Below are positions 1 through 34,078 of a stretch of 34,078 bases of DNA, one piece after another (positions within the stretch are counted from its first letter, which is position 1; every line of letters begins with the position of its first letter). Under the pieces are notes generated by a model. It was given only the letters and a program-made list of their open reading frames with translations, searched no databases and had not been told where the DNA came from. The translations under genes were made by a program, and so were the position numbers. Source of the stretch: a virus. The stretch is from positions 1 to 34,078 of IMG/VR virus record IMGVR_UViG_3300045107_000255; one strand, given 5' to 3'.

Positions 1-416
1 TCGAGCACGCCGCCCGCGCCGTCATGGCGGTGGTCCGCGACGGCGGCCGGCTGGTGTGCGAGAGGTGCGACCACACGATCCGGCCCACCGAGGCGGTCCG
101 GGCGCCGCTGTCCGGGATCGGCTTGTGGGAGCACGACGGGTGCCCGAACGGCGACCCGAGCACCGACCCGGCCGCCGAACACCTGCCGGTCTCCAGCACC
201 ATCGCAGTCAGCAGCAGATTCGCCCGCGCCGCTGCTGGCGAACCGGACGACGGCCGGGACTGGGTCCGGCTACGGACCGGCTCCGGCCGCCAGTACGAGG
301 GTCACCGGTCTCCGGCCTGCCCGGGCGATGGAGTGACCGGCCACGAGCACGATGTCCGCTGCATCGACTCTCACGACCGCCCGACCGTCACCGTCCACGT
401 CCCCGGGGTGTCGTAG
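1..416 (+). CDS. 3' part of edge-split hypothetical protein (zinc-ribbon-like)
   Basis: The frame is open from base 1 (codons begin at base 3) to a TAG at 414-416. If the window is circular, it continues the gene starting at 33733, giving 253 residues. The first ATG inside the window is at base 24, but the codons before it (reading VEHAARAV) look coding. Near the join a CxxC pair (CERC) is followed about 25 residues later by HDGC, which suggests one zinc-binding site. The C-terminal third has scattered Cys and His. The stop overlaps the GTG of the next gene. I do not recognise the family. It belongs to the run of short early phage genes. Confidence 0.65.
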   Translation, partial: EHAARAVMAVVRDGGRLVCERCDHTIRPTEAVRAPLSGIGLWEHDGCPNGDPSTDPAAEHLPVSSTIAVSSRFARAAAGEPDDGRDWVRLRTGSGRQYEGHRSPACPGDGVTGHEHDVRCIDSHDRPTVTVHVPGVS

Positions 417-634
417 TGCTCCGCCGGCTCCTGGTCGCCTCCACCGCCGCCGAGCTGATCCGGGCCGGTGGGTGCTCACCCCAGTGCCTGGTCTCGGCCG
501 GCGTGCGGGTGCAGCACTGCGACTGCGCCTGCAACGGGGCGTACCACGGGGCGCTGTCGGACGCGGACATCGCCAGCGCGGTCCGTCACCGCGACGCCCG
601 CCTCCAGGTCGTCACCACCCGGGCCGCGTCGTGA
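416..634 (+). CDS. Small Cys-rich hypothetical protein
   Basis: 72 residues from a GTG that shares one base with the upstream stop. The middle carries a tight cysteine cluster (CDCAC followed by NGAYHGAL), preceded by CSPQC. A CxCxC...HG cluster of this kind recurs in short early proteins of actinobacteriophages and suggests metal binding. The upstream extension of this frame to base 56 only shadows the preceding gene, so the GTG start is preferred. It overlaps its downstream neighbour by four bases (GTGA), so translation is probably coupled. The function is unknown. Confidence 0.65.
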   Translation: MLRRLLVASTAAELIRAGGCSPQCLVSAGVRVQHCDCACNGAYHGALSDADIASAVRHRDARLQVVTTRAAS

Positions 635-822
635 CCTGGGTGCGGCACGTCGCCACGGCGGCCGCCGTCGGCTTGCTCGCCGGCGTGGCCGCCGTCCTCG
701 GCCTCGCGGCGGCCGCCGACGTGTGGCCCGGCAGCACACCCGTCCTCGTCGCCCTGGCCGCCATCTGGGTGTCCCAGACCATCCGCCCCGTCTACCGCAC
801 CATCCGGAAGGAACACCGATGA
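631..822 (+). CDS. Small two-helix membrane protein
   Basis: 63 residues with a GTG start inside the GTGA overlap with the previous stop. Two hydrophobic segments (about residues 8-29 and 35-47) are separated by a short polar loop (DVWPGST) and followed by a basic tail rich in Arg and Lys. This is the plan of a small inner-membrane protein with a cytoplasmic C-terminus. No family is recognised. AAGGAA near its 3' end serves as ribosome-binding site for the next gene. Confidence 0.6.
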   Translation: MTWVRHVATAAAVGLLAGVAAVLGLAAAADVWPGSTPVLVALAAIWVSQTIRPVYRTIRKEHR

Positions 823-1301
823 ACGACGACGCCCAGCTGTACGCCCGGATGCTCGACGAGGCCCGCCGCCGACCCGGGCAGGCCGTGTACCCGGCCGCGA
901 TCCCCGGCTACCGGAACCACCCCGGTCCGGTGCTCCCGGCCGCGCCGGCCCGGATCCCACCGGCCCGCCCGGCCCGCTCGCCCCGGCCGCTGGTGACCGT
1001 GCACGGAGTGATGGGCCGCGCGCTGGTCAACCTCGCCCAGGAGGCCGCCCGGGAGCTGACGCGGATCCTCACCCCGCCGGCGCCGCGTGTCGAGCGCGGC
1101 TGCCCGCACGGGCACCCGGACTGCTGCCACTGGGGGCTGACATCCGCCCAGGCCGTCCGCTACCACGCCCGGGTCGCCGGCCGGCAGGTCGCGTGGCAGC
1201 GCACCGCCGCCCGCCGGGCCCTGCGCCGGGCGGTCACGGTCACCACCGCGGTGGTGCTCGCCGCCGTGGCCGCCGCGGTGCTGGCCGGGGTGACTCGGTG
1301 A
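819..1301 (+). CDS. Hypothetical protein with C-terminal membrane anchor
   Basis: 160 residues. The ATG at 819 overlaps the previous stop (ATGA) and has AAGGAA just upstream. The N-terminal half is Pro/Ala/Arg-rich. A central CPHGHPDCCHWG motif is rich in Cys and His and could bind a metal. The last 25 residues form one hydrophobic helix after an Arg-rich stretch, so the protein is probably tail-anchored with most of it in the cytoplasm. I do not recognise the family. Confidence 0.6.
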   Translation: MNDDAQLYARMLDEARRRPGQAVYPAAIPGYRNHPGPVLPAAPARIPPARPARSPRPLVTVHGVMGRALVNLAQEAARELTRILTPPAPRVERGCPHGHPDCCHWGLTSAQAVRYHARVAGRQVAWQRTAARRALRRAVTVTTAVVLAAVAAAVLAGVTR

Positions 1302-1471
1302 CCGCCCCGGCCCGGCCGGCGTGCCCGGTCTGTGCCGCCGACGTCGACGTCCTGCAGGACTGCTACGGGGTCGTGGCCGCCTACCCGTGCAACGACTGGC
1401 TCACCCCGGCCGCCGCTCACCAGATCGCCCGCGCGTACGACATCCCGGTACGGGAGAACGAACGGTGGTGA
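1298..1471 (+). CDS. Short zinc-ribbon-like protein
   Basis: 57 residues from a GTG at 1298 that overlaps the previous stop. It has a CPVC pair near residue 10 and two more cysteines (DCYG and PCND) about 15 and 25 residues later, as in a small treble-clef or ribbon fold. The C-terminal half (TPAAAHQIARAYDIPV) reads as an amphipathic helix. It is one of at least five short Cys-rich products in this early operon. The function is unknown. Confidence 0.55.
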   Translation: MTAPARPACPVCAADVDVLQDCYGVVAAYPCNDWLTPAAAHQIARAYDIPVRENERW

Positions 1472-2205
1472 CGCACCCGCAAACCCTGCACGCCATGGCC
1501 GGCATCTGGTCGGTGCGCGCCGCCCGGGCCCGGCTGGTCACTCTGGCCCAGGCCCGTGCCCGGGAGATCGCCGACACCCGCCTGGTGGCCACCGACGGCC
1601 TGCAAGCGTGGCGGCCCTCTCTCGGCCGGGCCGGCGGGGTGCATGCCGACCCGGTCGGCGGCGCCGGCATCGCCGCCGGCAGCCGCCCCGCGCCCGTGAA
1701 CGAACACCAGCAGCTGCTCACCCGCGACGCCGCGACCCTGGAGTGGTTGGCCGACGCTCTGCACACCCCGCTGGGGGCGGACCCGCTGGCCCGGTTGCTG
1801 TCCGCCACCCCACGCCCGTCGGCGGCGGTCCGGTTTCTGCCGTGGCTGGTCGAGATCGACACCCGGGCCCGGACCGCCGCTGGGATGCCACCGGACCGGT
1901 CGCCCCTGCCCGACGCACCACCGTGCCCAGCGTGCGGCAGGTTGACCCTGGCCGCGCGCACGGCTGCCCCGGACAGCCGGCACTGGACAGTGGTGTGCAC
2001 CCCGGACTGCCTGTGCCACGGCGCGGCCTGCCCCGAGGTAGCGACCTGCCGGCGGTGCAAACCGGGGCCGGCCGACGTCCCGGTCCGCGACGGCGGGTGC
2101 CCCTGCGGCATGACCGTCCGGGCCCGCGACGTCGCCCACATCTGGCCGACCAGCGCGCCGATCGTCGCCGACGCCACCCGAACACACGTACGATCACCGT
2201 TATGA
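1468..2205 (+). CDS. Hypothetical protein with Cys-rich C-terminal domain
   Basis: 245 residues from the GTG at 1468 (GTG at 1465 is also possible). The N-terminal two thirds are predicted helical, without a motif I can name. The last 90 residues contain about ten cysteines in CxxC-type pairs (CPAC, CTPDC, CxxC, CPCG), which points to two zinc-binding modules. The layout resembles DNA- or RNA-binding accessory proteins of actinophages, but no specific family is recognised. It overlaps genes at both ends by four bases, so it belongs to the same translationally coupled operon. Confidence 0.6.
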   Translation: MTHPQTLHAMAGIWSVRAARARLVTLAQARAREIADTRLVATDGLQAWRPSLGRAGGVHADPVGGAGIAAGSRPAPVNEHQQLLTRDAATLEWLADALHTPLGADPLARLLSATPRPSAAVRFLPWLVEIDTRARTAAGMPPDRSPLPDAPPCPACGRLTLAARTAAPDSRHWTVVCTPDCLCHGAACPEVATCRRCKPGPADVPVRDGGCPCGMTVRARDVAHIWPTSAPIVADATRTHVRSPL

Positions 2206-2462
2206 CGAGCACGGTCTGGGCCGGCGGGGTCGAGTACGGCACCGCCGGCCAGATCACCCGCCGACTCACCCGCCGGGGCAGCATCGTCGTCACCACGGCG
2301 ATGCTGCGGAACTGGGCCGCCCGCGACGGGCTGCGTGCCGTCCGGGTCGGCCGGACGGTGTACTACGACATCATCCACGCGGCCACGATCGAGCACGCCA
2401 AGCGCACCAGCGGCCGGGGAAGGCACCGCCCAGTTGACGATGCTCTGGTCGCCGGCGTATGA
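2202..2462 (+). CDS. Small helix-turn-helix DNA-binding protein
   Basis: 86 residues, ATG at 2202 inside an ATGA overlap. GTAGQITRRLT and TTAMLRNWAARDGLRAVRVGRTVYYDI have the order and spacing of a MerR/excisionase-like winged helix: a first helix selecting the site, a recognition helix with NWA, then a beta-hairpin wing ending in YYD. It is the last gene before a strong terminator. It could be a late regulator, or the recombination directionality factor that a serine integrase needs. Position and fold alone do not decide. Confidence 0.6.
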   Translation: MTSTVWAGGVEYGTAGQITRRLTRRGSIVVTTAMLRNWAARDGLRAVRVGRTVYYDIIHAATIEHAKRTSGRGRHRPVDDALVAGV

Positions 2463-2475
2463 ATTGATCACTCAC

Positions 2476-2494
2476 GGACAGGCGACGTCTGTCC
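2476..2494 (+). other. Small hairpin upstream of terminator
   Basis: GGACAG at 2476-2481 pairs with CTGTCC at 2489-2494 across a 7-base loop. It lies 2 bases before the terminator stem at 2497. Tandem stems of this kind can act in attenuation or RNA processing. No function is shown directly. Confidence 0.35.
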
Positions 2495-2496
2495 TC

Positions 2497-2528
2497 AGCC
2501 CGGTCGAGCGCACCGCTCCCGGGCTTTT
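2497..2528 (+). terminator. Intrinsic terminator of the early operon
   Basis: AGCCCGG (2497-2503) pairs with CCGGGCT (2519-2525). The stem continues inward as GAGCG/CGCTC around a CAC loop, with a two-base bulge, and is followed by TTTTCT. It falls 34 bases after the stop of the HTH gene and 20 bases before the start of the next gene, so it should end the early transcript unless antiterminated. Confidence 0.7.
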
Positions 2529-2548
2529 CTCATGCCCAGGGAGCACCC

Positions 2549-2686
2549 GTGAACGAGCCGACCACCCGCGCGAAGTTCGTCTGCCGCACCGTCGAGCAGG
2601 CCGCCACGGTGACGGTCACGGTCACGGCAACCGCGTTGATTGCCAGTGGTGCTCGGGTGACGGTGATCGCCGCTCGGCACAGCTGA
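2549..2686 (+). CDS. Small hypothetical protein preceding HNH gene
   Basis: 45 residues from GTG 2549, with AGGGAG about 6 bases upstream. The N-terminus (TTRAKFVCRTVEQ) resembles short actinophage proteins that begin with an 'AKF.C..V' strand. The middle is a Val/Thr repeat (VTVTVTAT) encoded by a GTCACG-type hexanucleotide repeat. The stop TGA shares one base with the ATG of the HNH gene (TGATG), so the two are coupled. Together they form a two-gene cassette between hairpins. Confidence 0.5.
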   Translation: MNEPTTRAKFVCRTVEQAATVTVTVTATALIASGARVTVIAARHS

Positions 2687-2988
2687 TGGCCACGTCGGCG
2701 GGGCGTGCGGGCAGGCCCTGGCGTAGGGCCAGGGACCAGGCGGTGCGGGACAGTGGCACGGTGTGCCACCTGTGTGGGCACCTGGGCGCGTACGAGGGTG
2801 ACCACGTACCCGCACGCAAGATACTGCTGGCCATGGGCTCGGACCCCAACGATCCGCAGTACGTGCGCGCTGCGCATGGCAGCAGCTGCCCCTGTCCTAC
2901 GTGTGGGCAGGCGTGCAACCAGGTCAAGGGGGCCAAGGCCAGGCCTCGCGTGGTCAAGGCACCGTTGCGGACCTCGCGTCACTGGTGA
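2686..2988 (+). CDS. HNH endonuclease
   Basis: 100 residues, ATG 2686 overlapping the previous stop. The order CHLC, then GDHVPARK, then CPCPTC and QACNQVKGAK gives the HNH fold: a zinc-binding pair near residue 27, the catalytic His in DHVPA, a second zinc pair, and the N of CNQVKG closing the beta-beta-alpha-metal motif. In many cos-type siphophages a free HNH protein encoded beside the terminase genes is needed for specific cleavage of packaged DNA by the large terminase. The position here fits that role. A homing-type nuclease is the alternative. Confidence 0.8.
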   Translation: MATSAGRAGRPWRRARDQAVRDSGTVCHLCGHLGAYEGDHVPARKILLAMGSDPNDPQYVRAAHGSSCPCPTCGQACNQVKGAKARPRVVKAPLRTSRHW

Positions 2989-3000
2989 CCATCGCCCCGG

Positions 3001-3064
3001 GGGGAGGGCGGGTCGAAAGTTCAGCCACCTGGTGGGAGACCCCACGCACCCCCTCCCTTTTTTT
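3001..3064 (+). terminator. Hairpin with T7 tract before the terminase genes
   Basis: GGGAGGG (3002-3008) pairs with CCCTCCC (3051-3057). Inside is a second stem GTGGG/CCCAC (3032-3036 / 3041-3045), and seven T residues follow directly (3058-3064). It looks like an intrinsic terminator but lies only 29 bases before the next gene, leaving little room for a fresh promoter. GTTCAG (3020-3025) and CTGAAC (3080-3085) form a wider inverted repeat around it. It may instead be part of a packaging (cos) site. Confidence 0.45.
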
Positions 3065-3093
3065 CTCCCCGGCAGCCCTCTGAACTGCGGAAA

Positions 3094-3693
3094 ATGATCG
3101 ATATGACGCGCGATTCGACCACGGCGACACCTCCACCGATCGGCGCCGTGATCCGGGACCGGATCCGCGACCTGCGCGACCAGGCGGGCCTCGGCCGCGA
3201 CGAACTGGCCGAACGGGCCCGGCAGCACGGGGCCGGCGAGTCCTTCACGGCCAACGTCGTCGGGTTCCTGGAGCGCGGCCGCCGCGGGTTGGCCGTCGAC
3301 GAGCTCCTGGCACTCGCCGGCGCATTGGAGATCTCCCCGCTGGAGCTGCTCGGCGACCAGGCGCACGTCTTCGTCGGCGCCACCGCCACCGCGGCGTCGT
3401 CGGTGTGCCCACGGTGCGACGGACTGTCCGGGGCGGTCGAGGACGCTACTCGGGCGGCCGTCGACGAACTGGGCGAGCTGCACGGCACCGAGCACGCCAC
3501 CGCCGCGGCCGCGTTCGCTCTGGCCCAGCTGATCGACTCCGGAGACCCGGACACCCTCGCCAAGACGCTGCCGTCGATGGTGCGGGAGCTGCGGGCGTCG
3601 CTGCGGGAGCTGACCGCCGCCCGGGCACCGAAGCTGACCCCGGCCGGCGGCGGGCCCGTCGACGAGATGGGAGGCCTCGGTGAGCCCGTCTGA
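3094..3693 (+). CDS. XRE-type HTH protein in small-terminase position
   Basis: 199 residues. ATG 3094 is followed by a second in-frame ATG at 3103; neither has a strong ribosome-binding site. Residues about 17-85 form a five-helix Cro/CI-type HTH (LRDQAGLGRDELAERA, then a recognition helix ending VVGFLERGRRGLAVDELLALAGALEISPLELL). A CPRC pair and a long helical C-terminus (ALAQLIDSGD...VRELRASLRELTA) follow. Its 3' end overlaps the large terminase gene by 14 bases. Small terminases bind DNA through HTH domains and oligomerise through helices, so that role is likely. A transcription factor is the alternative. Confidence 0.6.
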   Translation: MIDMTRDSTTATPPPIGAVIRDRIRDLRDQAGLGRDELAERARQHGAGESFTANVVGFLERGRRGLAVDELLALAGALEISPLELLGDQAHVFVGATATAASSVCPRCDGLSGAVEDATRAAVDELGELHGTEHATAAAAFALAQLIDSGDPDTLAKTLPSMVRELRASLRELTAARAPKLTPAGGGPVDEMGGLGEPV

Positions 3694-5248
3694 CACCGCC
3701 CGGCATGAGGCGCTGCGTACCCAGCTGGCCGAGCTGTACGGGCTGACCTGCGTACCGCGCTGGGGCACCCCCCGGGACCTGTCCCGCAAGTCGTACGGGC
3801 CGCAGGTCGCCAAGGTGGCCGAGTGGTTGGGCACCCCGCTGATGCCGTGGCAACGCTACGTCCTGGACGTCGCCCTGGAGGTCGACCCCGTCACCGGCCG
3901 GCTCGCCTACCGGGACGTCGTCACCACCGTGCCCCGGCAGAGCGGGAAGACCACGCTGCTGCTGGCCAAGATGGTGTGGCGGGCCAACGCCTGGCCCCGC
4001 CAGAACATCATGTACGCCGCCCAGAACAGGCTCAGCGCGCGCCGCAAGTGGGAGCGGGAGCACGTCGCCACCCTGGACCAGGCGGAACGGTTCGCCGGCC
4101 GGTACACCGTCCGGCGGGCCAACGGCGATGAAGCCATCATGTGGCGCAACGGCTCCTGGCACGGCATCACCAGCACGACGGAGACCGCCGCGCACGGTGA
4201 GACCCTCGACCAGGCCACCATCGACGAGGCGTTCGCCCTGGAAGACGACCGGATGGAAGCGGCGTTCTCCCCGGCGATGATCACCCGGCCGCAGCCGCAG
4301 CAGGACATCGTGTCCACCGCCGGCACCCTGCGGTCCCGGTACCTGAACAGCAAGCGTGAGCTCGGCCGGGCGCTGGTGGAGTCCGGGACCCGGTCGACGA
4401 TGGCCTACTTCGACTGGACGGTGGAGTCGGAGATCGGCAAGGGCGACTACGACCGCACCGACCTGGCTACGTCCCTGTCGTGCATGCCGGCGCTGTGCCC
4501 GACCCCGGGCCCGTGCACCTGCTCACCGCTGTGGCGGCACACCGTCACCCACGACGCGATCGCCGCCGAGCGGACCAAGATGAAGCCGGCCGAATACGAC
4601 CGGGCGTACCTCAACGTCACCCGGCTGGAGGTCGTCGAGGACGACCCAAACGTGCCGACCGAGGTGTGGCCGGACCTGCTCGACGCCGACAGCGTCCTGC
4701 GCCCTCCGGACGTGGCGTTCGCGATCGACGTCACCCCGGACCGGGCCTACACCTCCATCGGCGCGGCCGGGATCAACCGGGACGGGCTGCTGCACGTGGA
4801 GCTGGTCGACCACCGGCCCGGCACCGACTGGGTCGTGGCCCGGCTGCGGCAGCTCGTCGACGACCACAAGCCAGTCGGTGTCGGCGTCGACGCCGGCGGC
4901 CCGGCCGGCAGCCTCGTCGACCCGCTCCGCAAGGCCGGCATCACCATGCCCGACGACCCGGCCGAGCCGAAACCCGGCCAGCTCGCGCTGCCGACGGTGC
5001 CGCAGATCGCCGCGATGTGCGGGGCGTTCGCCGACGACTGCCGGCAGGACAAGCTGCGCCACATCGGCCAACCCGAGCTCGCCGCGGCGATCGCCGGCGC
5101 CCGGACCAAGCCCTTGGCCGACTCGTGGAAGTGGACCCGGCGGGGCAGCTCAGCCGACATCAGCCCGTTGGTGGCGATCACCGTGGCCCGGTGGGTGTAC
5201 GACACCCGGGCGCACCTGGTGCGCCGCCGGGGCCCGAACATCTGGTGA
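3680..5248 (+). CDS. terL: Terminase large subunit
   Basis: 522 residues, GTG start with GGGAGG 6 bases upstream. It is the ATP-driven DNA packaging motor and nuclease that fills the procapsid. Walker A is PRQSGKT (about 85-91) and Walker B is TIDEA with D182/E183. The ATPase domain covers about residues 50-270. The RNase-H-like nuclease domain includes acidic D350 in FAIDVTPD and D404 in GVDAGGPAG. Length and motif order are those of HK97-type large terminases. A Cys-rich insert near residues 270-285 (CMPALCPTPGPCTC) is unusual and could bind a metal. Confidence 0.95.
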   Translation: MSPSDTARHEALRTQLAELYGLTCVPRWGTPRDLSRKSYGPQVAKVAEWLGTPLMPWQRYVLDVALEVDPVTGRLAYRDVVTTVPRQSGKTTLLLAKMVWRANAWPRQNIMYAAQNRLSARRKWEREHVATLDQAERFAGRYTVRRANGDEAIMWRNGSWHGITSTTETAAHGETLDQATIDEAFALEDDRMEAAFSPAMITRPQPQQDIVSTAGTLRSRYLNSKRELGRALVESGTRSTMAYFDWTVESEIGKGDYDRTDLATSLSCMPALCPTPGPCTCSPLWRHTVTHDAIAAERTKMKPAEYDRAYLNVTRLEVVEDDPNVPTEVWPDLLDADSVLRPPDVAFAIDVTPDRAYTSIGAAGINRDGLLHVELVDHRPGTDWVVARLRQLVDDHKPVGVGVDAGGPAGSLVDPLRKAGITMPDDPAEPKPGQLALPTVPQIAAMCGAFADDCRQDKLRHIGQPELAAAIAGARTKPLADSWKWTRRGSSADISPLVAITVARWVYDTRAHLVRRRGPNIW

Positions 5249-5258
5249 GGAGAGGCCC

Positions 5259-5504
5259 GTGGGTAACAACCTGGTCGAGGCGTGCGGGTACCTGCTGATG
5301 ATCGGGTTCCTGTGGTTCGTGTGGCCGCCGCTGGTGCTGCTCGGCGCCGGGGTGCTCCTGGTCGCCGTGGCCAACGCCCGGGCCCGCGCGCAGTCCGGCC
5401 GGCCGCGCCGGTCGGTGCTCACCGCCCTGGGCGCCGCGGCCGCCGCGTACCGGCAGGCCACCACCACCGGTGACGGGTCGCGGGACCTGCGGCGGGTGGT
5501 CTGA
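5259..5504 (+). CDS. Small membrane protein between terL and portal
   Basis: 81 residues, GTG start with GGAGAG 5 bases upstream. One long hydrophobic stretch (about residues 8-38, WFVWPPLVLLGAGVLLVAV) is followed by a basic, Ala-rich tail. The stop shares a base with the portal ATG (TGATG). A short hydrophobic protein at this spot occurs in other actinophage head modules, but its role is not known to me. Confidence 0.6.
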   Translation: MGNNLVEACGYLLMIGFLWFVWPPLVLLGAGVLLVAVANARARAQSGRPRRSVLTALGAAAAAYRQATTTGDGSRDLRRVV

Positions 5505-6763
5505 TGACGCTTCTGAACACCCTGCGGGGCGCCCGGGCGTCGGTGGAAGACCCCCGCTACCCGATGACGTCGAGCACCCTGATTGACCTGTTCGGCGGGC
5601 CGAAGGCGGCCTCCGGTGTGGGCGTGTCCGAGGGGTCCAGCCTGGGCATGCCGGCGGTGTGGCGAGCGGTGAACCTGATCGCCGGCACGTCGGCCAGCTT
5701 GCCGTTGCACCCGTACCGGCGGGCTGACGACGTGCGCCTACCGGTCACCGGAGGGAAGGCCGCCGAGCTGATCGACGACCCGCACCCGGACATGACGCCG
5801 ATGGAGTTGTGGGAGGGCATGTACTTCCACCTGCTGCTGTGGGGCAACGCGTACTTCCGGATCCTGTACAACCGGCTCGGCCAGGTCGTCGAGCTGTGGC
5901 TGCTGCACCCGTCCCGGGTGCGGGTCGGCCGGGAGTCCGAGGCCGGACGGAAGATCTACCAGATCGACGGCGACCCGGAGGTGGCCTGGTTCGACGACAA
6001 GATCTTGCACATCCCCGGCCCCGGGTACGACGGGATCTGCGGGGTGTCCCCGATCCGCCTGGCCCGCCAGGGCATCGGCCTAGCCCTGGCCGCCGAGGAG
6101 TACGGCGCCCGGCTGTTCGGCTCAGGATCGCTGATGGCCGGGATCCTGCAGACCGAGCAGCGCCTGGAGGGCGACCAGGCCGACACGCTCAAGGCCCGGT
6201 GGAAGGCCCGCGTCGGTGGCCTGGAGAAGGCCCACGAGGTGGCCGTGCTCGACAGCGGCGTGAAGTTCCAGCAGCTGAGCATCCCACCGCAGGACGCCCA
6301 GTTCGTGGAGAGCCGGAAGTTCCAGATCGAGGAAGTCGCCCGGATGTACGGCATCCCCCCGGTGCTGCTGGCGCAGACGGAGAAGTCCACCAGCTGGGGA
6401 TCCGGCATCGAGCAGCAGATGATCGCGTTCGTCCAGTTCACGTTGCGGCCGTGGCTGACCCGGGTCGAGCAGCGGCTGACCAAGCTGCTCAAGCCCTCCA
6501 CCGTGTACGCCAAGTACTCCGTGGAAGGCCTGCTACGCGGTGACTCCGCCGCCCGGTCGGCGTTCTACACCGCCATGTTCAACCTGGGCGCCCTGTCGAC
6601 CAACGACATCTTGCGCTTGGAGGACCGGCCCCCGATCGGCCCGGACGGTGACGTCCGGTACCGGCCGCTGAACATGGGTGTCCTCGGCCAGCCCGACCAG
6701 CCCGAGCCGGCGCCGGAGCCGGCACCGGTCACCGACTCGGCACAGGAGCCCGCCGATGCCTGA
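5504..6763 (+). CDS. Phage portal protein, HK97 family
   Basis: 419 residues starting at ATG 5504. The portal forms the dodecameric ring at one capsid vertex through which DNA enters and to which the tail attaches. Diagnostic stretches are GMPAVWRAVNLIAGTSASLPL (first helices), MELWEGMYFHLLLWGNAYF, LHPSRVRVG, the clip/stem region VARMYGIPPVLL with EKSTSWGSGIEQQM, and ALSTNDILRLEDRPPIGPDGD near the end. The length is typical for the family. The C-terminus is a Pro/Glu-rich linker. It overlaps the next gene by 8 bases. Confidence 0.93.
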   Translation: MTLLNTLRGARASVEDPRYPMTSSTLIDLFGGPKAASGVGVSEGSSLGMPAVWRAVNLIAGTSASLPLHPYRRADDVRLPVTGGKAAELIDDPHPDMTPMELWEGMYFHLLLWGNAYFRILYNRLGQVVELWLLHPSRVRVGRESEAGRKIYQIDGDPEVAWFDDKILHIPGPGYDGICGVSPIRLARQGIGLALAAEEYGARLFGSGSLMAGILQTEQRLEGDQADTLKARWKARVGGLEKAHEVAVLDSGVKFQQLSIPPQDAQFVESRKFQIEEVARMYGIPPVLLAQTEKSTSWGSGIEQQMIAFVQFTLRPWLTRVEQRLTKLLKPSTVYAKYSVEGLLRGDSAARSAFYTAMFNLGALSTNDILRLEDRPPIGPDGDVRYRPLNMGVLGQPDQPEPAPEPAPVTDSAQEPADA

Positions 6764-6965
6764 GCACCTCGCACCGATCACCGGCCTGGTCGTCCGGCCT
6801 GGTGACGTTCTGATCCTGACCACCGCCGCCCCGGTCACCACCGAGCAGTTCGAGTCCATCCGCCAGCAGGCTCTGCAGAGGCTGCCCGGCCTGGGTGACG
6901 TCGTCATCATCAGCAACGTCACGGCGGTGGCCGCGTTCCGGCCGGAGGAGGCCATCCATGCCTGA
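6756..6965 (+). CDS. Small hypothetical protein between portal and protease
   Basis: 69 residues, ATG 6756, with AGGAG upstream inside the portal gene. The sequence is a strand-rich start (GLVVRPGDVLILTT), a helix (EQFESIRQQALQRL) and a further strand (DVVIISNVTAVAAF). Short proteins of this pattern appear in actinophage genomes near the portal gene, but I know no function. It overlaps its neighbours by 8 bases on each side, so it is certainly co-translated with the head genes. Confidence 0.6.
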   Translation: MPEHLAPITGLVVRPGDVLILTTAAPVTTEQFESIRQQALQRLPGLGDVVIISNVTAVAAFRPEEAIHA

Positions 6966-7776
6966 GCAGCCTCGGTACCGGTTCCACGGCCGGACCGCCC
7001 CCACCGCCCGCACCCGGACCCCGATCCGCGCGGAGGTCGCGGCCGGGGCGGCCGCCGGTGGGATCGCTACCCTGCGCCTGTACGACCCGATCGACTCGTG
7101 GGGCGGGCCGTGGGGAGTCTCGGCGAAGGAGTTCACCGAGGCCCTCGACGGGCTGACCGGCGTCGACGAGATCCGCCTGCACATCAACAGCCCCGGGGGT
7201 GAGGTGTTCGAGGGCATCGCGATCCTCAACGCCCTGCGCGCTCACCCGGCCCGGGTCACCGCCGTCGTCGACGGCCTGGCCGCCTCCGCCGCCAGTTTCA
7301 TCGCCGCCGGCGCCGACGAGGTCGTCATGGGCCGAAACACCGAGCTGATGATCCACGACGCGTGGGGCATCGTGATCGGTCCGGCCGCCGACCTGCGCGA
7401 CGCGGCCGACCGGCTGGACCACCTGTCGGACAACATCGCCTCCATCTACCAGGCCCGTGCCGGCGGCACCGTACCCGGCTGGCGGGCCGCGATGCTGGCT
7501 GAGACCTGGTACTCCGCCGAGGAAGCCGTCACCGCCGGCCTCGCCGACCGGGTCGAACACCCGGCCTCCGCCGGCGACGACACCAGCGGCGACCAGCCGG
7601 CCAACGGGTTCGACCTGTCGATGTTCCGGCACCCCGGCCGGGCGTCCGCCCCGCAACCACCGTTGCCCGCCCCCGGGCACCCCGCCCCCGCGCCGGCCGC
7701 CGTCGCGGTGCTCGACCGGATCCCCCGCCCCGACGACCCGGCCGTCCGCTACCGGCAGCGGGCCGCCCGCCGGTAA
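6958..7776 (+). CDS. Prohead protease, ClpP-like (S14)
   Basis: 272 residues, ATG 6958 with GGAGGAG upstream. It is a serine protease that would cleave the capsid delta domain and other procapsid proteins during head maturation. It has the ClpP signature INSPGGEVFEGIAI, the nucleophile S110 in GLAASAAS and the catalytic H133 in MIHDAWG, followed by a helix and the ETWYSAEEAVTAGLADRV handle region. The last 70 residues are a Pro/Ala-rich tail with no conserved motif, possibly a remnant of a scaffold function. It lies directly between portal and capsid, as expected. Confidence 0.9.
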   Translation: MPEQPRYRFHGRTAPTARTRTPIRAEVAAGAAAGGIATLRLYDPIDSWGGPWGVSAKEFTEALDGLTGVDEIRLHINSPGGEVFEGIAILNALRAHPARVTAVVDGLAASAASFIAAGADEVVMGRNTELMIHDAWGIVIGPAADLRDAADRLDHLSDNIASIYQARAGGTVPGWRAAMLAETWYSAEEAVTAGLADRVEHPASAGDDTSGDQPANGFDLSMFRHPGRASAPQPPLPAPGHPAPAPAAVAVLDRIPRPDDPAVRYRQRAARR

Positions 7777-7851
7777 CACCACCACCTACTACGTACCCGC
7801 CGGCGTGCCGCCGGGCGGGCCGTCCGCATGCTCACGGAAGGGACCACGCGC

Positions 7852-9096
7852 ATGTCGAACACCCAGCAGCTCCGCGAGCAGCGGGCCAGCACCTGGGACA
7901 AGATGAAGGCGCTGATCGAGAAGACCGAGCGCACCGCTGAGGACAACCAGACGTACGACCGCCTGGAGGCGGAGTACGACCGGCTCGACGGGGAGATCGA
8001 GCGCCTGGAACGGTTCGCCAACCGGGCGGCCGACAACGACCGGGTCGACCGGACCGGTGTCGTACCGGCCACCGGTGCCGGCACCGCCGCCGGCCGGGAC
8101 GGAGACAAGGCGGCGTACGCCGCGGCGTTCCGGAACTTCCTGCGCCTGGGCGTCAACGAACTCGACGCCGACGAGCGGGCCCTGATGCGTGACCAGTTCC
8201 AGCAGTTCCAGAACGCCGCCGGGGTCGGCACCGGCGCCGCCGGCGGGTACCTGGTCCCGCCCGAGTTCCGCGACCGGGTCGTGGAGGCCATGAAGTGGTA
8301 CGGGCCGATGCTGCAGGTCGCCGAGACCATCACCACCGACAGCGGGGCGAACCTCCCCTGGCCCACCGCCGACGACACGGCCAACGTCGGTGCGATCCTG
8401 GCGGAGAACACGCAGGTCAGCGAGCAGGACGTCACCCTCGGCACCGCGTCGATCGACGCCTACATGTACACCAGCAAGCTGGTCAGGGTCAGCTACCAGT
8501 TGCTGCAGGACCGGCCCGACTTCGACACCTGGCTGGCCCGCAAGCTCGGTGAGCGCATCGGCCGGATCTGGAACGCCCACTTCACCAGCGGCACCGGCAG
8601 CAGCCAGCCCGACGGCATCGTCACCTCCGCCACCGTCGGCGTCACCGGCACCGGGTCCTTCGCCAGCACCGGCGGCGTCGCCTACAAGGACCTGATCAAC
8701 CTGATGGAGTCCCTGGACCCGGCCTACGGCGGCGGCCAGGGCCTGCGGTGGATGATGCACCAGAGCGTCCGCAAGGCCATCCGCCTGCTCACCGACACCC
8801 AGAACCGGCCGCTGTGGGAGCCGTCGCTGCAGACCGGTCAGCCGGACAACCTGCTCGGCTACCCGGTCAGCCTCAACAACGACATGGCCACCTTCGCCGC
8901 CTCCAGCAAGTCGCTGCTGTTCGGCAACATCGCCGAGGCCTACGTCATCCGCCGGGTCCGGGACATCAACACCCTGCGCCTGACCGAGCGGTACGCCGAC
9001 TACCTCCAGGTCGGCTTCCTCGGCTTCGCCCGCGCCGACGGCACCATGCAGAACGCCAACGCGGTCAGGGTCTTCCAGGCCACCGCCACCGCCTGA
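7852..9096 (+). CDS. Major capsid protein, HK97 fold
   Basis: 414 residues from ATG 7852, which has GGAAGGG 9 bases upstream; an in-frame ATG at 7828 would add eight residues but lacks a site. Residues 1-60 form a charged coiled coil (delta domain) that acts as internal scaffold and is normally removed by the prohead protease. The mature shell domain begins around residue 125 with GAAGGYLVPPEFRDRVVEAM. It includes LPWPTADDTANVGAILAEN, a long P-domain helix, and GFARADGTMQNANAVRVFQ at the end. This is the standard phage capsid family layout. Confidence 0.95.
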   Translation: MSNTQQLREQRASTWDKMKALIEKTERTAEDNQTYDRLEAEYDRLDGEIERLERFANRAADNDRVDRTGVVPATGAGTAAGRDGDKAAYAAAFRNFLRLGVNELDADERALMRDQFQQFQNAAGVGTGAAGGYLVPPEFRDRVVEAMKWYGPMLQVAETITTDSGANLPWPTADDTANVGAILAENTQVSEQDVTLGTASIDAYMYTSKLVRVSYQLLQDRPDFDTWLARKLGERIGRIWNAHFTSGTGSSQPDGIVTSATVGVTGTGSFASTGGVAYKDLINLMESLDPAYGGGQGLRWMMHQSVRKAIRLLTDTQNRPLWEPSLQTGQPDNLLGYPVSLNNDMATFAASSKSLLFGNIAEAYVIRRVRDINTLRLTERYADYLQVGFLGFARADGTMQNANAVRVFQATATA

Positions 9097-9115
9097 CAGA
9101 AGGGAACCGATCGTC

Positions 9116-9553
9116 ATGGCACAGGGAACCAACACCGGGCAGGCCGGGAACACGGCCGTACCGGAGCACGGCGACCACGACCGGGTCGTCATGCTGTCGC
9201 TCAAGGCCGACGGCACCCCCGACCAGCACAACCCGGAGATCATCGGCGACAAGGACTTCGCCCTGGAGGCGACCAAGCGGCAGTTCACCGAGCAGGCCGT
9301 GTCCGCCGCCGACGTCGCCGCCCGCGGGGCGACCACCGACACCGGGGCGGAGACCGTCGGCCAGGACCCGGCCATCGAGCACCTGCAGCAGGTCCACCAG
9401 GCGGCCGAGCAGGACGCCGTGTCTGCCGCCGAACGGACTGTCGACGCCCTGTACACCGGGGAGACCGACACCACCGGCAGCTCGTCGACGCCGTCGACGT
9501 CGACGAGCACCCGGCCGGCCGAGGCCGACAGCAGCAAGACGGCCCGGAAGTAG
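9116..9553 (+). CDS. Hypothetical protein downstream of capsid
   Basis: 145 residues, ATG 9116 with AGAAGGGAA upstream. The N-terminal third is polar (HGDHDRVVMLSLKADGTPDQ, GDKDFALEATKRQFTEQ). The middle is helical (EHLQQVHQAAEQDAVSAAERTVDAL). The C-terminus is a Ser/Thr-rich linker ending in basic residues. It sits where decoration or head-completion proteins are often encoded. The first domain (MLSLKADGTPDQHNPEIIGDKDFA) resembles a short segment seen in actinophage structural proteins, but I cannot assign a function. Confidence 0.6.
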   Translation: MAQGTNTGQAGNTAVPEHGDHDRVVMLSLKADGTPDQHNPEIIGDKDFALEATKRQFTEQAVSAADVAARGATTDTGAETVGQDPAIEHLQQVHQAAEQDAVSAAERTVDALYTGETDTTGSSSTPSTSTSTRPAEADSSKTARK

Positions 9554-9562
9554 GCGGCGGCC

Positions 9563-9976
9563 GTGGCCACCCGCCTACCCGCCGCCGCGCGCAACGCCGC
9601 GGCGGCCGCGATCGCCGCACTGGTCGACGCCGGGCCCGGGCCCGGTGTCATCCAGATCCGCACCGGCACCCAGCCGACCACCGGAGACGACGCGGCGACC
9701 GGGACGCTGCTGGCCACGGTCACCCTCGCCGACCCCAGCTTCGGGGCGGCATCGGCCGGCACGGTGACCCTGCAGGGCACATCGCTGTCCACGACCGGCG
9801 TAGCCGCCGGCACCGCCGGATGGTTCAGGGTGCTCGACTCCACCGGCGCCACCGTGCTGGACGGGTCGGTCACCGCCACCGGCGGCGGCGGCCAACTGGA
9901 GCTGTCCACCACCACCATCTCCATCGGCCTGACCGTCCAGGTGACGTCCGGGTCGCTCACCATGCCCGCCCAGTAG
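9563..9976 (+). CDS. Beta-rich structural protein
   Basis: 137 residues from GTG 9563. A first helix (LPAAARNAAAAAIAALVDAG) is followed by beta-strand repeats with IQIRTGTQPTTGDD, LATVTLADPSFGAAS and TAGWFRVLDSTGATVLDGSVTATGGGGQLELSTT. This pattern recurs in phage and prophage virion proteins encoded between capsid and connector genes and probably decorates the head or tail. The exact role is not established to my knowledge. It lies 9 bases after the previous stop. Confidence 0.6.
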   Translation: MATRLPAAARNAAAAAIAALVDAGPGPGVIQIRTGTQPTTGDDAATGTLLATVTLADPSFGAASAGTVTLQGTSLSTTGVAAGTAGWFRVLDSTGATVLDGSVTATGGGGQLELSTTTISIGLTVQVTSGSLTMPAQ

Positions 9977-9985
9977 GAGGCGCTG

Positions 9986-10294
9986 ATGCGCACGTTCTGG
10001 TACGCCGCCCTCGGCTACACCACCGCCGAGATCCGCGACCAGGTCCTGGCCGACTTCACCACCGCGGCCCAGCCGTACGTAGACGCCGGAACACTCGCCC
10101 CGGCCACCTGGGACGAAGCCCCGAACTTCCCCGCCGGCGTGCAGACGGTCGAGGCCGTCGACGGGCTGCCCGGGGTGGCCGGCGGGTACAACGTCCCCCA
10201 CGGGTGGGACTCCACCGAGGACTGGGCGATGCTGGCCTCGATCCTGCAGGACCCGGCCGAGTCCGGATCACAGGGCCTGGCCACGATCCTGTGA
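9986..10294 (+). CDS. Hypothetical protein in head region
   Basis: 102 residues, ATG 9986 preceded by TAGGAGG, a strong ribosome-binding site. The sequence is aromatic-rich (TFWYAALGYTTAEIR, GYNVPHGWDSTEDWAML) with no transmembrane or HTH signal. The stop overlaps the GTG of the next gene (GTGA). It is transcribed with the structural genes and is probably a minor virion or assembly protein. The family is not recognised. Confidence 0.55.
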   Translation: MRTFWYAALGYTTAEIRDQVLADFTTAAQPYVDAGTLAPATWDEAPNFPAGVQTVEAVDGLPGVAGGYNVPHGWDSTEDWAMLASILQDPAESGSQGLATIL

Positions 10295-11454
10295 CCGTCG
10301 GGTACGGCACGGTCGGGACCGTCGTCGCCGCCGCGGCGCAGACCCTGGCCGTGCCGTACCCGACCGGGATCACCGCCGGCGACGCCCTGGTCCTCACCCG
10401 CGCGGCCAAGTCCGAGACGACCGCCTTCATCACCCCGTTCGGGTGGACGCCGCTAGACGACCGCACCGGTGGCACCGGCGTGCTCGGCAACGACACCGGC
10501 CAGCTCAGGTTGGCCAGGTACTGGAAACAGGCCGACGGCACCGAGACCGGCAACCTGACCGTCGACACCACCCCGGCCACCGTGGACGTCCAGATGGGCG
10601 TCATCTGCCGCTACACCAAGGCCGCCGGTGCCACCTGGTCCCTGGCCGCCTCCGGCGGGTCGGACTCCACGACCGGCACCGACTGGTCCGTGACCGCCGC
10701 GACCAACCCGGGCATCACCGCCGGGGACCTGCTGGAGGTGGTCCTGGCCTGGCCCACCGACGCCACCCGCACCTGGACCGCCGAGGTCCTGGCCGCGACC
10801 GGGGCCACGATCAGCGGGCTGATGGTCCCGTTGACGTCCGGGCTGACCGCCCTGGGCGCCGACATGGCCGTCCGGGCGCACCTGTACCAGTGCACCGCCG
10901 GCCCGGCTACCGCCGCTCCGGTGTACACCGCGACGGTCAACTCTGCGACCAACATCGCCGGCCCCACGTCGGTGGTCAGGTTGCGGGAGGTGTTCACCTC
11001 CAGCAGCGGCCCGGTCGCGGCCACCTTGCCTCCGGTGAGCACCGCGGCGGCCGGGACGGCCCGCACCACCGCCACGGTGCCCAACACCCTGCCCCGGCTG
11101 ACCGCCACCGCCGCTGGGACCGCCCGCACCGGTGGGCCCGCGGCCGCCACTCTGCCCCGGCTGACCACCGCGGCGGCCGGGGCCGTCCGCACCGCCGGTC
11201 CAGTGGCCGCCGGGCTGCCGGCGGTGGCCGTGGCGGCCGCCGGCACCGCCCGCACCACCGGCACCGGCGCCGGCGGGCTGCCGCCGGTCGACGTCGATCT
11301 GGCCGGGCAGGTCAGCACCCCGGGCGCGGACACCTACACCCCCGGGGTCCTCACCCCCGGCGGTGCCACCGCGGCCCTGGCCGCCGCCGGCACGGCGGCT
11401 CAGCTGGCCGCGTCCACCACCACACCCGCCCGGCTGACCGCCGGCGGCACCTGA
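10291..11454 (+). CDS. Virion protein with C-terminal tandem repeats
   Basis: 387 residues from GTG 10291 in the GTGA overlap. Residues 1-235 are a beta-rich domain (GITAGDALVLTR, FGWTPLDD, ADGTETGNLTVDTTP, GITAGDLLEVVLAWP) that repeats the 'GITAGD.L' turn and looks like a jelly-roll or Ig-type structural domain. From residue 246, five imperfect 21-residue units follow, each starting LP and usually containing AAGTART. The repeats are Ala/Thr/Pro-rich and probably form an extended stalk or spacer. A surface fibre or decoration role is likely but not proven. Confidence 0.65.
   Translation: MTVGYGTVGTVVAAAAQTLAVPYPTGITAGDALVLTRAAKSETTAFITPFGWTPLDDRTGGTGVLGNDTGQLRLARYWKQADGTETGNLTVDTTPATVDVQMGVICRYTKAAGATWSLAASGGSDSTTGTDWSVTAATNPGITAGDLLEVVLAWPTDATRTWTAEVLAATGATISGLMVPLTSGLTALGADMAVRAHLYQCTAGPATAAPVYTATVNSATNIAGPTSVVRLREVFTSSSGPVAATLPPVSTAAAGTARTTATVPNTLPRLTATAAGTARTGGPAAATLPRLTTAAAGAVRTAGPVAAGLPAVAVAAAGTARTTGTGAGGLPPVDVDLAGQVSTPGADTYTPGVLTPGGATAALAAAGTAAQLAASTTTPARLTAGGT
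11026..11340 (+). repeat. Five 63-nt in-frame tandem repeats
   Basis: Units begin at 11026, 11089, 11152, 11215 and 11278, each exactly 63 bases. Each encodes 21 residues starting with LP; the last copy has diverged (no AAGTART). The array sits within the 3' third of the virion protein gene. Copy number could change by slippage or recombination without breaking the frame. Confidence 0.8.
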
Positions 11455-11467
11455 CCGGAGGCCCCGC

Positions 11468-12313
11468 GTGGGATACGAGATCGGGGACTGGCGCACCCCC
11501 ACCCTGACCGTCACCCCGCACGACGGCAACACCACCGCCACGCTGACCGTCTACGCCCCCGACGGCACCACCAGCACCCCCACCGTGTCCACGCAGGACA
11601 CCGGGGCCACCTGGACCGGGGTCGCGTACCAGGTGACCGCGGCCGGGCGGTGGACCGAGCAGTGGACGGTCACCGGCACCGGCAAGGGCACCCAACGGGC
11701 CACCGTGGACGTGGTCGACCCCGACGCCTCCCCGCTCTACGCCTCTCTCGAGGAACTGCGCGACGCGCTGAAGGTGAAGAACAGCGTGGTCGACGACGAC
11801 CGGATGCTCAAGGCCCTGCGCACCGCGTCCCGGGCGATCGACTCCCACACCTCCCGCCCACCCGGCGGGTTCCTCCCGGCCAGGACCGCTACCGCCCGCT
11901 CGTTCCGCATCCGCGGCCGCCGTGTGAGCGACGACGTCGACGGACCCGGGCTGCTCGTTGACGACATCGCCACCGACACCGGCCTGGCCGTCGAACTGCC
12001 GTCCGGGACGACGTCCTGGACGGCCTGGACCGGGTGGACGGCCGAACCGGTCGGCTACGGCCGGCCGATCACCGTGCTCCGCGGCCAGTGGCCCACCACC
12101 GGCCTGGTCCGCATCACCGCCCGGTGGGGCTGGCCGGTCCTGCCCGAGCAGATCTCCACCGCCACCCTCATTCAGGCCACCCGCCTCTACAAGCGGCCCG
12201 AGTCCCCGGAGGGTGTGACCGGGTCGGCCGACTGGGGCGTGATCCGCCTGGCCCGCTTGGACCCCGACGTCGCCGCCCTGACCAACTTCGCCACCCTGCC
12301 CGGCTTCGCCTGA
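11468..12313 (+). CDS. Head-tail connector (gp6-like) with N-terminal Ig-like domain
   Basis: 281 residues from GTG 11468, preceded by GGAGG. Residues 1-90 are beta-rich (PTLTVTPHDGNTTATLTVYAPDG, WTEQWTVTGTGKG), like an Ig or carbohydrate-binding module. Residues 97-281 match the HK97 gp6/connector type: SLEELRDALKVKN, then a helix DRMLKALRTASRAIDSHTSR, a beta region, and TLIQATRLYKRPESPEG with LARLDPDVAAL. It would bind below the portal and start the head-tail neck. The N-terminal fusion is larger than the usual connector of about 100-190 residues. Confidence 0.75.
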   Translation: MGYEIGDWRTPTLTVTPHDGNTTATLTVYAPDGTTSTPTVSTQDTGATWTGVAYQVTAAGRWTEQWTVTGTGKGTQRATVDVVDPDASPLYASLEELRDALKVKNSVVDDDRMLKALRTASRAIDSHTSRPPGGFLPARTATARSFRIRGRRVSDDVDGPGLLVDDIATDTGLAVELPSGTTSWTAWTGWTAEPVGYGRPITVLRGQWPTTGLVRITARWGWPVLPEQISTATLIQATRLYKRPESPEGVTGSADWGVIRLARLDPDVAALTNFATLPGFA

Positions 12314-12324
12314 GGAGGTTCGCT

Positions 12325-12660
12325 GTGCCCGACCTGCAGACCGTGCTCACCCACCTGATCCGCCTGCGCAACACGGCCGAGGCCGAGGCCCGGATGGCCG
12401 CCGCGTCCGCCCTGCAGCAGCAGATCATCGCCCATGAGACCCTGGCCCGGCTGCGCGACGAGCAGGACCAGCTCCGGCAGGCCGGTGACACCGCGGCCGC
12501 CGACACTCTCGCCCCGCAGGTGGACTACTGGACCCGGCAGATCGACCCGGCCGTGCTCGACGGCCTCGACGACGACCAGGCGCAGCCCACCCCCGCAGGC
12601 CCCGCCGGCCCGGTCGTCGACGAGCAGGCCGAGCAGGCCCGGACCCGCCGGTCCCGCTGA
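12325..12660 (+). CDS. Helical hypothetical protein in neck region
   Basis: 111 residues, GTG 12325 after GAGGAGG. Residues 5-75 are a continuous charged and Gln-rich helix (LTHLIRLRNTAEAEARMAAASALQQQIIAHETLARLRDEQ), probably a coiled coil. The C-terminus is acidic and Pro-rich. The stop shares a base with the next ATG (TGATG). It takes the place of a head-closure or neck gene, but the sequence does not match a head-closure family that I know. Confidence 0.5.
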   Translation: MPDLQTVLTHLIRLRNTAEAEARMAAASALQQQIIAHETLARLRDEQDQLRQAGDTAAADTLAPQVDYWTRQIDPAVLDGLDDDQAQPTPAGPAGPVVDEQAEQARTRRSR

Positions 12661-13088
12661 TGGACCTGGACCTGGTCAGCACCCGGATCGCCGCCCTGGT
12701 AGAGGCGATACCCGAGATCGTCTCCAGCCTGCCGTACGTACCCGACGCGGTCACCCCGCCGTGCTTCTACGTCGCCGAGCTCACCCTGGACTACGACCAG
12801 AGCTTCGGCGGGCTCGTCGACGCGCAGCTGGCGTGCCGTGTCCTGGTCGACCGCGGCGACCGCGGGTCCATGCAGAGCCTGCTCAAGGCGTTCATGGCCC
12901 GCAGCGGGCCCAGCAGCGTCAAGGCGGTCATCGAGGGCGACCCCGGGGTGTCGCAGACGCTGGGCGGGGCGTGCGACGACCTGCACGTGACCCGCGTGCG
13001 CCGCCACCAGATGTACCTGGTCGGCGAGTCCCGCTACTACGGCGCGGAGTGGACCGTCCGCGTCATCGGCACCGACAGCCAGGAGTGA
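12660..13088 (+). CDS. Probable tail terminator protein
   Basis: 142 residues, ATG 12660. An N-terminal helix (VSTRIAALVEAIPEI) is followed by YVPDAVTPPCFYVAELTLDYDQSF, a beta strand pair LACRVLVDRGDRGS, a helix LLKAFMARSGPSSVKAVIEGD and a final beta hairpin YYGAEWTVRVIG. This alpha-beta-alpha-beta order is typical of tail terminators, which cap the tail tube and stop its growth at tape-measure length. The location just before the tube genes supports it. It rests on fold pattern and position, not a strict motif. Confidence 0.6.
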   Translation: MDLDLVSTRIAALVEAIPEIVSSLPYVPDAVTPPCFYVAELTLDYDQSFGGLVDAQLACRVLVDRGDRGSMQSLLKAFMARSGPSSVKAVIEGDPGVSQTLGGACDDLHVTRVRRHQMYLVGESRYYGAEWTVRVIGTDSQE

Positions 13089-13094
13089 TGGCCC

Positions 13095-13841
13095 GTGGCG
13101 GAGATCCTCAAGAACTGCAGGTTGTACACCGGAGGCGTCGACCTCACCGGCGTCGGCAACAAGATCGAGGTGTCCGGCGAGGCCGAGGAGAAGGACTCCA
13201 CGACCTGGTCGTCCTACGACCCGGGCACCGACCGGGTGTGGAAGCAGGTCACCGCCGGCAACAAGATGGCCAAACTCAGCGGGGCCGGGCTGTGGGAGGC
13301 CGGTGACCCGTCCAAGGTCGACGACGCGAGCTTCGCGGCGTTGGGCGGCCGGTCGTCGTGGACCGCGTGCCCCCGGGGTGGGGCGGTTGGTGACGTCGCG
13401 TACCTGACCTACGCCCTGCAGGGCAAGTACGGGGTGCTGGGTTCGCAGGGTGACCTGGCGCCGTGGTCGGCGGACTGGACGTCGGCCTACCCCCTGGCCC
13501 GGGGGGTGCTGGCGCACCCGGCCGGGACCGCTCGCACGGCCACCGGCACCGGCACCGGGGTGCAGCTGCCCGCGATCGCCACCGGCAGCGAGCTGATCGC
13601 CGCCCTGCACGTCCTGTCCGCCACCGGCACCACCCCCTCGATCACCGTGGCGATCCAGTCGGCCTCCGACGTCGCGTTCGCATCGCCGACGACCCGGGTC
13701 ACGTTCGGCGCCGCCACCGACCGGGGTGGGCAGGCCGCCCGGCTGGCCGGGCCGATCACCGACACCTACTACCGGGCCACCTGGACCATCACCGGCACCG
13801 GGCCCAGCTTCCTGTTCGTCGTCTCGATCGGAGTCGCGTAA
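13095..13841 (+). CDS. Tail tube protein with extra beta domain
   Basis: 248 residues, GTG 13095. Residues 1-130 are a tail-tube domain with a conserved loop GVDLTGVGNKIEVSGEAEEKDSTTW, then the beta-sandwich elements. Residues 140-248 are a second beta domain (GVLAHPAGTARTATGTG, ALHVLSATGTTPSITVAIQSASD, YYRATWTITG), likely displayed outside the tube as in other actinophages. Such proteins stack as hexameric rings around the tape measure. It is paired with a shorter homologue immediately downstream. Confidence 0.75.
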   Translation: MAEILKNCRLYTGGVDLTGVGNKIEVSGEAEEKDSTTWSSYDPGTDRVWKQVTAGNKMAKLSGAGLWEAGDPSKVDDASFAALGGRSSWTACPRGGAVGDVAYLTYALQGKYGVLGSQGDLAPWSADWTSAYPLARGVLAHPAGTARTATGTGTGVQLPAIATGSELIAALHVLSATGTTPSITVAIQSASDVAFASPTTRVTFGAATDRGGQAARLAGPITDTYYRATWTITGTGPSFLFVVSIGVA

Positions 13842-14251
13842 TGCCCCTCATGGTGCTCAAGGCCGCCTACCTGTCCCTCAACGGCGTCGACCGGTCGGCC
13901 AACGCCAGCAAGACCGAACTCGCGGTGGAAGTCGAGGAGAAAGACGTCACCACCTGGGCGTCCAACGGGTGGAAGGAAGTCCTCGGCGGCCTGGCGTCCG
14001 GGTCGCTGGCGAACACCTTCAAGAACGACGTGTTCGCGGCCGCGCTCGACTCCGCAATGTGGGCGCTGCTGGGCAGCGTCGTCGCGTTCGAGGTCCGGGC
14101 CAGTAACGCCGCCGTCGGCACGTCCAACCCGAAGTACACCGGCAACGTCCTGATCAAGTCCTGGACGCCGATCAGCGGTAGCCCGGGCGACGTCAACGAG
14201 GCCTCCTACACTTGGCCCACCTCTGGTGTGGTCACCCGGGCCACGTCGTGA
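13841..14251 (+). CDS. Second, shorter tail tube paralogue
   Basis: 136 residues, ATG 13841 sharing a base with the previous stop TAA. Its start, LSLNGVDRSANASKTELAVEVEEKDVTTWAS, aligns with the upstream tube protein (GVDxTG..K.E......EEKD.TTW). It lacks the C-terminal beta domain and ends in YTGNVLIKSWTPISGSPGD.NEASYTWP, a typical tube-protein ending. It could be the main tube subunit, or a minor ring at one end of the tail, with the longer protein as the other type. Confidence 0.75.
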   Translation: MPLMVLKAAYLSLNGVDRSANASKTELAVEVEEKDVTTWASNGWKEVLGGLASGSLANTFKNDVFAAALDSAMWALLGSVVAFEVRASNAAVGTSNPKYTGNVLIKSWTPISGSPGDVNEASYTWPTSGVVTRATS

Positions 14252-14577
14252 TCGGCCGGACGCTCGTCGGCCGCGCGGTGTTCAAGGACCTGCAGGACCG
14301 CGACCGGCTCAGGGAAGCGCAGACGTGGCTGCGGTCACTAGGCCTCAACCCGACTGACTATGCGCGGGAGATGACGGTCACCACCGGGGAGAACGGGCAC
14401 TGGCTGCACCTGGTGGAGTACCTCCGCGACCAGGGGCGCATGTACATCGACCCGAACACCGGCAAGCCCGCGCAGCTGCCGCTGGCGGTGCAGGTGGAGC
14501 CCGGGTCCTGGCCGGCCTGGCTCACCGGGCTGGGGACCGGCCGGGCGGTGGCGTACGCGCCCACGATCGGCGGCTGA
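14248..14577 (+). CDS. Hypothetical protein in tail region
   Basis: 109 residues, GTG 14248 in a GTGA overlap; an upstream GTG-type extension to 14212 only shadows the tube gene. The sequence is mixed alpha/beta (DLQDRDRLREAQTWLRSLGLNPTDY, HLVEYLRDQGRMYIDPNTGKPAQLPL) with no signature that I can name. It lies between the tube genes and a gp10-like gene, so a tail-assembly role is plausible. Confidence 0.55.
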   Translation: MIGRTLVGRAVFKDLQDRDRLREAQTWLRSLGLNPTDYAREMTVTTGENGHWLHLVEYLRDQGRMYIDPNTGKPAQLPLAVQVEPGSWPAWLTGLGTGRAVAYAPTIGG

Positions 14578-14580
14578 CCG

Positions 14581-15081
14581 GTGGACGGCGTCGTCATCGA
14601 ACCCGACGCCCGGCAGTTCACCCGGGTCGCCAGGGCTCTGCAGGACGAGGCGTCCGGCGACGAGTGGACCCAGGAGTTGGCCTCGGACCTGCACGCCGCC
14701 CTGGAGCCGGGTGTCACCGCGGTCCGCAGCGCGGTGATGGGCATGGCCACCGGCGGCCTGCCGCACGCCGGCGAGGGCCTGCGTCAGGCGGTGGCCGCGC
14801 AGGTCGAGTCGATCGTGCGGACGTCCGGGCCGCGCGCCGGTGCCCGGATCCGGGCCGGCAAACCGGCCGTCCGGGGCTTCCGTAACGCCCCGGCCCGGCT
14901 GAACAGCCTGCGCGGGTGGCGGCACCCGGTGTTCGGCGATTACGACACCTGGGTCCACCAGACCGGTGCCCCGGACTGGTTCGACGGCACCCTGCGCCGG
15001 CTGCGGCCGGCGCTGCGGGCCGCTGCGGAGAAGGCCCTGGACAAGCGAGCACAACGGATCAGCAGGAGGTCAGGCGGATGA
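14581..15081 (+). CDS. HK97 gp10-like morphogenesis protein
   Basis: 166 residues, GTG 14581. It starts with a helical region (QFTRVARALQDEASGDEWTQELASDLHAAL) and ends with GWRHPVFGDYDTWVHQTGAPDWFDGTLRRLRPALRAAAEKALD, a hallmark of gp10-like neck/tail-completion proteins of siphophages. These are thought to help join head and tail or complete the tail. Its usual position is before the tube genes; here it follows them and overlaps the chaperone gene by four bases. Confidence 0.7.
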   Translation: MDGVVIEPDARQFTRVARALQDEASGDEWTQELASDLHAALEPGVTAVRSAVMGMATGGLPHAGEGLRQAVAAQVESIVRTSGPRAGARIRAGKPAVRGFRNAPARLNSLRGWRHPVFGDYDTWVHQTGAPDWFDGTLRRLRPALRAAAEKALDKRAQRISRRSGG

Positions 15082-15521
15082 GGTTGGTGTACTCCCCGGA
15101 GGGTGGGGACCGGCAGGAGTGGCAGGTCGACCTGGGCCGGATGCGCGTGGCCGAGTGCGAGGCGATCGAGCGGCGCACCGGCATGCCCTACGGGACCACG
15201 TTCAAGGAGAAGCTGCTGCAGGGCAACACCACGGCCCGGCGGGCTCTGCTGTGGACGATGCAGCGGCGCACCCACCATAACCTGCGGTACGAAGACGTGG
15301 ACTTCGCCGACGTCGAGGTGCTGCTGGAGCTGGACCGTGACGAGCTGCAGCGGGCCTACGACGAGCTGCGGGACAACGTCGGCTTGGACGACGACATGCG
15401 CCAGTTCCAGCTGGCCATGATCGGCGCGGAGATCGCCCGGCTCGACGCCGACGCCGAGGCCGGTGAGCAGGCTCTGGAGGGAAAAGCCCCGTCGACGAGC
15501 TCCGCCGCCGCTACTGGGTAG
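15078..15521 (+). CDS. Tail assembly chaperone (G-type), unshifted product
   Basis: 147 residues, ATG 15078 preceded by a GGAGG-like site. It is acidic and helical (RVAECEAIERRTGMPYGTTF, VEVLLELDRDELQRAYDELRDN, MIGAEIARLDADAEAGEQALEG), as in proteins that bind the tape measure before tube polymerisation. It is followed directly by the tape measure gene. Codons 135-136 are GGA AAA inside a GGGAAAA heptamer, so a fraction of ribosomes should shift to the -1 frame and make a longer GT-type protein ending at 15649. Confidence 0.85.
   Translation: MRLVYSPEGGDRQEWQVDLGRMRVAECEAIERRTGMPYGTTFKEKLLQGNTTARRALLWTMQRRTHHNLRYEDVDFADVEVLLELDRDELQRAYDELRDNVGLDDDMRQFQLAMIGAEIARLDADAEAGEQALEGKAPSTSSAAATG
15479..15485 (+). 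promoter_or_regulatory. -1 ribosomal frameshift slippery heptamer GGGAAAA
   Basis: In the zero frame the codons read GAG GGA AAA GCC, so the heptamer is G GGA AAA, an exact X XXY YYZ slip site. It lies 12 codons before the zero-frame stop and opens onto a conserved T-domain frame. The sequence downstream is GC-rich and could form a stimulatory stem, but I did not identify one clearly. Confidence 0.88.
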
Positions 15522-15649
15522 CGATCGCCGAGACGCTGCACATCCCCCCGTGGGACATCGACCGGCTGACCTTCGAGCAGCTGCAGCAGGCGGTCCGGCA
15601 TATCGACACGACCGCCGAGCAGATGCGGCAGGCCCAAGCCCGGAGGTGA
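15485..15649 (+). CDS. Frameshift extension of tail assembly chaperone (T part)
   Basis: After a -1 shift, reading continues from base 15485 and adds 54 residues (SPVDELRRRYWVAIAETLHIPPWDIDRLTF and on) up to TGA 15647-15649. The fusion would be about 190 residues. YW.AIAE.L...PWDIDRLTFEQ is typical of the T domain of siphophage chaperones, which contacts the tube protein. The segment has no start codon of its own in a suitable place, supporting expression by frameshift only. The stop is 3 bases before the tape-measure GTG. Confidence 0.85.
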   Translation, partial: SPVDELRRRYWVAIAETLHIPPWDIDRLTFEQLQQAVRHIDTTAEQMRQAQARR

Positions 15650-15652
15650 GCG

Positions 15653-18328
15653 GTGGCCGACACGTCCCTGGTGTTCAACGCTGTCGGCCGCGACCGCGGG
15701 GTCAACAGCCTGCTGGCCCGCACCGCCGCCGGCGTGAAGTCGTCGAACGCGGCGGCCGCGGCGTCGACGGTGGCGTACGGGGCGGCGATGGCCTCCGCCG
15801 CGGCGCACGCGATGGCCCTGGCGGTGTCCGCCCGGGCGGCGGCCGGGGCGGCCGCCCTGGTGCCGGCGGCGGTGGCCGGCACGGTGGCCCTGGTCGGCGC
15901 GGCTCGGACGGTGACGTTCGGGCTGGCGGATGCGTGGACGGCCACCGGGCAGGCTGCTACCGCTGGCGGCGGGTCGTCGGTCAACACCGCCCGCCGGGTG
16001 GCCACCGCGCAGCGGCAGGTCGAGCAGGCCACCCGGGGGCTGGTCGACGCCCAGCGGGCGGCCCTGGCCGCGCAGGCGGCCGTCACCGCCGCCCGGGCGG
16101 CGGAGACCGAGCGGCTGCAGGACCTGACCCGCTCCCTGGCCGGGGCTCGTTTGGATGAGGAAGCCGCGGTCGACGCCGTCACCGCCGCTCAAGAGCGGCT
16201 GGCCGAGGTGCAGCGCGCCGGTGGTGACCCGACAGAGATCCACGCGGCTGACCTGGCCTACCGGCAGTCCATGCAGACCCTGGACGAGGTCCGGGACCGG
16301 GTCGGCGACCTGGGCGCCGAGCAGACCGACTCCCAACGCAAGGGGGTCGAGGGGTCCGACCAGGTGCAGGAGGCACTGCGCCGGCAGGCCGAGGCGCAGC
16401 AGGCCGTCACCGACGCCGCCCAGCGGCTGGCTGATGCGCAGGACGCCGTCCGGGACGCCTCCGCCCAGGCCGCTGCCGCCGGCATCGACCCGGCCGCGGA
16501 GGCCCTGGCCCGGCTGTCCCCGGCCGGGCGGGCTGTGATCCTGACCCTGCGGGCCCTGGTGCCGGCGTGGCAGGCCGCTGGCCGGGCCGGGCAGCAGGCC
16601 ACCCTCGCCGGGGTGGCCGGGGACCTGCGGGACCTGTCCGCCCTCTACCTGCCCCGCACCACCGGCTGGCTGACCCGGATGGGCACCGCGTTCAACTTCG
16701 TCCTGCGGGACCTCGCCTCGTGGGGGCAGTCGGCCAACGGGTCCCGCACCGTGGACGCAATCCTCGGCTCGACGGCGGCCACGACCGAACGGCTCGCCCG
16801 CGCCGTACGGCCGGTGGTCAACGGGGTGGCCCAGTTCGTCCAGGTGGGTGCCAGCTTCCTACCCGGGCTGGCCGGGAATGTGGGCGACATCGCGACCAGG
16901 TTCGAGCGGTGGGCGGTGGCCGCCCGGCAGTCCGGGCAGATGCAGCAGTGGATCAGCACCGGCGTGACCACCCTGCGGCAGTTCGGGCAGATCGCCGGCA
17001 ACGTCGTCGGCATCGTCATGGCCATCTTCCGGGCCGGCGGGGACGGCGGGGCGACCGTGGCCAACCTCGTCCGCATGACGACCGCAGCCAGGGCGTGGGT
17101 GGATTCCGCCGAGGGCCAGCAGCGCATCACCCAGATCTTCGCCACCCTGCGGGAGATCCTCGGCGGCCTGGCCGACGGGTTCGCCAACACCGACGCCCCG
17201 GCCGGGACGCTGCTGGACACCCTGTCCGTCGGCGGCACGGTCGTGTCCTTCCTGGCCGACCACACCGACACCCTGGCCACCGCCCTGCCGTACCTGGCTA
17301 CGGGGTTCCTGCTGGTCAAAGCGGCGCAGGTGGCGTCCAACGCTGCCGCGGTGGTCGCGGTCCCGATCCGGATCGCGGAGATCTTCGCCAACCGGCGCCT
17401 GGCCGCCAGCATCACCGCGCAGACCGCCGCGCTGACGGTCAACAAAGGCGCCCAGGCCACCAGTGCGGCCGCCACCGGGGTGGCCACCGCGGCGACCGTC
17501 ACCGGTGACGTCGCCACCAAACGGTCGGTGATCAGCATGGTCGCGCAGCGGACGGCGATGATCGCGTCGTCGGCGGCCGCCCGGGTCGCCGCCGCCGGCC
17601 AGTGGATCCTCAACGCCGCTCTGTCCGCCAACCCGATCGGGCTGATCGTCCTGGCGGTGATCGCCCTGATCGCCGGCATCGTCCTGCTGTGGCGCAACTC
17701 GGAGACGTTCCGCACGATCGTGACCGGGGCGTTCAACGCCGTCTGGGGCGCGATCAAGGCGGTGTGGGACTGGGTGTCGACCAACTGGCGGCTGCTGCTG
17801 GCCATTCTGACCGGCCCGATCGGCCTGGCCGTCCTCTACATCACCCGCCACTGGGACTCGATCAAGGCCGGTGCGTCGTCGGTGTGGACCTGGATCACCA
17901 ACGGGTGGAACCGGATGGTCGGCTTCATCACCGGCCTGCCCGGCCGGGTCTCGAGAGCGGCGTCCGGGCTGTGGAACGGCATCTGGAACGGGTGGCGCAA
18001 CATCCTGAACCGGATCATCGCCGGGTGGAACAACCTCACCTTCACCATCGGCGGTGGGTCCATCGCCGGGATCAACATCCCGTCGCTGACGTTGTCCACA
18101 CCGGACCTGCCCTACCTGGCCACCGGCGGCACCGTCACCCGCGACGGCCTGGCCGTGGTCGGCGAGAACGGGCCCGAGGTGGTGTCGCTGGGCGCCGGGG
18201 CGTCCGTGGTGCCCCTGCCCTCCGGCGGGGGCGGCGGCCCGGCCGGGACGGTGAAGGTGATCGTCGTCGGCGGGGACCGGGACGCGATCGCCTACCTGCG
18301 CCGGCTGAACCAGCAATACGGGATCTAA
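15653..18328 (+). CDS. Tape measure protein
   Basis: 891 residues from GTG 15653. It sets tail length inside the tube and may help DNA cross the envelope. The N-terminal 350 residues are Ala/Gln/Arg-rich coiled coil (QRQVEQATRGLVDAQRAAL, RQAEAQQAVTDAAQRLADAQDAV). Hydrophobic segments occur near residues 55-85 and 655-680 (PIGLIVLAVIALIAGIVLLW). The C-terminus has Trp-rich repeats (NAVWGAIKAVWDWV, NGIWNGWRNI) and ends in the usual GLAVVGENGPEVVSLGAGASVVPL. At roughly 1.5 angstrom per residue, the tail would be around 130 nm (estimate). Confidence 0.93.
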   Translation: MADTSLVFNAVGRDRGVNSLLARTAAGVKSSNAAAAASTVAYGAAMASAAAHAMALAVSARAAAGAAALVPAAVAGTVALVGAARTVTFGLADAWTATGQAATAGGGSSVNTARRVATAQRQVEQATRGLVDAQRAALAAQAAVTAARAAETERLQDLTRSLAGARLDEEAAVDAVTAAQERLAEVQRAGGDPTEIHAADLAYRQSMQTLDEVRDRVGDLGAEQTDSQRKGVEGSDQVQEALRRQAEAQQAVTDAAQRLADAQDAVRDASAQAAAAGIDPAAEALARLSPAGRAVILTLRALVPAWQAAGRAGQQATLAGVAGDLRDLSALYLPRTTGWLTRMGTAFNFVLRDLASWGQSANGSRTVDAILGSTAATTERLARAVRPVVNGVAQFVQVGASFLPGLAGNVGDIATRFERWAVAARQSGQMQQWISTGVTTLRQFGQIAGNVVGIVMAIFRAGGDGGATVANLVRMTTAARAWVDSAEGQQRITQIFATLREILGGLADGFANTDAPAGTLLDTLSVGGTVVSFLADHTDTLATALPYLATGFLLVKAAQVASNAAAVVAVPIRIAEIFANRRLAASITAQTAALTVNKGAQATSAAATGVATAATVTGDVATKRSVISMVAQRTAMIASSAAARVAAAGQWILNAALSANPIGLIVLAVIALIAGIVLLWRNSETFRTIVTGAFNAVWGAIKAVWDWVSTNWRLLLAILTGPIGLAVLYITRHWDSIKAGASSVWTWITNGWNRMVGFITGLPGRVSRAASGLWNGIWNGWRNILNRIIAGWNNLTFTIGGGSIAGINIPSLTLSTPDLPYLATGGTVTRDGLAVVGENGPEVVSLGAGASVVPLPSGGGGGPAGTVKVIVVGGDRDAIAYLRRLNQQYGI

Positions 18329-18357
18329 CTCCGCTACCACGTTGGAGGTGTGTCGTC

Positions 18358-21141
18358 GTGGTGTTCCCTACCAGTGGTGGCCTGCCGGTCGTCGTGGAGA
18401 TCGCCCCCGGGGCGGCGGCCGCGGCTGACCCGGGGACCTGGACGTGGACGGACGTGTCCACCCGGTGGCTGCTGAACGAGAAGATCACGATCACCGAGGG
18501 CCGGGGGGACTGGGGCACCCGGGTCGACACCGGCACCTGCCGGATCACCTTCCGCAACAACGGCGACTTCTCGCAGTTCAACCCGGCCGGGCAGTGGTAC
18601 GGGCTGCTCGGCCGGGACACCCCGCTGCGCGTGCGGCTGCGGCGCGGTGTGGACGCGTTCGCCCGCACCGTGTCCGCCGGGTGGGGCACCGCGGACTCCG
18701 GTCAGGCGTGGTCGATCGGCACCGGCTCCGCCGCCGACATCAGCGTGTCCGGTGGTGTCGCCCGGCACGCCCACACGGCGGTCGGGCAGCTGCGTCGCAC
18801 GAAACTGGCCGCGACCCTGACCGACTGCGAACAGCTGTTCGACGTGTCGACCAGTGCCCTGCTGACCGGGGCGGCGCTGGTCAGCGGGGGCACGTTCCGG
18901 GAGACCGCCGGCGGGGACTACTACTGGCTGCGGGTGGAGTTCAACGCCGGCGGCACCACCATGATGCTCAAGATCACCAAGGTCGTCGGGGGGGTGTACA
19001 CCGACCTGGGCGTGCTCAACCCCCTGCCGGGCATGGTGTACGCGGCGAACACCCCGGTGCGGGTCCGCGCGTCGGTGGCCGGGGAGAAGCTCGCCATCAA
19101 GGCCTGGGCCGCGTCGGGTACGGAGCCCTCCGGATGGCAGCTGACCGTCTCCGACGAGTCCCTCACCGCCCCCGGCGCGCCAGGGGTGCAGAGCTGGCTC
19201 GTGTCCGGCAACACCAACACCCTGCCGGTGGTCGCCAGCTTTGACACCTACTACCTGCACGTGGACCTGTGGGGCGGGTACGTGCCGGCGTGGGTGCCCT
19301 CCTGGGACCAGTCGGGGAAGTACCGGACGGTGCAGGTCACCGCCCGGGGCACCCTGTACCGCCTCCAACCCGCCGGGTCGGGCAAGCCCCCGAAGCGGTC
19401 ACCGTTGCGACGCACGATCACCGCGGCCAAGCCGGCCGCGTACTGGCCGGTCGAGGACGGGGCCGCGTCCGGGCAGGCCGCATCGGCCATCGCCGGGCAT
19501 CCGAGCATGGCCGTCACCGGCACCGTGGGGTTCGCCCCGGTGTCGGACTACGTGTTCGCGCTGACCAGCACGACCACCAAGTTCGGGACCAGCGCTCTGG
19601 CGTCGCTGGCCGCCGGCGGCCAGCTCGCCGCCCGGGTGCCCACGTCCGTCACCACCGCCACCGCCACCGGGTGGCGGGTCCACGTCACCGCCAAGAGCAA
19701 CATCACCGAGATCAGCGGTAATGTGACCCTGCTGGAGTGGGACACCCCCGGCGGCACCTACGTCAAGTGGCGGCTCGTCCAGGAGAAGGTCTCGTCGTAC
19801 ACGACGGTGTACGGGATCGACGCGGCCGGCACCGGGTGGATCCTCGCCCAGTGGACCCAGTCGGTGCCCTCGTTCAGCACCTACGAGGTGACCGGGTCGC
19901 AATCCGGGGGGACCATGTCCGTGGCCCTGTACGTCGACGGTGGGTCCGCGGTCGCCTCCGCCAACTACACGGCCGCCCTCGCCGGGATCACCCAGGTCGC
20001 GGTCAACACCACCTCCGCCACCAGCTCGGGCGAGCTGGTGGCCGGCCACATCGCGGTGTGGGCCGGCACCACCGCCCCCTACCCGACCGGGCTGATCATC
20101 GACTCCTACAACGGCCTGGTCCAGGCCGCGATCCAGTCCTACAACAACGAAGCCGCCGTCGACCGAATTGGCCGCCTCGTCAGCGAGGACGGCATCACCT
20201 TCACCGCCCCGACCGTGTCCTCGGCAGGCGTGTCCCGCATGGGCTGGCAGACCACCGAAGCCCCCCTGCCCCTGTACCAGCAGTGCGAGGACACCGACGG
20301 TGGTGTGCTGTACGAACGGCCTTTCGCCCTGGCCTACCAACCGCGGGAGGCCCGGTACAACCAGGCCCCGGCGCTGACCCTGAACGCCCAGTCCGACCTG
20401 GCCGACCCGCCGGCCCCGGACGCCACCGGGCAGGGCTACCGCAACCGGTGGACCGCCGAGCGGGTCGACGGGTCCACGGCGGTGGCGCAGACCGACCAGG
20501 TCACCGCCGGCACCGCGGTGGTCTACGACGACTCCGTGACCCTGTCGGTGTCCTCCGACGCGGTCCTGGCCGACCAGGCCGGGTGGCGGGTCCACCTCAC
20601 CGCCGACGAGCGGCTCCGCTGGCCACAGCTGTCCCTCGACCTGGCCGCCCGGCCCGCGCTCATCGACACCTGGCTCAACTGCAGGGTCGGGTCGCGTATC
20701 CAGGCGACCAACCCGCCCGCCGACGTCGCCGGCCAGGACATCGACGTCATCCTGGAGGGCCACACCACCACCCTGGGATACAACGACTGGGACGTGCAGA
20801 TGAACTGCTCACCAGCCGCCGGGTGGGACATCGCCCTGCTGGACGGCGAGCAGCGGGTCGCCTCCGACGGCTCCACCCTCGCCGCGGGCATCACCGCCGC
20901 CGCCACCACGTTCCAGCTCGCGTCAACGGCCACCAACGGCACCTGGACCACCGACCCGGCCGATTTCCCGTTGGACGTGGCCGTCGGGGGGGAACGGGTC
21001 CGCCTGTCCGCCATCACCGGCACCACCTCACCGCAGACCGCCACCGTCGCCACCGGCGGCCGGGCCATCAACGGGGTGTCCCGCGCCTGGCCGGCCGGGA
21101 CCGCGGTGGACGTCTGGGCGCCCGCGATCACCCCCCTGTGA
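18358..21141 (+). CDS. Large minor tail protein with LamG-like domain
   Basis: 927 residues, GTG 18358 with GGAGG 9 bases upstream. The first 100 residues (WTDVSTRWLLNEKITITEGRGDWGTRVDTGTCRITFRNNGDFSQFN) are a baseplate-hub type start. A middle section (about 345-590: PAAYWPVEDGAASG, GFAPVSDYVFAL, SVALYVDGGSAVAS, LVAGHIAVWAG) follows the ConA/LamG sandwich pattern for sugar binding. The C-terminal part (YERPFALAYQPREARYN, VILEGHTTTLGYNDWDVQMNCSPA) is typical of actinophage tail-tip proteins. It probably forms the tip and contacts the host. No separate Dit gene is seen. Confidence 0.75.
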   Translation: MVFPTSGGLPVVVEIAPGAAAAADPGTWTWTDVSTRWLLNEKITITEGRGDWGTRVDTGTCRITFRNNGDFSQFNPAGQWYGLLGRDTPLRVRLRRGVDAFARTVSAGWGTADSGQAWSIGTGSAADISVSGGVARHAHTAVGQLRRTKLAATLTDCEQLFDVSTSALLTGAALVSGGTFRETAGGDYYWLRVEFNAGGTTMMLKITKVVGGVYTDLGVLNPLPGMVYAANTPVRVRASVAGEKLAIKAWAASGTEPSGWQLTVSDESLTAPGAPGVQSWLVSGNTNTLPVVASFDTYYLHVDLWGGYVPAWVPSWDQSGKYRTVQVTARGTLYRLQPAGSGKPPKRSPLRRTITAAKPAAYWPVEDGAASGQAASAIAGHPSMAVTGTVGFAPVSDYVFALTSTTTKFGTSALASLAAGGQLAARVPTSVTTATATGWRVHVTAKSNITEISGNVTLLEWDTPGGTYVKWRLVQEKVSSYTTVYGIDAAGTGWILAQWTQSVPSFSTYEVTGSQSGGTMSVALYVDGGSAVASANYTAALAGITQVAVNTTSATSSGELVAGHIAVWAGTTAPYPTGLIIDSYNGLVQAAIQSYNNEAAVDRIGRLVSEDGITFTAPTVSSAGVSRMGWQTTEAPLPLYQQCEDTDGGVLYERPFALAYQPREARYNQAPALTLNAQSDLADPPAPDATGQGYRNRWTAERVDGSTAVAQTDQVTAGTAVVYDDSVTLSVSSDAVLADQAGWRVHLTADERLRWPQLSLDLAARPALIDTWLNCRVGSRIQATNPPADVAGQDIDVILEGHTTTLGYNDWDVQMNCSPAAGWDIALLDGEQRVASDGSTLAAGITAAATTFQLASTATNGTWTTDPADFPLDVAVGGERVRLSAITGTTSPQTATVATGGRAINGVSRAWPAGTAVDVWAPAITPL

Positions 21142-21150
21142 GGAGCACCC

Positions 21151-21663
21151 GTGGCCATCACCTGGCAGTCCGGCATGCGGATCACCCCCGCCCGGCTCTC
21201 CGCCCTCCCGCAGGGCATCGTGGCCTGGGCGCAGCGGACCACCGCCACCAGCACCACCACGGCGGCCGACGCCGGGGTGCTGCGCCTAGACAGCGTCGCC
21301 CTGGTGGCCGGTCGGCAATACCGGATCTGGACCAGCCCGCTGCACCTGGACAGCAGCGTCGTCAACGACGAGGTGAGAGCCAGGATCCGCTACTCCACCT
21401 CCGGAACCGCCACCACGGCCAGCTCCGTGCTGCCGGGAGCCACCGTCCACACCCGGCAGACCGATGCCAACGTCTCCGAGGACAAGTCGATCTCCGTGGT
21501 GTACGTGCCCGGTGCGAACCAGACCCTGTCGCTGCTGCTGTGCGTCGGCCGGATCGCCGGCACCGGCAACGCGTCCCTGGCCAACAGCGACCTGGAGCTG
21601 ACTCTGCACATGGCCGTGGAGGACATCGGGCCCGCCGTGGCGCAGACCGGCACCTCACTCTGA
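21151..21663 (+). CDS. Minor tail / tail-tip protein
   Basis: 170 residues, GTG 21151 after GAGGAG. It begins AITWQSGMRITPARLSALPQGIVAW, a start common in actinophage minor tail proteins, then forms a beta-rich domain (RQYRIWTSPLHLDSSV, DEVRARIRYSTSGTA, SLLLCVGRIAGTG, LELTLHMAVEDIGP) reminiscent of C1q/TNF-like or viral receptor-binding folds. It lies between the tail-tip gene and the endolysin gene. A virion surface role is likely; the ligand is unknown. Confidence 0.65.
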   Translation: MAITWQSGMRITPARLSALPQGIVAWAQRTTATSTTTAADAGVLRLDSVALVAGRQYRIWTSPLHLDSSVVNDEVRARIRYSTSGTATTASSVLPGATVHTRQTDANVSEDKSISVVYVPGANQTLSLLLCVGRIAGTGNASLANSDLELTLHMAVEDIGPAVAQTGTSL

Positions 21664-21678
21664 TTCGGAAGGAGCCCT

Positions 21679-22461
21679 ATGACCAGCGCACCCCTGACCC
21701 TGGTCGCCTCTCGGCGGCTGCTGTTGGACCACCTGGACATGCACCCGGGGGTGACGGTGGACCCGGACCTGGACCCCGCCGAGGTCGGCATCGTCGGCGA
21801 CGTGAACCACCGGGGCGGCTACCACTGCGGATCGGACCGGGTCGTCGTCGACGACTACTCGGTGGTCGAGTCGTCCCGGGACCGCACCGGCCTGGCCGAC
21901 TGGGCGTGCGCTCTGGACCTGGGCAAGTGGTCGGCGACCGTGGCCGGCAAGCGGCACGACCTGCGCAGCATGTCGGTCTGGATCGTCGCCCAGTGCAAGG
22001 CCGGCGCCCCGGACGCCCGGGACATCCGGGAGGTCATCTACTCGCCGGACGGCCAGGTGGTGCGCCGGTACGACCGGCTCGGCATCCGATCCTCCGGGGA
22101 CGACAGCCACCTGGAGCACACGCACCTGAGCTACTTCCGGGACGCGATCAAGGCCGGCCGCGACCAGACCGCCCTGTTCCGCCGCTACCTGACCAGCATC
22201 GGCCTGCTGGCCGCACCCGCTCCGGCCGCCACTCCGGCACCGGCACCGATCACGAAGAAGGGCTCCGACATGATCCTGATCAAGAAGAAGGACAACGACC
22301 GGGTCTACATCTCCTGGGGCGCCGGCCGGGCCCACCTCACGGCCCCCACCCAGCTGGCACCGTTGCAGCAGGCCGGCATGCCGCTGATCACCGTGGCGTC
22401 GGACGCCGAGCTGGATGCGATCGGCGGCCCGCTGCGCGACATCGCCAGCACCCCGGCCTGA
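21679..22461 (+). CDS. Endolysin candidate, M15-like peptidase
   Basis: 260 residues, ATG 21679 preceded by GGAAGGAG. The N-terminal 180 residues have a candidate zinc-ligand series: H49 in GGYHCG, acidic residues in DDYSVVE and RDRTGL, D80 in CALDLG, and a later HLEHTHLSYF. This looks like a D-Ala-D-Ala carboxypeptidase/VanY-type fold with longer spacing than usual. A Pro/Ala linker follows, then a 60-residue C-terminal segment (MILIKKKDNDRVYISWGAGRAHL) that may bind the cell wall. Position before holin-like genes supports lysis. Catalytic class is inferred, not certain. Confidence 0.65.
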   Translation: MTSAPLTLVASRRLLLDHLDMHPGVTVDPDLDPAEVGIVGDVNHRGGYHCGSDRVVVDDYSVVESSRDRTGLADWACALDLGKWSATVAGKRHDLRSMSVWIVAQCKAGAPDARDIREVIYSPDGQVVRRYDRLGIRSSGDDSHLEHTHLSYFRDAIKAGRDQTALFRRYLTSIGLLAAPAPAATPAPAPITKKGSDMILIKKKDNDRVYISWGAGRAHLTAPTQLAPLQQAGMPLITVASDAELDAIGGPLRDIASTPA

Positions 22462-22466
22462 CGTGC

Positions 22467-22751
22467 GTGGCGTGGCCGAGACAACCGCTGGTGCGGGACG
22501 CCCTGTCCATGGCACTGGGCACCTGGGGCATCGTCTGGCAGCAGGTGACCGGTCAGGTCAACGCGGAGCTGCTGGCGGTGTACGTGGGCCTGCTGGGCAC
22601 CCCGGCGGTGGCGGCGCTGGTGTCCATGATCCGGGGGACTGGTACCGGGTCACCGCAGTCGTCGTCTCCGGATCCGCCGCCGCCATCGGGGCGTGCGTCG
22701 GCGTCGGGCACCTCGCCGGGTGGTGGTGAGGCGTGCCGACCCGGCCGGTGA
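22467..22751 (+). CDS. Small membrane protein, possible holin component
   Basis: 94 residues from GTG 22467; a good ribosome-binding site is not visible, so an internal ATG (22509) is possible. VRDALSMALGTWGIVWQQVTG is amphipathic, and ELLAVYVGLLGTPAVAALVSMI is one clear transmembrane helix. The C-terminus is Ser/Pro-rich. It follows the endolysin gene by 5 bases and overlaps the next gene by 19. Similar 'LSMALGTWGI' proteins occur in actinophage lysis cassettes. A holin or holin-accessory role is likely. Confidence 0.6.
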   Translation: MAWPRQPLVRDALSMALGTWGIVWQQVTGQVNAELLAVYVGLLGTPAVAALVSMIRGTGTGSPQSSSPDPPPPSGRASASGTSPGGGEACRPGR

Positions 22752-22993
22752 TGATGCCGCTGTGGTACCTGCTGCTGGCCATGGTGGTCAGCATGGGTCT
22801 GGTGGCCGGGCTGGCTTTGTGGGCCGCGGACCGGTCGGCCCGCCAGTCGGAGCGCCGCTGGTGTGGCCTGGTCGCGACCCTGGACGACACGTACCGGTCC
22901 ACGCCTCCGTCCACCCCTTCCGGTCGGCAGGTCGCCGACCAGATCCACCAGCTGCGGGCGGAGTTCGGGTGCCCGCCGAGTAACCGTTCCTGA
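22733..22993 (+). CDS. Small membrane protein in lysis cassette
   Basis: 86 residues from GTG 22733 (upstream bases contain GGTGAGG). Residues 8-30 form one transmembrane helix (WYLLLAMVVSMGLVAGLALWA). The remaining part is soluble and helical, with WCGLVATLDDTYRSTPPSTPSGRQVADQIHQLRAEFGC, a pattern I associate with accessory lysis proteins of actinophages. The two Cys residues could form a disulfide if the tail is outside the membrane. It could be a spanin-like or holin-partner protein. Confidence 0.65.
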   Translation: MPTRPVMMPLWYLLLAMVVSMGLVAGLALWAADRSARQSERRWCGLVATLDDTYRSTPPSTPSGRQVADQIHQLRAEFGCPPSNRS

Positions 22994-23039
22994 CCGGCGC
23001 CACCGTGGCGCTTGCTCTTCCGTGTCCTGAGGAGGACAG

Positions 23040-23285
23040 ATGACGTACCGATCCGCCCCCCCGAAGCGCCCGATCGAGATCAAGGTCAAGGTGGCGACGG
23101 TCGCTACCTACCTGGGCTCGCTGGCCGCCCTGGCGGTGCTCAACGGCATCACGTCGACCAACCTGGTCGCCGGCCTGCCGGACGTGATCGAGGTGTTCGT
23201 GGCGCCGCTGATCCCGGCGGCGATCACGCTGGTGTCCGGGTACGTCGCCCGGCACACGCCGCGGCCGGACCTCGGCCAGCCGTAG
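23040..23285 (+). CDS. Holin
   Basis: 81 residues, ATG 23040 with TGAGGAGGA upstream. It has a basic N-terminus (KRPIEIKVKVATV), a first transmembrane helix (ATYLGSLAALAVLNGI), a short loop, and a second hydrophobic segment (VFVAPLIPAAITLVSGYVA), ending in a polar tail. This two-helix form is common in holins of Streptomyces-type phages, which form lesions that release the endolysin. It is the last gene of the rightward late operon and is followed by a strong terminator. Confidence 0.75.
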   Translation: MTYRSAPPKRPIEIKVKVATVATYLGSLAALAVLNGITSTNLVAGLPDVIEVFVAPLIPAAITLVSGYVARHTPRPDLGQP

Positions 23286-23304
23286 CCCGGTCGACGAGCA
23301 GCAG

Positions 23305-23345
23305 AGCGCCCCACCACCGGCCATCGCGGCCGGTGGTGGGGCGCT
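23305..23345. terminator. Bidirectional terminator between late and transfer operons
   Basis: GCGCCCCACCACCGGCC (23306-23322) pairs perfectly with its reverse complement at 23328-23344 over an ATCGC loop; A23305/T23345 extends it. This 17-18 bp stem lies between the convergent holin gene and the minus-strand membrane protein gene. There is no long T tract on either side, as is common in high-GC actinomycetes. Confidence 0.8.
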
Positions 23346-23358
23346 TCGTCGTGCCTGG

Positions 23359-23577
23359 CTACAGAGCGACCCAGATGACCGCCCCGGCCGCGGCAACGAG
23401 CAGGGTGACGCCGATGATCCAGCCGGCGGCCTGCCCGGCGTAGTACCCGGCGGCCTGCAGCCAGTCGAGGGCGTAGGACCAGGCGTAGGCCCATCGTTCC
23501 CAGCGGCGGCCGGCCTCGAAGGCGCCGAGGACGCCGACGACGACCCCGGCCGCGAACCACAGGGCACGGTCTCGCAT
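23359..23577 (-). CDS. Small two-helix membrane protein, end of transfer operon
   Basis: 72 residues on the minus strand. ATG 23577 is chosen because GGAGAG lies 8 bases upstream; a GTG at 23586 would sit on top of that site. Two hydrophobic segments (RALWFAAGVVVGVLGAFEAG and AAGWIIGVTLLVAAAGAVIWVAL) flank an aromatic amphipathic segment (WERWAYAWSYALDWLQAAGYYAG). It could be a spread (Spd)-type protein of the transfer module or another small phage membrane protein. It is separated from the translocase gene by a repeat cluster. Confidence 0.6.
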   Translation of the reverse strand: MRDRALWFAAGVVVGVLGAFEAGRRWERWAYAWSYALDWLQAAGYYAGQAAGWIIGVTLLVAAAGAVIWVAL

Positions 23578-23606
23578 ATCTGTCACTCTCCGTTGATCGG
23601 GGTGGC

Positions 23607-23685
23607 GTCCGGACGGTCCGGACGAATCTGTCCGGATGGCCGTCCGGATGGTGGTCTACATGGACTGGGCCCCGCCCGTCCGGAC
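23607..23685. repeat. Cluster of 8-bp GTCCGGA(C/T) repeats, clt-like
   Basis: Copies start at 23607, 23616, 23630, 23642 and 23678 (GTCCGGAC, GTCCGGAC, GTCCGGAT, GTCCGGAT, GTCCGGAC); a sixth near-copy begins at 23687. They lie in the 140-base gap directly 3' of the TraB-like gene. In Streptomyces conjugative plasmids, TraB binds short repeated 8-bp sites in the clt transfer locus, which is often found at this position. Binding here is inferred. Confidence 0.6.
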
Positions 23686-23704
23686 GCTCCGGACGGGCGG
23701 GGCC
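23668..23704. terminator. 16-bp perfect hairpin 3' of translocase gene
   Basis: GGCCCCGCCCGTCCGG (23668-23683) pairs perfectly with 23689-23704 over an ACGCT loop. It lies 21 bases past the stop of the minus-strand translocase gene and contains one of the 8-bp repeats. It can act as a terminator of that gene or as part of a transfer locus. No T tract follows. Confidence 0.6.
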
Positions 23705-23725
23705 TGTGTGACTGTGCGTGCAGGG

Positions 23726-25645
23726 TCAGACGGGTTCGGGGATGCGGATGCGGTACACGCCGCGGCTGGTGTGCCGCAGGATCGCGTCGTCGCCGGTGCA
23801 CAGGCGGCCCATCTCTTTGCGGACCCAGTCGGCGCCCTTGCCGGTGGCTTCCATGACGTCGCTCAGCTCGCTGGGCTTGATCGCCTCGGCCCCGGCGTCG
23901 TGCAGGTCGTGGACGTACTGCCGCAGCCACTCCCGGGCCTCCTCCGCGCCCATCGGCGGCTTGCGCAGCTCACCGAAGGCGATGCGGCGGATGCCGGGCG
24001 GCACGGCGATGGGCTGCGCCGGGTCAACGTCGTCCGGCGGCTCGTCCGGGTTGACCCCGGGCCTCGGCGCGGTGGTGGTCGTGGTGTCCTCCTCGGTGTC
24101 GCCGTCCGGCGCCGGGCCGGCCGGGGCGGTGGGCTGCTGGGTAGTGGGCTGCTGGCCGGTGAACGGTGCGACGGCGGCGGCGCGGTCCTTCTCGTCGGCG
24201 ACGAAGGACCGGCACGGCATGATCCACCGCTCCGGGTCGGTGCCGGGCACCTCGGCGTACAGGTAGCCGGGCTTGGTGTTCTTCCACTCCCACGGCGCGG
24301 CCCCAGCGTCGAGGGTGGCGTCGGTCAGGGCCATCTCCGCGTCGGTGGCGCTGTCCACCCCGAGGCAGATCGACCCACTGATGTTGGACCGGGCACTGGT
24401 GGGGAACCGGTCGTGCGAGGCGCGCTGCAGGCCGAAGACCAGGCTGATGCCGGCGGACCGGGCCGCCTCGGTCAGCTCGGTGACGAGCGGGTTCCCGGCG
24501 GCCACCTGGGCGGCCTCGTCGATGATGGCGACCCGGTACGTGGGGCACCGGTCGCACCCGGCGGTCCACTGCTTGTGCTGGTGAGCGCCGATCTGCCGGG
24601 CCCGGGTAGCGATGTCGGCGTACAGGTCTTCCAGCAGCGCGTTGGTGGCCTCTTCGGTGCTGGCGGTGCGGGCGGCACCGTCGACAGCCCACCGGGGCAA
24701 CTGGTCGAACTTGCGGGGGTCGGCCAGCCACAGCTCCGCGTCGGGCCGGGACAGAACCTCGGCACAGATGTTGAGGATGACCTCGGTCTTCCCCGCTCCG
24801 GACATCCCGACGACCAGGTAGTGGTTGGCGTTGCGGCCGGCGGAGTGGTCGCCGGGGAACCAGATCAGCAGCGGCTCCCCGTCCTCCATGATCCCGAGGG
24901 CGATGGCTTCGGCGATGGACCGGCCCGGAGCGGACAGGCCCGGCCAGGGGATCATCTGGCGGAGCTGGTCGACGGGGACGACGTCGATGCGGCCCCGTCG
25001 TGCCGAGTCGGGGTTGGGGACGACCCGCACGGCCGTGGTGGGCACGTCCAGGGCGGAGGCCAGGGCCGCCCGGTCCCCGGCGAGTTCCGACACGGCGGTG
25101 CCGGGTTCGAGGCTGACCTGGGCGACCGCCCGGGCCCCGTCGATGGTGGCCCGGCCGATCCGGGCGCCCTTGAGGGACTTGACCGCCTCGCCCAGGCCGC
25201 CGTCCGCCGTACCGTCGTGCTCGCCGGTGGGCCGGCCGTCGCGGAGGACCCGGATCGTGGACATGGCCACCGACGCGGTGACCGTGCCGAGCACCCAGGC
25301 GTCCAGCCACGGCCGGGACCACGGGGCGGCCAGCGTGGCACCGATGGTCCAGACCGACCCGGCGCCGGTGGCGAGGGTGGCGACGTACCGGCGCACGACG
25401 CCGCGGGCGGCGGCGGCCCGCCAGGTCAGCCCGGTCAGCGCCCCACCGGCGAGGGTGAGCCCGGCGGCGGCGAATCCGGCTGTGACCGGGGTGTCCCACC
25501 ACAGGTGCCCGCCGGCGGTGGCGACCCACAGGCCGGCTCCGGCGGTGGGGGTGATCAGATGCGGCCACAGCGGCACCTTGACCTGCCACGACGACGGTTC
25601 GCTGTGGTCGATGTTCTTCGGCATCCTCGTCTTCACGCTGCTCAC
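23726..25645 (-). CDS. TraB/FtsK-like DNA translocase (conjugal transfer)
   Basis: 639 residues on the minus strand, GTG start overlapping the previous stop (GTGA). About four hydrophobic segments lie in residues 25-135. A FtsK/SpoIIIE motor follows, with Walker A GMSGAGKT (280-287, K286) and Walker B VAIIDEA (D376/E377), and sensor-like LVFGLQRAS. An acidic Thr/Pro linker (about 500-560) leads to a C-terminal winged-helix-like domain (IKPSELSDVMEATGKGADWVRKEMGRL...SRGVYRI). This is the architecture of Streptomyces TraB proteins, which move double-stranded DNA between mycelial cells. A phage-specific FtsK-like translocase is the alternative. Confidence 0.85.
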   Translation of the reverse strand: MSSVKTRMPKNIDHSEPSSWQVKVPLWPHLITPTAGAGLWVATAGGHLWWDTPVTAGFAAAGLTLAGGALTGLTWRAAAARGVVRRYVATLATGAGSVWTIGATLAAPWSRPWLDAWVLGTVTASVAMSTIRVLRDGRPTGEHDGTADGGLGEAVKSLKGARIGRATIDGARAVAQVSLEPGTAVSELAGDRAALASALDVPTTAVRVVPNPDSARRGRIDVVPVDQLRQMIPWPGLSAPGRSIAEAIALGIMEDGEPLLIWFPGDHSAGRNANHYLVVGMSGAGKTEVILNICAEVLSRPDAELWLADPRKFDQLPRWAVDGAARTASTEEATNALLEDLYADIATRARQIGAHQHKQWTAGCDRCPTYRVAIIDEAAQVAAGNPLVTELTEAARSAGISLVFGLQRASHDRFPTSARSNISGSICLGVDSATDAEMALTDATLDAGAAPWEWKNTKPGYLYAEVPGTDPERWIMPCRSFVADEKDRAAAVAPFTGQQPTTQQPTAPAGPAPDGDTEEDTTTTTAPRPGVNPDEPPDDVDPAQPIAVPPGIRRIAFGELRKPPMGAEEAREWLRQYVHDLHDAGAEAIKPSELSDVMEATGKGADWVRKEMGRLCTGDDAILRHTSRGVYRIRIPEPV

Positions 25646-26010
25646 CTGGCCCGGAACTTGAAGTCGGGCTTGCGTGCCTGGAAACCGGCCTGCTCCAGCT
25701 CAGGCATGAATGCCGCCTGGAACCGGTTGTTGGCCGTGATCACGTACTGAGAGGCGACGACCAGCGCCTCCGAGGCCTGCTGGATGGGCCGGGCGACCTG
25801 CCGGGCACGAGCGCGGGACGTCAGGCCGCCGACGGCAAGACCGCCGCCGACCCGCCGCAGCCGGGCTTCCAGCTCGCTGGCGGTGATGCCGAGCTCCAGG
25901 GCGGCGGCGTGAAGGATCCGCCGGGTGGACTCGGTCCACTCGATCAGGGCGACGTTGTCGGTGAGCGAGTCGGCGCCGGTGAAGATGGACCGCTGATGTG
26001 GCTGTGACAT
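25642..26010 (-). CDS. Hypothetical protein coupled to translocase gene
   Basis: 122 residues on the minus strand, ATG 26010 with GAGGAGG about 11 bases upstream. It is largely helical (EWTESTRRILHAAALELGITASELEARLRRVGGGL, then AIQQASEALVVASQYVITANNRFQAAFMPELEQAG) and ends in basic residues. The stop overlaps the translocase GTG, so both are translated together. A small gene directly upstream of traB is common on actinomycete conjugative elements. I do not recognise a named family. Confidence 0.7.
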   Translation of the reverse strand: MSQPHQRSIFTGADSLTDNVALIEWTESTRRILHAAALELGITASELEARLRRVGGGLAVGGLTSRARARQVARPIQQASEALVVASQYVITANNRFQAAFMPELEQAGFQARKPDFKFRAR

Positions 26011-26091
26011 GCTGTTTTTCCTCCTCAGTGGGGGTGCAGCGGAGCCGGCCGTGGCTCGGAATCCGTGAGCCGGCCCCGCGACCGGGGTGGG

Positions 26092-26256
26092 TCAGTTCTT
26101 GGGCTGGAGAGCGAGCAGCTGCTCGATCTCGTCGAACAGTTCGGCGGCCTTGATGTGGAAGGCCCGGTTGCCGGTGCCGATCTCCTCCATGTGGCCGGCC
26201 ATCCGCTCGGCCTCGCCGTACTGCTGGATCAGGGCCAGCACAGCTTCGTTGTGCAC
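26092..26256 (-). CDS. Small helical protein in transfer operon
   Basis: 54 residues on the minus strand, GTG 26256 with GAGGAG 6 bases upstream; longer readings of the frame shadow the preceding gene. It is a single charged helical unit (AVLALIQQYGEAERMAGHMEEIGTGNRAFHIKAAELFDEIEQLLAL). It lies 14 bases after the stop of the large membrane protein gene. No function is known. Confidence 0.6.
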   Translation of the reverse strand: MHNEAVLALIQQYGEAERMAGHMEEIGTGNRAFHIKAAELFDEIEQLLALQPKN

Positions 26257-26270
26257 GGGTGCTCCTCGGG

Positions 26271-27686
26271 TCAGACCGCGTCGCGGTCGGTGGTCTGGTC
26301 GGTAGTGGTGGTCTTCGTGGCCCGCTTGGCGCGCTCGGTGCGGACCAGGTTGATGGCGGCGCTGGTGTCCCCGGCGCTGGTCCAACCGAGGTCTTCCATC
26401 ACGGTCTTGCGCGCCGGGATCTCACCCCGGTAGCGGCGCCGGAGCACCTTGGCCATCTCCACTACGCGGGGCGGAACCTGGTCCGCGTCCTGGTCCACCC
26501 GGACGGTCGTCCGGGGCGCACTGGCGGTCCGGGTGGCCGGGATGGACCGGCTGGTCAGCGGCTGGACCACCGCCGCCGGGTTGGACCGGGCCTGGTCCAC
26601 CGGCTGGTCCAGGATCTGGTCCAACCACGACGTGTCGGCCTGGACCGAGGTGCGGACCGCCGGACGGGCCTGGACCGGTCCGACCGGCGCCGGCGGCGTG
26701 GTCTGGATCCGGGCCGCGATCCGGGCCGGCATCCGGACCAACTCGTTGGCCCACATCTGGTCTGCCGTGGCCCGCCGGGGCTGGTCCGGGCGGAACGCGT
26801 GGACGTGCTCGGCGCGCACCCGGTCGGCGGCCTGCCGGGTGATGAGCCGGACGCCGTCGAGCACGTCCCGGGTCGCGTCGTCGACCGGCTGCGCCTGCGG
26901 TGCGGTCGGATCGGTCAGCCGCTCGATCTGGTGCACCCGGGCCACCTGCCGCTGCGCCGTGGCGATCATGTCCGGGTCGGCAGCCAGGGCAAGGCGGCGC
27001 AGCTTCGCCGCGCGCAATGGCCGCAGCCGGCGGGATCCGTGGTGCAACCGGTGCGCGGTCACGGTGAGCTGGGTGATCCGCCGCTCCCGGTCGACCGTCT
27101 TCAGGTCCTTCTTCCCCGGCCGGATCAGGCCGAAGTGGATGCCGATGTGCCGGGGCGTCCAGATCCAGGACGACTGCTCCTGGACGTCTCCGCGCTTCTC
27201 CCGGAGTACCTCGACGAGGTCTGCCCACCACTGGGCGGCGACCAGGGCCGGGGCCATGAAGCGGACGAGCAGCTCGGCGACGTTCGGTGCGTTGGTGGCG
27301 GCGGTGAGGCCGGCGCCGAGGGCGATGGTCCACACCATCACCCCGTAGATGCCGGGCGTCTTGCCCTTCTCGACCTTGGCCCGGGCCCGGCGTGCGCTGC
27401 GGGCCATGGCCAGCTCGGCGAACGCAAACAGCAGGATCGCCTTGGCCGGGTCGAAGCCCATCTTCTCGGTGGCGACTTCCCACATGCCCTCGGCGGACAG
27501 CGCGACCGCGATCAGGACGGCGGCGCCGTCGCAGATCCGACCGAACAGGTCCACCCGGCCGCGTAGCTGCCGGCGCACCCAGTACCCGGCACCGGACAGG
27601 CCGACCATGAGGACACCGGCGGTGACGAGGACGGCTGTGTGGTGCTCGTCGACGACCGCCAGGGCCCGCTCGAACTCAGGAGGCAT
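26271..27686 (-). CDS. Multi-pass membrane protein, spread (Spd)-like
   Basis: 471 residues on the minus strand, ATG 27686, first gene of the transfer operon. About five hydrophobic segments lie within residues 15-155 (HTAVLVTAGVLMVGLSGAGYWV, GAAVLIAVALSAEGMWEVA, AILLFAFAELAMARS, GVMVWTIALGAGLTAATNA, FMAPALVAAQWWADLVEVL). A long basic, then Pro/Gln-rich cytoplasmic part follows, ending in a helical module (VVEMAKVLRRRYRGEIPARKTVMEDLGW). Membrane proteins with this plan accompany TraB in plasmid spreading. Family membership is uncertain. Its transcript is probably leaderless, since the predicted start lies at the ATG. Confidence 0.65.
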   Translation of the reverse strand: MPPEFERALAVVDEHHTAVLVTAGVLMVGLSGAGYWVRRQLRGRVDLFGRICDGAAVLIAVALSAEGMWEVATEKMGFDPAKAILLFAFAELAMARSARRARAKVEKGKTPGIYGVMVWTIALGAGLTAATNAPNVAELLVRFMAPALVAAQWWADLVEVLREKRGDVQEQSSWIWTPRHIGIHFGLIRPGKKDLKTVDRERRITQLTVTAHRLHHGSRRLRPLRAAKLRRLALAADPDMIATAQRQVARVHQIERLTDPTAPQAQPVDDATRDVLDGVRLITRQAADRVRAEHVHAFRPDQPRRATADQMWANELVRMPARIAARIQTTPPAPVGPVQARPAVRTSVQADTSWLDQILDQPVDQARSNPAAVVQPLTSRSIPATRTASAPRTTVRVDQDADQVPPRVVEMAKVLRRRYRGEIPARKTVMEDLGWTSAGDTSAAINLVRTERAKRATKTTTTDQTTDRDAV

Positions 27687-27690
27687 GACA

Positions 27691-27712
27691 ACAAGTTACC
27701 ACAGTAACTTGT
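27691..27712. promoter_or_regulatory. Operator O1, palindrome over the tra promoter
   Basis: ACAAGTTAC (27691-27699) and GTAACTTGT (27704-27712) form a perfect 9-bp inverted repeat with a CACA spacer. It overlaps the -10 box of the transfer operon promoter. This is where KorSA/KorA-type GntR regulators repress tra genes in actinomycete elements. The adjacent GntR gene is the likely source of the binding protein. Confidence 0.7.
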
Positions 27713-27721
27713 AGAGTCCAA
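27693..27721 (-). promoter_or_regulatory. Promoter of the transfer operon (leaderless)
   Basis: On the minus strand, TTGGAC (27721-27716), a 17-base spacer and TAACTT (27698-27693) form a good sigma-70-type promoter. The expected start point, about 7 bases past the -10, falls on the A of the ATG at 27686, and no ribosome-binding site precedes that ATG. The operator at 27691-27712 covers the -10 and most of the spacer. Confidence 0.6.
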
Positions 27722-27722
27722 G

Positions 27723-27742
27723 CAGGTTCCTGCGGTAACTTG
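27723..27742. promoter_or_regulatory. Operator O2, imperfect second copy
   Basis: This 20-bp site matches O1 at 17 of 20 positions when one is inverted relative to the other, with the half-site CAAGTTACC kept. Its centre is 31 bp from the centre of O1, about three helical turns, so two dimers would sit on the same face of the DNA. It lies upstream of the GntR gene and could serve autoregulation. Confidence 0.55.
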
Positions 27743-27821
27743 CCCTCACCGTCGCAACCAGGCCCGCCGACCTCGACGGGCTACCCTGATTCGACTTACT
27801 GCACCAACCGAGAGGATCACC

Positions 27822-28586
27822 GTGAGCGAGCACGTTCCGGCGTACCTGCGCATCGTCGCGGAGCTGCGCGCGCGCATCATCTCCGGCGACCTCCAAGCGG
27901 GCGACCGGGTGCCGAGCGAGAACGACATCCGCCAGGCCTACGGCGTGTCCAACACCGTGTCCCGCGCCGCGTTGGCGATGCTCCGCGCCGAAGGGCTCGT
28001 CGAGCAGCGCCGCGGCTCCGGCACGTACGTACGCGACGCGGCCCGGCTGGTGCGCCGCGCCCACGCCCGGAACATGCGGCAACAGACCGGCAGCACGTCG
28101 CCGTTCGCCCGAGACGCGACGGCGGCCGGCCGGGCCAGCACCTGGGACCACCGCAGCGAGCACGCCACCGCCGACGCCCGGATCGCCGGCCGCCTCGGTA
28201 TCGCCGTCGGCGACCCGGTCATGGTCACCCGGTATAAGTTCCTCGCCGACGGTGACCCGATCCAGCTGTCGGAGTCCCACGAGCCCCTGGCGGTCACCGG
28301 CGGCACCCAGGTGGAGTGGCCGGAGGACGGGCCGACGGTCGGCGTGGTGGCCCGGATGGACTTGATCGGGGTGCACGTCGACCGGTGCCGTGAGGAGATC
28401 TACGACCGGTCCGCGACACCGGACGAGGTCGAGGCGCTGCGCTTGGATCCGCGTGGACCGTTGCGGGTGCTCGCGGTGGAGCGCACCTACTACGCCGGTA
28501 ACACCGCCGTGGAGACGGCGGACATCGCGTTCCCGGCGGATCGGTACCGGTTGGTGTACGACATGCCGATCGATCTGCCGACATGA
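27822..28586 (+). CDS. GntR-family regulator (HutC/UTRA), KorSA-like
   Basis: 254 residues, GTG 27822 with GAGAGGA about 6 bases upstream. The N-terminal winged HTH (AYLRIVAELRARIISGDLQAGDRVPSENDIRQAYGVSNTVSRAALAMLRAEGLVEQRRGSGTYV, residues 6-70) is followed by a UTRA effector-binding domain (about 95-250: PVMVTRYKFLADGDPIQLSESHEP, CREEIYDRSATPDEVEALRL, LAVERTYYAGNTAVETADIAFPADRYRLVYDMPI). It is divergent from the transfer operon, with two palindromic operators between. In pSAM2-like elements such regulators keep tra genes silent. The effector is unknown. Confidence 0.88.
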   Translation: MSEHVPAYLRIVAELRARIISGDLQAGDRVPSENDIRQAYGVSNTVSRAALAMLRAEGLVEQRRGSGTYVRDAARLVRRAHARNMRQQTGSTSPFARDATAAGRASTWDHRSEHATADARIAGRLGIAVGDPVMVTRYKFLADGDPIQLSESHEPLAVTGGTQVEWPEDGPTVGVVARMDLIGVHVDRCREEIYDRSATPDEVEALRLDPRGPLRVLAVERTYYAGNTAVETADIAFPADRYRLVYDMPIDLPT

Positions 28587-28634
28587 CGGCCCGGAGCGTT
28601 TCTGTTACTCACGACGCAATATGAAAATCTCTCT

Positions 28635-28663
28635 GTGACTCTGCCGTAACCCTTGGGTAGCGT
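28635..28663 (+). promoter_or_regulatory. Promoter for the small membrane protein gene
   Basis: GTGACT (28635-28640), 17-base spacer, TAGCGT (28658-28663). The predicted start point is near 28670, about 20 bases before the ATG. The surrounding sequence is AT-richer than the rest of the window, which fits a strong lysogenic promoter. Confidence 0.5.
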
Positions 28664-28692
28664 GCTGACCTCAGTCGATGCGAGAGGTTGTC

Positions 28693-29058
28693 ATGCCTGA
28701 AACACCCACGACCGCCACACGCCACGCGCCGGGCCGCGTGCACACCGGCCTCCTCGCCGCCGCCGTCATCGCCGCACCGACCATCTGGATGGCCCTCGGA
28801 TGGGCCAGCTTCATGCTCGTCGGCCCCGTCACGTTTGGCCAGGCCAGCGTAATCGCCCTCGCCGCCGTCCTGGCCCCGGTCTGCGTACTCCTGGCCATGT
28901 CATACGTCGAGCGGCGCGACGACGCACGCCGCCACGAAGAGCTGCTCGCCGCCCTGGCCCTCATCGCCGACCGGATCGGCCAGCAGCCGATCGACGCGGA
29001 AGCAGTAGAGGCGATGCGCCGGATCAACATGCGACTCGTCGGCAAGGACCATTCGTGA
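28693..29058 (+). CDS. Membrane protein, possible lysogenic gene
   Basis: 121 residues. ATG 28693 is preferred over 28678 because GAGAGG lies 7-8 bases upstream. Two transmembrane segments (TGLLAAAVIAAPTIWMALGWASFMLV and ASVIALAAVLAPVCVLLAMSYV) are followed by a charged helical tail (ERRDDARRHEELLAALALIADRIGQQ...AVEAMRRINMRLV). It stands alone with its own promoter, between the GntR and recombinase genes. Single membrane genes in such positions sometimes act in superinfection exclusion. That is only a suggestion. Confidence 0.6.
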   Translation: MPETPTTATRHAPGRVHTGLLAAAVIAAPTIWMALGWASFMLVGPVTFGQASVIALAAVLAPVCVLLAMSYVERRDDARRHEELLAALALIADRIGQQPIDAEAVEAMRRINMRLVGKDHS

Positions 29059-29115
29059 TAGCAGTTTCTAATCTTTCACGATCGTGAAAGATCACAAAGA
29101 TAGAAAACTGCTACC
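29057..29115. other. AT-rich compound palindrome (terminator or attP candidate)
   Basis: TAGCAGTTT (29059-29067) is mirrored by AAACTGCTA (29105-29113). Inside lies a perfect palindrome with 11-bp arms ATCTTTCACGA (29071-29092), centred at 29081.5, while the outer arms centre at 29086. It fills the gap between two convergent genes and overlaps the recombinase stop codon. It is strikingly AT-rich for this element. It may be a bidirectional terminator or the recombinase attachment site. Confidence 0.6.
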
Positions 29116-30532
29116 AGCGGAAATGCACGGTAACCCGCGCTGATTCGGGCTCCCGCCAGTGCTCAGCCCGGCGCACGACGACTCGGTCCACGACCGCACG
29201 TAGCGCCCGGTTTCGCTCCTGGTTGGTCATCTCCGGCCACAGACGCAGCAGGGTATCCACCGCCGCCGCCTCGGCCTCCGGCGGCGGTGCCGACTCCACC
29301 GGGCCGAGGCGCGCCAGCTCGGCCACCGCCGCCTGCTCCCTGCGGCGCAGCTCGGCCATCGACTCCTGGTACACCTCGTCGGGCAGCTCGCCGAGGGCGT
29401 CGCGGGTCGCCAGCTTCGTCATGCCGGCCCGCACGACCCGCAGCTGCTGCTCCATCCGGTCCCGGTCGGCGCGGGCGTCGGCGATGCGAGCCAGCCGGGC
29501 GGCGCGAGCCCCGGCGTCGGTACGCAGCCGGGCCGCGTACACCCGCACCTGGGCAAGCACCTCCTCCTCCACCCGGTCGACGAGAGGCCGGCCCACACCG
29601 GGGCAGTCGCCTCCCTTGGTGTCGGTGCGGGTCTGGCCGCACACAAGCCGGCCAGCCTGCCGCTGGAGCTTGTGGCCCTGCGGGCACTCCACCAAGCCCA
29701 CGAGCGGCCACCCGTAGGCCAGCGCCCGCGGCGGGGTGCCGGCTTCGACCGCCAGGCGCTCCTGGACGCGCTTCCACGTATCGGCGTCGGTCAGGGCTTC
29801 ATGCTGGCCGGGCAGGATCTCGCCGCCGGCCACCACCTGGCCGAGGTACACCGGGTTCCGGAGCAACTTCTTGACGTTCGCCGTGGTCATCGGCACGCCA
29901 CGCACCCCGGCCAGGTAGGCGGTCACCTCGCCGATCGGCTCACCGGCCGCGTACCGGCGGAAGGTCTCGGTGATCGCCGGACCGATCCGGCCCGGTGTGA
30001 GCCCCTTGTCGGCTCTGGCGTAGCCGAGAGGCCGGCCGTGGTGCTGCCCACGTTCGGCGCGGCGGCGGATCGTCCCGGCCCAGCCTGCTCCGATCTCGTC
30101 GGACCGGTACTCGGCGATCGCGAGCATGTTGGTGAGCATCAGCCGGCCGGCCGGGGTGGACGTGTCGACCTGCTCGGAGGCGGACAGGATCGTGACGCCC
30201 TGGTCGGCCAGCTCGGCGAGGAACGTCAGGGACTCCTTGACGTTGCGGCCGAGCCGGGACACGTCGTAGACGGCCAGGGCGTCGATCTCCCGGGCCTCGG
30301 CCATGCGGCGGATCCGGTCGATGCCCTCGCGGGAGAAGTGACGGCCGGTGCGGTCGATGTCCTCGACGACCGCCACCTCCCGCAGGCCGGCGAGGGTGCG
30401 GCGGATCGCGCCGAGCTGCACGTCCGGGCTGTGGAAATCATCGCCGCCCCGGCCGGCAAGGGCCGATACCCTGACGTAGGCCACAACCCGCTGAGGACGA
30501 CGGTCAGGGGCGGCCTTGAGGCGGCGCGGCAT
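29111..30532 (-). CDS. Large serine recombinase (integrase)
   Basis: 473 residues on the minus strand, ATG 30532 overlapping the previous stop (ATGA). It would catalyse attP x attB integration through a Ser-DNA link. The catalytic domain has YVRVS (S23), the VYDVSRLGRN segment near 90-98, and RLMLTNMLAIAEYRSDEIG. A recombinase domain follows (HGRPLGYARADKG...TAYLAGVRGVPMTTANVKKLLRNPVYLG), then a zinc ribbon with CPQGHKLQ, LVCGQ and CPGVG cysteines and a coiled-coil (ARADRDRMEQQLRVVRAGM). The length is normal for the family. No partner directionality factor is certain. Confidence 0.93.
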   Translation of the reverse strand: MPRRLKAAPDRRPQRVVAYVRVSALAGRGGDDFHSPDVQLGAIRRTLAGLREVAVVEDIDRTGRHFSREGIDRIRRMAEAREIDALAVYDVSRLGRNVKESLTFLAELADQGVTILSASEQVDTSTPAGRLMLTNMLAIAEYRSDEIGAGWAGTIRRRAERGQHHGRPLGYARADKGLTPGRIGPAITETFRRYAAGEPIGEVTAYLAGVRGVPMTTANVKKLLRNPVYLGQVVAGGEILPGQHEALTDADTWKRVQERLAVEAGTPPRALAYGWPLVGLVECPQGHKLQRQAGRLVCGQTRTDTKGGDCPGVGRPLVDRVEEEVLAQVRVYAARLRTDAGARAARLARIADARADRDRMEQQLRVVRAGMTKLATRDALGELPDEVYQESMAELRRREQAAVAELARLGPVESAPPPEAEAAAVDTLLRLWPEMTNQERNRALRAVVDRVVVRRAEHWREPESARVTVHFRW

Positions 30533-30924
30533 CAGCTCGCGCGGTTGTCGTTCTGAGCGCCACGTTCGGCACGATCCGCCATGTCGGCCAAGTATCGGAG
30601 GGCCCCGCGGATCGTCGCCCGCTCTCCTTCGCTGGCGTCGGGAGAGCGCAGTCGGCGGAGGATGATCCTCAGGTCAGCGTCCAGGGCGTCTGCCCGCTCG
30701 GCTCCGCCGGCTGCCGCGAGAGCGTGTGCTTCGTCATCTCCGAGCGCCTTGGCGATGGCCTTGACGCTAGCCACGGTCACCCCGTCGCCCTTGATCCAGC
30801 CGAAGATCGTCGACTTGTTGACGCCGGCCTCCCTGGCGAGCCTGGCAACGCTCCAGCCGGGTCGACGAGTCATCCGCCGGAGGTACCCCGCCCAGTCCTC
30901 GGGCGGTGGAGGGGCGTCGTCCAT
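30532..30924 (-). CDS. XRE-family HTH regulator, likely immunity repressor
   Basis: 130 residues on the minus strand from ATG 30924; an in-frame ATG at 31071 would give 179 residues but reads through an operator palindrome with poor coding bias. The HTH is WSVARLAREAGVNKSTIFGWIKGDGVTVASVKAIAKALG (about 25-65). A helical C-terminus (RADALDADLRIILRRL..ERATIRGALRYLADMAD) may dimerise. TACGGT lies 6 bases before the ATG, as in the divergent HTH gene, so it may be leaderless. Co-transcription with the integrase suggests it maintains lysogeny. Confidence 0.7.
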   Translation of the reverse strand: MDDAPPPPEDWAGYLRRMTRRPGWSVARLAREAGVNKSTIFGWIKGDGVTVASVKAIAKALGDDEAHALAAAGGAERADALDADLRIILRRLRSPDASEGERATIRGALRYLADMADRAERGAQNDNRAS

Positions 30925-30968
30925 GCGGGCACCGTATGCGGTTGACCAGGGAGGGCGATACTTCATTG

Positions 30969-30990
30969 GCCGTTGCCCTTTGGCAACGGC
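30969..30990. promoter_or_regulatory. Switch operator 1
   Basis: GCCGTTGCC and GGCAACGGC, 9-bp arms with spacer CTTT. It lies 45 bp upstream of the leftward HTH gene start and is the longest of four related palindromes. Confidence 0.75.
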
Positions 30991-31073
30991 TACCGCCGCC
31001 GCGTCCCGCTGTTTCAGCCAATCAACGCCCTGCTCGATGGTGCACGCCAACATGATCAACGCTTCCTCCATGT

Positions 31074-31089
31074 GTTGCCTGCGGGCAAC
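31074..31089. promoter_or_regulatory. Switch operator 2
   Basis: GTTGCC and GGCAAC with spacer TGCG. The same core and spacer length (4) as the other three sites. It lies in the middle of the divergent region. Confidence 0.7.
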
Positions 31090-31157
31090 GATAGGGCATG
31101 GACGGCTGAGGCCTACCTACCGGTTCGGCTGATTTCGCGGCGCCTCGGCCCCAGCGC

Positions 31158-31187
31158 TTGCGTTGCCTAAAGGCAACGGTCTACGGT
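31158..31187 (+). promoter_or_regulatory. Rightward early promoter, leaderless
   Basis: TTGCGT (31158-31163), 18-base spacer, TACGGT (31182-31187). The expected start point falls at or next to the ATG at 31195, and no clear ribosome-binding site precedes it. It would drive the rightward early operon. Confidence 0.55.
31161..31178. promoter_or_regulatory. Switch operator 3, inside the rightward promoter
   Basis: CGTTGCC and GGCAACG with spacer TAAA. It overlaps the end of the -35 box TTGCGT and fills the spacer up to the -10 box TACGGT, so binding would block RNA polymerase. Confidence 0.75.
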
Positions 31188-31194
31188 CTGAGAC

Positions 31195-31455
31195 ATGGAA
31201 GCGACGGAAAAGATGGACGGTCCGTTGCCTAAGGGCAACGGCGTGCGGCTCCGGATCGAGGTGTACGACGCCCTCGCCGGAGAGAAGGGGCTGACCTCGG
31301 TCGCCGGGCAGGCTCGACGACACGGCATCGGCCGAACCCACATGTCCCTGATCCGAGCCGGCCGCAAGGGAGTCGGCCTGTCGCTGGCCATGCGGATGGC
31401 CAGCGACCTGGAGACGACGGTTGAGGCCCTTTTCGGGCGAGTGCCCCGGCGATGA
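31195..31455 (+). CDS. Cro-like small HTH protein
   Basis: 86 residues, ATG 31195 directly after a promoter (leaderless); ATG 31213 is an alternative. SVAGQARRHGIGRTHMSLIRAGRKGVGLSLAMRMASDLETTVEALFG is a compact XRE-type HTH with the recognition helix in GRTHMSLIRAG. It starts the rightward early operon and faces the other HTH gene, the layout of a cro/cI-type switch. Operator 4 lies within its first codons, which would allow feedback on its own transcription. Confidence 0.7.
   Translation: MEATEKMDGPLPKGNGVRLRIEVYDALAGEKGLTSVAGQARRHGIGRTHMSLIRAGRKGVGLSLAMRMASDLETTVEALFGRVPRR
31222..31241. promoter_or_regulatory. Switch operator 4, inside the Cro-like gene
   Basis: CCGTTGCC and GGCAACGG with spacer TAAG. 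It lies about 30 bp into the coding region, encoding PLPKGN. Its core is identical to the three intergenic sites, although it is under coding constraint. Confidence 0.75.
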
Positions 31456-31613
31456 GTAGCCGCACTGGCCGCGAATCCCCGACCGCGAAGGTCGAGCCCC
31501 TGGACCCCGACAGCCCCGCCGGCCACGCCGCCGCCGAGGCGCTGTCCCAGGTCCTCGCCGAGATCCAGGTCGCCATCTGGCGGCGACGCGCCGCCGCCAA
31601 GCAGACGGCCTGA
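31452..31613 (+). CDS. Small hypothetical early protein
   Basis: 53 residues, ATG 31452 overlapping the Cro-like stop (ATGA). A polar N-terminus is followed by an amphipathic helix (AAAEALSQVLAEIQVAIWRRRAAAKQ) with a basic end. It is probably translated with the Cro-like protein. No family is recognised. Confidence 0.55.
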   Translation: MSSRTGRESPTAKVEPLDPDSPAGHAAAEALSQVLAEIQVAIWRRRAAAKQTA

Positions 31614-31620
31614 CAAGACG

Positions 31621-31650
31621 AGCCCCCTGCCGAGGCAACGGCAGAGGGCT
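31621..31650 (+). terminator. Hairpin in the early operon
   Basis: AGCCC-C-CTGCCG (31621-31632) pairs with CGGCAG-A-GGGCT (31639-31650), one mismatch, loop AGGCAA. It lies 7 bases after a stop and 39 bases before the next gene. There is no T tract. It could attenuate transcription or stabilise the upstream mRNA. Confidence 0.45.
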
Positions 31651-31689
31651 CAGCACCCGGACACACCCATCCATCAGCAAGGAGTCCAG

Positions 31690-32223
31690 ATGTCCCAGCA
31701 GCCTATCCGAACCCACACCACCGACCCGGCGGTGCTCGCCGCCGCTCTGCGAGAGATCGCCGACCTGATCCTCTCCGCCAAGGTCGACACCCTGACCGCG
31801 CCGGTCGACGTCCGCGTCAGCCTGTTCACCCACTACGACGCCACCGACGACCAGGCGCGGGAGGCTGTCGACCAGCTGGCGGCGGTCACCGGCAAGCCCG
31901 CGACCGACAGGGGCATCACCGACGCCAAGGTCTGGCACGAGACCGAGACCACCCAGGGCGTCTGGAGGCTGGCGGCCAAGGCGTTCCTCGACCGGCCGGT
32001 GACCCGGGTCGAGCAGCTCCAGGCGGAGGTCGACAAGCTCCGTGCCCAACTGGCCGAGCAGGCCGCTCAGACCGTGAGGGACGTCGTCGACCAGGGCGAC
32101 GAGGACGACGACTGCATCTGCCTGGAGGTCGACGGCTACCACACCTGCGGAACCACGATCAACGTGTTCTCCGACCCGGCAGTCCGGCGAGCCATCACCG
32201 ACACCACCGGTGGTGCCCAGTGA
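31690..32223 (+). CDS. Hypothetical early protein
   Basis: 177 residues, ATG 31690 with AAGGAG 6-7 bases upstream. The N-terminal part (AVLAAALREIADLILSAKVDTLTAPVDVRVSLFTHYDATDDQAREAVDQLAAVTG) resembles an alpha/beta domain seen in other actinobacterial phages and plasmids. A coiled coil follows (RVEQLQAEVDKLRAQLAEQAAQ), then an acidic stretch with CICLEVDGYHTCGTT. The function is unknown. It overlaps the next gene by four bases. Confidence 0.6.
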   Translation: MSQQPIRTHTTDPAVLAAALREIADLILSAKVDTLTAPVDVRVSLFTHYDATDDQAREAVDQLAAVTGKPATDRGITDAKVWHETETTQGVWRLAAKAFLDRPVTRVEQLQAEVDKLRAQLAEQAAQTVRDVVDQGDEDDDCICLEVDGYHTCGTTINVFSDPAVRRAITDTTGGAQ

Positions 32224-32429
32224 GCCTCGAAGAGCTGATCGCCGACGTGGACGCCACCGCCCACGCCGCCACCGCCGGCCAGGCCGACCCGGCCGCCGCC
32301 GTCGCCCACATCGCCCAGGTGCTCGACCTGTACCGGGCCGACCGGTACCAGCGGGACACCGCCGACGAGATCCAGCCCCTGCCGGCGCACGTCGAGGGCT
32401 GGTCGTGCACCGGGCGGAGGGCCGCCTGA
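32220..32429 (+). CDS. Small hypothetical early protein
   Basis: 69 residues, GTG 32220 in a GTGA overlap. It is mostly helical (LEELIADVDATAHAATAG, AVAHIAQVLDLYRADRYQRDTADEI), with a short WSCTGRR end. The stop shares a base with the next ATG. No function is recognised. Confidence 0.55.
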   Translation: MSLEELIADVDATAHAATAGQADPAAAVAHIAQVLDLYRADRYQRDTADEIQPLPAHVEGWSCTGRRAA

Positions 32430-32593
32430 TGCCCATGGTCACCGTGTACCTGAAGACCTGCTGCGGCGCGGCCGTCGGCGAGTGGTGCGACTGCGCCACC
32501 TGGGCTGCCGAGGCCGCCCAGGTGCTCGCCGGGCAGGACCCGGCCCGGCCGGTCATCACCCTGCCCACCCCGACCCGGGAGGCGGCCCGGTGA
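32429..32593 (+). CDS. Short Cys-rich early protein
   Basis: 54 residues, ATG 32429. The first 25 residues contain CCGAAVGEWCDCATW, a compact cysteine cluster that may bind zinc. The rest is a helix and a Thr/Pro-rich tail. It overlaps the WhiB-like gene by four bases (GTGA). Confidence 0.5.
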   Translation: MPMVTVYLKTCCGAAVGEWCDCATWAAEAAQVLAGQDPARPVITLPTPTREAAR

Positions 32594-32874
32594 GCGCGTA
32601 TCAACGCGGCGACGAGCAGATCAGCCCGGTACCCGCCGTGCTGACCGACCCGTCCGTGGCCGCCGTGTGCCGAGACGCCCCACCAGAGCAGCAAGGGCTG
32701 TGGGTGTCCGGCGGAGCCAGAGACCAGCAGCAGGCAGCCCGGCTGTGCCTGGACTGCCCGCTGCTGGACCCCTGCCGGGCGTACGCGGTGGCCCAGCCGT
32801 GGCGGCAGCTGTTCGGGGTGTGGGGCGGCACTACCTACACGGACCGCCGCCGGATGGCGGGGGGCCGCCGGTGA
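32590..32874 (+). CDS. WhiB-like transcription factor
   Basis: 94 residues, GTG 32590. The four iron-sulfur ligands C27, C53, C56 and C62 fit the WhiB pattern (C, then CxxCxxxxxC), and GVWGG at 76-80 is the beta-turn motif, followed by the basic tail TDRRRMAGGRR. WhiB proteins carry a 4Fe-4S cluster and bind the primary sigma factor; they are specific to Actinobacteria and their phages. Phage copies can interfere with host WhiB function or control the phage switch. Location in the early operon suggests a regulatory role on takeover. Confidence 0.88.
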   Translation: MSAYQRGDEQISPVPAVLTDPSVAAVCRDAPPEQQGLWVSGGARDQQQAARLCLDCPLLDPCRAYAVAQPWRQLFGVWGGTTYTDRRRMAGGRR

Positions 32875-33245
32875 CCGCCGTCGTCATGGCCGTCCTCGTC
32901 CTCGTCCTCGTCCTGGTCGCCGTGATCGCCGTCCTCGGCGTGTGGGTCTGGGAGCTGCGTGACGAGCTGGCCGTGGTGCGGCAGGACCGCGAGCAGGTCG
33001 AGCTGGACCGGGACCAGGCGCTCATCGCCCTGGACGCGGTCACCGGGCAGATGGCCGAGCAAGCCGTCCAGGCCCGCCGCCAGCAGCGGCACATCGCCCG
33101 GCTGAGCCGCGACCTGACCGGCACCTACTGGCCGGCCAACCACGCCGCGCGGGCCCTGGCCGAAGCGCACCCCGAACTCGGCGACACCGACATCCAGGCG
33201 CTGGCCGCGCGCCTCGCCGACAACGACCGGAAGGACCGACCGTGA
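32871..33245 (+). CDS. Membrane-anchored coiled-coil protein
   Basis: 124 residues, GTG 32871 in a GTGA overlap. Residues 5-27 are one transmembrane helix (MAVLVLVLVLVAVIAVLGVWVW), encoded by a GTCCTC-type repeat. A charged coiled coil follows (ELRDELAVVRQDREQVELDRDQALIALDAV), then a polar helical domain. It is a single-pass protein with a cytoplasmic stalk. The role is unknown. Confidence 0.6.
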   Translation: MTAVVMAVLVLVLVLVAVIAVLGVWVWELRDELAVVRQDREQVELDRDQALIALDAVTGQMAEQAVQARRQQRHIARLSRDLTGTYWPANHAARALAEAHPELGDTDIQALAARLADNDRKDRP

Positions 33246-33736
33246 TGATCGACCTGGACGCGATCCGCGCCCGCAACTACTTCGCCGACGTCGACGAGCT
33301 CCGCCAGTTCGTCACCGACCTGCTCGACGCGTACGCCGACCTGGCTCTCGACCGGAACCACCTGGCCCAGCAGCACCGAGACCGGGCCGCCGCCGACAAG
33401 CGGTCGGCGCCGCTGCTCGAACTGGCCCGCGCCGAGGCCGACCGGGCGCACCGGCTGCACGACGAGACCGGCGAGGAGCTGGACCGGGTCACCGCCGACC
33501 GGCGGCAGTGGGTGCGCCTGGCCGGCCGGCTCGCCCGCGCCCTGGCCGAGGCGCACGCCGCCGGCCTGGCTGACCAGCGCACCCGGGACCGGTGGTCCGA
33601 CCTGCTCGGCCAGCACGTCGAGCGGGTGATGACCGCCGCCGGCCGGGAGCGCACCGACTGGCCGGAGTGGCACGCCCGGATGCTGGGTGACCGCGCCGAG
33701 CCGGCGGCCGAGGCGTCCCCGGTGGTGGCTCGGTGA
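33242..33736 (+). CDS. Hypothetical helical early protein
   Basis: 164 residues, GTG 33242 (ATG 33245 is also possible). It is acidic and helical (LDAIRARNYFADVDELRQFVTDLLDAYADLALDRNHLAQQHRDRAAADKR, then RAEADRAHRLHDETGEELDRVTADRRQWVRL). The coiled-coil pattern and length suggest a partner-binding protein. The family is not recognised. The stop overlaps the next GTG. Confidence 0.55.
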   Translation: MMIDLDAIRARNYFADVDELRQFVTDLLDAYADLALDRNHLAQQHRDRAAADKRSAPLLELARAEADRAHRLHDETGEELDRVTADRRQWVRLAGRLARALAEAHAAGLADQRTRDRWSDLLGQHVERVMTAAGRERTDWPEWHARMLGDRAEPAAEASPVVAR

Positions 33737-34078
33737 GCCGGGTGTACCGGGCCCGCCGCCGGCCGGGCACGCTGCGCCGCCTGGTCGACGCGCTCGCCGC
33801 CCGCCGACCGGCGGCACAGGAACCCGCCGCGCCGGAGCTAGTCGACGCCGACTACGAGTGGCTGCAGCAGGTCCGCGACGAGCCCACCAGCCTGCTGCAC
33901 ACTCCGCCCGCCCCCGGCCCGGTCCCGGCCGCCGCCCCTCCCGCCGGCCGGCACCACCCCGAGACGGTCAGCCGGGTCGACGCCACGTACAACCCCCTGC
34001 CCCCCGCGGTCCGAGCCGAGATCGCCCCGTCCGCGTGGATCCGCGCCGGGGTCGACGACCACACCGGACGCCTGGACG
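33733..34078 (+). CDS. 5' part of edge-split hypothetical protein
   Basis: 115 codons from GTG 33733 (GTGA overlap) run open to the last base of the window, leaving one base. With base 1 appended, the frame continues without a stop to 416. The visible part is basic at the start (RRRPGTLRRLVDALAARR), then Pro-rich (TPPAPGPVPAAAPPAGRHHPE), and ends AVRAEIAPSAWIRAGVDDHTGRLD. No domain is recognised. Together with the fragment at 1-416 it would be 253 residues. Confidence 0.65.
   Translation, partial: MSRVYRARRRPGTLRRLVDALAARRPAAQEPAAPELVDADYEWLQQVRDEPTSLLHTPPAPGPVPAAAPPAGRHHPETVSRVDATYNPLPPAVRAEIAPSAWIRAGVDDHTGRLD

Follow-up and report, generated by a model that had tools for sequence, protein, structure and literature searches.

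The element analysed here is a virus contig of 34,078 bp, and the whole of this stretch is referred to as the window. Phage head genes lie between positions 3680 and 9096 on the plus strand, where a terminase large subunit (3680-5248), a portal protein (5504-6763), a ClpP-type protease (6895-7776) and an HK97-type capsid protein (7828-9096) are encoded. A traB gene (23726-25645, minus strand) specifies an FtsK/SpoIIIE-type DNA translocase of 639 residues with an N-terminal hydrophobic region and a predicted C-terminal winged helix. On the same strand there is a traA-like gene at 25642-26010 (NF041213, 34.6 bits, below the cut-off of 80) and a gene at 26271-27686 for a 471-residue protein that has hydrophobic stretches in its N-terminal part and lacks a family assignment; its position resembles that of the DUF2637/Spd genes of plasmids. 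A GntR/UTRA regulator is encoded at 27822-28586 (plus strand); GntR regulators likewise flank traA and traB in Streptomyces plasmids. A large serine recombinase with Resolvase and Recombinase domains is encoded at 29111-30532 (minus strand).

The gap between the traB stop codon and the next start codon is about 148 bp and contains an array of TCCGGAC iterons, designated here a candidate clt (23605-23704, minus strand). The first gene past the array (23359-23577, minus strand) encodes a 72-residue protein that is hydrophobic at both ends. No family was found for this protein, homologues of it occur at the equivalent place in five relatives, and by position it may be Spd-like. Small proteins of 70-76 residues, hydrophobic at both ends and with a conserved G-R-R/K-x-E stretch, are encoded directly behind the array in the window and at loci L070, L072, L115, L116 and L117.

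TraB and the octamer array

The TraB protein matches the NCBIfam model NF041214 (plasmid_TraB) with 457 bits over residues 28-637, which is nearly the whole model. Since the equivalog cut-off of this model is 800 bits, the protein is classed by its sequence as homologous and TraB-like, and not as an equivalog by that threshold. Searches with the single protein found no relatives, and an alignment-based search recovered them. In the alignment, identity to the relatives is 32-46%, and the Walker A motif GMSGAGKT and the Q-R-A/P motor motif (LQRAS) are conserved with plasmid TraB. The nearest TraB proteins are those of Micromonospora, Catellatospora and Winogradskya, and the host may be a related bacterium.

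The last 93 residues of TraB are predicted to form three helices followed by a two-strand hairpin (H-H-H-E-E), with a core pLDDT of about 90. The third helix of this model is GADWVRKEMGRL, within which lies DWVRKEMGRL. A Foldseek search of the C-terminal model against the PDB gave no significant match (best E 0.12), the matches including winged-helix regulators, and no FtsK-gamma Pfam match was found for this region; the assignment as a winged helix therefore rests on topology and not on a confident match. At that level, the topology of the model bears out the proposal that TraB ends in a winged-helix-like domain. Calmodulin matches obtained with the C-terminal profile were rejected as spurious, as they span profile positions 18-56 and end before helix 3.

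The original prediction, that five GTCCGGA(C/T) octamers lie within 79 bp (23607-23685) directly 3' of the TraB-like gene, was confirmed, and the array is situated between traB and the gene for the 72-residue protein. It had also described the copies as palindromic. This is true of copies 1 (23607-23614), 2 (23616-23623) and 5 (23678-23685), all of which read GTCCGGAC and are perfect palindromes, but in copies 3 (23630-23637, plus strand) and 4 (23642-23649, plus strand), which read GTCCGGAT, the palindrome is confined to the inner 6 bp. Three of the spacings between octamer starts (9, 14 and 12 bp) are within the 9-14 bp that had been given for some of the copies, the remaining spacing being 36 bp. 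Copy 5 is part of a hairpin, the second arm of which carries a sixth core, TCCGGAC (23688-23694, plus strand). The hairpin is 17 bp long and perfect, rather than 16 bp as first reported, with arms at 23668-23684 and 23688-23704 and a loop of 3 nt. Its predicted RNA fold has an energy of -42.5 kcal/mol (z -8.4), and no T-run is present. The hairpin may have a second role as a terminator of traB. Rfam searches of the gap returned only sub-threshold microRNA models, which were taken as chance matches.

When GTCCGGAY was counted over the whole 34,078-bp record, 10 strand-matches were found against 7.4 expected, so that there is no global excess. Clustering of the octamer is nevertheless extreme: only two copies, at 10261 and 26731, lie outside the array, and none of 1,000 dinucleotide shuffles placed more than two octamers in any 79 bp, compared with the five observed. 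In a scan of all 8-mers, with none preselected, the traB gap, with 5 copies in 140 bp against a best of 3 elsewhere, came first in the 34-kb record. With 7-mers the gap was level with one coding repeat, and with 6-mers in 180 bp an equal count was reached in 1.8% of windows. As the 6-mer statistic alone is only moderately striking, the 8-mers and shuffles were used in its place. The signal of the array is thus one of clustering and not of global count.

Repeat arrays and recognition helices in related elements

The 3' gaps of about 56 traB relatives were extracted and compared with the same gap in the window. Short-repeat arrays were present in nearly all of the gaps examined, and in most of these loci the best 6-mer reached P=0.005 in shuffles, which is the floor of the test. 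Among the arrays recovered are the repeats published for the clt of pWTY27 (TGACACC) and of pJV1 (CCGCACA), both of which have mapped clt loci. Eight gaps that resemble the one in the window have their repeats at positions that align, but the repeated bases differ. Arrays are weak at L072, L075 and L076, and a TraB-like gene of Streptomyces globisporus pTFSG2 (L180) has no adjacent array, so that its clt, if any, lies elsewhere.

The closest relative is in Micromonospora ATCC 39149 (L116), where the TraB protein is 66-69% identical to that of the window. Its third helix reads SGDWVRKAL, compared with GADWVRKEM in the window, and DWVRK is common to both. The L116 gap contains CCGTCCGGACGG arrays, including GTCCGGAC, at the same place as the array of the window, and is followed by the homologous small protein. 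In the 6.8-Mb Micromonospora genome, four of the five pairs of GTCCGGAC within 12 bp are in the traB gap. The lone pair outside it (G031:C4:5766634-5766650) could be a chromosomal clt-like site. This genome also has a second TraB-like locus (L165), which was set aside because its sequence is partly masked. The next relative of the window, L070 (55% TraB identity), has the helix TAAWVGKEL and the repeat CCGTACG (CGTACG) instead, and in G008 the helix SGSWLYKAL is found with the repeat GCACGG.

Helix and repeat similarity were correlated across the relatives (Mantel r about 0.57), and a correlation was retained when motor similarity was held constant (partial Mantel r about 0.28, P=0.001). However, motor similarity keeps a correlation of its own and is as good a predictor of iteron similarity as the helix, which indicates that shared descent accounts for some of the signal; moreover, the P values are optimistic, as the compared pairs share ancestry and are not independent. 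Since the effects of helix and descent are not cleanly disentangled by the Mantel test, motor-matched pairs were used, together with a contrast between three Streptomyces loci. Among pairs with 78-97% motor identity, median iteron similarity was 0.72 for pairs with the same helix key and 0.25 for pairs with a different key. The three loci have TraB motors that are 94-95% identical and gaps that are otherwise alignable, but S. parvulus (L126) combines the helix PWVSA with a TGACAC array, S. sp. S.PB5 (L131) has SWVSL with TAACAC, and S. sp. TSRI0107 (L133) has SWVSK with TCACAC. These loci appear to be natural specificity switches, and as evidence such near-isogenic contrasts weigh more than the P values above. 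In the distant pJV1 group, SWVSK/R is again paired with C before ACA. Furthermore, CCGCACA was present in all four additional RDRSWVS/RERSWVS plasmids that were fetched after the pattern had been noticed, one of these arrays being displaced behind a small ORF. Taken together, the comparative evidence shows that the repeat changes together with the TraB recognition helix.

A candidate clt and its rivals

Beside the TraB gene of the window, short motifs are repeated in non-coding DNA, an arrangement expected of a clt, which is a cis-acting locus. In pSVH1 of Streptomyces venezuelae, hexamers of an FtsK-type TraB bind repeated 8-bp clt motifs via helix α3 of a winged helix and move double-stranded DNA (PMC3583192; PMC5133688). 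The proposal that the array is a clt is supported by the adjoining TraB relative, by the clustering of the octamers, by the arrays in related elements, by the co-variation of helix and repeat and by the winged-helix model, and we consider it very probable, as judged from sequence comparison, that the array serves as clt for the TraB that the element itself encodes. We infer physical binding, loading and transfer, and also which of the six cores would be used. According to the mechanism proposed, TraB would be a membrane-anchored FtsK-type hexamer that reads the TCCGGAC iterons via helix α3 of its C-terminal winged helix, loads on the array side of its own gene and pumps the element as double-stranded DNA into an adjacent cell or hypha. 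Spread would be aided by the small hydrophobic protein whose gene follows the array.

The co-variation of the array with TraB is poorly accounted for if the array is an operator for a regulator, a set of replication iterons or simply a terminator. Palindromic octamers would suit a dimeric regulator, and the small gene at 23577-23359, immediately upstream of which the array is located, might be controlled by a regulator of the element (GntR at 27822, HTH at 3094 or 30532, or another). On the other hand, the octamer is not repeated at the other promoters of the element, a sigma-70-like promoter was looked for and none was found, and the DNA beside the GntR and HTH genes holds different palindromes (CAAGTTAC-GTAACTTG near 27692 and CGTTGCC-GGCAACG near 31161, respectively). 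As the array sequence, in addition, follows the TraB helix, a role as operators is considered improbable.

It is very improbable that the array serves in replication or partition and follows traB by chance. Such sites typically have short clustered iterons; however, no rep or par gene is next to the array, and arrays that co-vary with TraB follow traB in phages, in an AICE and in plasmids of several types whose replication modules differ. That the locus is only a transcription terminator, with GC-rich hairpin arms that resemble the nearby repeats by chance, is scarcely credible even with a perfect 17-bp hairpin soon after the traB stop codon, because four of the octamers, within 43 bp, are not part of the hairpin, a T-run is absent, and the Micromonospora relative has a run of three octamers at that position and not the same hairpin.

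Known systems and the nature of the element

The array and TraB of the window are of the TraB-clt kind that is already known, and the octamer motif is new. The window resembles pSVH1 in having an FtsK-type TraB and 8-bp repeats, recognition being predicted in the window, but the pSVH1 motif is GACCCGGA rather than GTCCGGA(C/T), and pSVH1 is a small plasmid without phage genes. At traA/clt of pWTY27 the array starts at the end of the transfer gene, runs into the 3' gap and is footprinted by the transfer protein (PMC3583192); this theta plasmid differs in its repeats (TGACACC/CCCGCCC) and helix (SRPWVSARL). This conjugative plasmid also has a gene (L067, 6585-8045) whose annotation is phage major capsid protein. 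The clt regions of pJV1 and pSN22 likewise have a repeat array directly 3' of traB, with different repeats (CCGCACA, published for pJV1; PMC3583192) and a different helix (RDRSWVSK/R). The L116 locus is AICE-like, differing from the window in its DUF3631, DUF2637 and tyrosine-integrase-like genes, and no capsid or portal match was found in the Micromonospora ATCC 39149 genome.

An AICE combines an integrase, a replication module (RepSA, DUF3631/RepAM or Prim-pol) and Tra functions. The window has a serine recombinase and Tra genes, together with phage head genes, and neither DUF3631 nor Prim-pol was found among the scanned proteins, a subset of its ORFs. Given its terminase, portal, capsid and serine recombinase genes, the element is best described as a phage with a traA-traB-clt module of the AICE/plasmid type. 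No DNA similarity to known phages was found, and phage protein matches were limited to weak FtsK-like ones in mycobacteriophages. An assembly chimera is unlikely, since traB is similarly placed relative to phage head genes in L013/G008 (which has the portal in common, with 69% identity), in L072 and in L070, where the terminase, portal, capsid and tape-measure genes are of other families.

Phage and conjugation genes on one element have precedents in pZL12/PhiZL12, described as a plasmid-phage capable of conjugal transfer (PMC3583192; PMC5431353), and in pCQ4, which like the window carries traA, traB, terminase, portal and capsid genes and has CTGACA repeats after traB. Both are large extrachromosomal Streptomyces replicons, whereas the element of the window is compact and encodes a serine recombinase. 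What is new, besides the octamer, is the co-variation of helix and repeat across about 50 related elements. In an open-literature search no systematic helix-to-repeat correspondence was found described, nor was one cassette common to phages with different capsid modules and an AICE-like element.

These data provide a concrete, testable candidate for the clt that a TraB system encoded by a tailed phage would use. Dozens of natural elements, some of them having near-isogenic motors whose specificity is switched, also supply TraB helices matched with their target DNA. The rule by which an entire family of conjugation systems recognises its DNA can thereby be tested directly, and clt sites and TraB-mobilised chromosomal sites would be predictable from protein sequence. 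The chances seem even that traB and clt form a swappable cassette common to actinobacterial phages and AICEs, with a specificity readable from helix α3, and that such phages spread both ways. The proposed specificity residues are located around the conserved Trp of helix α3 (W-1, W+2 and W+3). Within the swappable-cassette reading, D-W-V-R-K would specify GGAC, A-W-V-G-K GTAC, P-W-V-S TGACA, S-W-V-S-L TAACA and S-W-V-S-K (T/G)CACA. If the cassette reading is true, phages could spread as virions and by conjugative transfer of double-stranded DNA, and switched specificity would keep co-resident elements from cross-mobilisation.

Other repeats were observed in the window. Just upstream of the GntR gene, at about 27692-27745, there is a palindrome CAAGTTAC-CACA-GTAACTTG with a further GGTAACTTG half-site, which is unlike the clt octamer and is a candidate operator for a transfer regulator. 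Palindromes of 18 bp, CGTTGCC(N4)GGCAACG, at 30971-30988, 31161-31178 and 31223-31240, with a looser copy at 31074-31090, adjoin an HTH gene (30532-31071, minus strand) and are candidate repressor operators. Beside the serine recombinase gene, between two converging genes at about 29058-29113, lies a long A+T-rich inverted repeat with a CTTTCACGATCGTGAAAG core.

Follow-up and report, generated by a model that had tools for sequence, protein, structure and literature searches.

A 34,078-bp viral contig very probably forms, with a second contig, the genome of one temperate Micromonospora-type phage, and carries an AICE-type TraB gene

Introduction

The Micromonospora phage pMLP1 (CP058906.1) has been deposited as a circular record of 43,352 bp. 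A copy of its ATPase region is present in the chromosome of Micromonospora sp. ATCC 39149 (locus L010, NZ_GG657738.1), and pMLP1 therefore seems to occur in an integrated as well as a circular state. Micromonospora also carries AICEs, one of which (locus L177) encodes a prim-pol, a RepAM-like DUF3631 protein, an HTH_17 excisionase-like protein and a tyrosine integrase, and thus has the AICE layout as published (PMC3218068).

The stretch of viral DNA analysed here (the window, 34,078 bp) covers the whole of its IMG/VR record, itself 34,078 bp long. It had been read in an initial annotation as a probably complete circle whose two ends join within one gene. Our analysis very strongly favours a different reading, in which the window and a second contig together make up the genome of one temperate Micromonospora-type phage, a closed molecule of 39,929 bp.

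Results

The predicted gene content of the window is that of a temperate tailed phage (Caudoviricetes), since it includes a terminase, an HK97 portal, a ClpP-like protease, an HK97 capsid and a tape measure together with a large serine recombinase. The features of the phage region are as follows.

416-3693, plus strand: small genes of the left arm, upstream of the terminase and up to an HTH protein (3094-3693)
3680-5248, plus strand: terminase large subunit
5504-6763, plus strand: HK97-type portal
6958-7776, plus strand: ClpP-like protease
7828-9096, plus strand: HK97-type major capsid
15653-18328, plus strand: tape measure
18358-21141, plus strand: tail protein, within a longer open frame (17602-21141)
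21679-22461, plus strand: probable endolysin, with a homologue (L181:5951-6883) that has a PG_binding_1 domain
29111-30532, minus strand: large serine recombinase (integrase; Resolvase E=4e-25, Recombinase E=4e-9), with a 68% identical homologue in L132
31195-33736, plus strand: genes of the right arm including a WhiB-like protein (32638-32874), several with homologues upstream of an L005-type ATPase (see below) in relatives

With a serine integrase present, integration of the element is possible. A 63-bp tandem repeat array of about four copies lies at 11007-11288, inside a gene (10291-11454) between the head and tail genes. Single-protein pattern searches of IMG/VR found no relatives of the terminase, and no near matches to window bases 1-25,000 were found among plasmids.

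The observations at the window ends from which the circle had been proposed are themselves correct. An open reading frame with a GTG start at 33733 (33733-34077, plus strand) is open at its 3' end at the right edge, a plus-strand frame at 3-416 is open at its 5' end at the left edge, the two sum to 346 + 416 = 762 nt and would give a fused frame of 253 residues without a stop, and neither edge shows a host gene. However, because both edges sit in plus-strand genes, a random join would be in frame about one-third of the time, and the in-frame join probably reflects no more than chance. The window ends share no direct repeat, not even of a single base (the sequence opens with T and closes with G), so the hallmark normally expected of a circular contig from short reads is lacking. 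Exact inverted terminal repeats are also absent from the ends.

A search of IMG/VR with the fused 253-residue protein matched one contig, IMGVR_UViG_3300045107_000702 (L005, 6,105 bp). This match covers residues 74-115 of the fused protein at 100% identity, and stops at the last complete codon before the join. Comparison of the DNA revealed that both ends of the window are shared with L005, with 127 of 127 bases identical in each case, and that each end falls within a gene that continues in L005.

33952-34078, no strand: right graph overlap, the 127-bp terminal stretch identical to L005:1-127
1-127, no strand: left graph overlap, the 127-bp initial stretch identical to L005:5979-6105
33733-34078, plus strand: 5' part of gene A (115 codons and one base), with the rest in L005:128-321
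1-416, plus strand: 3' part of gene B, which starts at L005:5834 and has a homologue at L037:8723-9163
L005 318-1625, same direction as the arms: RecA-like/AAA_24 ATPase (phrog_1366 E=7e-57; PF13479)

Both overlaps have the length of the largest k in the canonical SPAdes k-mer set (21, 33, 55, 77, 99 and 127; PMC8172020), as would be expected if the window and L005 were neighbouring edges in a single de Bruijn assembly graph. The two 127-base overlaps also suggest that both contigs come from the same assembly. Together they close a cycle of 34,078 + 6,105 - 254 = 39,929 bp, in which 5,851 bp of L005 fall between the two ends of the window. Neither the first nor the last 30 bases of the window occur in any IMG/VR contig other than L005 and the window itself, and this search found no alternative branch in IMG/VR at either of the two cut nodes.

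Read across the overlaps, gene A (window 33733-34078 and L005 128-321) comprises 540 nt, a multiple of three, and encodes 179 amino acids; its stop at L005:321 gives a 4-bp overlap with the ATPase gene. Gene B (L005 5834-6105 and window 128-416) comprises 561 nt, also a multiple of three, and encodes 186 amino acids. The joined gene of the initial annotation is a chimera of these two. In the IMG/VR locus L037, the gene A homologue (2064-2483) immediately precedes the ATPase (2501), and the homologue of gene B is a separate gene about 6.2 kb beyond it. Homologues match one half of the fused protein or the other, with none spanning both, an outcome that the initial annotation had named in advance as refuting the join; there are no homologues of the whole fused protein in phages, and gene A is fused to gene B in none of the loci found via the homologue of window gene 1465. 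Gene A homologues in seven loci end 24-68 residues past the join point, as compared with 64 residues for gene A and 138 for the fused protein. Alignment scores of these homologues with the gene A tail and with the fused tail did not discriminate between the two, as the tail is too weakly conserved, and it is protein length and gene context that decide. In phage records gene A had only weak minor-tail-like matches, and gene B had no match.

In addition to the ATPase, L005 encodes a UvrD-like helicase (phrog_1967 E=2e-84; PF00580), an initiator-like protein with a weak match to replication initiators (phrog_391 E=0.018; HTH_36) and small genes, all oriented like the right and left arms of the window. 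This piece is best read as a replication/recombination module with a possible replication initiator. Taking the window as complete would leave this module out of the phage and create a false gene.

We compared gene order in loci retrieved by means of the L005 ATPase, and in others retrieved with a left-arm gene of the window from 160 genomes in the genus to which the strain carrying L010 belongs. The ATPase of pMLP1 is 85% identical to that of L005. Along its minus strand, pMLP1 has the homologue of the window gene at 31195 (41.3k), DNA matching window 31606-31743 (40.8k), WhiB (37.8k), the L005 ATPase (37.4k), L005 gene 3713 (35.4k), DNA matching window 663-774 (30.8k), the 1465 gene (30.6k), the tape measure (13.5k) and the endolysin (10.1k; 65% identical to that of the window). 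The succession, from the right arm through the ATPase module to the left arm and the tail/lysis genes, is fully collinear with the window and L005. The clearest case is L132, on a Micromonospora contig of 924 kb, where a single stretch holds the integrase (68% identical), the HTH gene, 31195, 31452 (80%), gene A, the ATPase (71%), the helicase, 3713, 4872 (64%), 1465 and 2202, again in the order of the window and L005. The same holds more widely, as many Micromonospora prophages have L005 genes between right-arm and left-arm window genes, and homologues of the left-arm genes 1465-2205 and 2202-2462 follow the L005 module in relatives. From the start of the ATPase to the 1465 homologue, relatives span 5.6-9.3 kb and the composite of window and L005 spans 7.1 kb. 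Some loci with a 1465 homologue (e.g. L131, L135 and L138-L141) had no L005-type gene by tblastn, which implies that the module itself varies among these prophages.

The similarity to pMLP1 is modular. As pMLP1 has no tblastn match for the terminase, portal, capsid or serine integrase of the window, nor for its TraB, the window phage is, on these comparisons, a relative of pMLP1 by modules and not the same species. A prophage of Micromonospora endolithica (L149) has a portal, protease and capsid 72%, 65% and 71% identical to those of the window, and L132, L149 and L037 are mosaic, each with only some of the window modules.

Discussion

These data are best explained if a de Bruijn assembler working at k=127 broke a circular or circularly permuted molecule at two nodes of 127 bases, located within gene A and gene B respectively, and so produced the window (34,078 bp) and L005 (6,105 bp). 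Graph forks, probably reflecting strain variation, would lie behind the two cuts. The molecule is likely to be physically circular, as an excised or replicating circle, or else to be headful-permuted virion DNA; circularity is suggested by the closing of the cycle, the absence of host flanks and the circular pMLP1 record. The earlier proposal of a circular element thus probably stands as to circularity, since the window and L005 close a cycle and pMLP1 was deposited as circular, while its completeness at 34,078 bp does not, as 5,851 bp are missing at the join and both ends continue into L005.

A fork is required for the contigs to break, and this could in principle be supplied by two coexisting forms, the 39.9-kb phage and a 34.1-kb deletion derivative lacking exactly the 5,851-bp module, represented as parallel edges of the graph. 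A deletion edge would give exactly these two nodes, and the bases flanking the join differ from those of L005, as a fork requires. However, a fork would arise just as readily from any strain variant of the module, chance alone would put a fusion in frame one-third of the time, and no IMG/VR contig with the direct join was found; we consider a deletion derivative very unlikely. It is more unlikely still that two different phages share both 127-base stretches, such that the window and L005 belong to separate molecules and the cycle is created by the graph alone. That the assembler left the contigs unmerged does suggest some ambiguity in the graph, but a single contig joins both window ends, in the order and with the spacing of pMLP1 and many prophages, and the frames of gene A and gene B both stay open. 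Least credible is a complete 34,078-bp circle with a real 253-residue gene, for although the join is in frame and open and host DNA is absent from the edges, one random join in about three would be in frame, terminal overlap is lacking, L005 continues both ends into other DNA, no IMG/VR contig contains the direct join, L005 being the only one apart from the window with the end 30-mers, relatives have the replication module at that place, and L037 carries the two halves as separate genes. As the principal form, this circle is already refuted by L005 together with the gene order.

A second feature of the window weighs more than the assembly cut itself. Between the probable endolysin gene and the integrase lie a gene for a conjugative translocase and a cluster of repeats.

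23726-25624, minus strand: TraB-type double-stranded DNA conjugative translocase
23590-23710, minus strand: GTCCGGAC repeats in a clt-like cluster, immediately 3' of traB

The TraB protein matches the TraB plasmid-transfer family NF041214 along its full length (positions 8-635 of 639; E=9e-137), with a score of 457 bits that is under the model's strict cut-off of 800. It is 70% identical over 1-631 to an AICE TraB. All three GTCCGGAC sites of the window, and six of its 20 TCCGGA sites, fall in the 148-bp gap that follows the traB stop. The chromosomal Micromonospora AICEs L177, L178 and L180 encode TraB proteins 66-70% identical to that of the window, with a neighbouring homologue of the 25642 gene at 77% identity, and in each a clt-like cluster of GTCCGGAC repeats occupies the corresponding position 3' of traB. 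In other elements other types of repeat follow traB, as expected for a clt site, and the GTCCGGAC cluster is probably such a site. A GntR/UTRA regulator (27822-28586, plus strand) is located near the traB cassette, and GntR regulators are similarly placed in L177 and L178. A 471-residue protein (26271-27686, minus strand) had no match in Pfam, PHROGs or NCBIfam; a homologue of its residues 15-219 (31% identity) adjoins traB in prophage L182.

This cassette is not confined to one phage genome. It is present beside tail or lysis genes in at least two other Micromonospora prophages, namely L181, with tape measure, tail and lysin genes, and L182, with a lysin and with a portal and terminase in the adjoining L186. 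No phage record searched matched TraB over 80% of the protein, and the 24 phage records that did match are FtsK-like translocases of mycobacteriophages, with 26% identity over 41%. Pattern searches of IMG/VR found no TraB relatives.

With respect to the AICE criteria of integrase, Tra and Rep, the window has a serine integrase and TraB, and no AICE-type Rep (RepSA, RepAM or Prim-pol) was found among the part of the proteins scanned. We tentatively raise the possibility, which we regard as rather doubtful, that the 39.9-kb element is a functional phage-AICE hybrid, a temperate tailed phage that could also move as double-stranded DNA by TraB/clt conjugation. A phage with an AICE-type TraB gene and a clt-like site would link phage transmission with actinobacterial double-stranded DNA conjugation. 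The AICEs L177, L178 and L180 yielded no homologues of the phage genes of the window, which, unlike them, combines its TraB cassette with a serine integrase and an entire phage structural region.
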